Shown here: positions 1-64,000 of the stretch, one piece after another
How positions within the stretch are numbered: position 1 is the first letter of the stretch
Layout: every line of letters starts with the position of its first letter
Origin: Pseudomonas kermanshahensis
Lineage (GTDB): Bacteria; Pseudomonadota; Gammaproteobacteria; Pseudomonadales; Pseudomonadaceae
DNA length: 64,000 nt
Assembly (NCBI RefSeq): GCF_014269205.2
Contig: NZ_JABWRY020000002.1
Span: forward strand, 89,501-153,500
Reading direction: 5' to 3'
The notes under the pieces: model-generated
Told to the model about the DNA's origin: nothing
The model's database searches: none
What the model saw: the letters and a program-made list of their open reading frames with translations, nothing else
Program-made: the position numbers and the translations under genes

Positions 1-1298
1 GCGCCACTCAGGCGCAGTTCCATGTGCCCAGGCTTGCCCAGGCTCACCAGGTTGATTTTCAACCGCGCCGCCTTGAAGGCCAGCTTGAGCAAGGTCAAGG
101 CAAAGCCCAGCAGTACGCCGGTCAGCAGGTCGGTGAAAATGATCGCCAAGGCCGTCGCCGCATAGGTGAACATCGGCATGCGGCCATACCGGCCCAACCC
201 ACGAAACGCCTTGAAGTCCACTAGCTTGATGCCGGTAAACACCAGCACACCCGCCAAACTCGCCACCGGGATCTGCTGCAGCACACTGCTCAACACCACG
301 ACAAACGCCAACAGCCACAAGCCATGGAAAATCGCCGAGGCTCGGGTCTGTGCGCCGGCCTGGACATTCGCCGAGCTGCGCACGATCACCCCGGTCATCG
401 GCAGGGCGCCGAGCACACCGCACAGCATGTTGCCGATGCCTTGGGCGGACAGTTCGCGGTCGAAGTCCGAGCGCTGGCCGCTGTGCATACGGTCCACCGC
501 GGCAGCCGACAACAGGGTCTCGGCACTGGCAATGAACGCCAGGGCGAATGCCGCCACCAGCAAGGTCGGGTCGGCCAGGTTCATCAGGTCATCCAGGCGG
601 ATCCAGTCGATGGCCTCGGAAAGGTCTGCCGGCACCTGCACCCGGTTCACCGGCAGCGCCAGCCACAGGCTGATAGCGGTCATCGCTGCTACGCCCAGCA
701 AGGCACCGGGCACGAACCGCAGCTGTTGCGGCCGCAAGCGCTCCCAGCCCCACATGATGGCGATGGTACCCAGCCCAAGTGCACCGGCTTGCCAGCCGGC
801 CCCCGCGCTTTCCAATGGCAGGGCTGCGGCCAGGGTTGCCGGAAACGCCAGCAGGTTCTGCATGCCCGAAGGCTGCGGCGCCGTGTCGAACATCACATGC
901 ACCTGCGACAGCACGATCAGCACACCAATACCCGCCAGCATGCCGTACACCACGGCCGGTGCCGTGACGCGGAACCAGCAGCCCAGGCGCAAGCGCCCCG
1001 CCAGCAATTGCAACAGCCCGGCCAGCAGCAGGATCGGCCCGAGCATGGCCACGCCGTGCTGGCGCACCAACTCGAACACCAGCACCGCCAAGCCGGCGGC
1101 AGGGCCACTGACCTGCAGCGGCGAGCCCGCCAGGAAGCCCACCACGACGCCACCGATGATACCGGTGATCAGGCCCTTGGCAGGCGGCATCCCCGAGGCG
1201 ATGGCGATGCCCATGCACAAGGGCAGGGCGACCAGAAATACCACCACCGACGCCAACAACTCTCGCGGCAAGGCCGCTTTCAACTGTGTCATGTTCAC
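1..1298 (-). CDS. SulP-family anion transporter (3' end outside window)
   Basis: This is an inner-membrane permease of the SulP family (sulfate, bicarbonate or related anions). The reading frame enters from the left edge, so the C-terminus, including most of any STAS domain, is missing. The N-terminus has the family pattern of hydrophobic helices with conserved glycines and prolines (LVALPLCMGIAIASGMPPAKG and QVSGPAAGLAVLV). I chose the GTG at 1298 because GGAG lies 7 nt upstream; an in-frame ATG follows at 1292. The carbonic anhydrase gene lies just upstream on the same strand. That pairing suggests bicarbonate rather than sulfate as substrate, but this is inference from context; the family alone does not fix the substrate. 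Confidence 0.9.
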   Translation of the reverse strand, partial: MNMTQLKAALPRELLASVVVFLVALPLCMGIAIASGMPPAKGLITGIIGGVVVGFLAGSPLQVSGPAAGLAVLVFELVRQHGVAMLGPILLLAGLLQLLAGRLRLGCWFRVTAPAVVYGMLAGIGVLIVLSQVHVMFDTAPQPSGMQNLLAFPATLAAALPLESAGAGWQAGALGLGTIAIMWGWERLRPQQLRFVPGALLGVAAMTAISLWLALPVNRVQVPADLSEAIDWIRLDDLMNLADPTLLVAAFALAFIASAETLLSAAAVDRMHSGQRSDFDRELSAQGIGNMLCGVLGALPMTGVIVRSSANVQAGAQTRASAIFHGLWLLAFVVVLSSVLQQIPVASLAGVLVFTGIKLVDFKAFRGLGRYGRMPMFTYAATALAIIFTDLLTGVLLGFALTLLKLAFKAARLKINLVSLGKPGHMELRLSG

Positions 1299-1490
1299 CG
1301 TGTTTCTCCATTTGTCTGTTGCACGGCCATTCCTCTGGCCGTGAGCACGTTGGCCCCTGAAAGACGCGCAGGCGCGGGCCGCCAGCGAGCATGCCGGCAA
1401 GGCAATCAGGGAATTCAAGGCAGCCGAAGGCCGCGCCACACCCCTACAGGGTGCAGCCGGCTATCAAGGTTCTAGCGGTGGAAGGGTCGC

Positions 1491-2210
1491 TTAGTAGCGG
1501 CCTCTCGGGGTAGCGCAGGGGATCGGCTCGCCCGCAGCCAGGGGCAGGAAGCTGTCGCTGGCAGCGTCATAGGCTTCGATCTTGCTGGTCTCGATGTCGT
1601 AGACCCAACCATGGATATACAACTCACCCGCCGCCAGGCGCGAGGCGACCGAGGGGTGAGTGCGCAGGTGATGCAGCTGGGCGATGACGTTTTCTTTGGT
1701 CAGCACCTGCATGGTCTCGTGCTCGCTGCCGCAGGAGCAGTTGTTCTCGACCACGGTGCGTGCCACTTCGGCATGGCGCAGCCAGGCGGAAACCGTCGGC
1801 ATCTTGGTCAGCGATTGCGGGTTGAGTACCGCACGCATCGCGCCGCAGTCCGAGTGGCCGCAGACGATGATGTGGTGTACACCCAGTGCCAGTACCGCGT
1901 ATTCGATGGCGCTGGAGACGCCGCCGTTCATCTGACCATACGGGGGCACCACGTTGCCGACGTTACGGGTCACGAACAGGTCGCCTGGCGAGCTTTGGGT
2001 AATCAGCTCGGGGACGATGCGCGAGTCGGCACAGGTGATGAACATGGCGCGTGGCGTTTGCGCGGTGGCGAGCTTCTTGAACAGCTCTTGCTGCTCGGGG
2101 AAGACGTCATGGTGAAAGCGCAGAAAGCCGTCGACGATGTGCTTCAGGGCGGCATCGGCGCTCTCGGCGGGTACATCCGGAACGACCTTGGATGGGTCCT
2201 TGACGGGCAT
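1491..2210 (-). CDS. can: Beta-class carbonic anhydrase
   Basis: A cytoplasmic zinc enzyme of 239 residues that interconverts CO2 and bicarbonate. The family signature is complete: Cys60, Asp62 and Arg64 in CADSR, and His119 and Cys122 in GHSDCGAM, giving the Cys-His-Cys zinc site and the Asp-Arg dyad. The ATG at 2210 is preceded by AGAGGATG. It is the first gene of a probable two-gene unit with the downstream SulP permease, with about 190 nt between them, so it may convert or supply the transported bicarbonate. A remote alternative reading is the cyanate-operon paralogue cynT, but no cynS or cynR is nearby. Confidence 0.95.
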   Translation of the reverse strand: MPVKDPSKVVPDVPAESADAALKHIVDGFLRFHHDVFPEQQELFKKLATAQTPRAMFITCADSRIVPELITQSSPGDLFVTRNVGNVVPPYGQMNGGVSSAIEYAVLALGVHHIIVCGHSDCGAMRAVLNPQSLTKMPTVSAWLRHAEVARTVVENNCSCGSEHETMQVLTKENVIAQLHHLRTHPSVASRLAAGELYIHGWVYDIETSKIEAYDAASDSFLPLAAGEPIPCATPRGRY

Positions 2211-2434
2211 GATTCATCCTCTTGACGGTGTGAAGGTAAGTCCATTTTACCGGTGAAAGATTCAGGCTATGCAGGGATTTAGATGACGCGCACAGGCCAC
2301 AGATCACAGTCTTCGTTGACTGATTGCCTACGCTAGCGGGGAAAACTTAACTGAAACTTAATTCGGAGGCTCTAGAACAGGCGTTCCAGATAGGTAAGGC
2401 GGGATTTGAATAATAGCAAAAAAACATCAATTGC
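2211..2434. promoter_or_regulatory. Leader region upstream of carbonic anhydrase
   Basis: About 220 bp without a supported gene, lying between the carbonic anhydrase start and an inverted repeat. It is visibly more AT-rich than the flanking genes (runs such as GCAAAAAAAC and CTTAATTC). It must hold the carbonic anhydrase promoter on the minus strand, but I cannot place a convincing -35/-10 pair by eye. Confidence 0.4.
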
Positions 2435-2478
2435 CTAGTACCATTACTGTAATTATTCACTTGGATTAGTGGTACTAG
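2435..2478. repeat. Perfect 9-bp inverted repeat, 26-bp loop
   Basis: CTAGTACCA at 2435-2443 pairs with TGGTACTAG at 2470-2478. The loop is AT-rich. It lies between the carbonic anhydrase promoter region and the REP pair that closes the T4SS block. It could be an operator, a terminator stem or the scar of a mobile-element border; nothing in the sequence decides between these. Confidence 0.5.
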
Positions 2479-2485
2479 GGTTACC

Positions 2486-2580
2486 TGTAGGAGCAGCCTT
2501 GTGCTGCGAAGAGGCCAGTAGCCTGCAATGGATGTTTGGTGCGGCTACCGGCCTCTTCGCAGCGCAAGGCTGCTCCTACA
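2486..2580. repeat. REP pair (REPIN-like long hairpin) after traF
   Basis: Two arms of 31 bp, 2486-2516 and 2550-2580, are inverted copies of each other with one mismatch. The outer sequence is the Pseudomonas REP-type TGTAGGAGCAGCCTTG. The element begins 23 nt beyond the traF stop, so in RNA it would form a strong hairpin at the 3' end of the 17.7-kb T4SS transcript. It probably protects the 3' end or aids termination. Confidence 0.8.
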
Positions 2581-2602
2581 ACGGCTCGATCGAGCGGCTG
2601 GG

Positions 2603-3142
2603 TTACAACGGCGTTTTTCGCCAAACCAGCCAAGGCTCGACCACCTCGTCCAATTGCGCTTGCGGCACGGCCCCGAAATAACGGCCATCGAACGACAAGC
2701 GGCTGTAATCGGAGAGCATCAGCACCTCGTCGCTGCCCAAGCGGAAGTGCGCCAACGGTGGCTGCGGCATGGGGCGGCCACTGGGGTCTTGCTGCAACGG
2801 CTGGCTAGGCACCTGCAACTGCCCGTTGACCCTGACCCCCTCGGCAGTGATCTGCACGTCGTCACCCGATACCGCGACCAGCCGCTTGAGCAGGTGCATG
2901 TATCCCCCAGGGCAGGTTCCCCCAGCCAGGTAGCCGCGCGCGTGCGCTAGCTGAAACACAGCCTCCTGCGGCGGGCAAAACATCACCAGGTCGCCTTTTT
3001 CCGGTGCCTTGTCGACCACCCAGTAAATGCCCGGCGGAAAACTGCTGGTGACGTTGAGCCGCGCGCCGCCCCACAGCACCAGCGGCACTGCGCAAAACGC
3101 CAGAATGGCCACGACAGCGGCCACGCTCAACGGCCGTTTCAT
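2603..3142 (-). CDS. traF: TraF-type conjugation peptidase (S26 family), pilin maturation
   Basis: A membrane-anchored serine peptidase of 179 residues. In RP4, TraF trims the TrbC prepilin and joins its ends into a cyclic pilin. An N-terminal membrane helix (residues 7-24) precedes the catalytic region. The nucleophile is Ser34 in SFPPGIY, the SxPxG pattern of this branch, and the general base is Lys86 in HLLKRLVAV, giving the Ser-Lys dyad of the S26C group. The start overlaps the traG stop by 4 nt (ATGA), indicating translational coupling. It is the last gene of the T4SS block. Its natural substrate is the trbC product encoded at the other end of the cluster. Confidence 0.93.
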   Translation of the reverse strand: MKRPLSVAAVVAILAFCAVPLVLWGGARLNVTSSFPPGIYWVVDKAPEKGDLVMFCPPQEAVFQLAHARGYLAGGTCPGGYMHLLKRLVAVSGDDVQITAEGVRVNGQLQVPSQPLQQDPSGRPMPQPPLAHFRLGSDEVLMLSDYSRLSFDGRYFGAVPQAQLDEVVEPWLVWRKTPL

Positions 3143-4962
3143 GCCGGCAACTCGATGGTGCGGTCGCTTTCACGCGGTGCCGGCACCTTGGCGCGGGCCA
3201 AGAAGACCGGGTCCTGGAAGTACAGCGGTTGCTTGCCATAAAACGCCGGGTAGCCTGCGCAATACACCACCATGTCGCCGGCTTCCTGGATATTGCCCTG
3301 GCCATCCTTGCGTGGGCCTGGCATGCGCAGGGCCTCGTCGGTGGTCAGCAGCGGTCGCTGCACTTCCTGAAGGGTGCGCGACACCTGGCCCAGCAATGCG
3401 CTGGAACGTCGCCCGCTGGTGGTCACCTGCTCTTTGACGATGGTGGTCTGCCCGGTGAGCTTGGACAGGTGCTCCGCCGTTTCCACCCGGTTTGGCGGGT
3501 AGGCGTTCTGGATGTGGCAGTTGGAGGTGATGCTCTCGTTCTGCCCGTAGAACTCCTGCAACTGCGACAAATCTTGGATGATCAGGTAGCACTTGATGCC
3601 ATAACCGGCCACGAAAGCCAGCGACTCCTGCATGATGTCCAGCTTGCCCAGGCTCGGGAACTCGTCGAGCATCATCAGCAGCCGGTGCTTGTAGTGCGCC
3701 TTGGGCCGGCCGTCCTCGAAGTCCATCTTGTCGGCCAGCAAGCGCACGATCATGTTCACCAGGATGCGCACCAAGGGGCGCAAGCGCGCCTTGTCGTTGG
3801 GCTGGGTGATGATGAACAGGCTGACCGGGTCGTCGTGGTTCATCAGGTCGCGGATCTTGAACTCCGAGCGGCTCACGTTGCGCGCCACGATCGGGTCACG
3901 GAACAGCGACAGGTACGATTTGGCGGTCGACAGCACCGAGCCGGCCTCTTCGGCAGGCCGGTCGAGCATGTCACGTGCAGCCGACCCCACCAGCGGGTGG
4001 TTTTCGCCATCGAGGTGGCCGTAGTGGGTCATTTCCGCCCACAGCTCGCTGATTGGCCGCGACGGGTCGGCGAGCATGGCGTCCAGCGCCGGCAGGCTGG
4101 CGACACCACCTTCGTCCTGCGAGCGGTAGCACAGGTGCAGGATGCAACCCACCAGCATCGCCTGCGAGGTCTTCTGCCAGTGGTCGTTGAGGCCCTTGCC
4201 GTCCGGGTCGACGATCAGCGTGGCCAAGTTCTGCACATCGCCCACTTCAAACTCGGTGCCCAGGCGGATTTCTTCCAGCGGGTTCCAGCCCACGCAGCCA
4301 TTGGCGGTGGCCGGCTCGAAACGCAATACCCGGTTGCCCGCATGCTGCTGGCGCCAGCCAGCGGTGAGCGCCCAGAGTTCGCCCTTGAGGTCGGTGATCA
4401 CCGCGCTGTGCTTCCACGACAGCAACGTCGGAATCACCAGGCCAACGCCCTTGCCGCTGCGCGTCGGGGCGAAGGTGAGGATGTGCTCCGGGCCGTTGTG
4501 GCGCAGGTAATGCAGCTTGTTGCGCTTGTCCAGCCAGGCGCCTACGTACACGCCATCATCAGCCAACAGGCCGGCGCTCTCGATATCCTTGCGCTCGCCC
4601 CAACGCGCAGAGCCATGAAGGAACTGATTGGCCTTGGAGCTGTTGCTGCTGATCATGCGGATCACGACCATCGCCATCATGCCGACGCCGCTGACCAGAA
4701 CCCCCAGGGACCCGGCGCGCAGCAGGGTGTCCTGGTACTGATCGGACCAGTTGGCGGCCCATACCAGAATCATCCATGGGGCGTAGACGCCATTCAGGTT
4801 GGCCCCCAACGCCGCATGGTTATTGAACAGGTAGGCGAAGTACTGGGTGGCAGTAGCCAGGCCGGCCAGCAGGCAGAAAATGGCCAGGATGGCCTGCCCC
4901 GTGTTGCCGCCACTGCGCTGGCCGCCGCGGATCTGCGGGCCCACAGCGTTGTTATGTTTCAT
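3139..4962 (-). CDS. traG: VirD4/TraG-type T4SS coupling ATPase
   Basis: The coupling protein selects substrates and feeds them to the secretion channel at the inner membrane. The 607-residue protein has N-terminal membrane helices (about 24-46 and 84-103), a Walker A motif APTRSGKG at about 165-172 and a Walker B motif LLMMLDEF at 428-435, followed by the conserved SLGKLDIMQ and IIQDLSQLQ segments. GGAG is 7 nt before the ATG at 4962. It precedes traF as in the RP4 Tra1 region. A coupling protein kept without a relaxase in the same cluster suggests it recruits a protein substrate, or a relaxase encoded elsewhere. Confidence 0.96.
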   Translation of the reverse strand: MKHNNAVGPQIRGGQRSGGNTGQAILAIFCLLAGLATATQYFAYLFNNHAALGANLNGVYAPWMILVWAANWSDQYQDTLLRAGSLGVLVSGVGMMAMVVIRMISSNSSKANQFLHGSARWGERKDIESAGLLADDGVYVGAWLDKRNKLHYLRHNGPEHILTFAPTRSGKGVGLVIPTLLSWKHSAVITDLKGELWALTAGWRQQHAGNRVLRFEPATANGCVGWNPLEEIRLGTEFEVGDVQNLATLIVDPDGKGLNDHWQKTSQAMLVGCILHLCYRSQDEGGVASLPALDAMLADPSRPISELWAEMTHYGHLDGENHPLVGSAARDMLDRPAEEAGSVLSTAKSYLSLFRDPIVARNVSRSEFKIRDLMNHDDPVSLFIITQPNDKARLRPLVRILVNMIVRLLADKMDFEDGRPKAHYKHRLLMMLDEFPSLGKLDIMQESLAFVAGYGIKCYLIIQDLSQLQEFYGQNESITSNCHIQNAYPPNRVETAEHLSKLTGQTTIVKEQVTTSGRRSSALLGQVSRTLQEVQRPLLTTDEALRMPGPRKDGQGNIQEAGDMVVYCAGYPAFYGKQPLYFQDPVFLARAKVPAPRESDRTIELPA

Positions 4963-5007
4963 GGGTTCGCTCCGTGAACGAAAGGATGGGATAGGGAAGG
5001 TGCTGGT

Positions 5008-5562
5008 TCATGGCGAGGTTGTGCGCGAACGCCCGATGTCCTGGGCCTGGGTACGCCGCTGCGCCTCAGAAAGCGTGCGCTCGGCCTGACGCTGCAAGCT
5101 CCATTGCTCGACCAGCTCTGGCTGCTCGGCGCGCAGTTGGCGCACCGCCAACTCCTCGATGCGTGGGGTGTACAGGCCCATGCCGTGGTGCAGCTCCTGC
5201 ACCCGCTCCAGGCGGCCTTGCAACTGCTGCAGCCGCGCCTGGCAACGCTGGTTGCCCTGCTCCCAGGCGGCGCGGGTGGAGGGCAGGGCCAGCCAGCCCG
5301 GGCGCGAGGCCTGGTTCTGCTGCAATTGCGCCTGTTGGCGGTCCAGCATGGCCTCCAGGCGCTGCTCCAGGGCCCCGGCCTGCTCGGCCTTTTGCTCGAC
5401 GCATTCGCCAAGGGCCTGGTTGTAGCGTGCTTGCACCGGGCTGGCGTCCAGCAGCGCGGTCTGCTCGGCGGCCAGCGCCTGAGCTTGCGCCTCCAATGCC
5501 TGCCCGGCATCGTCGAGCGGCGGCTTGGGCGGTTTAGGCTCGTTCATGGGCATCTGCTTCAT
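5008..5562 (-). CDS. Coiled-coil protein of unknown function in T4SS operon
   Basis: I do not recognise this 184-residue protein. It starts with a proline-rich stretch (MNEPKPPKPPLDD) and continues as a highly charged, Gln/Glu/Ala/Leu-rich region predicted to be almost entirely helical coiled coil, without signal peptide or membrane segment. The ATG at 5562 overlaps the stop of the upstream traX-like gene as ATGA, so I prefer it to a longer frame reaching 5610. Its place between the pilin-modifying gene and traG suggests a cytoplasmic accessory factor, perhaps an adaptor or chaperone for the coupling protein. That role is inference only. Confidence 0.8.
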   Translation of the reverse strand: MKQMPMNEPKPPKPPLDDAGQALEAQAQALAAEQTALLDASPVQARYNQALGECVEQKAEQAGALEQRLEAMLDRQQAQLQQNQASRPGWLALPSTRAAWEQGNQRCQARLQQLQGRLERVQELHHGMGLYTPRIEELAVRQLRAEQPELVEQWSLQRQAERTLSEAQRRTQAQDIGRSRTTSP

Positions 5563-6278
5563 ATCAGGAAGAGGTATCCGGCCTTGGCCATTGGGATGCG
5601 AATCAGCCACAGCGCCAGCAGGTGCAGCGGGTAATAGGCGTAGAACAGCCAGCGCCAGCGCGGCAGGTCAGGCCTGACCCAGCGGGCGGCCAGCAGCACC
5701 GGCAACGCGGCCAGCGCCCAGGCATTGCCGTTGATCGGCGTTAACGCCGCAAGTGCAAGCACGGCCCCCACAGCAGCCAGCAGGTTCGGGCGCCGCACGT
5801 ACCAACCCACACACAGCCCCAGCAGCACGGCCGGCCACCAGAATTCGACCCAGGCACCGCCCACGACCACCACCAGTAACGCCAGCCCCCAGAACAGCGG
5901 CCGCCCTTGCGCAGCACGGTCGCAGGCCTCGGTCGCCAGGGTAATCACCAGCAACGTGAAGAGGATGTTCAGCGGGTAGCCGCCGTACAGCAGCCCTCCA
6001 AGGGCAATGAACGGCGGCGTCGCCAACACCCCAAACAGAAACAGGCGCAGCGCAGTGCGCCGGTAAGCACCGTTTTCCACTGTTCCCGGCCGCGCCAGGT
6101 TGTACGCCAGCACGACCACGAACAGCGGCATCGCCAAGCGCCCTGCCTCGAACAAGTAAGGCAAGGTCTCGTTGAACAGGTACTTGTTCACGTGGTCGCC
6201 GGTCATCAGCAACAGCGCCAGCCACTTCAGCGCTTCTACCGTACCGTCGGCGAGTTGCAGGCGCGGCATCGAAATCAC
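5559..6278 (-). CDS. trbP: TraX/TrbP-family integral membrane protein
   Basis: A multi-pass membrane protein of about 239 residues in the TraX family. The F-plasmid member N-acetylates pilin; the RP4 counterpart is TrbP. The family opening is visible (ALKWLALLLMTGDHVNKYLF), followed by about eight hydrophobic helices and a C-terminal aromatic-rich segment (LFYAYYPLHLLALW). The start is a GTG at 6278 overlapping the stop of the upstream lipase gene as GTGA; an ATG three codons later (6269) is possible. Its overlap with the upstream and downstream genes makes it an integral member of the operon. Confidence 0.88.
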   Translation of the reverse strand: MISMPRLQLADGTVEALKWLALLLMTGDHVNKYLFNETLPYLFEAGRLAMPLFVVVLAYNLARPGTVENGAYRRTALRLFLFGVLATPPFIALGGLLYGGYPLNILFTLLVITLATEACDRAAQGRPLFWGLALLVVVVGGAWVEFWWPAVLLGLCVGWYVRRPNLLAAVGAVLALAALTPINGNAWALAALPVLLAARWVRPDLPRWRWLFYAYYPLHLLALWLIRIPMAKAGYLFLI

Positions 6279-7990
6279 CGACGCATCGCCTGAGAAAGCC
6301 CGGTATCGAGCTCCAGCTTCGGCGCCACATCACGGGCCAGGTCGCCGATGCCTTTCTCGTGGACGATCGCCGTGCTCTTGCCTACCTGGAAGTTGCGGCT
6401 CGGGTCGACGTCACGGCGGTCATGAATGACGAACTGGTCGGTCTGGCCGACCTTCTGCAGGATGTGGTGCTCGTCCATGTCGACGACCATCCCGCTGACG
6501 GCCTTGCGCCCACTCTCCGAGGCTTCACCGATGCTGGCCGACGGGTTCAGGCCGCGGGCTTTGTCTTCCATGGCCTTGAACGAGTCGCTGCGCTGCTGGG
6601 CCTGCGGGTCTTGCTGCTGGGCCTGCGGGTCTTGCTGCTGGCCCTGCTTGGCGCCCTCAGGGACTGGCACCGCTTGCAGGTTCAGGCTCTCGATATAACC
6701 AGCGCTGGGCCGTGAAGCCTTAAGCTCGCCAGACAGCGTAGCCACTTGCTGCTGTGAAGTGGCGGCCCTTTCCGACATGAGCTCGGCATACAGCCCTTTG
6801 CCCTCTTCTATCGCCTGCTCGCGCGTGTCAATGCCCAGGAAGCGTTTCGAAGCGGACAAGGCATCTTGCCCCAGCGATTTAAGACGATCACCGATCCCCT
6901 CAACGGCTCTGGAAACGCTGTTGCGGCTAAGCCGATCATCGTTCTCGAAGATTACCCCGCGGCCATTGGTCTCGTGATCGAAGGGGCGAGCCTGGCGGTC
7001 AAAGACGTTGATCATGCCGCGTTCCATCGGGAAGGGCATATTGTCCACTGTCTGGAACGAGCCATCCGCGTTGCGGCTGAACGCGTTCTCACCCTTCAAC
7101 AGGCGCGAGTCGATGAGCGCTTGCTCAACTTTCTCCGGGCTTTTGATCAACGTGTTGTACTGCTCGATGCGCTGAACATCCTCCTGCTGCATCGGCTTCA
7201 TTTCTATACCGGCCGACTGCAGGCGATCGTGCATCACCGCCAATGGCCCGGCTGCCAGCACATCGTCCTTGTAACCACCGCCGACCTGCGAATGCGCGCC
7301 GGCAAACTTCAACTCCTCGATGCGCGAGTTGTCGTCGTTACGCAGGGCACTGGTCAGGGGGAACGTGTCGCGGTACTCGTTCATCGCCACCAGGTGGGTG
7401 GTCGAATCGATGTTCTTGCTGATCTCCAGGTTCTTGCCCAGATGGGTATCGGTATTCGACAAACCGTCAGTGGCGACCGTGTCGAAGATACCCAGCTTGT
7501 TGACGTGCGCCTGGCCTGGGGGAATCAAGTATTCCCCGGTCGCTTTGCCCTGGTCATCGAGTTTGGGGACGCCACGTTCGATGAACTCGTTGGCCAAGGC
7601 GCGGGACTGCGATGCACCGCGGCTGAAGCCGACAATGTTGACGTCGATCTGCTGGTCCGGGTACTTGTTGTGAAAGGCCACGATGGAGTCGTAGGCCTGG
7701 TCGATACGCTCCTGGGCACCCCGGCCGGTTGCGCCTTCGAGCAGCGAACGCCCGCTGGTACTGGATTGGCTGCCAACACCATCGAAGTAGATCTTCTCCG
7801 ATTGGCCGGAGCGCTCCTTGGCGTCGTACTGCTGCGGTTCATGCCCCGAATTGCGCGCCAGGTTGGTACCTTTGGCGGTGTCCAGGTCATACAGGCGGGC
7901 AACGTTGGTCTGCGTGCCTTCAGGTGTATTCAGGTCTTTATTGTTACCGGTGCCGTCGAAGTACACCGTAAAACGCATTGCATCGCTCAT
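6275..7990 (-). CDS. DUF2235 (Tle1-like) alpha/beta hydrolase with KfrB-like C-terminal domain
   Basis: A 571-residue protein in two parts. Residues 5-240 match the DUF2235 hydrolase domain of Tle1-type T6SS phospholipases. It opens with YFDGTGNN and has a nucleophile elbow GFSRG (Ser123), an acid in IFDTV (Asp170) and a histidine in FAGAHSQVGGGY (His233), so the triad looks intact. A helical middle and a Gln-rich linker (about 450-467) lead to residues 495-550, which resemble the KfrB domain of IncP-plasmid proteins (SGMVVDMDEHHILQKVG, then VIHDRR). There is no signal peptide. It lies inside the trb operon between trbN and trbP. I infer a lipase cargo of this T4SS; the KfrB assignment is from pattern memory and is less certain than the hydrolase. 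Confidence 0.87.
   Translation of the reverse strand: MSDAMRFTVYFDGTGNNKDLNTPEGTQTNVARLYDLDTAKGTNLARNSGHEPQQYDAKERSGQSEKIYFDGVGSQSSTSGRSLLEGATGRGAQERIDQAYDSIVAFHNKYPDQQIDVNIVGFSRGASQSRALANEFIERGVPKLDDQGKATGEYLIPPGQAHVNKLGIFDTVATDGLSNTDTHLGKNLEISKNIDSTTHLVAMNEYRDTFPLTSALRNDDNSRIEELKFAGAHSQVGGGYKDDVLAAGPLAVMHDRLQSAGIEMKPMQQEDVQRIEQYNTLIKSPEKVEQALIDSRLLKGENAFSRNADGSFQTVDNMPFPMERGMINVFDRQARPFDHETNGRGVIFENDDRLSRNSVSRAVEGIGDRLKSLGQDALSASKRFLGIDTREQAIEEGKGLYAELMSERAATSQQQVATLSGELKASRPSAGYIESLNLQAVPVPEGAKQGQQQDPQAQQQDPQAQQRSDSFKAMEDKARGLNPSASIGEASESGRKAVSGMVVDMDEHHILQKVGQTDQFVIHDRRDVDPSRNFQVGKSTAIVHEKGIGDLARDVAPKLELDTGLSQAMRR
6592..6641 (-). repeat. 21-bp in-frame tandem repeat in the lipase linker
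   Basis: Two full copies (6592-6612 and 6613-6633) and an 8-bp partial copy of a 21-bp unit encode repeated QQDPQAQ heptapeptides in the linker between the hydrolase and KfrB-like domains. The length is a multiple of three, so copy-number change would keep the frame. This is the type of tract expected to vary in length between strains. Confidence 0.85.
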
Positions 7991-8058
7991 TTCATATCCC
8001 TATGGATCATCCCGCCGCCAGGACAGGACGAACGCTCCAAGACATTCTCGAACCCGTA

Positions 8059-8766
8059 TCAGGCACCCGGTTTGTTTAGGGTCACGATCAGATCGTGGAC
8101 ACCATCACCGGCGCTTCGGGTGTAGCGTTCGAAGAATGCTTCGCCCAAGTTCAAGAGTGGGGACCCTCGCAGCGACTGCCCGGCAGCACGGATCGCCAAA
8201 GCACCATAGCTTTCGCCCATGGCGGCAACACTCTTGGTGCGGTCAGCGGGATTGTCGTAAGGCTTCTGGTACCAGGTCGAAATCTGATACTCGACGTTCT
8301 GCGCCTCCAGTGCCTCATTGAGGTGTTTGGCCAGCGCGAAGAGCGACTCCTTGATCAGGGTGGGGTCAATTCCCTCAGCCTTCATCACCGCTTCTACAGG
8401 TAGGGCAGCAGCGCCAATCAAGTCCTCATGGGTATAACCCTTCATCGGCGGGAACACGCCTTCGGGGAGTTTCATGCCCGGGGTGTAGGGCTGGTACTGG
8501 CCTTGATTGTCTTGCATGGAAAGCTCCTTGGCTTGAAGTTCAGAAGAGGTGGCAGGCAGGAGCATGCAGGCTCCCAGCACGAGGGGTACGAGCGCGCCAA
8601 GGCGCAGCCGCGGCCAGAGGCGGCTGGGGCGGCGCGATGCCTTGTCGGTAACGGGGGTGCCCATACCGAGAGTGGGTAGGTTCAATCTTTCTCTCCTTGC
8701 ATCCGCCTCGCGGCGGGTCCCTGTATCGTTTCGAGATGCGGCTACTGTGACCAGCGAATCCATCAT
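8059..8766 (-). CDS. Putative lipoprotein of unknown function next to T4SS lipase gene
   Basis: I do not recognise the family. The mature part (about 150 residues after LSMQDNQGQYQPYTPG) looks soluble and helical. A basic segment (RPSRLWPRLRLG) and a hydrophobic stretch end in a lipobox-like VLGAC, consistent with export and lipidation. Two starts are plausible. The ATG at 8766 overlaps the trbN stop (ATGA) and has GGGGAG upstream. A TTG at 8685 has AAGGAG 7 nt upstream and gives a more normal signal-peptide length. I list the longer form. It occupies the place of RP4 trbO and directly precedes the lipase gene, so it could be an immunity lipoprotein or a T4SS accessory; both are inference. 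Confidence 0.8.
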   Translation of the reverse strand: MMDSLVTVAASRNDTGTRREADARRERLNLPTLGMGTPVTDKASRRPSRLWPRLRLGALVPLVLGACMLLPATSSELQAKELSMQDNQGQYQPYTPGMKLPEGVFPPMKGYTHEDLIGAAALPVEAVMKAEGIDPTLIKESLFALAKHLNEALEAQNVEYQISTWYQKPYDNPADRTKSVAAMGESYGALAIRAAGQSLRGSPLLNLGEAFFERYTRSAGDGVHDLIVTLNKPGA

Positions 8767-9368
8767 TTGCTCCCCATCACCAGCCCACGTGGCACGTAGG
8801 CTGACGTGCCCACGGGTTGCGGCATGACCGGCTGCTGCACGACAGCCGCCTTCACCGCCTGCGCGGTGTCGACCACTGCCACGGACGCCTCGGCCGATGC
8901 GCCGGAGAATACCGCGCTCTGCGCCACCTGCTGGGTGGCAAAGCGGGCATCCAGCCAATCGGCCCAGTAGACGGCGCGGCGCATGATCTGTTGGCGGTAG
9001 CGCGCATTGATGGCGGGGGTGCGCGAGTGGTAATTCGCCACCCGCGTCCACAAGTCGCCGCGGTCATTGCGCACGTGGCCACGGATGCGCCAAGCGGCCA
9101 GCTCATAGGAGTAGCAGCCGCCTTGCTCGACATCCTCAGGGGTGATGCCGTAGCGCGAGAGTTCGCGCAGGTAGGCGGTATTGAACTGCATGGGGCCGAC
9201 GTCGTAGGTGCCATTGTGGTTGCGCACCCACTGGCCAGGCTTGCCACCTTCCTGGCCGGACACGGCCAGGACGATGTTCACCGGCAGCTCGTATTTGACC
9301 GCCGCCATGATCGAGCAGGCGATGGGTTCGCTCAAGGCCGGGGGCGGAACGTCAGCGACGAATGGCAT
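8763..9368 (-). CDS. trbN: VirB1/TrbN-like lytic transglycosylase
   Basis: A peptidoglycan-cleaving enzyme that opens the wall for T4SS assembly. The 201-residue protein has the SLT-type core in the first 140 residues. The catalytic Glu40 sits in VSGQEGGKPG, followed by YDVGPMQFN and AAWRIRG, which match the substrate-groove motifs. A Val/Ala-rich tail of about 60 residues follows. No clear signal peptide is seen, as for some TrbN/VirB1 proteins. It lies 11 nt after trbM and overlaps the next gene by 4 nt. The order L-M-N matches RP4. Confidence 0.9.
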   Translation of the reverse strand: MPFVADVPPPALSEPIACSIMAAVKYELPVNIVLAVSGQEGGKPGQWVRNHNGTYDVGPMQFNTAYLRELSRYGITPEDVEQGGCYSYELAAWRIRGHVRNDRGDLWTRVANYHSRTPAINARYRQQIMRRAVYWADWLDARFATQQVAQSAVFSGASAEASVAVVDTAQAVKAAVVQQPVMPQPVGTSAYVPRGLVMGSK

Positions 9369-9379
9369 CGTGGCGCGCC

Positions 9380-9682
9380 TCAGATGACCTTGCCGAACTT
9401 GTTATTGATCGACTTGGTCTTTCCCGAGTCGGCGGCCTCGCATTTGTCGAGGAAGGACTGGCGAGCGTCCGAGGTCTGGCTCAGTTTGATCTTGCCCTTC
9501 TTCTTTTTGACGATGCTGAAGTAGTCATTGACCGGGCCACTGCAGTTATCGACCACACCCGCCCCCTTGAGCTTGCCCCACATGCACAGCACAGTGGCGC
9601 AGGGGTCTTTGGCCTGGGCGGGCAGGGTGACGGCGAAACTGGCGGCTAGCACGGCGGCTGGAAGAACCTTTGCAATTTTCAT
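9380..9682 (-). CDS. trbM: TrbM/KikA-family small periplasmic T4SS protein
   Basis: A 100-residue exported protein. A signal peptide (to about residue 24, ending LPAQA) precedes a small cysteine-containing domain with CATVLCMWG, CSGPVNDYF and FLDKCEAA, the pattern of the TrbM family. The molecular role of the family is poorly known. AAGGAG lies 5 nt before the ATG at 9682, preferred over a GTG two codons earlier. Its position between trbL and trbN is the same as in RP4. Confidence 0.85.
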   Translation of the reverse strand: MKIAKVLPAAVLAASFAVTLPAQAKDPCATVLCMWGKLKGAGVVDNCSGPVNDYFSIVKKKKGKIKLSQTSDARQSFLDKCEAADSGKTKSINNKFGKVI

Positions 9683-9695
9683 GAGCACTCCTTGT

Positions 9696-11450
9696 TCAAG
9701 TCCTGTCCTGTTTGCTTTCGCTGAAGTTTTTCACTTCAGCATCGGGTTCGAAGTCACGGCTGGGCGATCGGGTGTCCAAGTTCGAACGGCTGCTGGAACC
9801 GGGATCGGAGATTTCATTGGCAATGCGCCCGGCAAGCGACTTGTCGATGCGGGACTGCGCAACCCGCCCCACGCCAGAGGCCAGGTTGGCGCCCATTTGC
9901 AGGGCTACGCGGCCTGCTGATGCCATCTTGCTGGATGCTGCGTTGCTGCCCCCCTCTGCAGTGCCATCCTTGCCACCGGTGGCACCCGTGCCACCCTGTG
10001 AACCCGAACTGCCCTCGGCAGATCCGCCGCCGCCGGCTGATGCCGCCTCTGCAGCGCCAGAGCCGGAGCCCCCTGCTGAAGATGACTCTGATGCCCCACC
10101 CGCGCCAGATGCGCCGGATGCCCCCTCGGACGAACCGCCACCGGAAGATGCACCGGATGATTCAGCACCTGACGATGATTCAGAGGATCCACCCCGAGAG
10201 GACGATTCGCCTCCCGCAGACGAGGCCGCCTGGGCAAGGCCTGATGAGGCCGAAGATGCCGAGGAGGCCAAGCCCATTACCGAGCCGAGCGGGCTGGCAC
10301 CGCCATTGGAGCTGCCGCCGCCAGTGCTCCCTCCACTTGAGCTACTGGGTGACCCCAGCATCCCCGTCATACGCGACGCGATATCCCCACCGGCGGAGGC
10401 CGTCGACTGCGCGCCCTTGAAAGCGGAATGCAAGGCCTGCGCGGCGCCCATCAGGTTCGCCCCACCCGTCATCATCGCCGAGGCGCTCTTGCCCATCATC
10501 GACGCAGCGGTGGTTGCAGCCCCCACTACGGCGCCAGCACTGAAGTTGCCGATGCCGGTAGAAGCACTTCCGGCGCCGCCCACCAGGGCTGCAATCATCG
10601 GCGGTATCTTGTTCACCAGTATCAACAGCAGCACCGAGGTCACCATCATGACCGCGAGTTCCTGCACGGCAACTTTGTCACTGATACGGGCGGCAAAGGT
10701 CAGGATAAAGCTCTTGCCAATCGCAACCAACAGCACCATGGCGAACAGTTGCGCGCCAAGCCCCAGTACTGCGCGGAAGTAGTTAAGCGCCATATCAGAC
10801 GTCCAGCGTGAGCCGCCAAAGCCCAAGAAGAACACCCCCGCGTACAGCAGGAACCAGCTTGATGCCAACAGCACCAGCAGGTTGATAGACACGATGGCCA
10901 GCACCAGCAAAATACCAATGGCCATGAACTCCATCGTCAGCTGGCGGCCCATTTGGTGCCAGCTCAGTTTGCTGGTTGCCTTGACGGTCTTGTCATAAAG
11001 CTCGAACCCCAGGTCGACGATGGAGGACGGCTTCAGCTCGGTATTGCCGATGTGCCCCGCAGTGGCGCCGAGTTGGCTCATCGACTTGACGATGCTGTCG
11101 GCGATTTTCAGCCCGCCCATCGCGTTCTGCAGCAACCACCAATACAACCCAAACACCACCATGAAACGGATGAGTTCGGAAAAGAACTCGCCGATGTCGG
11201 CTTTTTTCATCAGCAACATGCCGAACGTCCAGACCATGGAGATGGACGCCAGGGCAAAGAACAGCCGCGTTGCAGCGCCTTGGATCGCTGGCAACCAGGT
11301 GCTGGTGGCGCTATGGAACCTCTCAAGCACCTCATCCATGACACCTGAGCTGCCTAACTGCCCTGTCGCCGCATGGGCAAGCGTCGGAGTTGCGAGGCAA
11401 ACAGCAACCAGCAGTACACTCAGGAACAGTTCCCGACGCGTGCCAATCAT
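9696..11450 (-). CDS. trbL: TrbL/VirB6-type polytopic inner-membrane channel protein
   Basis: A VirB6-class membrane protein forming part of the inner-membrane T4SS channel. The first 290 residues contain a signal-like N-terminus and about six hydrophobic helices, with typical segments (LIRFMVVFGLYWWLL and WFLLYAGVFFLGFGGSRWT). From about residue 330 to 510 the chain is low-complexity Ser/Gly/Ala, then a charged tail (about 530-584). The RP4 homologue also has a long hydrophilic tail, but this one is unusually serine- and glycine-rich. The start at 11450 lies 15 nt downstream of the trbK stop, and the gene follows the trb order. Confidence 0.93.
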   Translation of the reverse strand: MIGTRRELFLSVLLVAVCLATPTLAHAATGQLGSSGVMDEVLERFHSATSTWLPAIQGAATRLFFALASISMVWTFGMLLMKKADIGEFFSELIRFMVVFGLYWWLLQNAMGGLKIADSIVKSMSQLGATAGHIGNTELKPSSIVDLGFELYDKTVKATSKLSWHQMGRQLTMEFMAIGILLVLAIVSINLLVLLASSWFLLYAGVFFLGFGGSRWTSDMALNYFRAVLGLGAQLFAMVLLVAIGKSFILTFAARISDKVAVQELAVMMVTSVLLLILVNKIPPMIAALVGGAGSASTGIGNFSAGAVVGAATTAASMMGKSASAMMTGGANLMGAAQALHSAFKGAQSTASAGGDIASRMTGMLGSPSSSSGGSTGGGSSNGGASPLGSVMGLASSASSASSGLAQAASSAGGESSSRGGSSESSSGAESSGASSGGGSSEGASGASGAGGASESSSAGGSGSGAAEAASAGGGGSAEGSSGSQGGTGATGGKDGTAEGGSNAASSKMASAGRVALQMGANLASGVGRVAQSRIDKSLAGRIANEISDPGSSSRSNLDTRSPSRDFEPDAEVKNFSESKQDRT

Positions 11451-11465
11451 GTGCGTAATCCCACC

Positions 11466-11502
11466 TTAGTATTTGCCTTCCGGGCTTTTCTCAAACTTCC
11501 AC
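11466..11502 (-). repeat. Direct repeat, copy 1: 3' end of trbK
   Basis: Thirty of 37 bases match 11722-11758, which is the 3' end of trbJ. Both copies encode a tail of the form W-x-(F/Y)-EKSPEGKY and a stop codon. Confidence 0.85.
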
Positions 11503-11711
11503 TCGGTCATTTCCTGCGCCGCGTTGAAGCTTCTGCACCCGTCGATGAATTCGTTTCGATTGGCCTCTTTAGAGAGGCTCGACAGGTTCTTTTCATAGGT
11601 GCCTTTGGCGCAGTTTTCGGCCGTTGGCTCAGGGACTTTTTCCTCGGAACAACCGGCCAGGTTGAACAGCACGCCCACGGCGATGGCGAGTTGCAGAATT
11701 TTGCTCTTCAT
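11466..11711 (-). CDS. trbK: Small lipoprotein, TrbK/Eex-like entry-exclusion candidate
   Basis: An 81-residue lipoprotein with lipobox LAGC (Cys21). It has two further cysteines in the short mature part. In RP4 the lipoprotein between trbJ and trbL is TrbK, which blocks entry of related plasmids into the cell. Position and architecture support the same assignment; sequence alone is weak. The start at 11711 has GAGGA upstream, so I rejected an upstream frame running through trbJ. Its last residues (EKSPEGKY) are identical to the end of TrbJ. Confidence 0.75.
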   Translation of the reverse strand: MKSKILQLAIAVGVLFNLAGCSEEKVPEPTAENCAKGTYEKNLSSLSKEANRNEFIDGCRSFNAAQEMTEWKFEKSPEGKY

Positions 11712-11721
11712 GGTGCTTTCC

Positions 11722-11758
11722 TCAGTATTTGCCTTCAGGGCTTTTTTCGTATTCCCAC
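11722..11758 (-). repeat. Direct repeat, copy 2: 3' end of trbJ
   Basis: Partner of 11466-11502 (30 of 37 bases identical, same reading frame). The repeat could reflect duplication of the end of one gene onto the other. Confidence 0.85.
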
Positions 11759-12522
11759 GTCGTGACGCGTCTTGCCTGGGCCTCACCGCGGGCCTTTTCA
11801 TCCAACTCAGCCGCCGCGCGGTTGGCAGTCGCAGACTGCTCAGCCAGCATCAGGCTGCGCAACTGCAGTAGTTGGTTGGTCTGTTGACTGGCCAACTGGT
11901 TGGCATATTGAATCGCCTTGACCTGACCATCTGCCGTGCTGGCCGCTTGCTGAAGGCGCTCCAGCTGCCTGGAATCGGCCTGCAAGTTCTCTTGTTGCTG
12001 CTTGATGCTTTTGAACAACGCATCGTTAGCCGTTTTTTGCGATTCGGAGGCCATTGCTTCATGCTCGGCGAGCTCCGCCTGGTCCTCCTCGGTGCAGGTG
12101 CCGAGGCCGAAGCAGGGTGAGCTTTTGTAGTAACTGGTGTCGCGGTACTTGCTCAGGTACGAATCAAGGCTCCCCGCCTGAGTCGTGTAGTAATTGATCA
12201 TGCTCTGGGCTTCCATCAACTTGTTGATGGTCGAATTGGCCTGGTCCCAGATATAGGCAGCCGGTGCGGCCGTGTTCTTCAACATATTCTCGTACTGGTC
12301 GAGCTGCTTCTTGTACTGCAACGCCTGGGTCGTGTACTGCTCGATCTGTGTTTTGTATTCTTCGATCTGCTTGGCCGTCTGGGCAATGTTCTCGGCTACC
12401 CCCAGCTGGCTGATGCCCGCGTGTATCCCGTCCACAACAGGGATACCGGCATGCGCCTGCAGGGTGAACCCCAGACCGGCCAGCAGCGCAATGGTGGGTT
12501 TCAACAAGGCCGTGTGCTTCAT
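11722..12522 (-). CDS. trbJ: TrbJ/VirB5-type minor pilus protein
   Basis: A periplasmic protein of 266 residues with a signal peptide (about 1-25, ending QAHA). Mature TrbJ-family proteins are long helical coiled coils. Here the hallmark regions are AKQIEEYKTQIEQYTTQ and MLKNTAAPAAYIWDQANST. VirB5-class proteins sit at the pilus tip or help its assembly and contact with the target cell. A CxxxxxC pair (PCFGLGTC) may form a disulfide. AAGGAG is 7 nt before the ATG at 12522. The order trbI-trbJ-trbK is RP4-like. Confidence 0.93.
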   Translation of the reverse strand: MKHTALLKPTIALLAGLGFTLQAHAGIPVVDGIHAGISQLGVAENIAQTAKQIEEYKTQIEQYTTQALQYKKQLDQYENMLKNTAAPAAYIWDQANSTINKLMEAQSMINYYTTQAGSLDSYLSKYRDTSYYKSSPCFGLGTCTEEDQAELAEHEAMASESQKTANDALFKSIKQQQENLQADSRQLERLQQAASTADGQVKAIQYANQLASQQTNQLLQLRSLMLAEQSATANRAAAELDEKARGEAQARRVTTWEYEKSPEGKY

Positions 12523-12544
12523 GTTGCTCTCCTTGGCAAATGGT

Positions 12545-13930
12545 TCAGTAATCGAAGGACTGGTAAGGCTTCGAGAACGTCAGGTCCTTGGTCACCATCA
12601 CGTTGAAGCGATAGCCCGGACGGATTTCGAGGGTTGGCGCGATGTTCAGGTTCTTCGAAATCATCTGCGCGGTCACCTCGCCCAACTGCTGGCCGAGCGC
12701 CTCGCTCATGGCGCTGCTGGCGGTCTCACGGTCACTGCTGTCACTGCTGGCACGGTCCTGGCTGAGGCTGATGCCGGCGACGATGCCGGACATCAACAAG
12801 GCCGAGCCGAAGATCCGTACATAGTGGTTGTTGACCTGATCGTTGAAGCCGGAATAGCCGGCGCTGTCGCTACCCGGCATCGAACCGATGTCCATCGCCT
12901 TGCCATCCGGGAAGATGATGCGCTGCCAGGCGACCAGTACCCGCGACTGGCCATAGGCCACGCTGCTGGAGTAGGAACCGACCAGGCGCGAGCCCTGTGG
13001 CAACAGCAAGTGCTTGCCGGTAGCGGTGTCGTACACAGCCTGCGCGACCTGAGCGATGATCTGCCCAGGCAACTCGGAGTTGATACCGGCAATCATCGTG
13101 GCAGGGATCACGTAGCCCGCGCGCAGCTCGTAAGGGCTACGGGGTGATTCCATGGTCACGTCCATCTTCCAGCGGTCGCTGTTCTCCGTGGTGCCGAACT
13201 GGTTGTAGTCCTTGCCAGCGTTGCTGGCGGCTTGCACCAGGAACGGCGAATCGCCCTGCGCACCGCCGCCACCGCCCCCGCCTGAGCTGATCGCCTTCAA
13301 CTCGGCCATGCGCGCCTTGTAGGCTGCGGTCGGGTCACTGCGCGAGGCCTCTTGCATACGCTGGCGTGCGGCAGCGATGCGGGCCAAGGCGTCCTGCTGG
13401 CTGGACGGGGCGCCGGCAGCGCCGAGGCTTGAGCCAGCGCTGCGCGGGGCCTCTACCCGGACGGTACTCTGCGCCCGGACGGCCTCCTGGAACTGCTGCA
13501 TCTTCATTTGGCGGATGCGTTCCAGTTCTTCACCGTTGACGCTCGGCGGCATCTCGCGCGGCGGCATAGGCGGGGCATCGAGGTTGCTCGGGCGTACCAC
13601 CTGCAAGCTGGCGGGCTGCGGTGCGGGCGTGTCGTCCAGAGTCGGCATGGCCGGCGGCTCAACTTTACTGGGGATGATCCCATCTTGGTCCATGCCATTG
13701 ATCTGCTGGGCAAACATGCTGCTGTTGCCGGCTTTTTCCGCTTTCTTTTCCTCAGGCTTGTCCTGCTCTTCGGCACGATCGGCCGCCACCAGCAGCATGA
13801 TCAGCAGAAACACCATGGCGGCGGCGCCAATCAGATAAATCGGCCAGTTGTTGACCCGACGCACACCGCTGTTGCGATGCAGTTTGCCGGGCGATGCGTC
13901 CGGCGACATGACATCGTTCTTGCTACTCAT
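12545..13930 (-). CDS. trbI: TrbI/VirB10-type T4SS core-complex protein
   Basis: This protein spans the envelope and links inner- and outer-membrane parts of the T4SS. It has 461 residues: a short cytoplasmic N-terminus, one membrane helix (IYLIGAAAMVFLLIMLLVAA, about 31-50), a proline-rich periplasmic region (about 90-140), a Gln/Ala-rich segment and a C-terminal beta domain with the family motif LLLPQGSRLVGSY. I chose the ATG at 13930; a GTG directly before it (13933) is equally served by the AAGGAG. The trbH stop is 7 nt upstream. Confidence 0.95.
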   Translation of the reverse strand: MSSKNDVMSPDASPGKLHRNSGVRRVNNWPIYLIGAAAMVFLLIMLLVAADRAEEQDKPEEKKAEKAGNSSMFAQQINGMDQDGIIPSKVEPPAMPTLDDTPAPQPASLQVVRPSNLDAPPMPPREMPPSVNGEELERIRQMKMQQFQEAVRAQSTVRVEAPRSAGSSLGAAGAPSSQQDALARIAAARQRMQEASRSDPTAAYKARMAELKAISSGGGGGGGAQGDSPFLVQAASNAGKDYNQFGTTENSDRWKMDVTMESPRSPYELRAGYVIPATMIAGINSELPGQIIAQVAQAVYDTATGKHLLLPQGSRLVGSYSSSVAYGQSRVLVAWQRIIFPDGKAMDIGSMPGSDSAGYSGFNDQVNNHYVRIFGSALLMSGIVAGISLSQDRASSDSSDRETASSAMSEALGQQLGEVTAQMISKNLNIAPTLEIRPGYRFNVMVTKDLTFSKPYQSFDY

Positions 13931-13936
13931 CACACG

Positions 13937-14380
13937 TCACTCCTTGCGTACCCAGGCCCCGGCGGCCAGCACCTGGCCGTTCTGCACCGCGTAAACACGG
14001 CTCAAGGACTCACGCCCGACCAGCAGGGTGACCCGATAGAGGTCGCTGTCCTTGGGCGCATCGACGATGTAGTTGACCTGCAGCGGCGCAACCGTACGCG
14101 CCGTTGCGGGTACCGGCTGAGCCTTAGGGTCAAATTCCTGTACCGAGAAACCGGAGGCGCGCAATGCGCTGACCAGGGATACGCCGTAGCCGTCAGTGGT
14201 TTCCTGGGCGATACGCAAGCGCGTGCGGGCCGGCGCGTGCACGACTGCCAGTTGGCGCGCGGTGGCGCTCGCCAGCTGCTGATTGATCGCCGGCGTGGTT
14301 CGGTCGGCAAAGTTGCCGTAGGGCCCGTGAGCACAACCCGCCAGCCACAGGCAAACGAAGGGTGCGATCCATGCGCGCAT
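13937..14380 (-). CDS. trbH: TrbH-like T4SS lipoprotein
   Basis: A 147-residue lipoprotein with lipobox LAGC (Cys16) followed by AHGPYGNF, typical of TrbH of P-type systems. TrbH is an outer-membrane-associated accessory of the RP4 mating-pair apparatus, found only in this T4SS branch, so it supports assignment to the P-type rather than the Agrobacterium-type layout. It follows trbG with a 2-nt gap. Confidence 0.88.
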   Translation of the reverse strand: MRAWIAPFVCLWLAGCAHGPYGNFADRTTPAINQQLASATARQLAVVHAPARTRLRIAQETTDGYGVSLVSALRASGFSVQEFDPKAQPVPATARTVAPLQVNYIVDAPKDSDLYRVTLLVGRESLSRVYAVQNGQVLAAGAWVRKE

Positions 14381-14382
14381 CG

Positions 14383-15273
14383 TTATTTACCCCTCTGAAT
14401 GGTGACGCGGTCCTGCGACTTGCCGACGCCAGCAATCAGGATGGCCTTGTCGAATACGGTGTCGACGATGTAGCGGTCGCCCTGAACCCGGTAGTTGACC
14501 ATCACGGTCTCATCATCCTTGAACCAGCCACCGTCCTTGCGCACGACCACCAGGGCCGGCGCTTCGGTCTGGCCCATGGTGCGTGGCATCTGGATAATGG
14601 TCTTGCTGCCGTCGTTGTAGACACGCACCGGCTTCCAGGAGGTTTCACCGCTGACGCTGTAGTCGAAGTTCAGGTTGCCCAGGTATTCGCCGGTCTCCGG
14701 GATGGTCGCCTTGCGGCGCTCGGTGGTTTCGCGGTTCTTGATCAGGTTCCACTTCGCCAGCGCTTCTTCCGGGTAGGTGAAGGCCACTTGCGGCATGTAT
14801 TCGGTACGGTGCGAACGCAGCTTGAAGTGGTAGGTGCGGCGGTTGGTGGTGACCACCAACGAGGTCTCCAGGCCCACATCCATCGGTTTGATGATCAGGT
14901 GCTGGACTTCGCTCTCGCCCACGCCGGTAATCGCCGGCTCGACTGTCCAGCGCGCGGTGTCGCCGAGGTTGATCGAGTTGACCTGCTCACCCGCCTGCAA
15001 GGCGATGTCGCAGACCTGCAGCACGGCGCAGACGATGCTCGGCTGCTGGGCGCCGAAAATGAAACGTGCGGTGCCGTCACCGCCATCCACTGGCTTGATG
15101 CCGGTGGCACTGGCCTGCTGCCAGCGCTGGGAAATCGCCAGTGCGGCCTTCTCCTGCGCGGTCAGGGTCGGGTTGGCATCGGAAAAGTACAGATCGGCGG
15201 CGCTGGTGCCCGGCGCAGCCTGCGCGAACGCGGGCAAAGCCGCCGCCAGCATGGCGCAAAGGTAACGGTTCAT
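14383..15273 (-). CDS. trbG: TrbG/VirB9-type T4SS outer-core protein
   Basis: A periplasmic/outer-membrane core component of 296 residues, with a signal peptide (about 1-20, ending FAQA) and an all-beta VirB9 fold suggested by the alternation pattern. The C-terminal half includes FNFDYSV-like and the conserved VYNDGSKTIIQMP segment, typical of VirB9/TrbG. GAAGGA precedes the ATG at 15273, so I rejected a frame starting 39 nt earlier inside the trbF 3' end. It forms the outer ring with TrbI and probably TrbH. Confidence 0.95.
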   Translation of the reverse strand: MNRYLCAMLAAALPAFAQAAPGTSAADLYFSDANPTLTAQEKAALAISQRWQQASATGIKPVDGGDGTARFIFGAQQPSIVCAVLQVCDIALQAGEQVNSINLGDTARWTVEPAITGVGESEVQHLIIKPMDVGLETSLVVTTNRRTYHFKLRSHRTEYMPQVAFTYPEEALAKWNLIKNRETTERRKATIPETGEYLGNLNFDYSVSGETSWKPVRVYNDGSKTIIQMPRTMGQTEAPALVVVRKDGGWFKDDETVMVNYRVQGDRYIVDTVFDKAILIAGVGKSQDRVTIQRGK

Positions 15274-15283
15274 GGTCGATCCT

Positions 15284-16033
15284 TCAGAGTTGCTTGGACC
15301 AAGAGAAGTCACGGACGTAGGTCCCGATCGGGTTCATCCGTACTTGCTCCTCGCTGGTCTGGGTAGTGGGTTCGGCGGTGTAGGTGGTGACCAGGGCGCG
15401 CCAGGTGGCCTTGCCCTTGAGCATGCCCTGGCGGTCACGGGTGACTTCTTCCCAATCCACCTGCCAGGTCTCCGGGGTCTGCTGCATGACCGAACGGATA
15501 TCGACACTGACGGTTTCTTCGGCGGCACGTACGAACGGGCTGGCCTCCTTGCTGCCGTTGAGCCACTCGTTCATTTTCTGGGTCGCCGGGTCATTCGGCC
15601 CAAGCAGGGCGTATAGCCGGAAAATGGACTTGCGCAGCAGTGCGACGTCGGGGGTGACCGTGCGCGCATCGGCGATAAAGGACGCTATCTGCGACTTGAT
15701 GACCCGCAGGTCGACCGGCACCGCGACCTGCGCAGGCGCTACAGCCATTGGCTGGCCAAGCTTGTCGACCTCCACCACGTAGGGCACGAACTTCGACTGG
15801 CTGCCGATGTGAATGATGCCGCCGACACCGGCGAGGGCGACCATCATCGAGAGGATACCCACCACCTGCCAGGACTGGCGGGAGGTCACCAAACTGCCGA
15901 CATGGTCATTCCAGGTGCGGCGGGCCGTCAGGTACGGGTTGTCGAGGACGGCGCCCTGGGGCGTCTCTGCTTTGGCGGTAGCATTGGCGGGACGCTTGAA
16001 AATGAGTCCCTTGATGCTGTCTGCGAGGTTCAT
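15284..16033 (-). CDS. trbF: TrbF/VirB8-type inner-membrane T4SS assembly protein
   Basis: A bitopic inner-membrane protein of 249 residues with one N-terminal helix (about 60-80, VVGILSMMVALAGVGGIIHI) and a periplasmic VirB8-like domain, ending with NPIGTYVRDFSW, a recognisable TrbF C-terminus. VirB8 proteins nucleate assembly of the channel. The start overlaps the trbE stop as ATGA, with GGAG upstream. Confidence 0.94.
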   Translation of the reverse strand: MNLADSIKGLIFKRPANATAKAETPQGAVLDNPYLTARRTWNDHVGSLVTSRQSWQVVGILSMMVALAGVGGIIHIGSQSKFVPYVVEVDKLGQPMAVAPAQVAVPVDLRVIKSQIASFIADARTVTPDVALLRKSIFRLYALLGPNDPATQKMNEWLNGSKEASPFVRAAEETVSVDIRSVMQQTPETWQVDWEEVTRDRQGMLKGKATWRALVTTYTAEPTTQTSEEQVRMNPIGTYVRDFSWSKQL

Positions 16034-18588
16034 GCGGCGACTCCATAATCATTCAGTCTCAGGCCCCTGGCAGCCAGCCATTCCGCCACCCAGGCATTGC
16101 CATATTTGGCTTCCAGGCGCTTGATGGCAGCCACGGACTCTTTGTCGGAAGAGCCGACGAAAGCCAGGGCCAGTGGGCCCAGCGCCAGGTCGTAAAGGCG
16201 TCGGCCGTTTTCCGACACGTAGTAGTACTGGCGCTTGGGAATAGCGGTGGCCAAAATCTCGATCTGCCGGGCGTTGAGGCCCATGCGGCGATAAAGGGCA
16301 GCGGTGTCCTCGTCGCGGGCATAGACATTGGGCAGGAAGATCTTGGTAGCGGTGGACTCGACGATGACGTCGAGAATCCCCGAGTTCGCCGCGTCCGACA
16401 GGCTCTGGGTGGCCATCAGCACCAGGCAGTTGGCCTTACGCAGTACCTTGAGCCACTCACGGATCTTCTCGCGGAAGACCGGGTGGCCGAGCATCAGCCA
16501 GGCTTCGTCGAGGATGATCACCGCCGGCTGGCCTTTGAGCGCGCATTCGATGCGGCGGAACAGATACAGCAGTACCGGCAGGGCGTACTTGTCGCCCAGG
16601 TTCATCAGCTCTTCGATCTCGAACACGGTGAAGTCGGAGAGCGACAGGCCATCTTCCTCGGCATCGAGCAAGTGCCCCATGGTGCCGTCGACCGTGTACT
16701 GGCGCAGGGTCTCGCGCACGGCTTCGTCCTGCACGATGATGCAGAACTCAGACAGGGTGCGGGAGCCGTCGCGGAACATGGTCATCACCGCGTGGCCGAT
16801 TTCGTTGCGCTGCGCTGCAGTGGTTTCAAGGCCATTGAGCGCCAGCACGGTATCCAGCCACTCCATCGCCCAGGCGCGATCACCTTTGGTTTCGAGGAAC
16901 TGCAACGGGCAGAAGGCCAACTGTTCGTCGTCTGCCGCCACGGTGAAGTGGCGCCCGGAGCGGCCATTGCTTTCGGCGCGAATACCGGCCGCCAGCGGGT
17001 ACATCGACATGCCCTTGTCGAAGGCGAAGATCGACATGCCCCGATAGCGGCGCAGTTGTGCGGCGATCAGCGCCAGGTGGGTCGACTTGCCCGCACCGGT
17101 CGGGCCGAACATGAAGGTATGCCCCAGATCGCGTACATGCAGATTCAGGCGGAATGGCGTGGCACCACTGGTCACGCAATGCATCAAGGCTGGCGACAGC
17201 GGCGGGTAGAGCGGGCAGGGCGCATCGGCGCTGCCGGTCCAGATGCTGCTGGTGGGCAGCAGGTCGGCCAGGTTCAAGGTGTTGATCAGCGGGCGACGCA
17301 CGTTCTCTACGCCGTGGCCCGGCAGGCTGCCCAGGTAGGCGTCGAGGGTGTTGATGGTCTCGATGCGGGCGGCGAAGCCCAGGCGCTCGATGGCCTTCTC
17401 GACACTACGTGCGGACTCTTCGACACGCACACGGTCTTCGCCCATCAGTACCACCACGCTGGTGTAGTAACCCTGCGCAACCAGGCCGCTGTTGACCTCG
17501 GCGATGGCATCGGCCGCGTCCTGCACCATGGCCAGGGCATCCTGGTCGATGTTGCTGTTGTTGGTGTTGAATACCTGGTCGAAGAAGCCACGGACTTTCT
17601 GCTTCCACTTCTTGCGGTACTTTTCCAGGTGCTGCACCGCTTCATGGGTATCCATGAAAATAAAGCGGCTGGACCACCGGTACTCGCAGGGCAACTCGGC
17701 CAGCGCCGAGAGAATGCCGGGTGCCGACTCCAGCGGGAACCCTTCGATGGCCACCACCTGAATGAAGTTGCGGCCGATCTTCGGCACCACGCCGCCCCAG
17801 AGCTCCTTGCCACCGATGACAGCATCCAGGTACATCGGGTTGCTCGGCAGCAAGACGGGCTGGCTCACGCCGGTGACACAGAACTGCACCCAGCTGAGCA
17901 AGTCGTCATGGGTGATGTGCGCGCCTTCCTCGGTGATTTGACGGTTACCCTTCAGGCGGGTCAGCTTAAGCACTGCGGCCAGGCTGCCCTCGACGCTCAA
18001 GCAGTCGCGCTTGAATTGCTCGATCAAGTTGCGCGTGCGCAGCTTGGCGTCCGGTGGCGCGGTGTCGTCGTCGAACATCAGTTCGACGAACTTCTGCTGG
18101 GCCAGCATCGGCGGGAAATAGGTGAGGCTCAGCACGAAGTAGCCTTCGTACATGGTCCCCAACGACTCGAAGTAGGCGCGGCGCTCTTCGTCCATGGCTT
18201 CGGTCAGGCTGTCAGCGAAGTGTGAGACGCCTTGGGCGGAGTAGTTCGCCGCCGGGCGGCGAACCGCATCCACGTGGATCATCCAACCGTTGCCCAAGCC
18301 AGCCAAGGCTTGGTTGATCCGCAGCGAAACCAGTTCACGCTGGGCGTCGGTGCTGCTGGCGTTGTCGTCACCCCGGTAAAGCCAGGCGGCCATAAAGGCG
18401 CCGTTCTTGCCCACGATCACCCCGTCGTCGACCATCGCCGCGTGGTTCAGCAGGTCGGACAACCCGGCCTCTGTCGAACGGTGCTTCTTCAGCTTGAGCT
18501 CCGCATCCACCTGCAGCAGACGCTGGATCAGCAGCAGCACCAGCAGAGCACCGAGGGCTGCGATGGCGTACGCAATACCTTCGATCAT
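16030..18588 (-). CDS. trbE: TrbE/VirB4-type T4SS ATPase
   Basis: The large ATPase that powers T4SS assembly and pilin handling. The 852-residue length is normal for the family. An N-terminal hydrophobic stretch (AIAALGALLVLLLIQ) is followed by the CagE/TrbE/VirB domain, then a Walker A motif FGPTGAGKS at about 488-497 and a Walker B motif VIILDEAWLML near 690. Downstream motifs such as LVLMATQSLSDA are also typical. Start and stop overlap the neighbours by 4 nt each, so trbD, trbE and trbF are translationally coupled. Confidence 0.97.
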   Translation of the reverse strand: MIEGIAYAIAALGALLVLLLIQRLLQVDAELKLKKHRSTEAGLSDLLNHAAMVDDGVIVGKNGAFMAAWLYRGDDNASSTDAQRELVSLRINQALAGLGNGWMIHVDAVRRPAANYSAQGVSHFADSLTEAMDEERRAYFESLGTMYEGYFVLSLTYFPPMLAQQKFVELMFDDDTAPPDAKLRTRNLIEQFKRDCLSVEGSLAAVLKLTRLKGNRQITEEGAHITHDDLLSWVQFCVTGVSQPVLLPSNPMYLDAVIGGKELWGGVVPKIGRNFIQVVAIEGFPLESAPGILSALAELPCEYRWSSRFIFMDTHEAVQHLEKYRKKWKQKVRGFFDQVFNTNNSNIDQDALAMVQDAADAIAEVNSGLVAQGYYTSVVVLMGEDRVRVEESARSVEKAIERLGFAARIETINTLDAYLGSLPGHGVENVRRPLINTLNLADLLPTSSIWTGSADAPCPLYPPLSPALMHCVTSGATPFRLNLHVRDLGHTFMFGPTGAGKSTHLALIAAQLRRYRGMSIFAFDKGMSMYPLAAGIRAESNGRSGRHFTVAADDEQLAFCPLQFLETKGDRAWAMEWLDTVLALNGLETTAAQRNEIGHAVMTMFRDGSRTLSEFCIIVQDEAVRETLRQYTVDGTMGHLLDAEEDGLSLSDFTVFEIEELMNLGDKYALPVLLYLFRRIECALKGQPAVIILDEAWLMLGHPVFREKIREWLKVLRKANCLVLMATQSLSDAANSGILDVIVESTATKIFLPNVYARDEDTAALYRRMGLNARQIEILATAIPKRQYYYVSENGRRLYDLALGPLALAFVGSSDKESVAAIKRLEAKYGNAWVAEWLAARGLRLNDYGVAA

Positions 18589-18896
18589 TTGTATTGACTT
18601 CCCTGACTTGGAGGATTGTCCCTGAACGGTGTGCTACGCGCCGGGTAGTAAGGCTTGTAGCGGCGGTGACGAAGGTAGACGTGGCGCATTTTGGAGTCGG
18701 ACTTGGCCATTACGCGGAAGACGAACAGCGAGCCGAACCAGAGCACCAGGCCCACAACGGTTGCCCGTACTTCCTGGGCGCTGAAAATCAGCGCGAAGGC
18801 GAGCAACCCGGAGAACATCACCAGCTCGCGATCCCCGCCCATGAACAGGTTGTCCCGGTTGCCGGCCCGCCGGATGGGAATCGTGCGCAGCGCCAT
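18585..18896 (-). CDS. trbD: TrbD/VirB3-type small membrane protein
   Basis: A 103-residue inner-membrane protein with two adjacent hydrophobic segments (about 25-60) flanked by basic residues, the standard VirB3 layout. The N-terminal RTIPIRRAGNRDNLFMGGDRE is typical of TrbD. VirB3 partners VirB4 and is sometimes fused to it; here the two genes overlap by 4 nt. The trbC stop is 3 nt upstream. Confidence 0.93.
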   Translation of the reverse strand: MALRTIPIRRAGNRDNLFMGGDRELVMFSGLLAFALIFSAQEVRATVVGLVLWFGSLFVFRVMAKSDSKMRHVYLRHRRYKPYYPARSTPFRDNPPSQGSQYK

Positions 18897-18899
18897 ACT

Positions 18900-19292
18900 T
18901 CAGACCTGACCCTGTACCAGGCTGTGCTGAGGCAGCAGCTGTGCCAGCTCGGCGCTGGAGGTGAAGAAGCTCTGCATGATGTTGTTGGCACCCACGATCA
19001 GCGCCATTACCAGCACGAGGAAGATCAGGCTACGGAAGAAACCGTTGAGGTCGCCGCCGAAGATGAGCACACCACCAGCTACCACGATGCCAATGATCGA
19101 CAGGGCAAACGCTACCGGGCCGGTCACCGATTTACGCAGGTTTTCCAGCCAGCTTTCATAGGGCAAACCGCCGCCGGTGCCAGCCGCAAAGGCATTCTCC
19201 GGCGCAACCATCACCGCCAGCAGCAGGAAGCTGAAGGCCAGGTAGCCAAACGTTTGGGCATTGAAACGGAACAGCGAAGTGTTGGCGTGCAT
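18900..19292 (-). CDS. trbC: TrbC/VirB2-type prepilin (probable cyclic pilin)
   Basis: The major pilus subunit precursor, 130 residues. A long leader (1-36, ending AFA) precedes the mature sequence beginning at Ala37 ([12 protein letters not shown]), very close to RP4 TrbC, whose mature form starts at residue 37. Two hydrophobic helices follow (about 58-79 and 86-104). In RP4 a C-terminal piece is removed, then TraF releases the tetrapeptide AEIA and joins the ends. Here AELA occurs at 114-117, predicting a circular pilin of residues 37-113 (77 residues, against 78 in RP4). The presence of traF in the operon fits. Confidence 0.94.
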
Positions 19293-19306
19293 GTGCAGTG
19301 TTTTCC

Positions 19307-20263
19307 TTAAAGATTGCGCATGATGTAGCGGCCGTTGTCGTACCCGGAAACCTCGAGGATTTCCTGAATGCGGCGGCCTTCTGGGGTTCTGGCGATGGAG
19401 ATGACGACGTGAACCGCTTCGCCAATTAGCGGTTCGATTTCGGCCGGGGCCGATTTATTGCGGGAAACCAGGGATTTGAGGCGGGTCAGCCCCTCGCTGG
19501 CGCTGTTGGCGTGCAACGTCGCCGCGCCGCCAGGGTGGCCGGTGTTCCAGGCATCGATCAGGTCGAGCGCTTCTTCACCGCGCACCTCGCCCACCAGGAT
19601 GCGATCCGGGCGCATGCGCAGGGAGGTCTTGAGCAAGTGGGTCATGCTCACATCGACGGTGGTGTGGTACTGCACGAAGTTCTTGGCCGCGCACTGGATC
19701 TCGCCGGTGTCTTCGATGATGAAGACCCGCTCGCTGGGGAACTCCACGACCATTTCGTTGATGACGGCGTTGACCAGGGTGGTCTTGCCGGTACCTGTAC
19801 CGCCGATGACCAGGATGTTGCGGTGATCGCGGATGGCGCGCTTGATGGCGTCGCACTGGATCGGGGTCATGATCCCCGATTCGACATATTGGTCCAGGGT
19901 GTAGATGGCCACCGCCTTCTTACGGATGGCAAAGGTGGCCGCACGCACCACGGGCGGCAGTTGGCCGGCGAAGCGAGAACCGTCCAGCGGCCACTCGCCC
20001 TCGAGCAACGGCTTGCTGCGGGTCACTTCCTTGCCGTGGAAGCCGGCCACGGTCTTGATGATGGACTCGGCCTGGGCCGGGCGCAGGTCGCCGATGTGCC
20101 TCATCGGCTTGCCCAACTGCTCCAGCCAGAGTTTGCCGTCGCCATTGCACATCAGCTCAACGGTCTGCGGATCGTTGAGTGCATCGATGATGAGGGGGCC
20201 GGCATCGCGCTCCAGTTTCTTTTTGGCGCGCTCTTTCAGGCTGGCAGTTTCTGCGATTTCCAC
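19307..20263 (-). CDS. trbB: TrbB/VirB11-type secretion ATPase
   Basis: A hexameric cytoplasmic ATPase that drives pilus assembly and substrate translocation. With a GTG start at 20263 the protein has 318 residues, nearly the length of RP4 TrbB, and begins near the conserved LERDAGPLI region. A frame opening at 20389 would add about 42 unrelated residues. Walker A is GGTGTGKT at 154-161; the Asp/Walker B regions are IIEDTGEIQ and [12 protein letters not shown]. The Shine-Dalgarno match before the GTG is weak. It is the first gene of the T4SS block, as in RP4 after trbA, but no trbA is present. Confidence 0.94.
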
Positions 20264-20826
20264 ACTTGATCGTCCATGAAAATAGATACCACCCCAAGGT
20301 CTTGGGGAGGGCACTCCAAATATTTTTCTCGTGCAGTTCTTTGAACTAATGGCGAAGTGGAATGTCACCGCCCGCGAACTAACCTGCAATTGCAGAATTT
20401 GTTCGTGTTATGCGAGCCACTTCACAAGGGCGCGCAGGTTACCCGGCAACAATTACTAACGAAAGAGTCGATCTCTTACGGCTTTGTAAGCTTTCTCTTA
20501 CACGCTTGGGACTAACGTCCCATTGACTAGTCAGGCAGGAATGGCTGCAGGCACCGTAAAATCTGGGCTTAACAGAACATCTATATTAATTTGATATTTA
20601 AGTGCCACTATCTTTGCCAGTATTAAATGGCTTGAAAAATTTGACAGAGTTCACACTTGCACGCGACGTATTCTTACGTAAACGCTGGCAGGGAAAGTTA
20701 ATCCAGTATGAATATAGGCCCGGCAGGCACCGCAACTTCACCGGCTCCGCTGAAGTGCCACTGAGTAATGGCAATTAGATTCCACTTTGATATCTAGTGT
20801 GCCACTTCGGCGTTACTGTCGGGCAT
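20264..20826. promoter_or_regulatory. Regulatory region upstream of trbB (no gene)
   Basis: About 560 bp without a convincing gene, clearly richer in A/T than the flanks. It carries GTGCCACT at 20602-20609, 20755-20762 and 20799-20806, with related GCCACTTC at 20416-20423 and GAAGTGG at 20354-20360. It also has an inverted repeat CTTAC-N6-GTAAG at 20475-20490. These look like binding sites for one or more regulators of the T4SS operon. RP4 uses TrbA and KorB here, but no such genes are in the window. Identity of the regulator is unknown. Confidence 0.6.
20580..20608 (-). promoter_or_regulatory. Candidate sigma-70 promoter for trb operon
   Basis: Reading the minus strand, GTGGCA (20608-20603) and TATAGA (20585-20580) are separated by 17 bp, matching four of six positions in each consensus hexamer. 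The -35 hexamer lies inside one of the repeated AGTGGCACT motifs, so a regulator binding there would directly touch the promoter. It implies a leader of about 300 nt before trbB. Confidence 0.35.
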
Positions 20827-21888
20827 TCAGAACAATGTCAACTGGCCACCAGGCGGGCAGAATTTCGAGCAATCGAGCGCCTGTGCTTCGCGCCCTTCGA
20901 ATGCCAGTTTGCGCATGGCTTTGGCGAACCGCTGCGCCAGCAGCTCGGCGAAAATGCCCTCGCCACACATGCGTGCACCAAAGCGACTGTCATACAGTTC
21001 ACCGCCGCGGCTCTGGCGAATCAGGCTCAACACATGGGCCGCACGCTGGGGGTAGTGGTCCTGCAACCACTGCTCGAACAGCGGTGCCACTTCCAGCGGC
21101 AAGCGCAACATCATGTAGGCAGCGCTTTGCGCACCAGCCTCCTTGGCGGCCTCTAGCAAGCGCTCCAGTTCACTGTCGTTGATCATCGGTATCATCGGCG
21201 AACACAAGACCCCCACCGGCACACCTGCCTCGCGCAGCACCCGGATCGCCCGCAACCTCGCCCTGGGCGATGCCGCACGTGGCTCAAGCACCCGCTTGAG
21301 GTCGTCGTCCAGCGTCGTCAGGCTGATCATCACCCGCACCAGCCGCTGGCTGGCCATCTCGGACAACAGGTCGAGGTCACGCAGCACCAGCGACCCTTTG
21401 GTGACGATGGTCACCGGGTGGCGGAAGCGCAGCAGCACTTCAAGCAAGCGCCGGGTCAGCAGGTGGTCACGCTCGATGGGCTGGTAAGGGTCGGTGTTCG
21501 AGCCCAGGTTGATCGGCGCGCAAACGTAGCCCGGTTTGCTCAACTGCTGTTCGAGCACGTCGGCAGCATTGGTCTTGGCGATCAGCTTGGTCTCGAAATC
21601 CAGGCCTGGGGACAGGTCCCAATACGCGTGCGAGGGGCGGGCATAGCAGTAGATACAACCATGCTCGCAACCTCGATAGGGGTTGATGGACCGGTCGAAG
21701 GGCAGGTCGGGCGAGGTGTTGCGGCTGATGACGGTCTTGGCGGTTTCGACCCGCACCTCGGTGCCTTGGGTCAGCGGTACTTCCTGGTACCAGCCGTCAT
21801 CCTCCGCAACCGAATGGTTCGGGGCAAAGCGATTGTGTGGGTTATGCGCCGTGCCACGGCCTTTTTGCGGTGCTGGAGGAATCATCAT
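20827..21888 (-). CDS. PA0069-family radical SAM protein (spore-photolyase-like)
   Basis: A 353-residue radical SAM protein with the iron-sulfur motif CEHGCIYC, preceded by INPYRG, as in the SplB-like PA0069 family. The substrate is unknown; relatives include spore photoproduct lyase, and a DNA-repair role is likely because a near-perfect LexA box lies in the promoter. The start ATGATG at 21888/21885 follows GGGATGG. It is transcribed alone and separates the T4SS block from the peptidase genes. Confidence 0.9.
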   Translation of the reverse strand: MMIPPAPQKGRGTAHNPHNRFAPNHSVAEDDGWYQEVPLTQGTEVRVETAKTVISRNTSPDLPFDRSINPYRGCEHGCIYCYARPSHAYWDLSPGLDFETKLIAKTNAADVLEQQLSKPGYVCAPINLGSNTDPYQPIERDHLLTRRLLEVLLRFRHPVTIVTKGSLVLRDLDLLSEMASQRLVRVMISLTTLDDDLKRVLEPRAASPRARLRAIRVLREAGVPVGVLCSPMIPMINDSELERLLEAAKEAGAQSAAYMMLRLPLEVAPLFEQWLQDHYPQRAAHVLSLIRQSRGGELYDSRFGARMCGEGIFAELLAQRFAKAMRKLAFEGREAQALDCSKFCPPGGQLTLF

Positions 21889-21899
21889 CCATCCCTATA

Positions 21900-21915
21900 C
21901 TGTATCCATATACAG
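21900..21915. promoter_or_regulatory. LexA (SOS) box
   Basis: CTGTATCCATATACAG matches the gamma-proteobacterial LexA consensus CTGT-N8-ACAG. The symmetry extends outward to 21895-21920. It is centred about 20 bp from the start codon of the minus-strand radical SAM gene, so it would overlap the promoter and place that gene in the SOS regulon, as known for PA0069 in P. aeruginosa. The opposite neighbour ends here and is not a target. Confidence 0.9.
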
Positions 21916-21950
21916 TATAGGTGGTATGCGGTTTATTCCAGCGCCTCTGG

Positions 21951-23945
21951 TCAGGTCAGGCCGTACCAACGTGCATAGGCGGCATGGCTGGGCAGGCGCC
22001 CGAGGAAGGCTTCGATGCCATCACGCAGCGGCTGCGAGGCACCGGGTTCGAACAGAGTCTCTTGCAGCGCGCGCCCCGTTTCACGGTCGAGCAAGCCGTG
22101 TGCTTCGAAACGCGTGAACAGGTCGAAGGCATGCACGTCTGCCCACAGGTAGGCGTAAAAGCCGGCATCGTAGCCAGTGACCAAGTGATCGAAGGCATGC
22201 GCGGGGTGTTCGAAATCCGCCAAAGGCCAGTAGCCGCAAAGGCCGCGGGCTTGCTGCAGGCGCTGCTCAAGCGTTCTGCCGTCATGGGGCGCGCCGTGCA
22301 GGTCGAGGTCGAACAGCGCCAGGCTCAGGTCGCGGCCGATTTCCTCGATGCCTTCTTGCTTGAACTGGCTCAGGTATGCCTCAGCCTGGGCCTCGCTCAG
22401 CGCACTGCCATCTTCACGCTGCGCCGCGATACCCGCCAGGTAACGCGCATCCCACACCCAGCGCTCCAGCAGCTTGCCGAACAGCTCCACGCCGTCATTG
22501 CCCAGCTCGGTCACATTGGACATGACGTGGTTGGTGGTGCGCACCAGCAAGTGGTGCAGGGCATGGCCGAACTCGTGGTACAGCTTGCGCAGCGACAGGT
22601 GATCGAGCAACGGCTCGGCGCCCGCCAGTGCGGCGGGGATATCGCTGTTCACCACCACCACCGCAGGCTGGTAGATGCCCTCGGCATCAATGCGCCGGTT
22701 ACGCACATAGGTGGTGAACACGGCGTCGGGCTGTTTGCCAGTGTGTTGCACCGCGTCCAGGTAAAGCAGGCCTATGTGGGCGTGGTCCTGCCAGACCTCG
22801 AAGCTTTGCACGCTGTCGTCCCAGGCAGCCAGCTGCCTGGGACGCAGGTCGAGCGCAAACAGTTGCCGGGCCAGGCCAGTCAAGGCCGTGACCACTGCAC
22901 TCAACGGAAAGTAATCACGAAATGCCTCATTGGCGCTGGCGTCGCCCGCTGTGGCCTGTAGATAGCTGATGTCCCAAGGCTGAACAGGCCCCAGGTTTTG
23001 CGCCGTCGCCTGCTGTTGAAGCTTCGTGCGCCACTGCGCCATTGCCGGCTTCACTGCCGCTGCCAGGCCCTGGAGAAAATCGCCTACCTCGCTGAGCGAC
23101 CCGGCGCTCTTGCTGCGCAGGCTCAGTTCGACGTGGTTGGCAGCACCCAACAGGCGGGCTTTTTCGTCCAGGCATTCTGCCAGTTGCTGCAGATGGGTGC
23201 CGTTATCCTGCGCCAGATCGGTACTGACGCCACGGGTATGAAACGCGCGGTAGAGCCGTTCACGCAAGGGGCGATGGGCCGCCTGGCGCAGCACGGCCTC
23301 GGTGGACGCGCTTTCGCAGGCGACCAGCCAGCCTTGCTCGCCGGCTTCCTCAGCGCGCACCGCCAGCTCCTCACGCAGCCTGGGTGGCAGGCCACGCAGT
23401 TCGTCTTCACCATCGACCAGCAGCCCTGGCCGGTCGAGGTTGCCTAAGAACGCTTGGTGCAGGTTGCCGATCTGCGTCTGTAACTCGACCAGGCGCGCCT
23501 TGTCGGCTTCGCCGAGCGCAACGCCACTGCTGGCGAACTTGTCCAGGTGCCAACTCAGGGTGGCGCGCTGCTGCGCAACCAAGTTCATGCCATGGGCACT
23601 GCTGGCCAAGCGTGCGTAGAGTGCCTGTAGGCGGGCGTTGATTAATTTTTGATCGAAGCGTGCGACCGCTCGGGCGTAGAAGCCCATAATCGCCTCGCCC
23701 CAGCTCGGCGCCTTACCCATCAGTGGCATGACGGCATAGAGCACCGCCAGCAATTGCGCATCCAGCTCATCGACTGCCAACACCAGGTCATCCCAAGTGG
23801 GCAGCGCCTGTTGCCGTTCGATGATGCGGGCGATGCCTTGTTCGTGCGCCTGCAGCACATGATCGAATGCCGCCTGCATGTTCTGCAGGGTGATCGCGGA
23901 ATAATCAACGGGGGTCTTGCTGCCTTGCAGGAGGGGATTGTCCAT
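21951..23945 (-). CDS. M3-family oligopeptidase, PrlC paralogue
   Basis: A 664-residue thimet-type zinc metallopeptidase. The HEXXH site is in LYHEFGHALHHLL, and the architecture matches oligopeptidase A. It is a clearly diverged paralogue of prlC two genes upstream. It lacks a signal peptide and should act on short peptides in the cytoplasm. The paralogue pair flanks yheV. A nested hairpin lies between yheV and this gene, so its expression may be partly separate. Confidence 0.92.
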   Translation of the reverse strand: MDNPLLQGSKTPVDYSAITLQNMQAAFDHVLQAHEQGIARIIERQQALPTWDDLVLAVDELDAQLLAVLYAVMPLMGKAPSWGEAIMGFYARAVARFDQKLINARLQALYARLASSAHGMNLVAQQRATLSWHLDKFASSGVALGEADKARLVELQTQIGNLHQAFLGNLDRPGLLVDGEDELRGLPPRLREELAVRAEEAGEQGWLVACESASTEAVLRQAAHRPLRERLYRAFHTRGVSTDLAQDNGTHLQQLAECLDEKARLLGAANHVELSLRSKSAGSLSEVGDFLQGLAAAVKPAMAQWRTKLQQQATAQNLGPVQPWDISYLQATAGDASANEAFRDYFPLSAVVTALTGLARQLFALDLRPRQLAAWDDSVQSFEVWQDHAHIGLLYLDAVQHTGKQPDAVFTTYVRNRRIDAEGIYQPAVVVVNSDIPAALAGAEPLLDHLSLRKLYHEFGHALHHLLVRTTNHVMSNVTELGNDGVELFGKLLERWVWDARYLAGIAAQREDGSALSEAQAEAYLSQFKQEGIEEIGRDLSLALFDLDLHGAPHDGRTLEQRLQQARGLCGYWPLADFEHPAHAFDHLVTGYDAGFYAYLWADVHAFDLFTRFEAHGLLDRETGRALQETLFEPGASQPLRDGIEAFLGRLPSHAAYARWYGLT

Positions 23946-23982
23946 GACGCATCGCCTTGCTCAGTGGGGAGCGGGCGAGCAT

Positions 23983-24036
23983 GCCTACCTGGCAGGGCGG
24001 TAGAGGCTTGATTATCTACCACCCGGCCAGGTAGGC
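23983..24036. terminator. Nested hairpin between yheV and the M3 peptidase gene
   Basis: GCCTACCTGG (23983-23992) pairs perfectly with CCAGGTAGGC (24027-24036), and inside it GGTAGA (23999-24004) pairs with TCTACC (24015-24020). There is no T-run after the stem on the minus strand, so it is probably an RNA-stability or attenuating structure rather than a classical terminator. Confidence 0.55.
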
Positions 24037-24041
24037 CGGCC

Positions 24042-24323
24042 TTATTCGGCCGGTTTCTTCAGCTTCGGATTGGGGAAGAACTGCACGGTCTGCACCTTCG
24101 CCGGCGCCGGCTTGGGCGCCAGGTGGTTGACCCGCGTGCCGAGCTCCGAAGGCACCGACAGCCCTTGTTCATTCAGGGTATCGGTGAAGCCGCAGGCCAC
24201 GCATTCGCGGTGCGGCACGCCATCTTCGTTCCACATCATCAGCTTGTCGGGCTCGCTGCACGCCGGGCAGACCGCCCCGGCGATAAAGCGCTTCTTGGTC
24301 TTGTTCACAACTACCTCACTCAT
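24042..24323 (-). CDS. yheV: YheV-family zinc-ribbon protein
   Basis: A 93-residue protein with two CxxC knuckles (CPAC and CVAC) forming a small zinc ribbon, then a proline-rich tail. Members of the family usually lie next to prlC; function is unknown. The ATG overlaps the prlC stop by 4 nt, indicating translational coupling. Confidence 0.9.
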   Translation of the reverse strand: MSEVVVNKTKKRFIAGAVCPACSEPDKLMMWNEDGVPHRECVACGFTDTLNEQGLSVPSELGTRVNHLAPKPAPAKVQTVQFFPNPKLKKPAE

Positions 24324-26371
24324 GCCGCCGCGTCCTCGCTCAGCCCGCAGTGGCGCAGCAATGCATCGATGGAAGGCTCACGGCCACGGAAGTCGACGAA
24401 CAGCACCATCGGCTCACGCGAACCACCCCGCGCCAAGATCGCCTCGCGGAAGGCACGGCCAGTCTCGGCATTCAGCACGCCTTCTTCCTCAAAGCGCGAG
24501 AACGCGTCGGCCGACAGCACCTCAGCCCACTTGTAGCTGTAGTAGCCCGCGGCATAACCGCCCGCGAAGATGTGCGCGAAGCTGTTGGGGAAACGGTTGT
24601 ACGCCGGTGGGCGCATCACTGTCACCTCGTCGCGCACGCCTTCGAGCACCTCCAGCACGCTGCGGCCATCGCCGTGGGTGGCGTGCAGCTCGAAGTCGAA
24701 CAGCGAGAATTCCAGCTGGCGCACCATCATCATGCCCGACTGGAAGTTTTTCGCCGCCAGCATCTTGTCCAGCAGGTCTTGGGGCAGGGCAGCGCCCGTT
24801 TCGTAATGGCCGGAGATCAGCGCCAGGCCTTCCGGCTCCCAGCACCAGTTCTCCATGAACTGGCTCGGCAACTCGACCGCGTCCCAGGCCACGCCATTGA
24901 TGCCAGACACACCGGCATGTTCGATGCGGGTCAGCAGGTGGTGCAGACCGTGGCCGAACTCGTGGAACAGGGTGGTGACTTCATCGTGGGTCAACAGCGC
25001 AGGCTTGCCGGGCGCGGCAGGGGTGAAGTTGCACACCAGGTTGGCCACCGGGCTCTGCAGCGCGCCTTCAACGGTGCGGCGACGGTCACGGGCGCCGTCC
25101 ATCCAGGCGCCACCGCGCTTGTTGGCGCGGGCATAGAGGTCGAAGAAGAAGCGACCGACGTGTTGGCCGTTTTCCTTGATTTCGAACAGGCGTACATCCG
25201 GGTGCCAGCTGTCGAAGCCTTTGAGCTCGGCGATTTCGATGCCGTACAGGCGCTGAACGATGCTGAACAGGCCCGACAGCACCTTGTCGATCGGGAAGTA
25301 GGCACGCAGGGTTTCCTGCGACACGCTGTAGCGTTGCTCGCGCAGCTTCTCGCCAAAGTAACCGGCATCCCAGCTGGACAGCTGCGGGCAGCCCTGCTCG
25401 GCAGCGTAAGCCTTGAGCTGCTCCAGGTCCTGGGCAGCGAACGGCTTGGAGCGTTTGGCCAGGTCACGCAGGAAGCTCAGCACCTGGTCGCTGGACTCGG
25501 CCATCTTGGTGGCCAGGCTCAGCTCGGCGTAGTTCGAGTAGCCCAGCAGCTTGGCCAGTTCCTGACGCAGGTCGAGGATTTCCTGCATCACCGGGCCATT
25601 GTCGAACTGGCCGGCATTAGGGCCTTGGTCCGAGGCGCGGGTGCAGTAGGCGGCATACAGCTCTTCGCGCAGGGCGCGGTCGCTGGCGTAGGTCATCACC
25701 GCGTAATAGCTGGGGAATTCCAGGGTGATCAGCCAGCCGTCGAGGTCTTTGGCCTGGGCCGCGGCCGCCATCTGCGCCTTGGCCGAATCGGTCAGGCCGT
25801 CCAGCACGGCTTCGTCGGTGACGTGCTTGGTCCAGGCTTGGGTGGCATCGAGCAGCTGGTTGGAGAACCGGCTGCCCAGCTCGCTGAGCTTGCTCTGCAC
25901 TTCGGCATAGCGCTGTTGCTTGTCGGCCGGCAGGTCGATGCCCGACAGGCGGAAGTCGCGCAGGGCATGTTCAAGGATGGTCTTCTGCGCCACGTCGAAG
26001 CTCGCCGCTTCCGGGCTGTTGACCAGCGCCTCGTAGGCTTCGAACAGCGCACGGTTCTGGCCCAGTTCGGTAGAGTAGGCGCTCAGCGCTGGCAGGCAAG
26101 ACTCGTAGGCCTCGCGCAATTCCTTGCTGTTGCACACAGCATTGAGGTGGCTGACCGGGCTCCAGGCAGCGCCCAGGCGGTCATTCAGTTCGTCCATGGC
26201 CAGCACCAGGCCAGCCCAGGTAGGGTTCTTGCCCTGCTTTTCGAGGATATCGGCAATGGCTTTGCGGTTGTCGGCCAGGATCTCTTCGATCGCCGGCAGC
26301 ACGTGTTCGGCGCGGATCGCCGAGAAGGGCGGCAGATCGTAGGGCTGCAGAAGCGGGTTGGTCGCACTCAC
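24320..26371 (-). CDS. prlC: Oligopeptidase A
   Basis: A cytoplasmic M3 zinc metallopeptidase of 683 residues that degrades signal peptides and other short peptides. The active-site motif is LFHEFGHGLHHLL, followed by the downstream glutamate region. I chose the GTG at 26371 (MSATNPLLQPYDLPPF), preceded by AAGG, because it gives the usual Pseudomonas N-terminus; a frame opening at 26407 would add a cysteine-rich stretch not expected in the family. Divergent from the gamma-carbonic-anhydrase-like gene. Confidence 0.95.
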   Translation of the reverse strand: MSATNPLLQPYDLPPFSAIRAEHVLPAIEEILADNRKAIADILEKQGKNPTWAGLVLAMDELNDRLGAAWSPVSHLNAVCNSKELREAYESCLPALSAYSTELGQNRALFEAYEALVNSPEAASFDVAQKTILEHALRDFRLSGIDLPADKQQRYAEVQSKLSELGSRFSNQLLDATQAWTKHVTDEAVLDGLTDSAKAQMAAAAQAKDLDGWLITLEFPSYYAVMTYASDRALREELYAAYCTRASDQGPNAGQFDNGPVMQEILDLRQELAKLLGYSNYAELSLATKMAESSDQVLSFLRDLAKRSKPFAAQDLEQLKAYAAEQGCPQLSSWDAGYFGEKLREQRYSVSQETLRAYFPIDKVLSGLFSIVQRLYGIEIAELKGFDSWHPDVRLFEIKENGQHVGRFFFDLYARANKRGGAWMDGARDRRRTVEGALQSPVANLVCNFTPAAPGKPALLTHDEVTTLFHEFGHGLHHLLTRIEHAGVSGINGVAWDAVELPSQFMENWCWEPEGLALISGHYETGAALPQDLLDKMLAAKNFQSGMMMVRQLEFSLFDFELHATHGDGRSVLEVLEGVRDEVTVMRPPAYNRFPNSFAHIFAGGYAAGYYSYKWAEVLSADAFSRFEEEGVLNAETGRAFREAILARGGSREPMVLFVDFRGREPSIDALLRHCGLSEDAAA

Positions 26372-26473
26372 GGTTTGGATACCTTGGCAGAAGAAACACT
26401 GGACCATCTTAATTACAATCGACGCCGACCGCAGCAGGCAGCCTGCCTATCGGCACAGATGAGAGACCCTATC

Positions 26474-27022
26474 ATGGCCATTCGAAGCTTCCAGCAACAC
26501 ACTCCAAAAGTTGCACCACGGGCCTTCGTCGACCGCTCGGCGGTGGTGTTGGGTGACGTGGAGATTGGCGAAGACAGCTCGGTCTGGCCATTGACTGTAG
26601 TACGCGGCGACATGCACCGCATCCGCATCGGCGCACGCACCAGCGTGCAGGACGGCAGCGTGCTGCACATCACCCATGCCGGCCCGTTCAACCCGGATGG
26701 CTTCCCGCTGATCATCGGCGATGAAGTGACCATCGGTCACAAGGTGATGCTGCATGGCTGTACCCTGGGCAACCGGATTCTGGTCGGCATGGGCAGCACC
26801 ATCATGGACGGCGCCATCGTCGAGGACGAAGTGATCATCGGCGCCGGCAGCCTGGTACCGCCCGGCAAGCGCCTGGAGAGCGGCTTCCTGTATGTGGGCA
26901 GCCCGGTAAAACAGGCCCGGCCGCTGACCGACAAAGAACGCGCGTTCTTCCCGTACAGCGCCAGCAATTACGTCAAGCTCAAGGACCAGCACCTGGCCGA
27001 AGGCTACGACCAACCAGAATGA
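26474..27022 (+). CDS. Gamma-carbonic-anhydrase-like (YrdA/PaaY family) hexapeptide protein
   Basis: A 182-residue left-handed beta-helix protein with repeated hexapeptides (for example GDVEIGEDSSVWP and GARTSVQDGS). Candidate metal ligands occur in HITHAG and GHKVMLHG. YrdA/CaiE-type proteins are trimeric and zinc-binding, but many have low or no carbonic anhydrase activity. It is the first gene after the divergent prlC promoter and is followed by a HAD phosphatase gene. Confidence 0.9.
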   Translation: MAIRSFQQHTPKVAPRAFVDRSAVVLGDVEIGEDSSVWPLTVVRGDMHRIRIGARTSVQDGSVLHITHAGPFNPDGFPLIIGDEVTIGHKVMLHGCTLGNRILVGMGSTIMDGAIVEDEVIIGAGSLVPPGKRLESGFLYVGSPVKQARPLTDKERAFFPYSASNYVKLKDQHLAEGYDQPE

Positions 27023-27041
27023 CTTGAGTGGAATCGCTTAC

Positions 27042-27692
27042 ATGCACCAGCAGAACATCCTCTTCGACCTTGATGGCACCCTGACCGACCCGCGGTTGGG
27101 AATCACCCGCTCCATCCAGTACGCCTTGGCCAAACTGGGCATCGATGAACCCGACCTGGCCCGCCTCGAACACTTCATCGGCCCGCCCTTGCTGCAGGCG
27201 TTCATGCAGTTCTACGGCTTTGACGAAGCTAAAGCGTGGGAGGCGGTCAATTTTTATCGCGAGCGTTTCCGCGTCACTGGCCTGTACGAAAACCAGGTGT
27301 TCGAGGGCGTACCGGAGCTGCTCGAGACCCTCAATGGCCAAGGGCGCACACTTTATGTGGCCACGTCCAAGCCTTGGGAATTCGCCCGCGAGATTGCTCG
27401 ACACTTTGCGTTCGACCATCACTTCAAGGTGATTTATGGCAGTGAGCTGGACGGCACCCGTACCAACAAGGTCGAGTTGATTCGTCACTTGCTCGACGAG
27501 GAAGGGCTGGACCCGGCGCAAACGCTGATGATCGGCGATCGCAAGCACGACCTGATCGGGGCCCGCAGCAATGGGCTGCAGGCGGTGGCGGTGGGGTATG
27601 GGTTTGGTAGCGAAGAAGAGTTGACGGCCCAAGCGCCGGCGTTTCATTTCGCTACGTTGGCCGAGATGCATCGGGCCTTCATTAACGCCTGA
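27042..27692 (+). CDS. HAD-superfamily phosphatase (phosphoglycolate-phosphatase-like)
   Basis: A 216-residue cytoplasmic HAD-IA hydrolase. Motif I is FDLDGTLTD, motif II is VATSKPWEF and motif IV is MIGDRKHDL. A helical cap lies between motifs I and II. The substrate is unknown; Gph-like or pyrophosphatase activity is possible. I used the ATG at 27042; a TTG 18 nt earlier is the only alternative. Separated by 19 nt from the upstream gene, so probably co-transcribed. Confidence 0.9.
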   Translation: MHQQNILFDLDGTLTDPRLGITRSIQYALAKLGIDEPDLARLEHFIGPPLLQAFMQFYGFDEAKAWEAVNFYRERFRVTGLYENQVFEGVPELLETLNGQGRTLYVATSKPWEFAREIARHFAFDHHFKVIYGSELDGTRTNKVELIRHLLDEEGLDPAQTLMIGDRKHDLIGARSNGLQAVAVGYGFGSEEELTAQAPAFHFATLAEMHRAFINA

Positions 27693-27700
27693 TAATGATT

Positions 27701-27822
27701 GGGGCTGCTTTGCAGCCCATTCGCGGGGCAAGCCCGCTCCCACAAGTTTTGCACTGCCATTCATAGCGATGCGGTACCCGTGGGAGCGGGCTTGCCCCGC
27801 GAATGGGCCGCACAGCGGCCCC
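27701..27822. repeat. Paired inverted REP elements
   Basis: Two inverted REP copies share ATTCGCGGGGCAAGCCCGCT and its complement, flanked by GGGGCTGC / GCGGCCCC. They lie between convergent gene ends (HAD phosphatase and aminopeptidase) and would form a long hairpin in either transcript. Confidence 0.9.
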
Positions 27823-27828
27823 AAAATC

Positions 27829-28920
27829 TCATTGGGTAACCACAAACCGCGCCAACGCCGCCTTACGCGCTTCAACCGGCAACCGCCCAAGCGCCTCAAC
27901 GCGCTCATAAAAACGCCCCCAATCCCCACCAACCTCACCAAACACCGCCGCAAACGCCGGCACCCATTGGTCATACAGCCCAAACGGCAGCAGCTTGGCA
28001 TTGCTCATCGGCCCATACATCCAGGCGTCATATCGCGTGTCGCCCGCCCACTGGCTATCACGCACAGCTCGGTACTCGCGCCGCAACCGCTCGAACTCCG
28101 CCTGCTTCGCCACACGCTTGTGCGCGTCATCCAGCGGCCCGGCATACATCACCTGGAGCCGTTCACGGCTGGCCAGCACCAGCCGAATGAACTGGTCACG
28201 CTGCTGCGCCTGATCATCCTCGATCGCTGCAAGCCCACGCGCTGCGCGCCATTGCCGCGATCCCTCCTGCTCGACGAAGGTGGCAAACGATTCGTTGAAC
28301 GCCGTGTCGTCCTGCACATAAAAGCGCTGATGGGCCAGCTCATGGAAAATCAACGACGCCAACCGCTCATCCCCCCAGCCAACCATCGACGACAACAACG
28401 GGTCGTCGAACCAGCCCAGGGTCGAATACGCCTCGACGCCGCCCACATACACATCCATACCCGCCTGGCGCATCAACGCCGCCGCGCCCCGCGCCGCCCC
28501 CTGGCGGTAATAGCCGCGATAGGCCACGCAGCCGGCAATCGGGAAGCAATGCGTGACCGGCTGCAACGACAGTTCAGGCGTGGCGAATACATTCCATACC
28601 ACGTAGGGGCGCCCCAGGTCGGCGTAAACCCGGTAGCTGCGGTTGTCCGGCAGTTTCAGCTGCTGGCTGGCGAATACACGGGCCTGTTCGGCATGCTGCA
28701 GCCGCGCACGTAACTGCGGGCTGCTGGCCGGGTCTGCCAGCACCTTTTCCACCGGCTGACGCGCGCGCAGTAGCTGCCATTGGCCTTCTGCTAACTGGCC
28801 GTAATAGCCGACGCTGCTGCAACCGTTCAGCAGAACGGCCGCCAACACGGGAACAAAACAGGTGAAAAGGCGGTCGAGTGGCCCAGGGCCTGAGCGCTGA
28901 AAAAGAAAAAGTCGAAGCAT
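27829..28920 (-). CDS. Predicted aminopeptidase lipoprotein (PF10023 type)
   Basis: A 363-residue putative zinc peptidase. Motif FHELAHQRFY carries the HEXXH metal site, with a downstream FNESFATFVE glutamate segment. The N-terminus has a basic region, a hydrophobic stretch and a lipobox LLNGC, so it should be a lipoprotein facing the periplasm. I chose the ATG at 28920 because it gives this signal peptide; the longer frame runs into the neighbouring gene's promoter. Substrates are unknown. Confidence 0.88.
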   Translation of the reverse strand: MLRLFLFQRSGPGPLDRLFTCFVPVLAAVLLNGCSSVGYYGQLAEGQWQLLRARQPVEKVLADPASSPQLRARLQHAEQARVFASQQLKLPDNRSYRVYADLGRPYVVWNVFATPELSLQPVTHCFPIAGCVAYRGYYRQGAARGAAALMRQAGMDVYVGGVEAYSTLGWFDDPLLSSMVGWGDERLASLIFHELAHQRFYVQDDTAFNESFATFVEQEGSRQWRAARGLAAIEDDQAQQRDQFIRLVLASRERLQVMYAGPLDDAHKRVAKQAEFERLRREYRAVRDSQWAGDTRYDAWMYGPMSNAKLLPFGLYDQWVPAFAAVFGEVGGDWGRFYERVEALGRLPVEARKAALARFVVTQ

Positions 28921-28987
28921 CTGGGACTGTCTGACTCGCTCATGGCCAATTCGCTCCAAGACTATCTCGCCAGGGGGGAGTTTCGCC

Positions 28988-29401
28988 ATGCGTCCATTGT
29001 TTGCCGCCAGCACACTCATGCTGTTGTCTGCGTGCTCAACCCTGCCGGACCCGGATCCGAACCAGGCCTGGGTCGACCTCACCCCCGTGGACGAGACGTC
29101 GCTGCACGCCGTGCAGGTGGACGAACGCGACTGGGCTGACACACGCTATTTCGAAGTCGCCCCCGGCAGCCACGAACTGACTGTGCGCTACCAGTTCCCG
29201 GTCACCCCGAGCAATATCGGCCCGGTCAACGAGCCGCTGTGGCGCGATTGCCAGCTCAACCTCACCTTCAAGGACTTCAGCGCCGGCCAGCGCTACCAGC
29301 TGCAGGCGGGCAGCATTGGCTTCCGCCCCTGGATCAAACTTTATGACCACCAGCAAAAACTGGTGGGCCAAGGCCTGCCAGCGGGCTGTCAGCGCACCTG
29401 A
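28988..29401 (+). CDS. Small lipoprotein (paralogue A)
   Basis: A 137-residue lipoprotein with lipobox LSAC (Cys16). The family is unnamed to me. It shares with the next gene the framework PDPNQAWVDL / PDPKQAWVEL, RYFEVAPGSHELTVRY / RYFQVTPGKHELVVRF, and a cysteine-containing strand. The mature part looks like a single beta domain. Tandem paralogue of 29457-29870. Confidence 0.85.
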   Translation: MRPLFAASTLMLLSACSTLPDPDPNQAWVDLTPVDETSLHAVQVDERDWADTRYFEVAPGSHELTVRYQFPVTPSNIGPVNEPLWRDCQLNLTFKDFSAGQRYQLQAGSIGFRPWIKLYDHQQKLVGQGLPAGCQRT

Positions 29402-29456
29402 ACCTCGCAATCGGCGCTATGCTTGTAACGTGTGAATCGCAAGTGGGAGTTTTGCC

Positions 29457-29870
29457 ATGCGCCAGCCCATGATGCTGATCGCCCTCAGTGCACTGGGGGC
29501 TTGCGCCAGCCCCTTGCCGCCCGTCGACCCCAAGCAGGCCTGGGTCGAGCTTTCTACCATTACCCCCGGCAGGGTCCTCATGGCCGACCGCCTCGACGGT
29601 CAGCGGCTGGAAGATGGCCGTTACTTCCAGGTAACGCCTGGCAAGCACGAGCTGGTGGTGCGTTTCGATTATGAGATTTACGGCGGGGGCATCATGTCCC
29701 AGCCGAGGGACCGTACCTGTTATCTGACGGTGCGCTATGACAATTTCAAAGCCGGCGAACGCTATCGCCTGGAGGCCCGGGCGCCCGTGATGGAGCCGCA
29801 GGTGCTGCTGTACGACGCTAGCCGCAAGGTGCTGGTGAACGAGCCCAGCAACGTGTTTTGCATTCCGTGA
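29457..29870 (+). CDS. Small lipoprotein (paralogue B)
   Basis: Also 137 residues with lipobox LGAC (Cys16). It aligns end to end with the preceding gene (same length, same central and C-terminal motifs, for example FKAGERYRLEA against FSAGQRYQLQA), so the pair arose by tandem duplication. Function is unknown. AGTGGGAG-like sequence precedes the ATG. Confidence 0.85.
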   Translation: MRQPMMLIALSALGACASPLPPVDPKQAWVELSTITPGRVLMADRLDGQRLEDGRYFQVTPGKHELVVRFDYEIYGGGIMSQPRDRTCYLTVRYDNFKAGERYRLEARAPVMEPQVLLYDASRKVLVNEPSNVFCIP

Positions 29871-29874
29871 CGTT

Positions 29875-29975
29875 GGGGCCGCTTTGCGCCCCTTTCGCGG
29901 CGCAAGGCCGCTCCCACAGTCAGTCATGTACCTGTAGGAGCGGCCTTGCGTCGCGAAGGGCCGCAAGGCGGCCCC
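29875..29975. repeat. Paired inverted REP elements
   Basis: A REP pair of a slightly different subtype (core GCGGCGCAAGGCCGCTCC), between the convergent ends of the small lipoprotein gene and the DUF1161 gene. Confidence 0.88.
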
Positions 29976-29987
29976 AGCATTCAGACG

Positions 29988-30221
29988 CTACCGGTCGTTC
30001 TTCTGGTAGATGATCTTCTTGGTGCCACCTTCGCAGCTACCCACGACCATGTTCGGGTCCTTGACCTCGCTGTTGGGCACGATTTCCAGGGTGTAGGACG
30101 GTACGCCCTGGGCCTGGATCTTGGCCTCGATCTCGGCTTTCAATTCTTCGCACGGTTTCACTGCCGCCAGCGTAGAGGTGGCGAGCAGGGAGGCCAACAC
30201 GGCGATTGCTACGCGGATCAT
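29988..30221 (-). CDS. DUF1161 periplasmic protein
   Basis: A 77-residue protein with a signal peptide (to about residue 19, ending TLAA) and the DUF1161 pattern KPCEELKAEI...GSCEGGTKKI. The two cysteines may form a disulfide. Function is unknown. A paralogue is at 31963-32184. Confidence 0.88.
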   Translation of the reverse strand: MIRVAIAVLASLLATSTLAAVKPCEELKAEIEAKIQAQGVPSYTLEIVPNSEVKDPNMVVGSCEGGTKKIIYQKNDR

Positions 30222-30294
30222 GGAACGGCTCCTGAAAGGGCAGTCGTGCTGCCATTGCTGGTTAGACTACAGCAAACCGCCCTCGTTGCGCCGC

Positions 30295-30720
30295 CTAGCC
30301 CACCAGCGAGGCATCCAGGCTGATGGTGGCGTTGAGCACCTTCGACACCGGGCAACCGGCCTTGGCCTTGTTGGCGATTTCAAGGAACTGCGCCTCGCTC
30401 GCGCCCGGCACCTTGGCCTTCAGGATCAGGTGCACAGCAGTGATGGCAAAGCCGTCGGCCTGCTTGTCCAGCGTCACCTCGGCAATGGTATCGATGCGGT
30501 CCGCAGTCAGCCCAGCTTCGCCCAGCATCATCGACAGCGCCATCGAGAAGCAACCGGCATGGGCAGCGCCGATCAGCTCTTCCGGGTTGGTGCCGGGCGA
30601 GCCTTCGAAACGGGTATTGAAGCCATACGGGTTCTGCTTGAGCGCGCCGCTTTCAGTGGAAAGCAAGCCTTTGCCGTCCTTCAGGCCGCCTTGCCAGATC
30701 GCCGATGCTGTCTTTTTCAT
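30295..30720 (-). CDS. osmC: OsmC-family organic hydroperoxide reductase
   Basis: A 141-residue thiol peroxidase that reduces organic hydroperoxides. The two redox cysteines are Cys57 (AAHAGCFSM) and Cys123 (KAGCPVS), separated as in OsmC. AGGAGG lies 4 nt before the ATG at 30720. OsmC proteins are typically induced in stationary phase or osmotic stress; I cannot place the promoter. Confidence 0.94.
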   Translation of the reverse strand: MKKTASAIWQGGLKDGKGLLSTESGALKQNPYGFNTRFEGSPGTNPEELIGAAHAGCFSMALSMMLGEAGLTADRIDTIAEVTLDKQADGFAITAVHLILKAKVPGASEAQFLEIANKAKAGCPVSKVLNATISLDASLVG

Positions 30721-30891
30721 GATGCCTCCTGGTCGCTACGTTTACATATCTTGGGGGTGACATGCTTAAGGGTTCAGAGGTCAGCTACCTACGGCAAGTT
30801 CAGATCAATCTGACCGCAAGCATTGAATCCACCGAATGTGCCCATACAGAGTTCATAAGGCCTCTGGCCAACCACGTTCAAGGAGGCTCCG

Positions 30892-31896
30892 ATGACGCAG
30901 CTGCGTGACCTGAAAATTTCCACCCTCGACCTCGTGCCCGTGCGCGCCGATGGCGGGCCGGCGCAGTCGCTGCGTAACTCGCTGGACCTTGCACAGCACG
31001 CGGAACGCTTCGGCTACAACCGCTTCTGGGTCGCCGAGCACCACAACATGGATGGCATTGCCAGTTCCGCGACCTCGGTGTTGCTCGGCTACCTGGCGGG
31101 CGGTACCTCGACCATTCGTGTCGGTTCCGGTGGCGTGATGCTGCCCAACCACGCGCCGCTGGTGATCGCCGAACAGTTCGGCACCTTGGCCAGCCTGTAC
31201 CCAGGCCGCATCGACCTGGGCCTGGGCCGCGCCCCTGGTTCCGACCAGATGACCGCCCGGGCCCTGCGCCGCGAGCGCTCCGGCAGTGCGGATGACTTCC
31301 CCGATGACGTCGAAGAGCTGTCGCGCTACCTCGGCCCACGCACCGATGATCAAAAAGTGATCGCCGTGCCAGGGCATGACACCGAGGTGCCAATGTGGCT
31401 GCTCGGCTCAAGCCTGTTCAGTGCGCAGTTGGCCGGCATGCGCGGTATGCCCTATGCGTTCGCCTCGCATTTTGCGCCGCGCTACATGCACGAAGCGATT
31501 CGCGTCTATCGCAACCATTTCAAACCCTCCACCACGCTGGACAAGCCCTATGTGATGCTCGGTATTCCGATGGTGGTGGCCGACACCGACGAGCAGGCCG
31601 AGTACCTGGCCACGTCGGTGTACCAGCGCATTCTTGCCCTGATTCGCGGGCAGAGCCTGATGCAACGTCCGCCCGTGCCAAGCATGGATGGGCTGTGGCT
31701 ACCCCACGAGCGCGATGCGGTGATGAGCTTCCTCGGCCTGGCGATGATTGGCAGCCCGCAGAAGGTGCGGGCCAACGTCGAGGTGTTGCTGGAACAGACC
31801 GGCGCGGATGAGCTGATCTTCACTTGCGACTTGTATGAGCATGCGGACCGGGTCAGGTCCTATGAATTGATGGCGCAGGCCTTGAAGACTGCGTAG
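30892..31896 (+). CDS. Luciferase-like (LLM class) flavin-dependent oxidoreductase
   Basis: A 334-residue TIM-barrel monooxygenase of the YhbW/MsnO8-type subgroup. Typical segments are [31 protein letters not shown] and [17 protein letters not shown] is supplied by a separate reductase in most such enzymes. The substrate cannot be told from sequence. AAGGAGG precedes the ATG at 30892. The gene is divergent from osmC. Confidence 0.92.
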
Positions 31897-31928
31897 CCGC
31901 GCGTTGCGGGTAACCCGCCCCACACGCC

Positions 31929-31955
31929 GTGGAGGCGGGCATGCCCGCGAATGGG
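31929..31955. repeat. Degenerate single REP element
   Basis: A diverged REP-like sequence (GTGGAGGCGGGCATGCCCGC) between the convergent ends of the oxidoreductase and DUF1161 genes. The partner copy is barely recognisable. Confidence 0.5.
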
Positions 31956-31962
31956 GCGCCGT

Positions 31963-32184
31963 TCAGCCGCGCCGGTAGACAATCTCCTTTGTGCCACCTT
32001 CACAGCTGCCGATAACCTTGCCCGCTGGTTCGCCTTTCTTGACGATCTCCAGCTTGTAGCCTTTTACATCCTTGGCATCCAGCTTGGCGGCAATCTCGGC
32101 CTTCAGCTCTTCACACGGCTTGCCCGCCGCCAGCGCACCACCCGCCAGTGCCATCAGGCCCGCCGCCAGAATCAGTTTCTTCAT
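31963..32184 (-). CDS. DUF1161 periplasmic protein (second copy)
   Basis: A 73-residue protein with a signal peptide (ending GALAA) and the same KPCEELKAEI and GSCEGGTKEIVY blocks as the 29988-30221 gene. The duplicate pair flanks osmC and the luciferase-like gene, suggesting an old local duplication. GGAAAG precedes the ATG. Confidence 0.88.
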   Translation of the reverse strand: MKKLILAAGLMALAGGALAAGKPCEELKAEIAAKLDAKDVKGYKLEIVKKGEPAGKVIGSCEGGTKEIVYRRG

Positions 32185-32285
32185 CGATCGCTTTCCTTGT
32201 ACAGATGAAAATCAAAGAGGGCGCCGGCAACGGCGCCCCCTCTCTATTACCCCATCTTGCCGGCGCCAGCTAGCCCGGTACTGCT

Positions 32286-32501
32286 TCAGCTATTGGCAAT
32301 CCGAAACCCAACCTTGAGCGTGACCTGAAAGTGCGCAGCCTTGTTGTCATGGATATGACCCCGGGTGTCGATCACTTCGAACCATTCCAGGTGCTTGATG
32401 CTCTTGCCCGCTTCGGCCAGGGCATTGTTGATCGCGTCCTCGATGCTGGTGGGCGACGACCCAACCAGTTCGATCTTCTTGTACGTGTGATGATCGGACA
32501 T
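32286..32501 (-). CDS. Dodecin (flavin-binding protein)
   Basis: A 71-residue protein that assembles as a dodecamer and stores or buffers flavin. Family features: [19 protein letters not shown] at the start, the tryptophan in HLEWFEV, and [10 protein letters not shown] at the end. I chose the ATG at 32501, 7 nt after AAGGAG; a GTG at 32507 would sit too close to it. Confidence 0.93.
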
Positions 32502-32650
32502 GTGCACTCTCCTTGGATGACGGTGAAATTGAGCCTAGCAGCGCAGGCCTGGTTTACCTGCGAGCCGTCGCCAGGGATGAAAGTTCGATCGCACTTTCAC
32601 CGCGCGGTGCAGTCGCAATCCTTACAGCCCATCCCCGAAGGAGAGTCAAC

Positions 32651-32974
32651 ATGCACCGCAACTCGCTGCGTAAAACATCCCTGGAAAGCATGGAAGCCGA
32701 GATCGAAAGCCTTCTGAAATCGCTGGAAAACCTCAAACACGATGCCTCGGAGGAGTCCCAGAAGTCGGTGAAGGCAATCCGCAGCAACGCCGAGAGCGCA
32801 CTCAAACATTCGCGCAGCCTGCTGAGCGACGCCTACGAGGAAGTGAAGACCCGCACTCGCCAAACCGGCATCGCCACCCGTGACTACGCCCAGGAGCACC
32901 CCATCACCACCGCCGGGGTAGCCGTGGGTGCCTTGGGCCTGCTGGCGGCATGGCTGCTGTACAAGCGCAATTAA
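32651..32974 (+). CDS. DUF883 family protein (ElaB/YqjD type)
   Basis: A 107-residue protein with a long amphipathic helical region (about 10-75) and a C-terminal membrane helix ([19 protein letters not shown]) ending in basic residues. Relatives in E. coli are inner-membrane-anchored, ribosome-associating proteins made in stationary phase. GGAGAGTCAAC precedes the ATG at 32651; the longer frame upstream lacks any such site. The stop overlaps the trpI stop region (convergent). Confidence 0.9.
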
Positions 32975-33867
32975 GCGATCTGCAGCCGCAACTCCTGGCG
33001 CAGCCATTGCGCCAGTTGCTCGGCGCGCCCATCCGCGGCGCGCCGTGGCACCCACAGCGCCAGCGCGGCGTGCGTGGGTGAAAAACCCCAAGGGGCCGCC
33101 AACCTCCCAGCCCGCAGATCATCCGCCACCAACTGCTGCGGCGCGATCGCGACACCCAGCCCGGCCACTGCGGCCTCCAGCAGGTAGTACAGGTGTTCGA
33201 AGGCCTGGCCGAACGGCAATGCGCCCGGCTCGAGCCCATGCTGCGCCGCCCACGCAGGCCACGCCTGCGGGCGTGAGGTGGTATGCAGCAGCGACTCGCC
33301 CAGCAAAGCCAGGGGCGCCGCGCCGCGCAAACGCTCGAAGCCGGCGAAGTGGGGGCTGAGCACAGGCCCGATGCGTTCTTCGGCCAACACGTGCACCTGC
33401 ATGTCCGCCGGCCACGGTGGCTCGGCAAACACCAGCAAGGCGTCCAGGCCTGGGCGCCGGGGGTCCAGGTCGCCTTCCCCGGCAGACAAGTGCAGGCGCA
33501 GCTCCGGCAGGTCGGCCTTGAGCCGCCCGAGCCTGGGGATGAACCACCGCGCCAGCAGGCTGCCGGAACAGCCAAGGACGAACGGCGCCTCGCTGTTATC
33601 CCGGCTCAACTCGGCACACACGCCCCGCAACCTGTCGAATGCCTCGCCACTGGCATCGCGCAGGCGCATGCCGGCATCTGTGAGTTTGATGCCACGCCCA
33701 TCCTTGACGAACAGGGCAATGCCCAAGTGCTCTTCAAGCACTTTGATCTGCCGGCTGACCGCGCCGTGCGTCACATGCAGCGCTTCGGCCGCCTGGCTGA
33801 CGCTGTTAAGCCGGGCAGTCGCCTCGAAGGCCCTAAGGGCATTGAGCGGGGGAAGGTCCTGGGCCAT
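32971..33867 (-). CDS. trpI: LysR-type activator of trpBA
   Basis: A 298-residue LysR regulator with an N-terminal winged helix (about 8-65, with [18 protein letters not shown] as recognition region) and a periplasmic-binding-like effector domain. It is divergent from trpBA with about 110 bp between the genes, the arrangement of trpI in Pseudomonas. There it activates trpBA in response to indole-3-glycerol phosphate and represses itself. The ATG at 33867 ([12 protein letters not shown]) is the family start; the longer frame adds 11 basic residues. Confidence 0.93.
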
Positions 33868-33976
33868 TGTCTTGTGAGTTTTCCTGACAGGTTTGCGCAA
33901 TCTTATCGGTTTTCAGACGGGCGTTGCGTGGTTAGAGTAAAGCCCATCACTCATTCATTACGCCTTGGAGCGCCCC
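33868..33976. promoter_or_regulatory. trpI-trpBA divergent control region
   Basis: The 109-bp gap between divergent trpI and trpB must hold both promoters and the TrpI operators. I can see AT-rich patches (GTTTTCCTGACAGG and CTTATCGGTTTTC) but cannot assign operator halves with confidence. Confidence 0.6.
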
Positions 33977-35194
33977 ATGACCCAGACTCAATACCGCCCT
34001 GGCCCAGACGCCAACGGCCTGTTCGGCTCGTTCGGCGGCCGCTACGTGGCAGAAACCCTGATGCCACTGGTACTGGACCTGGCCCGCGAATACGAAGCCG
34101 CCAAGGCCGACCCGAAGTTTCTCGAAGAGCTGGCGTACTTCCAGCGCGACTACATCGGCCGCCCGAACCCGCTGTACTTCGCCGAGCGCCTGACCGAGCA
34201 CTGTGGCGGGGCAAAAATCTTCTTCAAGCGTGAAGAGCTCAACCACACCGGCGCGCACAAGGTGAACAACTGCATCGGCCAGGTGCTGCTGGCCAAGCGC
34301 ATGGGCAAAAAACGTCTGATCGCCGAAACCGGTGCCGGCATGCACGGCGTGGCCACCGCCACCGTCGCCGCCCGCTTCGGCCTGCCTTGTGTCATCTACA
34401 TGGGCGCCACCGACATCGAGCGCCAGCAGGCCAACGTGTTCCGCATGAAGCTGCTGGGCGCCGAAATCGTCCCGGTCACCGCCGGTACCGGCACCCTGAA
34501 AGACGCCATGAACGAGGCCCTGCGCGACTGGGTCACCAACGTCGAAGACACCTTCTACCTGATCGGCACCGTCGCCGGCCCGCACCCGTACCCGGCCATG
34601 GTCCGCGACTTCCAGTCGATCATCGGCAAGGAAACCCGTGCCCAGTTGCAAGAGAAGGAAGGGCGCCTGCCCGACAGCCTGGTGGCCTGCGTCGGTGGCG
34701 GCTCCAACGCCATGGGCCTGTTCCACGAATTCCTTGAAGAGCCAAGCGTGCAGATCATCGGCGTCGAAGCCGGCGGCCACGGCGTGCACACCGACAAACA
34801 CGCCGCCAGCCTGAACGGCGGCGTACCCGGCGTGCTGCACGGCAACCGCACCTACCTGCTGCAGGACGCTGACGGCCAGATCACCGACGCCCACTCGATT
34901 TCCGCCGGCCTCGACTACCCGGGCATCGGCCCAGAGCACGCTTACCTGCATGAAGTGAAGCGCGTCGAGTACGTCAGCATCACCGACGACGAAGCCCTTG
35001 ATGCGTTCCACGCCACCTGTCGCCTGGAAGGCATCATCCCGGCCCTGGAAAGCTCCCACGCCCTGGCCGAGGCGATCAAGCGCGCACCGAACCTGCCCAA
35101 GGACCACCTGATGGTCGTGTGCCTGTCCGGGCGCGGCGACAAAGACATGCAAACCGTGATGAACCACATGGCCGCCCAGGAGAAACAGGCATGA
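33977..35194 (+). CDS. trpB: Tryptophan synthase beta chain
   Basis: Condenses indole with serine to make tryptophan, using PLP. The 405-residue protein carries the PLP lysine Lys95 in HTGAHKVNN, the phosphate-binding GGGSNA loop and the ammonium/indole-channel segments expected of TrpB. GGAG is 6 nt before the ATG at 33977. trpA overlaps its stop by 4 nt. The trpBA pair is separated from other trp genes, as usual in Pseudomonas. Confidence 0.98.
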
Positions 35195-36000
35195 GCCGTC
35201 TTGAACAACGCTTCGCCGCACTCAAGGCCGAAGGCCGTTCGGCACTGGTCACCTTCGTTACCGCGGGCGACCCGGGCTATGACGCTTCGCTGCGCATCCT
35301 CAAGGGCCTGCCGGAAGCCGGCGCCGACGTGATCGAGCTGGGCATGCCGTTCACCGACCCGATGGCCGATGGCGTGGCCATTCAGCTAGCGACCCTGCGT
35401 GCACTGGAAGCCGGCCAGACCTTGGCCAAGACCCTGCAGATGGTTCGTGAATTCCGCGTGGGCAACCAAGCCACGCCGATCGTGCTGATGGGTTACTACA
35501 ACCCGATCCACCGCTTTGGCGTGGAAACGTTCGTGGCAGAAGCCAAGGAAGCCGGCGTCGATGGCCTGATCATCGTCGACCTGCCGCCCGAGCATGATGC
35601 CGAGCTGGCCACCCCGGCTCAGGCCTCGGGCATCGACTTCATCCGCCTGACCACCCCGACCACCGACGACGCACGCCTGCCGCGTGTGCTGGAGCGCAGC
35701 TCCGGGTTCGTCTATTACGTGTCCGTCGCCGGTGTGACCGGCGCGGGCTCGGCAACCACCGAGCACGTGACCGAAGCCATCGCCCGCCTGCGTCGGCATA
35801 CCGACCTGCCGATCAGCGTTGGTTTTGGCATTCGTACCCCGGAGCAGGCTGCGAACATCGCCCGCCTCGCCGATGGTGTGGTGGTGGGGTCGGCGCTGGT
35901 CGACAAGATCGCTCATGCCAAGGATGCCGATCAGGCCGTCAATGATGTGCTGAGCCTGTGCTCGGCGTTGGCTGAAGGGGTACGCGGCGCTCGACGCTGA
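35191..36000 (+). CDS. trpA: Tryptophan synthase alpha chain
   Basis: Cleaves indole-3-glycerol phosphate and passes indole through the tunnel to TrpB. The 269-residue TIM barrel has Glu49 (DVIEL) and Asp60 (FTDPMAD) at the catalytic positions, and the GVTGAGSAT phosphate-binding loop. The start ATG overlaps the trpB stop (ATGA), which couples their translation for the alpha2-beta2 complex. Confidence 0.98.
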
Positions 36001-36013
36001 TTGGCGTTGCATT

Positions 36014-36115
36014 CTTCGCGGGGCAAGCCCGCTCCCACAGGTTCACTGCAATCTGTCAGAAAGCACTCGACCTGTGGGAGCGGGCTTGCCCCGCGAATGG
36101 CCGCATAGCGGCCCC
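36014..36115. repeat. Paired inverted REP elements
   Basis: An inverted REP pair with the TTCGCGGGGCAAGCCCGCTC core on both arms, between the convergent ends of trpA and the DOPA-dioxygenase-like gene. Confidence 0.9.
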
Positions 36116-36118
36116 CAT

Positions 36119-36451
36119 CTAGCCGCCAAAAATCGACAGCTTCAGCGGCCGCACAGCCCCCATCCAAATCGCATGATCCCGGTGATCCGCCAGCTCATCC
36201 CCGGTCAGCGGGTGCAGAAACACCACCAACCCCTTGCGGTACAGCGCCAGCCACGGTAACACCACCCCCACCACTTCAGGCCCGAACGCCAGCTGGCAAC
36301 TCCAGTCCGGATGCGGCCCCACGGGTTGCTGGTGCATGCGCCCCATGGTCACGGGGAACAGCCGCGCCGCCTCCTCACACAGTTCTCGCGCCTGCTCGAG
36401 GGTCGATGCGTCGTAGTACACGTGGGCGTGATAGCCCTTGATCCTTTGCAC
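36119..36451 (-). CDS. DOPA 4,5-dioxygenase family protein
   Basis: A 110-residue protein of the DOPA-dioxygenase family (PF08883 type), with metal-binding histidines in GYHAHVYY and in the C-terminal HPLTGDELADHRDHAIWMG. Fungal and plant members cleave the DOPA ring for pigments; bacterial members have no settled role. It is divergent from the neighbouring NAD-binding protein gene. Confidence 0.88.
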   Translation of the reverse strand: MQRIKGYHAHVYYDASTLEQARELCEEAARLFPVTMGRMHQQPVGPHPDWSCQLAFGPEVVGVVLPWLALYRKGLVVFLHPLTGDELADHRDHAIWMGAVRPLKLSIFGG

Positions 36452-36503
36452 GATAACTCCTGATTGCGGTCAAACCATCACCCCCTGCAAAGGAAGTGAT
36501 GCA

Positions 36504-37052
36504 GTGAAAAACGCCGAAACCCCAGTATTCAAGCTGGTCCTGTTCGGGGCCGAGTCCAGCCTTGGCAGTGCGCTGATTACCGAACTGCTGTCACGCCAGC
36601 ACGAAGTGACCGCCGTGGTCGATGACCTCAACCGCCATGCGCCACGCCCTGGCCTGCATTTCAAGATAGGCGGGCTGGCGAGTGCCGACCAGGCGGAGCA
36701 GGGTGCCGCAGGCGGCTCGGCGGTAGTTGCCTTGGTGTCAGCCTTGGCACCCGGTGACCTGCCTGCGCAATGGCAAATGAGCGAAGCGCTGGTGGCCGGG
36801 CTTGCGCGTACGACTATACGCCGGCTGTTGCTGGTGGGCGATTTCGATGTGCTGGACAGGCCAGGCGATTACACCGATGAAGCGCGCGAAGGCGTGGACC
36901 AGGTTGTCGATGGGTTGCAGCGCAGCGCGTTGCACTGGACCCTGATCAATGCACCCCAGACGTTGGTCGACCTGGAGAGGGTAGCGGCGGGGATGGCCGA
37001 TATGCTGGACCTAGGGTTGCATCGGGGCGAGCATTTGAACTTCGTGGTCTAG
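36504..37052 (+). CDS. NAD(P)-binding Rossmann-fold protein (NmrA/SDR-like)
   Basis: A 182-residue protein with an N-terminal Rossmann strand-loop-helix (FKLVLFGAESSLGSALITEL), then LVGDFDVL and a C-terminal NmrA-like region. No clear SDR catalytic YxxxK is visible, so it may sense NAD(P) or be an orphan reductase. I use the GTG at 36504, which has AAGGAAG upstream; the longer frame starts inside the divergent promoter region. Confidence 0.75.
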   Translation: MKNAETPVFKLVLFGAESSLGSALITELLSRQHEVTAVVDDLNRHAPRPGLHFKIGGLASADQAEQGAAGGSAVVALVSALAPGDLPAQWQMSEALVAGLARTTIRRLLLVGDFDVLDRPGDYTDEAREGVDQVVDGLQRSALHWTLINAPQTLVDLERVAAGMADMLDLGLHRGEHLNFVV

Positions 37053-37165
37053 ATTTTGGGGCCGCTTCGCAGCCCATCGCAGGCAAGCCAGCTCCTACAG
37101 GGGGACCGCGCACTTCTGTAGGAGCTGGCTTGCCTGCGATGGGCTGCACAGCAGCCCCAAAATCT
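37051..37165. repeat. Paired inverted REP elements (AGCTCCTAC subtype)
   Basis: A nearly perfect long palindrome from AGATTTTGGGG to CCCCAAAATCT. Its REP core is CGCAGGCAAGCCAGCTCC, a different subtype from the GCGGGCAAGCCC elements nearby. It lies between convergent gene ends and its last base is the first base of the LysR stop codon. Confidence 0.9.
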
Positions 37166-38064
37166 CACCCCCCCCGCTCATCCTCCAGCCAATCGACAAA
37201 CCGCTCAATCAGCGCCCCACGCCGCTTGCGCGGTGGCAAAACCGCATAATACCCGCGTTCCGAGCGCAAACTGCCCTCCAAAGGCCGGCACAGCAGCCCC
37301 TGTTCAACCAGCCCATCGACCAGGTGCCCCCAGCCAATCGCTACCCCTTGCCCGGCAATCGCCGCCTGGATCAACAAGGTGTAATTATCAAAACGCAACT
37401 GCCCCGGTGGCGGTGGGCTGTCTACGCCAAACCCACGAAACACACCCGCCCAATCAAACCAACGGCTGGCCTGCTCACCGCGCAGGTGAAGCAACGGCAA
37501 ACGCTGCAAAGCCACGGCTGACAAGGGTTTGCCATGAGTCAGGCGGGGGCTGCAGACGGGGAATACCTCCTCATCGAACAACCACCGGCTCTCGCCTTGA
37601 TGGAAACGCCCATCACCAAACAGCACCGCCACATCGATATCCGGCCGCAGCATCGCCTGGCTGCGCTCACCCGTTACCAAGCTCACATCCACCTGTGGAT
37701 AAGCTTCATGAAAGCGTTGCAACCGGGGCATCAGCCAAAACGCCGCGAAGGCGAAGTCGGTCGCCACCTGAAGCACCTCGCGCTGGCCTCGCCCGCTGAC
37801 CAAGGCAAGCCCATCGTCCATGGCCTGTAGCCCTTGGTGCACCTGTTCGAACAGCAACTGGCCGGCCTCGGTCAGCGCAATGCCCCGGTAGATCCGGTCG
37901 AACAGCCGGGTACCCAGCTGGGCTTCCAGGCGCTTCACCTGCTGGCTCACGGCGGGCTGCGTGGTCCCCAGCTCAAGCGCTGCGGCCGTAAAGCCGCGCA
38001 ACCGCGCTGCGGCCTCGAACACACGCAGGGTATCCAACGACAGCTCGCCAAGGCGCTCAAACAT
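37165..38064 (-). CDS. LysR-type regulator of choline-O-sulfate use
   Basis: A 299-residue LysR regulator with an N-terminal DNA-binding domain (LRGFTAAALELGTTQPAVSQQV) and an effector domain. It is divergent from betC and resembles the choline-sulfate-utilisation transcription factor usually found beside betC. It probably responds to choline sulfate, choline or betaine; the ligand is inferred from context. Confidence 0.9.
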   Translation of the reverse strand: MFERLGELSLDTLRVFEAAARLRGFTAAALELGTTQPAVSQQVKRLEAQLGTRLFDRIYRGIALTEAGQLLFEQVHQGLQAMDDGLALVSGRGQREVLQVATDFAFAAFWLMPRLQRFHEAYPQVDVSLVTGERSQAMLRPDIDVAVLFGDGRFHQGESRWLFDEEVFPVCSPRLTHGKPLSAVALQRLPLLHLRGEQASRWFDWAGVFRGFGVDSPPPPGQLRFDNYTLLIQAAIAGQGVAIGWGHLVDGLVEQGLLCRPLEGSLRSERGYYAVLPPRKRRGALIERFVDWLEDERGG

Positions 38065-38173
38065 AAGCTCAGCTAATCCTAGTCATTGCCCGCTATGGGC
38101 TTTACCCATGTTATCCAGAGTCGCATCTTGGAAGGCAAGCGGTTCGCATAACCTTCAACGATGGAAGCCAACC

Positions 38174-39691
38174 ATGACGCGCCCGAATATCCTGTTCATC
38201 ATGGCCGACCAGATGGCCGCCCCCCTGCTGCCGATCTACGCCCCTTCGCCCATCCAGATGCCAAACCTCGCCCGCCTCGCCGACCAGGCGGTGGTGTTCG
38301 ACTCGGCGTACTGCAACAGCCCGCTGTGCGCACCGTCGCGCTTCACCCTGGTCAGCGGCCAGTTGCCCAGCCGTATTGGCGCTTACGATAACGCCGCTGA
38401 CTTCCCCGCCGATGTGCCCACCTACGCCCATTACCTGCGCCGTCTCGGCTACCGCACTGCGCTGTCGGGCAAGATGCACTTCTGCGGCCCAGACCAGTTG
38501 CACGGCTACGAAGAACGCCTGACCAGCGATATCTACCCCGCCGATTACGGCTGGGCCGTGAACTGGGACGCCCCGGACGCGCGCCCGAGCTGGTACCACA
38601 ACATGTCGTCGGTGCTGCAGGCCGGCCCATGCGTGCGCACCAACCAGCTGGATTTCGACGAGGAGGTGGTGTTCAAAGCCCGCCAGTACCTCTACGACCA
38701 TGTGCGCGAAAACGATGGCCGGCCGTTTTGCCTAACCGTGTCGATGACTCACCCCCACGACCCGTACACCATTCCCAAGCGCTACTGGGATCGCTATGAG
38801 GGTGTGGATATCCCAATGCCCAGCGCCGAGTTTGACCAGCGCGAGCAAGACCCGCACTCGCAGCGCCTGCTCAAGGTCTACGACCTGTGGAACAAGCCCC
38901 TGCCTGTGGACAAGATCCGCGATGCCCGCCGCGCCTACTTTGGCGCCTGCAGCTACATCGACGACAACATTGGCCAGTTGCTGCAAACCCTTGAGGAATG
39001 CGGCTTGGCGGAGGACACGTTGATCGTGTTCTCCGGCGACCACGGCGACATGCTTGGCGAGCGCGGCCTTTGGTACAAGATGCACTGGTTCGAAATGTCG
39101 GCGCGCGTGCCACTGCTGATCCACGCCCCCAAACGCTTTGCCGCCGCGCGCGTGAGTGCGTCGGTCTCCACCTGCGACCTGCTGCCGACCCTGGTCGAAC
39201 TGGCCGGCGGTGCCGTGGACACGTCCCTGCATCTGGACGGCCGCTCGCTGCTGGGCCACCTGCAAGGGCAGGGTGGCCACGACGAGGTCATTGGCGAATA
39301 CATGGCCGAAGGCACGGTCGGCCCGCTGATGATGATCCGCCGTGGCCCGTACAAGTTCGTGTACAGCGAAGACGACCCATGGCTACTCTATGACCTGAGT
39401 CGCGACCCGCACGAGCGGGAGAACCTCGCCAGCAGCCCCGACCATCAGGCGCTGCTGCAGGCATTTGCCGATGAAGCCCGGCAGCGCTGGGACATCCCCA
39501 CCCTGCGCCAACAGGTGCTAGCCAGCCAGCGCCGCCGCCGCCTGGTGGCCGAAGCCCTGGCCATCGGCAAGCTGAAAAGCTGGGACCACCAACCGTTGGT
39601 GGACGCCAGCCAACAGTACATGCGCAACCACATCGATCTCGACGACCTCGAGCGCAAGGCCCGTTATCCACAGCCCGCCCCTCTGGATTGA
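38174..39691 (+). CDS. betC: Choline-sulfatase
   Basis: Hydrolyses choline-O-sulfate to choline and sulfate, feeding betaine synthesis and sulfur supply. The 505-residue enzyme carries the sulfatase signature with the modified cysteine Cys52 in LCAPSR (converted to formylglycine), NILFIMADQ with the metal-binding Asp near the start, and FSGDHGDML further on. A C-terminal betC-type extension ends in LERKARYPQP. The ATG at 38174 has GGAAG upstream; the much longer frame overlaps the divergent LysR gene and is not used. Confidence 0.96.
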   Translation: MTRPNILFIMADQMAAPLLPIYAPSPIQMPNLARLADQAVVFDSAYCNSPLCAPSRFTLVSGQLPSRIGAYDNAADFPADVPTYAHYLRRLGYRTALSGKMHFCGPDQLHGYEERLTSDIYPADYGWAVNWDAPDARPSWYHNMSSVLQAGPCVRTNQLDFDEEVVFKARQYLYDHVRENDGRPFCLTVSMTHPHDPYTIPKRYWDRYEGVDIPMPSAEFDQREQDPHSQRLLKVYDLWNKPLPVDKIRDARRAYFGACSYIDDNIGQLLQTLEECGLAEDTLIVFSGDHGDMLGERGLWYKMHWFEMSARVPLLIHAPKRFAAARVSASVSTCDLLPTLVELAGGAVDTSLHLDGRSLLGHLQGQGGHDEVIGEYMAEGTVGPLMMIRRGPYKFVYSEDDPWLLYDLSRDPHERENLASSPDHQALLQAFADEARQRWDIPTLRQQVLASQRRRRLVAEALAIGKLKSWDHQPLVDASQQYMRNHIDLDDLERKARYPQPAPLD

Positions 39692-39705
39692 GAAGAGAGT
39701 TCGCC

Positions 39706-40629
39706 ATGCAAAAAATCTCCGCCGCCGTGCTTGCCCTGGCCCTCGGCCTGGGCGCTGCCACGGCTCACGCCGACGACGCGCAATGCAGCACCGTGAAGAT
39801 GGCCGACCCCGGCTGGAGCGATATCGCCACCACCAACGCCATCGCCCGCCTGCTGCTGGAAAGCCTCGGCTACCAAGTAAAAATCGACAGCCTGGCCGTG
39901 CCGATCATCTATGGCGGCCTCAAGGACGGGCGCGTCGATGCCTTCCTCGGCAACTGGATGCCGGCGCACCAGGGGTTTCATGACAAGTTCATCGCCAATG
40001 GTGATGTGCAGCAGTTGTCGCGCAACCTTGAAGGCACCGAGTTCACCCTCGCGGTGCCCGACTATGTGTGGAACGCCGGGGTCAAAGACTTCGCCGACCT
40101 GCAAAAGCACGCGGACCAGTTCGACAAGAAACTGTATGGGATCGGCGCTGGCGCGCCTGCCAACCTGTCGCTGAAAGAAATCATCGATGAGAACCAGTTC
40201 GACCTCGGCCAGTGGAAGCTGGTGGAGTCGAGTGAGCAGGCGATGCTTGCGCAAGTGGACCGTGCCGTGAAGAAGCAGCAATTCATCACCTTCCTTGGCT
40301 GGACACCGCACCCGATGAACGTGAAGCTGAAGATGCACTACCTCACGGGTGGGGAAAAGTGGTTTGGCAGCAAGGGCCAGGTCTACACCCTGACCCGCAA
40401 AGGTTATGCACAGGCGTGCCCGAATACAGCGAAGCTGCTGGGCAACCTGACATTTACCCTGGACATGGAAAACAGCATCATGGCCGAGGTTGTGGATAAG
40501 AAAGTGAGCTTCGATGAAGCAGCCAAGGCTTGGGTGAAGGCGCATCCCGAAGTACTGGAAGGGTGGTTGGCTGGGGTCAGCACCCAGTCCGGTGGCGATG
40601 CCCTCGCGGCCGTCAAAGACAAACTCTGA
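39706..40629 (+). CDS. choX: Choline ABC transporter substrate-binding protein (ChoX type)
   Basis: A 307-residue periplasmic binding protein with a signal peptide (about 1-23, ending AHA). It belongs to the OpuAC family, with the ChoX-like N-terminal CSTVKMADPGWSDIA and LGNWMPAHQGF. It probably binds choline (perhaps also choline sulfate) for import. No permease or ATPase gene accompanies it in the window, so it may work with a transporter encoded elsewhere. It lies 14 nt after betC and is likely co-transcribed. Confidence 0.92.
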   Translation: MQKISAAVLALALGLGAATAHADDAQCSTVKMADPGWSDIATTNAIARLLLESLGYQVKIDSLAVPIIYGGLKDGRVDAFLGNWMPAHQGFHDKFIANGDVQQLSRNLEGTEFTLAVPDYVWNAGVKDFADLQKHADQFDKKLYGIGAGAPANLSLKEIIDENQFDLGQWKLVESSEQAMLAQVDRAVKKQQFITFLGWTPHPMNVKLKMHYLTGGEKWFGSKGQVYTLTRKGYAQACPNTAKLLGNLTFTLDMENSIMAEVVDKKVSFDEAAKAWVKAHPEVLEGWLAGVSTQSGGDALAAVKDKL

Positions 40630-40650
40630 TCAACCGCACGCTGCAATCCC

Positions 40651-40738
40651 CTGTGGGAGCGGGCTTGCCCGCGAATACCGGCGAAGCCGGTGCCATGCAC
40701 CGCGGTGGCTTCTTCGCGGGCAAGCCCGCTCCCACAGA
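40651..40738. repeat. Paired inverted REP elements
   Basis: A compact REP pair with CTGTGGGAGCGGGCTTGCCC at its left arm and the complement at the right, between the choX and SulP genes, which are transcribed in the same direction. It may separate the two transcripts. Confidence 0.9.
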
Positions 40739-40771
40739 GGCACAGCGCAACTTCAGGAATGTGGATAACCC

Positions 40772-42337
40772 ATGCACCGCCTCATCCAGCTGCTGCCTTT
40801 CCTTGCCTGGCTCCCCCGCCAATCGGGCCGCAGCCTGCGCCAGGACCTGCTGGTCGGCCTGAGCGGTGCCATCCTTGCCCTGCCGCAATCCATCGCCTAC
40901 GCCCTGATCGCCGGCCTGCCCGCCGAATACGGCCTGTTCGCCGCCATCGTCCCGGTGCTCATCGCCTGCTTGTGGGGGTCTTCCTGGCACCTGATCTGCG
41001 GCCCGACCGCAGCCATCTCGATCGTCCTCTACGCCAGCGTCAGCCCCCTGGCGGTACCGGGCAGCGCGGACTACATCACGCTGGTCCTGCTGCTGACATT
41101 GCTCGCCGGCATCTTCCAGCTCTTGCTCGGCCTGCTGCGCTTCGGCGCACTGGTCAATTTCGTCTCCCACTCGGTGGTGCTCGGCTTCACCCTGGGCGCC
41201 GCCATCGTCATCGCCCTCGGCCAGTTGCCCAACCTGCTGGGCATGGACTTGCCAAGCCAGGCCACGGCGTTGAAAACCGTGCAAGACCTGGCCAGCCACG
41301 CCGGGGAGGTCGACCTGCCGTCGCTGATACTGGGGCTGACCACGGTGCTGATCGGCATGGCCTTCAAACTCTGGCGGCCCCGCTGGCCGAGCCTGTTGAT
41401 AAGCCTGATCGTGGTCAGTTTGCTGGCCTGGTCACTGCCTGGCTTTTTTGGCCATGTGCCGCGGGTACCTGCCTTCACTGGCCAATTGCCCCCGTTGAGC
41501 CCACTGCCGCTACTGGACGTGGAGTTGATGCTGCGGCTGCTGCCGACGGCGGTGGCGGTGGGCATGCTCGGCCTGGTCACCAGCCTGTCGATTGCCCGGT
41601 CGCTGTGTGCGCGCTCTGAACAATTGATCGACGCCGACCAGGAAATCCGCGCCCAGGGCCTGTCGAACATCGTCGGCGCGTTCTTCTCCGGTTACCTGTC
41701 ATCAGGCTCTTTCACCCGTTCAGGCTTAAGTTATGACGCCGGCGCCCGCTCACCGCTGGCCGGGGTGTTCTCGGCCCTGTGGGTCGCGCTGTTTGCCGTC
41801 GCAGGGGCAGGGCTGATCGCCCACCTGCCGATCCCGGCGATGGCGGGCAGCATCCTGCTGATCTGTTGGGGGTTGGTGGATCACCGTGGCATTCGGGCGC
41901 TGTTCAGGGTCAGCCGCTCGGAGTTCCTGGTCATGGCCCTGACCGCCGCCGCGACCTTGCTGCTGGAGCTACAGACTGCGATCTATGCCGGGGTGCTGGC
42001 TTCGCTGTTCTTTTACCTCAAACGCACGTCCCGGCCACGGGTGCAGCAGAGCCGCGAAGGGCAGGCCGACGTGCTGCGGGTGGGCGGGTCGATCTTCTTT
42101 GGCGCGGCGCATTACCTGCAGGTGCGCTTGCAGCGCTGCCAGGGGCCGCATGTGGTGATTGATGCGCGGCAGGTGAATTTTATCGATTATTCGGGTGTGG
42201 ATATGTTGCACCGAGAGGCACGGCGGTTACGGCGAGCAGGGGGGAGTTTGACCTTGCAGCGGGCGCGGCCGCAGGTGGTCGAGGAATTGCAGAAGTTGGA
42301 AGGGGTGGATTTGTGTCCCATCAGGTTTGAAGAGTGA
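40772..42337 (+). CDS. SulP-family sulfate permease with STAS domain
   Basis: An inner-membrane permease of 521 residues with about 10-12 hydrophobic helices (about 25-390) and a C-terminal STAS domain (about 425-515, with the motif VVIDARQVNFIDYSGVDML). The N-terminal LSGAILALPQSIAYALIAGLP is the SulP signature. Its position behind betC/choX suggests uptake of sulfate or related anions, but substrate cannot be proved from sequence. It is a distant paralogue of the SulP gene at the left edge. Confidence 0.94.
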   Translation: MHRLIQLLPFLAWLPRQSGRSLRQDLLVGLSGAILALPQSIAYALIAGLPAEYGLFAAIVPVLIACLWGSSWHLICGPTAAISIVLYASVSPLAVPGSADYITLVLLLTLLAGIFQLLLGLLRFGALVNFVSHSVVLGFTLGAAIVIALGQLPNLLGMDLPSQATALKTVQDLASHAGEVDLPSLILGLTTVLIGMAFKLWRPRWPSLLISLIVVSLLAWSLPGFFGHVPRVPAFTGQLPPLSPLPLLDVELMLRLLPTAVAVGMLGLVTSLSIARSLCARSEQLIDADQEIRAQGLSNIVGAFFSGYLSSGSFTRSGLSYDAGARSPLAGVFSALWVALFAVAGAGLIAHLPIPAMAGSILLICWGLVDHRGIRALFRVSRSEFLVMALTAAATLLLELQTAIYAGVLASLFFYLKRTSRPRVQQSREGQADVLRVGGSIFFGAAHYLQVRLQRCQGPHVVIDARQVNFIDYSGVDMLHREARRLRRAGGSLTLQRARPQVVEELQKLEGVDLCPIRFEE

Positions 42338-42354
42338 GGTTGGGTTGAGATCTT

Positions 42355-42472
42355 GGGGCTGCTTTGCAGCCCATCGCAGGCAAGCCAGCTCCTACAAGTA
42401 CAGCGCCAACCTCGGGCCTTGCGATATCCCTGTAGGAGCTGGCTTGCCTGCGATGGGCCGCGAAGCGGCCCC
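42355..42472. repeat. Paired inverted REP elements (AGCTCCTAC subtype)
   Basis: Same subtype as 37051-37165 (arms with CATCGCAGGCAAGCCAGCTC), between convergent SulP and aroE ends. Confidence 0.9.
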
Positions 42473-42479
42473 GACAGCG

Positions 42480-43304
42480 TCAACCCCGAGCAAGCTGTCG
42501 GCGCAGTTCAGCCAGCACCGGCGCCGTATCCGGCCTCACGCCACGCCAGATAAAGAACGCCTCAGCCGCCTGCTCAGCCAGCATCCCCAGCCCATCCAGC
42601 ACCTTGGCCGCACCTAGGTTGGTAGCCCATTGGCAAAACGGCGTCGGCTCCTTGCCGTACATCATGTCGTAGCAAACCGTGCGCCCCGCCTCGACCAGGC
42701 TGTCGGCAATCGGCGGCATCTCGCCCGCCAGGCTCGCCGAGGTGGCGTTGATGATCACGTCCACCGGCTCCTGCAGCCAGCTGAACCCACTGGCCACCAC
42801 CGGCCCAAGCTCAGCGAACTCACGCGCCAGTTGCTCGGCCTTTTCTACCGTGCGGTTGGCGATCACCAGCGACTGCGGATCGTGCGCCAGAATCGGCTCC
42901 AGCACCCCGCGCACCGCCCCCCCCGCGCCCAAAATGAGGATACGCTTGCCCGCCAGCTCGACCCCCGCATTCACGGTCAGGTCGCGCACAAGGCCAGCAC
43001 CGTCAGTGTTGTCCCCCCGCAGCGAGCCATCCGCCAGCTTGCTCAGGGTATTCACCGCACCCGCCCGCTGGGCACGTGGGGTCAGGCTGTCGCACAGGCG
43101 GTAGGCTTCTTCCTTGAACGGCACCGTGACATTGCCGCCACTGCCTTGCTTGAAGAAACCGCGGGCACAATCGCTGAACTCGTCCAGCGGCGCCAGCAGG
43201 GTGGCGTATTCCAGGTCCTGGCCGGTCTGCTCGGCGAACAGGCGGTGGATCAGCGGCGACTTGCTGTGGCCGATGGGGTTACCGAAAACGACGTACTGGT
43301 CCAT
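42480..43304 (-). CDS. aroE: Shikimate dehydrogenase
   Basis: Reduces 3-dehydroshikimate with NADPH in the aromatic amino-acid pathway. The 274-residue protein has the substrate-binding GHSKSP, catalytic Lys64 in VTVPFKEEA, the NTDGAG segment and the nucleotide-binding [14 protein letters not shown] precedes the ATG at 43304. It follows hemF by 25 nt, so they are probably one unit, as in other pseudomonads. Confidence 0.97.
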
Positions 43305-43329
43305 GGGGGCTCCTCGGTTATCCACAGGT

Positions 43330-44319
<990 letters not shown>

Positions 44320-44375
44320 TCAAGCAAAGGCGTCCGATAGAGGGCTGTTACCAATCCCGACAACAGGAGTGCGAG

Positions 44376-45353
44376 ATGGCCAAGCGTATCCAGTTCAGCC
44401 AGCATGGCGGCCCGGAAGTTCTGCAGCTTGTAGAGTTCGACCCCGCCCCACCTGGGCCACAGCAGGTCCGCGTGCGTAACCAGGCGATTGGCCTGAACTT
44501 CATCGACACCTATTTCCGCAGCGGCTTGTACGCACCGCCATCCTTGCCTTCCGGGCTCGGCACCGAGGCCGCTGGTGTGGTCGACGCCGTGGGTGAGGGC
44601 GTCACCCGCCTGAAAGTCGGCGACCGGGTTGCCCATGCCGGCGGCCCGCTGGGTGCCTACAGCGAAGTGCATACGCTGCCCGAGGCCAACCTGGTCAAAC
44701 TGCCGGATAACATCAGCTTTGAGCAGGCAGCGGCGGTGATGCTCAAAGGCCTGACCGTGCAGTACCTGCTCAAGCAGACTTATGCGGTGCAACCGGGCGA
44801 AGTGATCCTGTTCCATGCCGCTGCCGGTGGCGTGGGTTCGCTGGCCTGCCAATGGGCCAAGGCGCTGGGGGCCAAGTTGATCGGTACTGTCAGCTCCGCT
44901 GAGAAGGCCGAGCGGGCGAAGGCGCTGGGGGCATGGGAAACCATCGACTACAGCCATGAAGATGTGGCCAAGCGCGTACTGGAGTTGACCGACGGCAAGA
45001 AATGCCCGGTGGTGTACGACGGCGTGGGGGCCGATACCTGGCTGACCTCGCTGGACTGCCTGCAGCCGCGTGGGTTGATGGTGAGCTTTGGCAATGCTTC
45101 GGGCGCGGTGAGCGGGGTGAACCTGGGGATTCTGGCGCAGAAGGGCTCGCTGTATGTCACCCGCCCGACCCTGGCGAGCTATGCCAACAATGCCGAGAAC
45201 ACCCAGGCCATGGCCGATGACCTGTTTGCGATGATTGCGAGTGGGAAGCTGGTTGTGGATATCCAGCAGCGGTATCCGCTGAGTGAGGCAGCCAAGGCGC
45301 AGGCGGAACTGTCGGCTCGACGGACTGTGGGGTCGACTGTTTTGTTGCCTTGA
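44376..45353 (+). CDS. qorA: NADPH:quinone oxidoreductase
   Basis: A 325-residue zinc-independent medium-chain dehydrogenase/reductase. The cofactor-binding motif AAAGGVGSLACQWAKALGA and the substrate-side NFIDTYFRSGLY match QOR1 (crystallin-like) enzymes. It should reduce quinones with NADPH, limiting redox stress. AGGAG is 6 nt before the ATG at 44376. The gene is divergent from hemF. Confidence 0.95.
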   Translation: MAKRIQFSQHGGPEVLQLVEFDPAPPGPQQVRVRNQAIGLNFIDTYFRSGLYAPPSLPSGLGTEAAGVVDAVGEGVTRLKVGDRVAHAGGPLGAYSEVHTLPEANLVKLPDNISFEQAAAVMLKGLTVQYLLKQTYAVQPGEVILFHAAAGGVGSLACQWAKALGAKLIGTVSSAEKAERAKALGAWETIDYSHEDVAKRVLELTDGKKCPVVYDGVGADTWLTSLDCLQPRGLMVSFGNASGAVSGVNLGILAQKGSLYVTRPTLASYANNAENTQAMADDLFAMIASGKLVVDIQQRYPLSEAAKAQAELSARRTVGSTVLLP

Positions 45354-45438
45354 TTTAGGTACGCGATCGCATCGGGGCGGGCAGGTGCTTGGCTTGAGAA
45401 TTTCAGCGCCTGTGAAATCGAGCGCCGCCCGCGCGGCG

Positions 45439-45466
45439 CTTCGCGGGGCAAGCCCGCTCCCACAAG
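45439..45466. repeat. Single REP element
   Basis: One REP copy (TTCGCGGGGCAAGCCCGCTC, then CCACAAGG) between the convergent ends of qorA and tsaC, without an inverted partner. Confidence 0.8.
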
Positions 45467-45489
45467 GAGGTGTATTGGCGCTTGGCAAT

Positions 45490-46047
45490 TTAGCCCGGCC
45501 GAACGACTTCGCCCGTCGCCAGGTTGCGAATCACACTTGGGTTCTTCCGCCCGCCCAACGCCCCGCCCAGTACCAGGTCCAGCTGGCCATGGAAGTACTG
45601 CTCCACCCGCAAGCGGCTCTTCGCCGCCGGGCGACCGCCGGGGTTGCACGAGGTGGAAATCAGCGGCCCGACCAGCGCGCACAGCTCACGCACCTGCGGG
45701 TGGTCACTGACCCGCAGCGCCACCGTGTCGTGCTGGCCGGTCACCCACTCCGGCAACAGGTCCTGGTGCGGCACCAGCCAGGTGTTCGGGCCTGGCCAGG
45801 TGCTGCCCATGCGGTCAATCCAGTCCTCGGGGAAATCCTCGAACAAAAAGTCGAACTGGCGGATATTGTCGGCGATCAGGATCAAGCCTTTATCCACAGG
45901 CCGCGACTTGAGCGCCAGCAGGCGATACACCGCGTCCTCGTTCCACGGGTCACAGCCCAGGCCCCAGACCGCTTCCGTCGGGTAGGCGATAACCGCGCCC
46001 GCCCGGATCTCACGTGCGGCTTGTTGCACACGAAAACTGCTCACCAT
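45490..46047 (-). CDS. tsaC: Threonylcarbamoyl-AMP synthase
   Basis: Makes threonylcarbamoyl-adenylate from threonine, bicarbonate and ATP for the universal t6A37 tRNA modification. The 185-residue protein matches the YrdC/TsaC family: [18 protein letters not shown] and [11 protein letters not shown] are conserved signatures. It is 42 nt downstream of dprA on the same strand, a common arrangement. Confidence 0.96.
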
Positions 46048-46089
46048 TGCTGTCTCTCCGCCTATATACCTTGCTTGTGAGCAGTGTAC

Positions 46090-47187
46090 TTAGCCAACGC
46101 GGGCAAACCAACGCCCGGCTTCATTGCTGACCCGCCCTTCAAGCTCCAGTTCGGTGAGCTGCGCCATCACCTGAGCCAACGTCAGTTCGCTGCAGTGGGC
46201 CAGGCTCTCGGTAGTCTGTGGCGCGGCATGCAGCAAGGCGAGCAGGGGGTGATCACGCTGTTCAACAATGGCCGGGGGCAAGTTCTGCCAGCCCTGCAGG
46301 CTTTCCAGAATCTGTTCCACGCTCTCCACCAGCAGCGCACCGTCGCGAATCAACTGGTGGCAGCCTTTGGCCCCCGGGTGGTGGATGGAGCCTGGGATGG
46401 CATACACCTCGCGGCCCTGCTCAGCCGCCAAGCGCGCCGTGATCAACGAGCCACTGGCCAAGCTCGCCTCCACAACCAATACGCCCAGCGACAAGCCACT
46501 GATGATGCGATTACGCCGCGGAAAATTGCCCGGCAGCGGGCCGGCATCCAGCGGGTACTCGGAAACCAGCGCGCTGCCGCTGTCGATCATCGCTTGGGCA
46601 AGCTCGCGATGGCGCTGTGGATAAAGTTTTTGCAGCCCCGTCCCGAGCACCCCAATTGTGCCGCCCCCGGCCTGCAACGCTGCCCGATGAGCGGCACCAT
46701 CGATACCCAGTGCCAGGCCGCTGGTAATGGTGAAACCCGTCTGCGCCAAGTAGCGAGAAAATGCCCGGGCAGTGTCGAGCGCGGGCGGTGAAGCACGCCT
46801 GCTGCCCACAATTGCCAACTGTGGCCTTTCCAGTAATGCGGGGTCGCCAGCGACGAAAAGCAACGGCGGCGGGTCGTCGGTTTCGGCCAGCAGAGCAGGG
46901 TAGCCAGGGCTGTCCCACATCAGTAAATGCTGGCCCGGGCGCTCTAACCAGGCCATTGCAGCCAGTGCACCGTCACGCACTTCGGCGCTTCTTCGGGCTT
47001 CGATGCTGGCTTGCGGAATGCCCAGTGCGCGCCAGGCTGCGGCCGGCGCACTCAGCGCCGAAGACGCGCTGCCAAAAGCTTTCAGCAGGCTGTGAAAGCG
47101 GCGTAACCCTGTGTCCGGCAGGCGGTGCAGGCGCAACCTCGCCTCCAGTTCGGCAGGCGCGCAAGGCGACGAATGGTGGGTCAACAT
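46090..47187 (-). CDS. dprA: DNA-protecting protein DprA
   Basis: Binds incoming single-stranded DNA and loads RecA during natural transformation. The 365-residue protein has an N-terminal SAM-like region (about 15-80), the Rossmann core with IVGSRRASPPAL, SGLALGIDGAAH and GNFPRRNRIISGLS, and a C-terminal winged-helix DML1-like region. I use the ATG at 47187, 8 nt after AAGGA; frames starting at 47196 or 47217 are possible. Confidence 0.95.
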   Translation of the reverse strand: MLTHHSSPCAPAELEARLRLHRLPDTGLRRFHSLLKAFGSASSALSAPAAAWRALGIPQASIEARRSAEVRDGALAAMAWLERPGQHLLMWDSPGYPALLAETDDPPPLLFVAGDPALLERPQLAIVGSRRASPPALDTARAFSRYLAQTGFTITSGLALGIDGAAHRAALQAGGGTIGVLGTGLQKLYPQRHRELAQAMIDSGSALVSEYPLDAGPLPGNFPRRNRIISGLSLGVLVVEASLASGSLITARLAAEQGREVYAIPGSIHHPGAKGCHQLIRDGALLVESVEQILESLQGWQNLPPAIVEQRDHPLLALLHAAPQTTESLAHCSELTLAQVMAQLTELELEGRVSNEAGRWFARVG

Positions 47188-47394
47188 GAGGATCATCCTT
47201 GATCGAAACGGGGCCATCGACGTGGCACAACCTGTGGATAACTGTGTTGATAACGCTTTGACAACCTGTCCATCAAATGGGTGATAAGCCGTCCGTTTAA
47301 ACCCTAGCCGAGCTTTGCCAGGTGCCGAATGCCCCGATTACCTTTATTATGTGTGCTCAGTTTTCAACCGAACGCACAGTGACTGCCCGACCTT
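47188..47394. promoter_or_regulatory. dprA-def divergent promoter region with DnaA box
   Basis: A 207-bp gap between divergent dprA and def. It contains an exact DnaA box TGTGGATAA (47233-47241), followed at once by a near-match TGTTGATAA (47244-47252). No other gene is visible. Promoters for both operons must lie here. Confidence 0.6.
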
Positions 47395-47901
47395 ATGGCC
47401 ATCTTGAACATTCTCGAATTCCCGGACCCGCGCCTGCGCACCCTCGCCAAACCGGTGACGGTGTTCGACGACGCCCTGAGCCAGCTGATCGACGACATGT
47501 TTGAAACCATGTATGAAGCGCCTGGCATCGGCCTGGCTGCGACTCAGGTCAACGTCCACAAGCAAGTGGTGGTGATGGACTTGAGCGAAGACCGCAGCGA
47601 ACCGCGGGTCTTCATCAACCCCGTCGTCGAAGAACTGACCCACGACATGGGCCAGTACCAGGAAGGTTGCCTGTCGGTGCCTGGCTTCTACGAAAACGTC
47701 GACCGCCCCCTGCGGGTGCGCGTCAAAGCCCAGGACCGCGACGGCAAGCCGTTTGAGCTCGAAGCCGAAGGCCTGCTGGCCGTGTGCGTGCAGCACGAGT
47801 TCGATCACCTCAACGGCAAGCTGTTCGTCGATTACCTGTCCACGCTCAAACGCGACCGGATCAAGAAGAAACTGGAAAAGCAGCACCGCCAGCAAGCCTG
47901 A
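47395..47901 (+). CDS. def: Peptide deformylase
   Basis: Removes the formyl group from nascent proteins. The 168-residue metalloprotease has the three family motifs: [16 protein letters not shown] and QHEFDHLNG (metal-binding histidines and cysteine). A strong terminator follows, so most transcription of fmt may start anew. Confidence 0.97.
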
Positions 47902-47915
47902 TCCCCACCTTCCAG

Positions 47916-47947
47916 AAGGCTTGCTCCGGCAAGCCTTTTTCTTTTTT
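47916..47947 (+). terminator. Rho-independent terminator after def
   Basis: AAGGCTTGC (47916-47924) pairs perfectly with GCAAGCCTT (47929-47937) across a 4-nt loop, followed by a T-rich tract to 47947. It lies between def and fmt, which are usually co-transcribed, so it may act as an attenuator. Confidence 0.85.
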
Positions 47948-47961
47948 GCAGCGAGAACTCC

Positions 47962-48894
47962 ATGCGCATCGTCTTCGCAGGCACTCCAGAGTTTGCCGCC
48001 GAACACCTCAAGGCACTGCTCGACAGCCCCTATGAGATCGTGGCCGTCTACACCCAGCCGGACCGCCCAGCCGGGCGTGGCCAGAAGCTCATGCCGAGCG
48101 CGGTCAAAGCACTGGCCGTGGCCCACGACATCCCGGTGCTGCAGCCGCCAACCCTGCGCAATGCCGATGCCCAGGCGGAACTCGCCGCGCTCAAGCCCGA
48201 CCTGATGGTGGTGGTCGCCTACGGCCTTATCCTGCCCCAGGCCGTGCTGGATATTCCGCGCCTTGGTTGCATCAACAGCCACGCCTCCTTGCTGCCACGC
48301 TGGCGCGGTGCGGCGCCGATCCAGCGCGCCGTGGAAGCCGGCGATGCTGAGAGCGGCGTGACCGTGATGCGCATGGAAGCGGGCCTGGACACCGGCCCGA
48401 TGCTGCTCAAGGTGGTCACCCCGATCAGCGCTGAAGACACCGGCGGCACCCTGCATGACCGCCTCGCCGAAATGGGCCCGCCTGCGGTGATTCAGGCCAT
48501 TGCTGGCCTTGCCGACGGCTCGCTGCAGGGTGAAGCCCAGGATGACGCCCTGGCCACCTATGCCCACAAGCTGAACAAAGACGAAGCACGCATTGACTGG
48601 CGCCGCCCGGCCGTGGAGCTGGAGCGCCTGGTGCGTGCTTTCAACCCGTGGCCGGTGTGCCACAGCACCCTGGACGGCGAAAGCGTGAAGGTGCTGGCTG
48701 CCACGTTGTCCACAGGCAACGGCGCCCCTGGCGAGATCCTGTCTGCCAGCAAGGACGGCCTGGTAGTCGCCTGCGGTGACCAGGCACTGAGCCTGACCCG
48801 CCTGCAACTGCCCGGCGGCAAGGCACTGAACTTCAGCGACTTGTTCAACAGCCGCCGCGAGAAATTCGCCAACGGCAAGGTGCTCGGCCAATGA
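47962..48894 (+). CDS. fmt: Methionyl-tRNA formyltransferase
   Basis: Formylates initiator Met-tRNA using 10-formyl-THF. The 310-residue protein begins [16 protein letters not shown] and contains the catalytic-site segment [17 protein letters not shown] and a C-terminal tRNA-binding domain. rsmB overlaps its stop by 4 nt. Confidence 0.97.
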
Positions 48895-50201
48895 ACCCTC
48901 GCCTGGCCGCCGCCCGTGCCTTGGCCGCTGTGCTCAGCGGCAAGGCTTCGCTGAACAGCTCGTTGCCGGCACAACTGGACAAGGTCGACGAACGCGACCG
49001 GGGCCTGACCCAAGACCTGGCCTTCGGCACCGCCCGCTGGCAGCCGCGCCTCGACCTGCTCGCTGCGCAGTTGCTGCAGAAGCCGTTCAAAGCGGCCGAT
49101 GCCGATGTGCAGGCCTTGATGCTGGTCGGCCTGTACCAGCTGTTCTACACGCGCATTCCGGCGCACGCCGCCATCGGCGAAACCGTGGGTTGCGCCGACA
49201 AGCTGAAAAAGCCGTGGGCCAAAGGCCTGCTCAACGCCGTGCTGCGCCGCGCGCAGCGTGAAGGCGAAGCGCTGCTCGCTGGCATGGAGCGCGACCCGGT
49301 GGTGCGCACTGCCCACCCGCGCTGGCTGCAGAAATCGCTGAAGGCCTTCTGGCCCGAGCAATGGGAAGCCATCTGCGCCGCCAACAACGCCCACCCGCCG
49401 ATGATTTTGCGGGTCAACCGCCGCCACCACAGCCGCGATGCCTACCTGGCCTTGCTGGCTGAGGCCGGCGTGGGCGCCAGCGCCTGCCAGTACAGCCGTG
49501 ACGGCATCGTGCTGAATGAGCCCTGCGATGTGCGCAGCCTGCCTGGCTTTGCCGAAGGCTGGGTGAGCGTGCAGGACGAAGCCGCGCAGCTGTCCGCCGA
49601 CCTGCTCGAACTGGCCCCCGGCCAACGCGTGCTCGACGCCTGCTGTGCCCCGGGCGGCAAGACTTGCCACTTGCTCGAAGCCGAAGCTGGCCTGGCGCAG
49701 GTGGTGGCCATCGACCTGGAAGCCAAGCGCCTGACCCGCGTGCGCGAGAACCTCGATCGCCTGCAACTGGACGCCGAGCTGATCGCCTGCGATGCCCGCG
49801 ACACCGCCAGCTGGTGGGACGGCAAAACGTTCCAGCGCATCCTGCTCGACGCCCCGTGCTCGGCCACCGGTGTAATCCGCCGCCACCCGGACATCAAACT
49901 GACCCGTCAGGCCGACGACATTCCGGCCCTGGCCATGTTGCAGGGCGAGCTGCTCGATGCCCTGTGGCCAACCCTGGAAGTGGGCGGCATGCTGCTTTAC
50001 GCCACCTGCTCGAGCTTGCCGACCGAGAACACCGAGGTGATCGACGCCTTCCTCGCCCGCACCCCGGGCGCCCGTGAGTTGGACCTGGCCACCGAGGCCG
50101 GCCTGCGCCAGCCACATGGCCGCCAGTTGCTGGCCCAGGAAGGCGGCCACGACGGGTTCTACTATGCCAAGCTGATCAAGATCGCCGCGTCACGCGGATA
50201 A
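48891..50201 (+). CDS. rsmB: 16S rRNA (cytosine-967-C5)-methyltransferase
   Basis: Methylates C967 of 16S rRNA using SAM. The 436-residue protein has an N-terminal NusB-like RNA-binding domain, the SAM-binding [16 protein letters not shown], the conserved [17 protein letters not shown] with one cysteine and the catalytic [13 protein letters not shown] overlap with fmt indicates coupled translation. Confidence 0.97.
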
Positions 50202-50224
50202 GCACAACGGTTAGGGAGTAGCGG

Positions 50225-51598
50225 ATGAAGATCATCATCCTCGGCGCGGGGCAGGTGGGCGGTACGCTGGCAGAACACCTGGCCAGCGAGGCCAACGACA
50301 TTACCGTGGTCGACACCGACGGCGAGCGCCTGCGCGACCTCGGCGACCGCCTGGACATCCGCACGGTGCAAGGCCGCGGCTCGCTGCCGACGGTGCTGCG
50401 CCAGGCCGGTGCCGACGACGCCGACATGCTGGTGGCGGTGACCAACAGCGACGAGACCAACATGGTGGCCTGCCAGGTCGCCTACTCGTTGTTCCACACC
50501 CCGACCAAGATCGCCCGGGTACGGGAGTCGGCCTACCTCACCCGCGAAGAGCTGTTCCACAACGACCACATCCCGGTCGATGTGCTGATCAGCCCCGAGC
50601 AGGTGGTGACCAACTACATCAAGCGCCTGATCGAGCACCCAGGTTCACTGCAGGTAATCGACTTCGCCGAAGGCAAGGCGCAACTGGTGGCGGTCAAGGC
50701 GTACTACGGCGGCCCGCTGGTGGGCCAGCAGTTGCGCCAGATCCGTGCGCACATGCCCAACGTCGACACCCGTGTGGCGGCGATCTTCCGCCGTGACCGG
50801 CCGATCACCCCACGCGGCGACACCGTGATCGAGGCCGATGACGAAGTGTTCTTCATCGCTGCGAAAAAAGACATCCGCGCCGTGATGGGCGAGCTGCGAC
50901 GCATCGACGAGACCAACAAGCGCGTGGTCATCGCCGGTGGCGGGCAGATTGGCGAGCGCTTGGCCGAGGCCATCGAAAGTCGCTATCAGGTGAAGATCAT
51001 CGAGATGAACCCGGCCCGCTGCCGCCACCTCTCCGACACCCTGGAAAGCACCGTGGTGCTGCAGGGCAGTGCGTCAGACAAGGACCTGATGCTCGAAGAG
51101 AACATCGCCGACGCCGACATCTTCCTGGCCCTGACCAACGACGACGAGGCCAACATCATGTCGTCGCTGCTGGCCAAGCGCCTGGGTGCGCGCAAGGTGA
51201 TGACCATCATCAACAACCCGGCCTATGTGGACCTGGTGCAGGGCGGCGAGATCGACATCGCCATCAGCCCACAGTTGGCCACCATTGGTACCTTGCTGGC
51301 CCACGTGCGGCGTGGCGATATCGTCAGCGTGCACTCACTGCGCCGCGGCGCGGCCGAGGCCATCGAAGCCGTGGCGCATGGCGATTCGAAGTCGAGCAAA
51401 GTGGTCGGCAAGGCCATCGAAGACATCGCCCTGCCGCCAGGCACCACCATTGGCGCGATCATTCGTGACGAAGAGGTGATGATTGCCCACGACGACACAG
51501 TGATCGAATCGGGTGACCATGTGATTCTGTTCGTTGTGGATAAAAAGCACATTCGGGATGTGGAGAAGCTGTTCCACGTCGGCTTGAGTTTCTTCTAG
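50225..51598 (+). CDS. trkA: Trk system potassium-uptake regulator TrkA
   Basis: A 457-residue peripheral membrane protein that binds NAD(H) and gates TrkH/TrkG potassium uptake. It consists of two tandem RCK units, each with a Rossmann fold ([13 protein letters not shown] at the start; [13 protein letters not shown] near residue 240) and a RCK-C domain. The cognate membrane subunit is not in the window. Confidence 0.97.
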
Positions 51599-51609
51599 GA
51601 GAAGAGGGC

Positions 51610-51918
51610 ATGCGCGAATCGCTGGAAAAGATGCTGGCCAAGGGTGTGGATAACCCGCTGTTGAGGTTCGGCCTTGGCAAGGCCTGGCTGGACGAGGGCA
51701 ATGGCGCTGAGGCGGCGGTGCACCTGGCGCGTTGCGTGGAACAGGACCCGAAGTATTCGGCAGCGTGGAAGTTGCTGGGTAAGGCGTATCAGTTGCAGGG
51801 GGATTTGGCGGCGGCGCGCAAGGCCTGGGAGGACGGGATCGTGGCGGCGCAGGCCCATGGGGATAAGCAGGCCGAGAAAGAGATGACTGTATTTCTCAAG
51901 AAGTTGAATAAAGTCTGA
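51610..51918 (+). CDS. Tetratricopeptide-repeat protein
   Basis: A 102-residue protein consisting of about two TPR units (for example LLRFGLGKAWLDEGNGAEAAVHLARC and YSAAWKLLGKAYQLQGDLAAARKAW). TPRs mediate protein binding; the partner is unknown. It is 11 nt after trkA and probably the last gene of the def-fmt-rsmB-trkA unit. GGAGAAGAGG precedes the ATG. Confidence 0.85.
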   Translation: MRESLEKMLAKGVDNPLLRFGLGKAWLDEGNGAEAAVHLARCVEQDPKYSAAWKLLGKAYQLQGDLAAARKAWEDGIVAAQAHGDKQAEKEMTVFLKKLNKV

Positions 51919-51924
51919 GATTGC

Positions 51925-52280
51925 CGGGGCTGCTTTGCAGCCCATTCGCGGGGCAAGCCCGCTCCCACAAGTCCTGCGCAGCCTGAGGGTCACTCTATAC
52001 CTTGTGGGAGCGGGCTTGCCCCGCGAATGGGCTGGCCATCTCCCACAAGTCCTGCGCAACCTGAGGGTCACTCTGTACCTTGTGGGAGCGGGCTTGCCCC
52101 GCGAATGGGCTGGCCATCTCCCACAAGTCCTGCGCAACCTGAGGGTCACTCTGTACCTTGTGGGAGCGGGCTTGCCCCGCGAATGGGCTGGCCATCTCCC
52201 ACAAGTCCTGCACAACCTGAGGGTCACTCTGTACCTTGTGGGAGCGGGCTTGCCCCGCGAATGGGGCGCAAAGCGCCCCC
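51925..52280. repeat. Four-copy 78-bp tandem array of REP-containing units
   Basis: Landmark CCCACAAGTCC recurs at 51964, 52042, 52120 and 52198, exactly 78 bp apart. Each unit holds an 8-bp inverted repeat (CCCACAAG / CTTGTGGG) and one REP core (GTGGGAGCGGGCTTGCCCCG). Copies differ by only one or two bases over this stretch. The outer sequences GGGGCTGC at the left and GCGCCCC at the right are the remains of an ordinary REP pair. It fills the whole gap between convergent gene ends. Long open frames across it are artefacts of the 78-bp (26-codon) period. Confidence 0.95.
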
Positions 52281-52287
52281 AACTATC

Positions 52288-53175
52288 TCAATACCAACGC
52301 GGCTCACCCGCCGGGCGCTTCTTGAAGCGCTTCATGCTCCACATGTACTGGCTCGGATACTCACGCACATACCGCTCGACCACCTGGCTCATGGCCGCCG
52401 CCGACTCGGTCACATCCGTGCTGTACATCGCCTCCGGCGCCGCTTCCAGAATCACCCGGAACCCAGACCCATCCGGCAGCCGCAACGCATGCAGGAACAC
52501 ACCCACCGCCTTGCCACCGGCCAGCATGTTCGGCACGAACTTGCTGGTCAGCGCCTGGGTGCCCAGGAACGGCACGAACACACCCGCCGACTCAGCAGGT
52601 TCCGGGTCCGCCGGAATGCCCACCTGGCCCCCGCGGCGCACTTCCTTGATCACGCTGAGGATGCCTTCCTTGGTCGAAGGCGCCACGCGGTTACCCATCT
52701 GCACTCGCTGTTCACGCAACAAATCATCCACAGCTTTGAGCTTTGGCGGGCGGTAGAAGATGATCGGTTTGCACTGGTTGCAATAGAAGTGGTTCAACAC
52801 TTCCCAGTTACCCAGGTGGCTGGTGATGCCCACCACGCCCTTGCCCGAGGCCAGGGCCTGCTCCAGCACTTCCAGGCCGTGCACTTCCTTGACCAGTTCC
52901 AGCGAACGCTGCGGTGGCCAGATCCAGGCACAAGCGCTTTCGACAAAGGATTTGCCGATGTCTCTCAGCGCACGGCCGACCAGTTGCTCACGTTCGGCCG
53001 GGTCCATCTCCGGGAAACACTTGGCGAGGTTGATACGCACCACGTTGCGCGACCCGTTCGGGACCTTCCACATCAGCCAGCCGATACCGGCGCCGACGCG
53101 CTGCACAGCGCCCCAGGGCAACTTGGCGAACAGTCGAAGCACCCCGACCATCAGGGCGCCCTTGAACTTTTCCAC
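52288..53175 (-). CDS. lpxL: Lipid A lauroyl/myristoyl acyltransferase (LpxL/HtrB family)
   Basis: An inner-membrane acyltransferase of 295 residues that adds a secondary acyl chain to lipid A. The family motif HLGNWE (histidine-x4-glutamate) is present, as are FYRPPK and a conserved GQVGIPADPE-type segment. The start is a GTG at 53175 with AAGGAA upstream. The exact acyl specificity cannot be inferred. The gene precedes the REP array and shares a divergent/convergent neighbourhood with tag. Confidence 0.9.
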   Translation of the reverse strand: MEKFKGALMVGVLRLFAKLPWGAVQRVGAGIGWLMWKVPNGSRNVVRINLAKCFPEMDPAEREQLVGRALRDIGKSFVESACAWIWPPQRSLELVKEVHGLEVLEQALASGKGVVGITSHLGNWEVLNHFYCNQCKPIIFYRPPKLKAVDDLLREQRVQMGNRVAPSTKEGILSVIKEVRRGGQVGIPADPEPAESAGVFVPFLGTQALTSKFVPNMLAGGKAVGVFLHALRLPDGSGFRVILEAAPEAMYSTDVTESAAAMSQVVERYVREYPSQYMWSMKRFKKRPAGEPRWY

Positions 53176-53216
53176 AGGCGAATTCCTTATTTCAGCAAGG
53201 CGCGCATTGTACCCCG

Positions 53217-53768
53217 TCAGCGCGCCAAGGCGGCGTAGCGATCACAATCGGTGGTGTGGTCCATGACCATACCGGTGGCCTGCATGAAGGCATAACAGAT
53301 GGTTGGGCCGACAAACGTGAAGCCGGCTTTTTGCAGGGCCTTGCTCATTGCCTTCGCTTCATCGGTAACGGCAGGCATTTCGCTTCGGTCCTTGAAATGG
53401 TTGACTTTGGGCGTGCCGCCCACAAACGACCAGAGCCACTCGGCTGGGTTATCCACAGCCAGCCAGGCCTGGGCGTTGCGCCGGGCCGCCTTGAGCTTGA
53501 GGCGGTTGCGGATGATGCCGGCGTCGAGCATCAGTGCTTCGATGCGTTCATCGCTCATCTGCGCCAACTTCACCGGGTCGAAGCCATGCATCACCTCGCG
53601 ATAACGCTCGCGTTTACGTAAAACCGTGATCCATGACAGCCCCGCCTGGAACCCTTCGAGCAAAAGCATCTCGAACAGCAACGCCGGATCACGCTGCGGT
53701 GTTCCCCATTCCTGGTCGTGGTAGGCCTGGTACAACGGATCGTCGGTACACCAAAAGCAGCGTGGCAT
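53217..53768 (-). CDS. tag: DNA-3-methyladenine glycosylase I
   Basis: Removes 3-methyladenine from DNA. The 183-residue protein has the Tag signature: MPRCFWCTDDPLYQAYHDQEWG with zinc-ligand cysteine, the substrate-pocket GLSWITVLRKRE, and the C-terminal zinc site with DHTTDC. It is divergent from glyQ, about 80 bp away. Confidence 0.96.
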   Translation of the reverse strand: MPRCFWCTDDPLYQAYHDQEWGTPQRDPALLFEMLLLEGFQAGLSWITVLRKRERYREVMHGFDPVKLAQMSDERIEALMLDAGIIRNRLKLKAARRNAQAWLAVDNPAEWLWSFVGGTPKVNHFKDRSEMPAVTDEAKAMSKALQKAGFTFVGPTICYAFMQATGMVMDHTTDCDRYAALAR

Positions 53769-53851
53769 AAGGCTCCAATGAGTAGAGGGCGAGGCGAATC
53801 AGGTTATACTCCCGCTCTTTACATCCGCATCCCCAGATACAGGTGAATTTC

Positions 53852-54799
53852 GTGAGCCAGCCTACGCCAGCCGTGCGTACCTTCCAAGACCTGATCCTCG
53901 CCCTGCAGAACTACTGGGCAGCTCAAGGTTGTGTGGTGCTTCAGCCCTACGATATGGAAGTAGGCGCCGGCACTTTCCATACCGCCACGTTCCTGCGCGC
54001 CGTCGGCCCAGAGACCTGGAACGCCGCCTACGTGCAGCCTAGCCGTCGCCCTGCCGACGGGCGGTATGGCGAAAACCCAAACCGCCTGCAGCACTACTAC
54101 CAGTTCCAGGTGGTGCTCAAGCCGAACCCGGCCAACTTCCAGGAGCTGTACCTCGGCTCGCTTAAAGCCATTGGCCTGGATCCGCTGGTCCACGATATCC
54201 GTTTCGTCGAAGACAACTGGGAATCGCCAACCCTCGGCGCCTGGGGCCTGGGCTGGGAAATCTGGCTCAACGGCATGGAGGTGACCCAGTTCACCTACTT
54301 CCAGCAAGTGGGCGGCATCGAGTGCTACCCGGTCACCGGTGAAATCACCTACGGCCTCGAACGCCTGGCCATGTACATCCAGGGTGTCGACTCGGTCTAC
54401 GACCTGGTATGGGCCGATGGCCCGTTCGGCAAGGTTACCTACGGCGACGTGTTCCACCAGAACGAAGTCGAGCAGTCGACCTACAACTTCGAACACGCCA
54501 ACGTCGAGAAACTGTTCGAGCTGTTCGACTTCTACGAAAGCGAAGCGAACCGCCTGATCAAGCTGGAGCTGCCGCTGCCGACCTACGAAATGGTCCTGAA
54601 GGCTTCGCACACCTTCAACCTGCTCGACGCCCGCCGCGCCATCTCGGTGACCGAGCGCCAGCGTTACATCCTGCGCGTACGTACCCTGGCCCGGGACGTG
54701 GCGCAAAGCTATCTGCAAGCCCGCGCACGCCTGGGCTTCCCGATGGCCACCCCTGAATTGCGTGACGAAGTGTTGGCTAAGCTGGAGGCTGCACAATGA
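53852..54799 (+). CDS. glyQ: Glycyl-tRNA synthetase alpha subunit
   Basis: Catalytic subunit of the alpha2-beta2 glycyl-tRNA synthetase. The 315-residue length is that of the family when started at the GTG at 53852 ([13 protein letters not shown]), which AGGTGA precedes; a GTG 9 nt earlier is the alternative. Conserved blocks include [21 protein letters not shown] and [19 protein letters not shown]. glyS overlaps its stop (ATGA). A TATACT at 53805-53810 is a plausible -10 box. Confidence 0.97.
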
Positions 54800-56847
54800 G
54801 TGCTCAAGATTTCCTGGTAGAACTGGGCACCGAAGAGCTGCCACCCAAGGCCCTCGCCAGCCTGGGCGACGCCTTCCTGGCCGGTATCGAGAAAGGCCTG
54901 CAGGCCGCTGGCCTGAACTACGCCAGCAAATCGGTATACGCCGCGCCGCGCCGCCTGGCCGTACTGATCCGCCAACTCGACGTGCAGCAGCCTGACCGCA
55001 GCATCAACATCGACGGCCCGCCCCTGCAGGCTGCTTTCAAAGACGGCGAGCCGACCCAAGCGGCCCTGGGCTTTGCCAAGAAGTGCGGTGTAGAGCTGTC
55101 GGAAATCGACCAGAGCGGCGCCAAGCTGCGTTTCTCCCAGCACATCCCGGGCAAGGCCACTACCAGCCTGCTGCCGACCATCGTCGAAGACTCGCTCAAC
55201 GACCTGCCGATCCCCAAGCGCATGCGCTGGGGCGCCAGCCGCGAAGAGTTCGTGCGCCCAACCCAGTGGCTGGTGATGCTGCTTGGCGACCAGGTCGTCG
55301 ACTGCACCATCCTCGCCCAGCAGGCCGGCCGTGAGTCCCGTGGCCACCGCTTCCACCACCCGGAAAACGTGGTTATCACCACCCCGGCCAACTACGTCGA
55401 AGACCTGCGCAAAGCCTACGTGCTGGCCGACTTCGCCGAGCGCCGCGAGCTGATTGCCAAGCGCACCGCCGAACTGGCCCTGCAGCAGGAAGGCAGCGCC
55501 ATCGTGCCGCCGGCGCTGCTGGACGAAGTGACCGCGCTGGTCGAGTGGCCAGTGCCGCTGGTGTGCTCGTTCGAGGAGCGTTTCCTCGACGTGCCGCAAG
55601 AAGCCCTGATCACCACCATGCAGGACAACCAGAAGTACTTCTGCCTGCTGGACAGCGAAGGCAAGCTGCTGCCGCGCTTCATCACCGTGGCCAACGTCGA
55701 AAGCCGTGACCCGAAGCAGATCATCGAAGGCAACGAAAAGGTCGTGCGCCCACGCCTGACCGATGCCGAGTTCTTCTTCAAGCAAGACAAGAAGCAGCCG
55801 CTGGAAACCTTCAACGAGCGCCTCAAGAACGTGGTGTTCCAGGCTCAACTGGGCACCGTGTACGACAAGGCCGAGCGTGTTTCCAAGCTGGCCGCGTTCA
55901 TTGCCCCGCTGATTGGCGGCGACGCCCAGCGCGCCGCGCGTGCCGGCCTGCTGTCCAAGTGCGACCTGGCCACCGAGATGGTCGGCGAGTTCCCTGAGAT
56001 GCAGGGCGTTGCCGGTTACTACTACGCGCTCAACGATGGCGAGCCGCAAGACGTCGCCATGGCGCTGAACGAGCAGTACATGCCGCGCGGCGCTGGCGCC
56101 GAGCTGCCAGAGACCGTCACCGGTGCTGCCGTGGCGATCGCTGACAAGCTCGACACCCTGGTCGGTATCTTCGGCATCGGCATGCTGCCAACCGGCAGCA
56201 AAGACCCGTACGCACTGCGCCGCGCCGCGCTGGGCGTGCTGCGCATCCTGATCGAGAAGCAGCTGGACCTGGACCTGACCGGTGCGGCCGAGTTCGCGGT
56301 CAAGCAGTTCGGTGCCAAGGTCAAGGCTGCCGGCCTGGCTGAGCAAGTGCTGGAGTTCATCTTCGATCGCTTGCGTGCACGCTACGAAGACGAAGGCATC
56401 GACGTGGCCACCTACCTGTCGGTACGCGCCCTGAAGCCGGGCTCTGCCCTGGACTTCGACCAGCGTGTGCAGGCCGTGCAGGCGTTCCGCAAACTGCCGG
56501 AAGCCGAAGCCCTGGCCGCGGTGAACAAGCGCGTATCGAACCTGCTGAGCAAGGCCGAAGGCGCCATCGCCGAACAGGTCGAGCCGAAGTACTTCGACAA
56601 CGCCAACGAGTTCTCCCTGTACTCGGCCATTCAGCAGGCCGACCAGGCCGTGCAACCGATGGCCGCTGCGCGCCAGTACAGCGAGTCGCTGGCCCGCCTG
56701 GCAGCCCTGCGTGACCCGGTCGACGCCTTCTTCGAGGCGGTGATGGTCAACGCCGAGGACGCCAAGGTCCGCGCCAACCGTTATGCCCTGCTCAGCCGCC
56801 TGCGCGGTCTGTTCCTGGGTGTGGCCGACATCTCGCTGCTGGGGTAA
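54796..56847 (+). CDS. glyS: Glycyl-tRNA synthetase beta subunit
   Basis: The beta subunit (683 residues) carries tRNA-binding HD-like and anticodon-binding domains. It opens with [15 protein letters not shown] and contains the conserved [20 protein letters not shown] and [11 protein letters not shown] segments. The overlap with glyQ secures stoichiometric synthesis. gmhB follows after 3 nt. Confidence 0.97.
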
Positions 56848-56850
56848 GCC

Positions 56851-57378
56851 TTGAAACTGCTGATTCTCGATCGAGACGGGGTGATCAACTATGACTCCGA
56901 CGCTTACATCAAGTCGCTGGAGGAGTGGATCCCCATCCCCGGCTCGGTCGAGGCCATCGCGCAGTTGAGCAAAGCGGGCTGGACGGTGGCCGTGGCCACT
57001 AACCAGTCCGGCATTGCCCGCGGCTATTACCCGGTGCAAACCCTCGAGGCCATGCACGCGCGCCTGCGTGCGTTGGTGGCCGAGCAGGGCGGCGAAGTGG
57101 GCCATATCGTCTATTGCCCACATGGCCCGGATGAAGGCTGCGATTGCCGCAAGCCCAAGCCGGGCATGCTGCGGGCGATTGCCGAGCACTACCAGGCCGA
57201 CCTTGGCGGCGTTTGGTTTGTCGGCGACAGCCAAGGTGACCTTCAGGCCGCCCTGGCCGTCGGTGCACAACCGGTGTTGGTGAAAACCGGCAAGGGCGAG
57301 CGGACCCTGGAAAAAGGTGTCCCTGAAACTACACTGATTTTCGACGATCTGGCAGCTATCGCCAGAGAACTAATTTAA
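56851..57378 (+). CDS. gmhB: D-glycero-beta-D-manno-heptose-1,7-bisphosphate 7-phosphatase
   Basis: A HAD phosphatase of 175 residues that makes heptose-1-phosphate for the LPS core. Motif I is LDRDGVINYDSD; zinc-binding cysteines/histidine occur in CPHGPDEGCDCRKPKPGM, as typical of GmhB; motif IV is FVGDSQGDL. The start is a TTG at 56851, right after glyS, with GGGGTAAG upstream. Confidence 0.95.
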   Translation: MKLLILDRDGVINYDSDAYIKSLEEWIPIPGSVEAIAQLSKAGWTVAVATNQSGIARGYYPVQTLEAMHARLRALVAEQGGEVGHIVYCPHGPDEGCDCRKPKPGMLRAIAEHYQADLGGVWFVGDSQGDLQAALAVGAQPVLVKTGKGERTLEKGVPETTLIFDDLAAIARELI

Positions 57379-57382
57379 ACAG

Positions 57383-57402
57383 TGCGCCTTAGGGCGCATT
57401 TT
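57383..57402 (+). terminator. Short hairpin with T-run after gmhB
   Basis: TGCGCC (57383-57388) pairs with GGCGCA (57393-57398), then TTTT. The stem is short, so it may terminate only part of the glyQS-gmhB transcript before plsC. Confidence 0.5.
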
Positions 57403-57438
57403 CTCAGGCGGGCACGCCCCGCAACGGTACATGCCACT

Positions 57439-58209
57439 ATGTCGATCCTGCAGGCGATCAGAATCTTTCTTTTTTACCTGCTGCTGGGCACCAGCTCGTT
57501 GCTGTGGTGCTCCCTGAGCTTTTTTGTCGCGCCCTTCTTGTCGTTCCCCAAGCGTTACACGTTCATCAACGTGTACTGGTGCCGTTGCGCGTTATTTTTG
57601 ACCCGCACCATCCTTGGCATCGATTACAAGATCACCGGCGCCGAGAATGTGCCGAATGAGCCGTGTGTGATCCTGTCCAACCATCAGAGCACCTGGGAGA
57701 CCTTCTTCCTTTCCCAGTACTTCTCGCCGCTCAGCCAAGTGCTCAAGCGCGAGCTGCTGTACGTGCCGTTCTTCGGCTGGGCCATGGCGATGCTGCGGCC
57801 CATCGCGATCAACCGCGACAACCCTAAAGAAGCCCTGCGTCAGGTCGCCAGCCAAGGTGATGAACTGCTCAAGCAGGGTGTGTGGGTGCTGATCTTCCCA
57901 GAGGGCACCCGCGTGCCGTTTGGCACCGTCGGCAAGTTCTCCCGTGGCGGTACCGCGCTGGCGGTCAATGCCGGCCTGCCGGTGCTGCCCATTGCGCACA
58001 ACGCGGGCAAGTTCTGGCCCAAGGCTGGCTGGGGCAAGCGTGCCGGCACCATCGAGGTGGTGATCGGTGAGCCGATGTACGCCAACGGCACCGGCCCTCG
58101 TGCAATTGCCGAGCTCAATGACCGCGCCGCCGCCTGGAACGAGGCCACGCAAAGGGCCCTGGGTTCGCTGCCACCCGCGGCTGAAAAGCCACAGGAGCAG
58201 ACTGCTTGA
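57439..58209 (+). CDS. plsC: 1-acyl-sn-glycerol-3-phosphate acyltransferase
   Basis: Makes phosphatidic acid by acylating lysophosphatidic acid in the inner membrane. The 256-residue protein has N-terminal hydrophobic helices (about 6-40), the NHQSTWET active-site block (an HX4E variant of the usual HX4D) and FPEGTR. The ATG at 57439 follows the short hairpin; a longer frame opens on that hairpin and is not used. Confidence 0.92.
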   Translation: MSILQAIRIFLFYLLLGTSSLLWCSLSFFVAPFLSFPKRYTFINVYWCRCALFLTRTILGIDYKITGAENVPNEPCVILSNHQSTWETFFLSQYFSPLSQVLKRELLYVPFFGWAMAMLRPIAINRDNPKEALRQVASQGDELLKQGVWVLIFPEGTRVPFGTVGKFSRGGTALAVNAGLPVLPIAHNAGKFWPKAGWGKRAGTIEVVIGEPMYANGTGPRAIAELNDRAAAWNEATQRALGSLPPAAEKPQEQTA

Positions 58210-58337
58210 GTTTCTGTGGATAACTTGTGAGCAGTTTTTCTGCGATCTGTTCTATGTATGCAGTAAGTGATTGAATTAGCTGTTTATTTCTTCACATGAC
58301 AGATTTGCGAAAAACGTGCATAAGTTTTTTCGCGGCA

Positions 58338-58369
58338 TAAAAAAACCGGCTTTTAAAGCCGGTTTTTTT
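58338..58369. terminator. Bidirectional Rho-independent terminator
   Basis: A perfect stem AAACCGGCTTT / AAAGCCGGTTT flanked by A and T runs of six to seven on either side. It serves plsC on the plus strand and the MHS transporter on the minus strand. Confidence 0.93.
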
Positions 58370-58389
58370 ATGGGTGAACCTGAGCCGCG

Positions 58390-60009
58390 TCAGACCTTGT
58401 CGATGTCCACGTCCTTGGTTTCTTTCAGGCAGAAAATCCCCACCACCAGGCTGATGCCGGTCACCAGCACCGGGTACCACAGCCCGTAGAAGATATCCCC
58501 GGTATACACCACCAGCGCGAACGACACCGTCGGCAGGAAGCCACCGAACCAGCCGTTGCCGATGTGGTAGGGCAGGGACATCGAGGTATAGCGGATACGG
58601 GTCGGGAACAGCTCGACCATCACCGCCGCCAGTGGGCCATAGGTCATGGTCGCGATCAGGATCATCGCCACGATCAGCACCACCACCATCACCTGGTTGA
58701 CCTGCCCCGGATCAGCCTTGGCTGGGTACCCCGCCTGCTCGATCGCCGAGCGCATGGCGGTCTCGTCGAAGCCATTGATGGTCTTGTCGCCAATGTTGAC
58801 CACCACCTCGCTGCCAGCCACGCTCACCGAGCTGTACGGCAGGCCTTGCTTGACCAGGAACGTCTTGACCTTGTCGCATGGGCTGTCGAAGCGCGCCTTG
58901 CCAACCGGGTCGAACTGGAAGGTGCAGCCCTGCGGGTCGGCGGTCACGACGATCGGTGCCTGGCGGCTGGCGGCGTCGATCTGCGGGTTGGCGTAATGGC
59001 TGAGCGCCTTGAACAGCGGGAAGTACAGCACCGTGGCCAGCAGCAGACCGAGCATCAGAATCGGCTTACGCCCGATCCGGTCCGACAGCCAACCGAAGAA
59101 CACGAAGAACGGCGCGCCGATCACCACACTGATGATCAGCAACGTGTTGGCCTGGGCGGGGTCCATCTTGAGCATCTGGGTCATGAAGAACAGCACGTAG
59201 AACTGCGCGGTGTAGAAGGTCACCGCCTGGCCAGCATTGATGCTGAACAGGGCAGTGAGCACCACCTTGAGGTTCGGCCAGGAGGTGAACGACTCGCGGA
59301 TCGGCGATTTGCTGATCTTGCCCTGGGCCTTCATTTTCACGAAGGCAGGCGACTCGTGCATGCTCATGCGAATCCAGGTGGAAATCGCCAGCAGGAAAAT
59401 CGACAGCAGGAACGGCAGGCGCCAGCCCCAGGTTTCGAACTGGTCACCACTGATGTAACGACTGCCCAGTACGACCAGCAACGACAGCAGCAGGCCCAGG
59501 GTGGCGGTGGATTGAATGAAACCGGTATGGAAGCCGCGTTTACCTGGCGGGGCATGCTCGGCCACGTAGGTGGCCGCGCCACCGTACTCACCCCCAAGCG
59601 CCAGGCCCTGCAGCATGCGCAGGATCACCAGAATGATCGGTGCCGCAATACCAATGCTGGCATAGGTGGGCAGCAGGCCGACGGCAAAGGTCGACAGGCC
59701 CATCAGCACGATGGTCACCAGGAAGGTGTACTTGCGCCCGATCATGTCGCCCAGCCGGCCAAACACCAGCGCACCGAAGGGGCGAACCAGGAAGCCGGCG
59801 GCGAAGGCCATCAAGGCAAAGATGAAGGCCGTGGTGTCGTTGACCCCAGCAAAGAACTGCTTGCTGATGACCGCCGCCAGCGCGCCATAGAGAAAAAAGT
59901 CATACCACTCGAAAACCGTCCCGAGGGATGACGCGAAAATGATCTTTCTTTCTTCACGACGGCTGGCGCTGCTGGCCGTCGCACCCTGCTCTTGGATGTA
60001 ATCCGACAT
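58390..60009 (-). CDS. MHS-family MFS transporter with periplasmic insert
   Basis: A 539-residue proton symporter of the MFS metabolite:H+ symporter group (relatives ProP, ShiA, KgtP). Evidence is the N-terminal SLGTVFEWYDFFLYGALA, the RLGDMIGRKYT loop, and DRIGRKP in the second half. It is longer than the family's usual 420-450 residues because of a soluble insert at about residues 336-433 with two cysteines (GCTFQF and SPCDKV). I used the ATG at 60009 (MSDYIQEQG). It is downstream of a GMC oxidoreductase gene and probably imports its substrate or a precursor. Confidence 0.93.
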   Translation of the reverse strand: MSDYIQEQGATASSASRREERKIIFASSLGTVFEWYDFFLYGALAAVISKQFFAGVNDTTAFIFALMAFAAGFLVRPFGALVFGRLGDMIGRKYTFLVTIVLMGLSTFAVGLLPTYASIGIAAPIILVILRMLQGLALGGEYGGAATYVAEHAPPGKRGFHTGFIQSTATLGLLLSLLVVLGSRYISGDQFETWGWRLPFLLSIFLLAISTWIRMSMHESPAFVKMKAQGKISKSPIRESFTSWPNLKVVLTALFSINAGQAVTFYTAQFYVLFFMTQMLKMDPAQANTLLIISVVIGAPFFVFFGWLSDRIGRKPILMLGLLLATVLYFPLFKALSHYANPQIDAASRQAPIVVTADPQGCTFQFDPVGKARFDSPCDKVKTFLVKQGLPYSSVSVAGSEVVVNIGDKTINGFDETAMRSAIEQAGYPAKADPGQVNQVMVVVLIVAMILIATMTYGPLAAVMVELFPTRIRYTSMSLPYHIGNGWFGGFLPTVSFALVVYTGDIFYGLWYPVLVTGISLVVGIFCLKETKDVDIDKV

Positions 60010-60106
60010 CGTTGCTGTCCTCGGCCCACAGGCCACAGTGATTATTCTTTTTGTTCCACTGTCGGCAGCCTCCGACCGCAAGCTGCCGGTGTTGCACGCA
60101 CCCGGG

Positions 60107-61753
60107 TCAGGGCGTCGGTATTGCGTCTTCGTTTAGGTAGGTCTGGGTCGCAGCTCCTTTGAGGATAAGTTGCGCCGCCTTTTCGGCGATCATCAGCGTG
60201 GGTGAACAGGTATTGCCGGAGGTGATCTGCGGCATGATCGAGGCATCCGCCACCCGTAAGCCTGGGATGCCATGCACGCGCAACTGGTTATCCACAACAT
60301 CCTCTGGGCCACTGCCCATGCGGCAGGTGCCCACGGGATGGAAGATGGTGGTGCCAATCTTGCCAGCGGCCTCAAACAACTCGTCTTCGCTTTGCAGGGC
60401 CGGGCCCGGCAGGTATTCCTGTGGGGCGAAGGCCGCGAGGGCAGGGGCCTGGACGATGCGCCGCGTCATGCGGATGGCGTCTGCGGCGACCCGCAAGTCC
60501 TGTGGGTCACTGAGGTAGTTGGGGTCGATCAGTGGCGCGCTGTGCATATCAGCGGCGCGGATGTCGATGCGCCCGCGGCTGAGCGGGCGCAGGTTGCACA
60601 CCGAAGCGGTGAAGGCCGGGAAGCGGTGCAATGGCTCGCCGAACCGCTCCAGCGACAAGGGCTGCACGTGGTACTGCAAGTTGGCCGTGGCCTGTTCGGG
60701 GCTGGAGCGCACAAACGCCCCCAACTGGCTAGGCGCCATGGCCAGCGGGCCGCTGCGGTCATAGAGATAACGCAGGCCCATGCCCATCTTGCCCCACAGG
60801 CTGTTGGCCATCTGGTTCAGGGTACGGGTGTTGCGGATCTGGTAGATCAGGCGCAATTGCAGGTGGTCCTGCAGGTTGCCGCCGACACCGGGCATGTCAT
60901 GCCGCACGCCAATGCCCAAGTCTTCGAGCAGCTTGCGCGGGCCGATGCCAGACCGTTGCAGGATCCCCGGCGAGCCTACGGCGCCGGCGCACAGAATGAT
61001 CTCGCGACGGGCAGCGAACTCGTGCCAGGCACCTTGCCAGCGGGCTTTTACCGCACGGGCACGGGTGTTGTTGAGCAGTACCTGATCGACCTCTACACCG
61101 GTCAGCACCATCAGGTTGGACCGGCTGAGCACGGGCCGAAGAAACGCCTTTGACGCGTTCCAGCGCACGCCACTGCGCTGGTTGACCTGAAAGTATCCAC
61201 AGCCCTGGTTGTCACCGGTGTTGAAGTCGTCGACCTTGGCGATGCCACTTTGCTCGGCCGCCTCGCGGAACGCATCGAGGATCGGCCAGCTGTAACGCTG
61301 GCGCTCGACCCGCCATTCGCCGGCAGCGCCATGGTGCTCGCTGTCACCGGCAAAATGGTTTTCACTGGCCTTGAACAGTGGCAGTACGTCCTTCCAGGCC
61401 CAGCCTGGGTTGCCTTGCTCGGCCCAGTGGTCATAGTCAGCCGCCTGGCCGCGCATGTAGATCATGCCGTTGATCGATGAACAACCGCCCAGCACCTTGC
61501 CCCGTGGATAACCCAGGCTGCGACCACCCAGGCCGCGTTGTGCTTCGGTCTTGAAGCACCAGTCGGTGCGGGGGTTGCCGATGCAATAGAGGTAGCCGAC
61601 GGGGATGTGGATCCAGGGATAGTTGTCACGGCCACCCGCTTCCAGCAGCAGCACGCGGCAGGAAGGGTCGGCGGACAATCGATTGGCCAGCAGGCACCCG
61701 GCTGGACCGGCGCCCACGACCACGTAGTCGAAGACAGAATCGGCTGATGGCAT
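60107..61753 (-). CDS. GMC-family FAD oxidoreductase (choline-dehydrogenase-like)
   Basis: A 548-residue FAD-dependent alcohol dehydrogenase. The dinucleotide-binding VVVGAGPAGCLLANRL, the GMC signature region around GGCSSINGMIYMRG, and the C-terminal catalytic HPVGTCRMG and SGNTCSPT are all present. It resembles BetA but the context (transporter and separate LysR gene, no betB/betI) suggests another alcohol. GAGG is 6 nt before the ATG at 61753. Confidence 0.92.
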   Translation of the reverse strand: MPSADSVFDYVVVGAGPAGCLLANRLSADPSCRVLLLEAGGRDNYPWIHIPVGYLYCIGNPRTDWCFKTEAQRGLGGRSLGYPRGKVLGGCSSINGMIYMRGQAADYDHWAEQGNPGWAWKDVLPLFKASENHFAGDSEHHGAAGEWRVERQRYSWPILDAFREAAEQSGIAKVDDFNTGDNQGCGYFQVNQRSGVRWNASKAFLRPVLSRSNLMVLTGVEVDQVLLNNTRARAVKARWQGAWHEFAARREIILCAGAVGSPGILQRSGIGPRKLLEDLGIGVRHDMPGVGGNLQDHLQLRLIYQIRNTRTLNQMANSLWGKMGMGLRYLYDRSGPLAMAPSQLGAFVRSSPEQATANLQYHVQPLSLERFGEPLHRFPAFTASVCNLRPLSRGRIDIRAADMHSAPLIDPNYLSDPQDLRVAADAIRMTRRIVQAPALAAFAPQEYLPGPALQSEDELFEAAGKIGTTIFHPVGTCRMGSGPEDVVDNQLRVHGIPGLRVADASIMPQITSGNTCSPTLMIAEKAAQLILKGAATQTYLNEDAIPTP

Positions 61754-61913
61754 GTGCAACCTCGCGCCTGATTATTGTTCTTGTCCCGAACCATCTTATT
61801 GATTAATTTCGCTGTGGAAACACGAGATTTCGCGCAGCCGCTGTGCGTTTTAGCACAGTGACATGTCTGCTTTGGCCATCGCCGGCCAGAGTGAACAGCC
61901 CAAAAGGATCAGC

Positions 61914-62801
61914 ATGTTCGACTGGAACGATCTGCGGTTTTTCCTCGAGTTGCAGCGCAGCGGCCGTTTGCTCACTGCCGCCAAACGCCTCAATACCACC
62001 CACAGCACCGTCGCCCGGCATATCGAGAGCATCGAGAAAAGCCTGGGCACGCCACTGTTCGTGCAGCATGCCCAAGGCTACGACTTGACCCCGTCCGGGC
62101 AGGCCCTGCTCAAGCACGCCGAAGCCATGGAAAACGTCGCCTTGCTGGCGCAGGAAGAAATCACCCAAGCCATCACCCCGCTGGGCAAGATCCGCCTGGG
62201 GGTGACCGAAGGCATTGGCATCATGTTCTTCACCCCGCGCATGAACGCGCTGTTCGAGCGCTACCCAGGCCTTGAGGTGGAACTGGTGGCGGTGCCGCGC
62301 TTCGTCAGCATCCTCAACCGCGAGGCGGAAATCAGCATCCACCTGGAGCGGCCCAACGCCGACCTGCTGATCACCCGCAAGCTCACCGACTACCGCCTGG
62401 CGCTCTACGCCAGCCAAGCGTACCTCGACCGCGCACCGCCGCTGCGCAACCGCGAAGACTTGGCTCGACACAGCTGGATCGGCTACGTCGATGACCTGCT
62501 GTTCAGCCAGGAGCTGCTGTTTCTCAACAGTTTCTGCCGCGCGCCCAACGTAGCGTTTCGCAGCACCAGTGTGATCGCCCAGCAACACGCGGCGCGCGCG
62601 GGCCTTGGCATTGCCGTGCTGCCCAACTTCATGGCGCGCCATGACCCGACGCTGGTCCGGGTGCTGCCCAGCGAAACCATCCAGCGCAGCTATTGGATCT
62701 GCACCCGTCGCGAGCTGCACAAATCGGTGCGCCTGCGGGTAGTGTGGGACTACCTGCTGGCGCTGTGTGCCGCCGAACAGGGCGAGCTGCTAGCCCAGTA
62801 G
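61914..62801 (+). CDS. LysR-family transcriptional regulator
   Basis: A 295-residue LysR regulator with an N-terminal DNA-binding helix-turn-helix (SGRLLTAAKRLNTTHSTVAR) and a substrate-binding domain. Divergent from the GMC oxidoreductase/MHS transporter pair, which it probably controls. AAGGAT precedes the ATG at 61914. Its last 12 bases overlap the TSUP gene convergently. Confidence 0.9.
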   Translation: MFDWNDLRFFLELQRSGRLLTAAKRLNTTHSTVARHIESIEKSLGTPLFVQHAQGYDLTPSGQALLKHAEAMENVALLAQEEITQAITPLGKIRLGVTEGIGIMFFTPRMNALFERYPGLEVELVAVPRFVSILNREAEISIHLERPNADLLITRKLTDYRLALYASQAYLDRAPPLRNREDLARHSWIGYVDDLLFSQELLFLNSFCRAPNVAFRSTSVIAQQHAARAGLGIAVLPNFMARHDPTLVRVLPSETIQRSYWICTRRELHKSVRLRVVWDYLLALCAAEQGELLAQ

Positions 62802-63608
62802 CGCCTTGCCGGCCAACAGCAGGGCGGCCGCCCAACCGGCCACGGCAAACATCTGCTGCAAGCGCGGCCCGGCGAGTTTGGCTGCCAATGGCCGCGCCAG
62901 CAGCAAACCGACCACCGCACCGAGCGCAAACGGTGCGCCGACCTGCCAGTGCATCACCCCCGCCAGGCTGGCGCTGACCACGCTCCCCGTGGACACCAGT
63001 GCAATCACCGCCAGCGAGGTCGAGACAATGCTGGCCATGCGCAAATTGGTGTAGCGGTTCAAGGCGGGGATGATCACAAACCCACCGCCCACGCCCAGCA
63101 ACCCGGACAGCAACCCCGACAGCGCGCCGGTAAAGGCCAGGGCGCGTGCGCAGGGCAACGTCCAGCGTAAACGGCCCTGCAGCGGGTTGAGCACGCAGGG
63201 TTCGATGTAGCGGTGAGCATCGTTGGCTTCACCGCGCAGCTCCCTGGCCGCCTTGCGCCAAATGCGCAGGCAGGCGTAGACCAGCACGCCGGCGAATACC
63301 AATGCCAGCGGCGTGTTGGGCACCCGGTGCGCCAGCATGAGGCCGAAGGGCGCGACCGCGATGCCGATCAGGGCAATGAACAACGCCGCTCGGTAGCGCA
63401 CCAACCCCTGACGCAAACCCAGCACTGCCCCCACGGCGGCAGCAAGGCCCACCGCCAACAGGCCGACTGGCGCCGCCTCGGCCATCGACAGGCCAAGGCC
63501 AAACACCAGCAATGGCACCGCTAGAATACCGCCCCCCGCACCGGTCAAGGCCAGCACGGCACCGATGACCGCCCCCAAGCCTGCGCCCAACAGTTGGTGT
63601 TCGATCAC
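62790..63608 (-). CDS. TauE/SafE (TSUP) sulfite/sulfonate exporter-like permease
   Basis: A 272-residue membrane protein with eight to nine hydrophobic helices and the two TSUP half-repeats (LTGAGGGILAVPLLVFGLGL and LLGVGGGFVIIPAL). TSUP members move sulfite, sulfoacetate or related anions. It overlaps the upstream sulfide:quinone oxidoreductase stop (ATGA), so the pair may oxidise sulfide and export the resulting sulfur compound; this is inference. Confidence 0.92.
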   Translation of the reverse strand: MIEHQLLGAGLGAVIGAVLALTGAGGGILAVPLLVFGLGLSMAEAAPVGLLAVGLAAAVGAVLGLRQGLVRYRAALFIALIGIAVAPFGLMLAHRVPNTPLALVFAGVLVYACLRIWRKAARELRGEANDAHRYIEPCVLNPLQGRLRWTLPCARALAFTGALSGLLSGLLGVGGGFVIIPALNRYTNLRMASIVSTSLAVIALVSTGSVVSASLAGVMHWQVGAPFALGAVVGLLLARPLAAKLAGPRLQQMFAVAGWAAALLLAGKALLG

Positions 63609-64000
63609 TGTTTGGCCTCAGCTACCAATGGCTGCGGCCGCGCCAACCATTCACGCCCCTTGAGCATGCCTTTCCAGTACAACGGCGGCAGTACCCGCGC
63701 CTTGAGCAACCAGGCCAGGCGCGTCGGCCGTCGGCCATCGAGTAGCCAACGGGGGAAGCTCGGCGCCACTTTGCCGCCGTAGGTGAACTCGGCCAGCACG
63801 ATCTTGCCGCGCTCGACAGTCAGCGGGCACGAACCATAGCCGTCGTACATGGCAAGGGTAGGGAGCCTGCCCAACGCCACCAGCACGTTATTGGCCACTA
63901 CCGGCGCCTGCTTGCGCGCTGCCGCAGCAGTCTTGGCATTACTGGTGTTGGCCACGTCGCCCAGGGCATGGATAGTGGTGAACTTTCGATGGCGCAAGGT
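63605..64000 (-). CDS. sqr: Sulfide:quinone oxidoreductase, C-terminal part
   Basis: Only about the last 130 residues are visible; the gene begins beyond the right edge. The segment HALGDVANTSNAKTAAAARKQ is the C-terminal FAD-contacting block of the SQR family, followed by an amphipathic membrane-associating tail (WLLDGRRPTRLAWLLKARVL). SQR oxidises sulfide and passes electrons to quinone. The stop overlaps the TSUP gene start. Confidence 0.85.
   Translation of the reverse strand, partial: TLRHRKFTTIHALGDVANTSNAKTAAAARKQAPVVANNVLVALGRLPTLAMYDGYGSCPLTVERGKIVLAEFTYGGKVAPSFPRWLLDGRRPTRLAWLLKARVLPPLYWKGMLKGREWLARPQPLVAEAKQ

Follow-up and report, generated by a model that had tools for sequence, protein, structure and literature searches.

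A KfrB-tailed Tle1-type lipase in a chromosomal IncP-type T4SS island of Pseudomonas, a putative antibacterial effector

Protein-injecting antibacterial T4SSs have been described in the Xanthomonadales (PMC6536674) and, in the form of the Kib T4BSS, in Pseudomonas putida (PMC9519443). The Xanthomonadales effectors (X-Tfe) are reported to join an enzymatic N-terminus to a C-terminal signal; the corresponding immunity genes (X-Tfi) usually lie upstream and possibly have dual starts, and DUF2235 is among the effector domains listed (PMC6536674). The Pseudomonas locus analysed here has a comparable layout, with a C-terminal tail as proposed signal and an upstream candidate immunity gene, but differs in its machine, which is of the IncP/Trb type, in its host and in the effector tail, where the Pfam scan names only KfrB. 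The Kib system of P. putida IsoF likewise kills bacteria and carries an effector-immunity pair within its cluster (PMC9519443), and relatives of the lipase pair reported below are located in Dot/Icm-like clusters. Kib belongs, however, to another T4SS class, and no Tle1, DUF2235 or lipase appears in the main text of that paper. The catalytic domain, the triad and the adjacent candidate immunity gene also recall the Tle1/Tli1 pairs of the T6SS (PDB 6sjl, 4o5p, 9j3f), in which Tli is described as working in two compartments (PMC10294624); here, in contrast, no T6SS gene lies alongside, the lipase bears a KfrB tail within a T4SS operon, and its partner is without a credible sequence match to a solved structure.

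Two further comparisons are instructive. In the Fic-BID effectors VbhT and Bep, an enzyme is combined with a C-terminal T4SS delivery domain in a system of conjugative descent (PMC5675462), although enzyme, tail and T4SS lineage are all different. The RP4 apparatus is an IncP trb/tra machine like the present one; both it and the R388 machine are reported to antagonise other cells without known cargo, with resistance given by TrbJ and TrbK in the case of RP4 (PMC11045733). That antagonism is described as cargo-independent, whereas a dedicated enzyme is proposed here. Among the papers listed in our literature searches, which covered few subscription papers or preprints, none dealt with this Pseudomonas Trb system or with a KfrB-tailed effector.

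The window, a stretch of 64,000 nucleotides from Pseudomonas kermanshahensis (contig NZ_JABWRY020000002.1, positions 89,501 to 153,500), had been initially annotated as carrying a DUF2235 lipase inside a T4SS operon. Profile scans bear out this location. The cluster is an apparently complete IncP-type trb/tra set, with TrbB to TrbJ, TrbL, TraG and TraF in order, TrbC, TrbH, TrbI and TrbM scoring under their model cut-offs. Its features are as follows.

2603..20263, minus strand: whole T4SS island, flanked by two chromosomal genes (site empty in 11 of 12 relatives)
2603..3142, minus strand: traF peptidase (NF010459, 183.6 bits)
3139..4962, minus strand: traG coupling protein (NF010453, 1085.8 bits)
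5008..5562, minus strand: KfrC-domain protein, possible adaptor (NF042916, 174.1 bits)
5559..6278, minus strand: trbP/TraX (PF05857; 4-base overlap with the effector gene if the start is GTG 6278)
6275..7990, minus strand: Tle1-KfrB, predicted phospholipase effector, 571 aa (open reading frame, PF09994 and PF18790, triad, purifying selection)
6341..6496, minus strand: C-terminal KfrB domain, proposed delivery tag (PF18790; another tail in T4BSS-like loci)
7229..7975, minus strand: Tle1-like catalytic region, two PF09994 stretches (Pfam; PDB relatives 9j3f, 6sjl, 4o5p)
8059..8517, minus strand: X, short form, 152 aa, candidate cytosolic immunity protein (ATG 8517, AAGGAG 6 nt upstream)
8059..8685, minus strand: X, long form, candidate periplasmic form (TTG 56 codons upstream, AAGGAG spacing 7; hydrophobic leader ending ELQA-KE)
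8763..9368, minus strand: trbN, lytic transglycosylase-like (NF010463, 298.7 bits)
9380..9688, minus strand: trbM-like gene (NF010468, 27.5 bits, far below the cut-off of 259)
9696..11450, minus strand: trbL with a long Ser/Gly/Ala-rich C-terminus (TIGR02783, 215.4 bits)
11466..11711, minus strand: small lipoprotein-like gene at the trbK position (named from position alone)
11722..12522, minus strand: trbJ (NF010452)
12545..13930, minus strand: trbI (NF010405, 288 bits, below the cut-off of 386)
13937..14380, minus strand: trbH (NF010457, 108.7 bits, below the cut-off of 160)
14383..15273, minus strand: trbG (NF010460)
15284..16033, minus strand: trbF (NF010462)
16030..18588, minus strand: trbE ATPase (NF010466, 1692.2 bits)
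18585..18896, minus strand: trbD (NF010395)
18900..19292, minus strand: trbC pilin (NF010467, 177.6 bits, just below the cut-off of 179)
19307..20263, minus strand: trbB ATPase (NF010469, 603.6 bits)

The proposed fusion of a lipase to a C-terminal KfrB domain is confirmed by Pfam, both families scoring over their cut-offs in the 571-aa protein: PF09994 (T6SS_Tle1-like_cat) with 96.3 bits against 27, and PF18790 (KfrB, residues 499-550) with 43.8 bits against 25. The solved Tle1 proteins 9j3f, 6sjl and 4o5p align with the catalytic region. The nucleophilic serine lies within a GxSxG-like motif and is accompanied by Asp and His; the Ser123-Asp170-His233 triad, predicted to be intact, is indeed identical in all 66 rows of an alignment of the window protein with 65 of the 120 homologues listed. 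The gene is under purifying selection: dN/dS is 0.10-0.19 in comparisons where dS reaches 0.75-1.30, while the pair of comparisons with dS near 0.5 gives about 0.33; because these ratios are low, the reading frame is not a chance one. The gene had been placed between trbN and trbP; trbN does lie upstream and trbP downstream, but gene X separates trbN from the lipase gene. Coupling to trbP through GTGA stands in so far as the terminal TGA of the effector gene and a GTG start of trbP overlap by 4 bases, although trbP could also begin at ATG 6269.

We consider it likely that this protein is an antibacterial Tle1-type phospholipase effector of a repurposed chromosomal IncP-type T4SS, tagged by KfrB and paired with X as its immunity protein. 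A lipase effector of the T4SS with KfrB as its delivery tag, as first suggested, is by inference the best-supported reading, in view of the co-occurrence of effector and one T4SS lineage, the immunity-like gene X, the lack of a T6SS sheath gene in one complete carrier genome and the change of tail. On this reading, an IncP-type T4SS would have lost its DNA-transfer functions and become a chromosomal antibacterial weapon. The phospholipase would be made in the cytosol and delivered by the surrounding T4SS to neighbouring Gram-negative bacteria, the C-terminal KfrB domain serving as an address label that TraG would recognise either itself or by way of the adjoining KfrC protein. In the target cell, the Ser-Asp-His enzyme would cleave membrane phospholipids. 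Leader-bearing X would protect the periplasm from sister cells, and cytosolic X might restrain, or prime, the enzyme ahead of export.

The fusion co-occurs with one T4SS lineage. In 398 Pseudomonas genomes, island-type TraG (at least 93% identity) occurs in four, exactly those with Tle1-KfrB; TraG is carried by 35 genomes altogether, and the remaining 31 lack the fusion. The lipase-X pair also occurs, with a different tail, at four Dot/Icm-like (T4BSS-like) loci. The rows with this tail form one clade in the tree, with two KfrB-tailed rows joining (97/99); the change of tail is a single event on this tree, its direction depending on the rooting and the T4SS context coming from four genomes only. 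A further tail, that of P0048, was considered as relaxase-type and matches two plasmid records, one of them annotated LPD7.

KfrB is the probable delivery tag of Tle1-KfrB. A competing view, which we regard as unlikely but not far-fetched, is that KfrB was inherited from plasmid maintenance proteins as a module for regulation or dimerisation, the delivery signal lying elsewhere. KfrB does occur mostly as a small plasmid protein on its own, and kfrB adjoins kfrC in two plasmids examined, one of them annotated. Moreover, no other protein of the four carrier genomes has KfrB over the cut-off, the best further match in the P. kermanshahensis genome reaching 18.6 bits. The T4BSS tail is similarly confined to Tle1 proteins in its four genomes, other matches having E values of 0.08 or worse, and its standing as a general signal is unsupported. 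Since neither tail occurs on a second protein of the carrier genomes, neither is demonstrated as a signal shared within one genome. Against the maintenance-module view, KfrB is the segment that the lipases of T4BSS-like clusters do not share, and a Fic-domain protein also ends in KfrB, much as Fic is joined to the delivery domain BID in VbhT (PMC5675462).

KfrC could act as an adaptor in place of a direct contact between KfrB and TraG. It was detected at seven of eight Tle1-KfrB loci versus none of four T4BSS-like loci in the stretches examined; the carrier L003 has no detectable KfrC and lacks the trbN-trbP setting. A two-hybrid test is reported to have given no KfrC-TraG interaction for RK2 and R751, and a KfrC-VirD4 interaction was seen for RA3 (PMC8124265). 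In the island, kfrB persists as the tail of the lipase and kfrC adjoins traG; the T4BSS-like loci examined are without KfrB tail and KfrC. It is tempting, if rather speculative, to extend the idea and to propose that IncP-type T4SSs in general use KfrB as a delivery tag, with KfrC as its adaptor at the coupling protein.

Gene X lies directly upstream of Tle1 in all 15 copies examined. It has no Pfam match and no credible sequence match among solved structures (best E 0.9). Its distances follow those of the lipase part closely (r = 0.95 for 15 pairs, 0.92 for the 11 trb-type pairs); among the 10 pairs with comparable tails, r is 0.92 with the lipase part as opposed to 0.58 with the KfrB tail. 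In genome G145 an orphan X is kept beside a Tle1 deletion remnant, and the P. kermanshahensis genome holds two further X genes without Tle1. Copies in trb clusters have an in-frame hydrophobic leader and an internal start, suggesting that X is probably made as two isoforms, one leader-bearing and one cytosolic. The last three leader residues are L or V, followed by Q or H and finally A, so that an A-x-A cleavage site is not present; a lipobox was rejected as well, its Cys not being conserved among copies. Given the low dS of the leader and its dN/dS of about 0.3 to 1.3, selection at the protein level is not demonstrated for this segment.

These properties make X a candidate immunity gene. That it instead serves the lipase as a chaperone or as an adaptor for export seems improbable to us. 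Its position before every Tle1 copy examined and the possible leaderless product starting at ATG would suit such a role, as would the report that activation of Tle in Enterobacter cloacae depends on cytosolic Tli (PMC10294624); against it stand the hydrophobic leaders and the persistence of X genes where Tle1 is deleted or absent nearby. It is worth considering that both roles are possible together.

Whether the lipase is a T6SS effector merely located in a T4SS operon, and delivered by a T6SS encoded elsewhere in the genome, deserves attention since DUF2235/Tle1 proteins are best known from the T6SS. The sheath protein VipB occurs in eight of the nine genomes examined, including that of P. 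kermanshahensis, and the argument from absence is thus carried by a single genome, G091. This genome consists of one contig and is listed as 100% complete; it holds Tle1-KfrB in two copies and gives no VipB match. T6SS families (VgrG, PAAR, Hcp and the like) are also missing among the scanned cluster genes. In view also of the co-occurrence of Tle1-KfrB with one TraG lineage and of the other tail in T4BSS-like loci, we regard delivery by a T6SS as unlikely.

The island measures about 18 kb, and its chromosomal site is common to several species. Another carrier of the system is P. capeferrum WCS358, a harmless root coloniser. No direct repeat of at least 10 bases is shared by the flanks at 2211-2620 and 20261-20830, and a search of the whole genome with the relaxase families PF03432 and PF03389 gave no match. 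The G344 plasmid, a conjugative IncP-like relative, has a PF03432 relaxase adjoining traG; its trbN stands beside trbP, and both X and Tle1 are absent. Judged from sequence, the home of the effector is a chromosomal island without detected relaxase, rather than a recognisable conjugative element. Given the chromosomal site and a genome with neither of the two relaxase families, we do not favor the notion of a conjugative cargo gene. We also regard it as unlikely that the T4SS still conjugates, mobilising plasmids in trans, with lipase and X aiding mating, for instance through a loosened recipient membrane or the exclusion of rivals. Reading frames are open in the mating-pair genes and in those for TrbC pilin, TraF, TrbP and TraG, and the RP4 T4SS reportedly antagonises recipients irrespective of cargo, TrbJ/TrbK conferring resistance (PMC11045733), but the lack of a relaxase of the two families searched, the shared chromosomal site, the conjugative relative devoid of lipase and X, and the retention of X after lipase loss, which fits immunity better, all speak against it.

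Antibacterial T4SS effectors are already known, and an IncP/Trb-type system with Tle1-KfrB would be a new addition to them. If our reading is true, an IncP/Trb conjugation apparatus, with its mating genes retained and no relaxase found, would have become a dedicated toxin injector. Should the more speculative idea of KfrB as a general tag hold as well, the plasmid "survival" genes kfrB and kfrC would represent a recognition pair for protein export, and proteins with a KfrB tail, the Fic-KfrB protein among them, would be transferred toxins. The locus also suggests a testable function for KfrB and KfrC; one KfrB query matches 532 plasmid records, of which 429 are typed conjugative. Finally, one lipase-X pair is found in two T4SS classes and bears a different tail in each, which amounts to a natural tail-swap experiment, through which the recognition of protein cargo by T4SSs becomes directly testable.

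The 571-aa protein encoded on the minus strand at 6275-7990 had been described in the initial annotation as a DUF2235 lipase fused to a KfrB domain, and the Pfam scan bears this out: the Tle1-like catalytic domain PF09994 scores 96.3 bits and PF18790 (KfrB), at C-terminal residues 499-550, scores 43.8 bits, both over the cut-off. The proposed Ser123-Asp170-His233 triad is likewise intact, S123, D170 and H233 being invariant in all 66 rows of an alignment of the window protein with 65 homologues, taken from the 120 that were listed out of 1651. Solved Tle1 proteins (9j3f, 6sjl and 4o5p) match the catalytic part. Tle1 is under purifying selection: dN is 0.20 and dS 1.03 between the window copy and that at locus L002, and dN/dS is 0.10-0.19 in comparisons with dS of 0.75-1.30 and about 0.33 in two with dS near 0.5. 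A second Tle1-like protein (438 aa; PF09994, 53.5 bits) is encoded on contig C1 of the same genome (L046, 6380-7696); inspection by eye of the surrounding 15 kb revealed neither T4SS nor T6SS genes.

The surrounding minus-strand genes follow the IncP-type order trbB, C, D, E, F, G, H, I, J, a trbK-position gene, trbL, M, N, X, lipase, trbP, a KfrC-domain gene, traG and traF. The lipase had been placed between trbN and trbP; trbP does lie directly downstream, but the short gene X separates the lipase from trbN.

2603-20263, minus strand: trb/tra T4SS island
6275-7990, minus strand: Tle1-KfrB lipase
8059-8517, minus strand: X, candidate immunity gene (possible long form from TTG 8685)
9696-11450, minus strand: TrbL, with a long Ser/Gly/Ala-rich C-terminus
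11466-11711, minus strand: trbK-position gene, small and lipoprotein-like, named from position alone
11722-12522, minus strand: TrbJ

TrbC, TrbH, TrbI and TrbM score below NCBIfam cut-offs, and TrbP scores over the Pfam cut-off and under that of NCBIfam. The trbK-position lipoprotein and TrbJ share the terminal residues EKSPEGKY, as if one gene had been partially copied onto the other; PMC11045733 associates entry exclusion in RP4 with TrbJ and TrbK. Several small lipoprotein-like genes near trbJ in L002 (4900-5076, 5412-5585 and 6449-6607) possibly encode multiple exclusion proteins.

Relaxase families PF03432 and PF03389 had no match anywhere in the genome (6.15 Mb, 24 contigs), of which the window occupies part of contig C2. 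The island is flanked by ordinary chromosomal genes, identified by eye as PA0069-like and prlC at one end and as carbonic anhydrase and SulP transporter genes at the other. In 11 of 12 relatives, surveyed at one locus each and without the second carbonic anhydrase gene that two of them have, the PA0069-like and carbonic anhydrase genes adjoin each other, no T4SS lying between them; the sole exception (L098) is one of those two. The closest of three named matching loci, in Pseudomonas capeferrum WCS358 (98% identical), has the island at the same site as judged from one side, as do genomes G145, G390 and G091; in L002 and G458 (L063) it is at a different site. Among 398 Pseudomonas genomes, Tle1 of this kind (E 1e-30 or better) occurs in 8, KfrB-tailed in 4, and a TraG match (E 1e-120 or better) in 35. 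Island-type TraG (93% identity or more) is found in four of these 35, exactly the four Tle1-KfrB genomes; Tle1-KfrB is absent from the remaining 31, one of which (G392) has a Tle1 with a different C-terminus, the T4BSS-type tail. The nearest conjugative relative seen is a plasmid in G344 (TraG 65-67%), where a PF03432 relaxase gene adjoins traG, trbN precedes trbP with neither X nor lipase between, and a standalone KfrB gene lies next to kfrC.

The short form of X has 152 aa from the ATG at 8517 and matched no family in the Pfam scan. Homologues number 86 of 146 candidates, their named hosts all being Pseudomonas apart from one compost-metagenome entry. X lies immediately upstream of Tle1 in 15 of 15 copies (11 KfrB-tailed and 4 with the T4BSS-type tail; the window and P. 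capeferrum pairs are near-copies). X-lipase units are in tandem in G145, G390 and G091; in G145 an additional Tle1 is reduced to a deletion remnant beside an intact X nearly identical to a paired X of G390 (dN 0.03, dS 0.07). Contig C1 has two further X genes (L076, 7239-7691; L077, 7272-7691), neither accompanied by a Tle1 within the surrounding 15 kb; by eye, one is near a gene like one in T4BSS-like clusters, and the other lies close to a permease gene similar to one flanking the T4BSS in L071. On one contig of 153487 bases from Pseudomonas sp. NPDC089752, five X homologues (P0142, P0149, P0185, P0194 and P0198), possibly an immunity array, and one Tle1-KfrB (P0030) are among the matches listed. 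Distances of X correlate with those of the lipase part, r being 0.95 over 15 pairs and 0.92 over the 11 of trb type. Such correlations can arise from shared history alone, so that only the contrast between lipase part (r 0.92) and KfrB tail (r 0.58) is informative, in 10 pairs that leave out L003 and the four T4BSS-type pairs, which lack a comparable tail.

We propose that a repurposed IncP-type T4SS would deliver the lipase as an antibacterial phospholipase, with KfrB as the tag for delivery and X as the immunity protein. The same lipase part carries a different tail, the T4BSS-type one, in 15 of the 66 aligned rows (between P0045 and P0063), and some rows have still other tails. The genome context of the T4BSS-type tail is known in four genomes: the G081 cluster, scanned in part, matches DotH/IcmK, DotM and DotD, and those of G117, G265 and G392 (the last from 14 kb only) are classed as T4BSS-like by similar gene content. 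In a lipase-part tree of 58 rows (8 of the 66 omitted), the rows with the T4BSS-type tail, all 15, group as a single clade (100/99) that joins two KfrB-tailed rows (97/99), with deeper branching open; this fits one change of tail, its direction depending on rooting. KfrC is found in seven of eight Tle1-KfrB loci (the exception being L003) and in none of the four T4BSS-like loci within the stretches examined; at a guess, it is a candidate adaptor. PMC8124265 describes KfrC binding VirD4 in plasmid RA3, and no TraG binding by RK2 and R751 KfrC in its two-hybrid test.

Against a tail as a general signal, KfrB exceeds the cut-off only on Tle1 in the four carrier genomes, and the T4BSS-type tail occurs on no other protein of G117, G081, G265 and G392. 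A rival account, which we hold to be rather unlikely, makes KfrB a regulatory or dimerisation module and places the delivery signal elsewhere. PF18790 occurs in 12 of 398 Pseudomonas genomes and 5 of 398 in a phylum sample; besides Tle1 proteins, its carriers are mostly proteins of 117-251 aa. Among plasmid records matched by two KfrB queries, those typed conjugative number 429 of 532 for one query and 376 of 477 for the other, and kfrB adjoins kfrC on plasmid NZ_MH043623. In G561 a Fic domain is joined to a C-terminal KfrB (337 aa; L056, 1459-2472, minus strand, on a 53 kb contig). Delivery by a T6SS is argued against: its sheath gene VipB is present in eight of nine genomes examined, the window's own included, but G091 (one contig, listed as 100% complete) carries two Tle1-KfrB copies without a VipB match and the lipase sits in a T4SS operon, the argument resting on that one genome and this setting.

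The putative immunity gene X may have two forms. In 13 of 14 copies in KfrB-tailed loci the frame is open for 56 codons upstream of the ATG, the leader being shorter in the 14th (L003). The hydrophobic stretch of the leader has a 15-residue mean of 2.29 to 2.70 in the 13 copies and 1.65 in L003, whereas neither of the other frames of these copies exceeds 1.73, and the leader ends in L/V, Q/H and A, then K/Q/E and E, just before the ATG. Ten of the 14 have a TTG or GTG start exactly 56 codons upstream, with GGAG at spacing 7; one has an ATG 43 codons upstream, and in three the pattern used found no upstream start. Stops break this frame in the four T4BSS-type copies, although in L044 it runs open over 52 codons and contains one hydrophobic stretch (1.95). 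Against a coding leader, its dS is low and its dN/dS lies between about 0.3 and 1.3; the resemblance may therefore stem from constraint at the nucleotide level or from gene conversion. PMC6536674 proposed a dual start for the immunity genes of X. citri, and in E. cloacae Tli is described as active in both compartments (PMC10294624).

This kind of system is already known, since the X-T4SS effector domain list of PMC6536674 includes DUF2235 and P. putida kills by a T4BSS (PMC9519443). DUF2235 is common to the X-T4SS and the present system, whereas the machine here is IncP/Trb. In the literature searched, we found no precedent for an IncP/Trb machine with a dedicated enzyme, for a KfrB-tailed effector or the X family, or for one toxin pair common to two T4SS classes. 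The best reading of these sequences is that Tle1-KfrB is a putative antibacterial phospholipase of a repurposed IncP-type T4SS, for which KfrB would be the tag and X would confer immunity.
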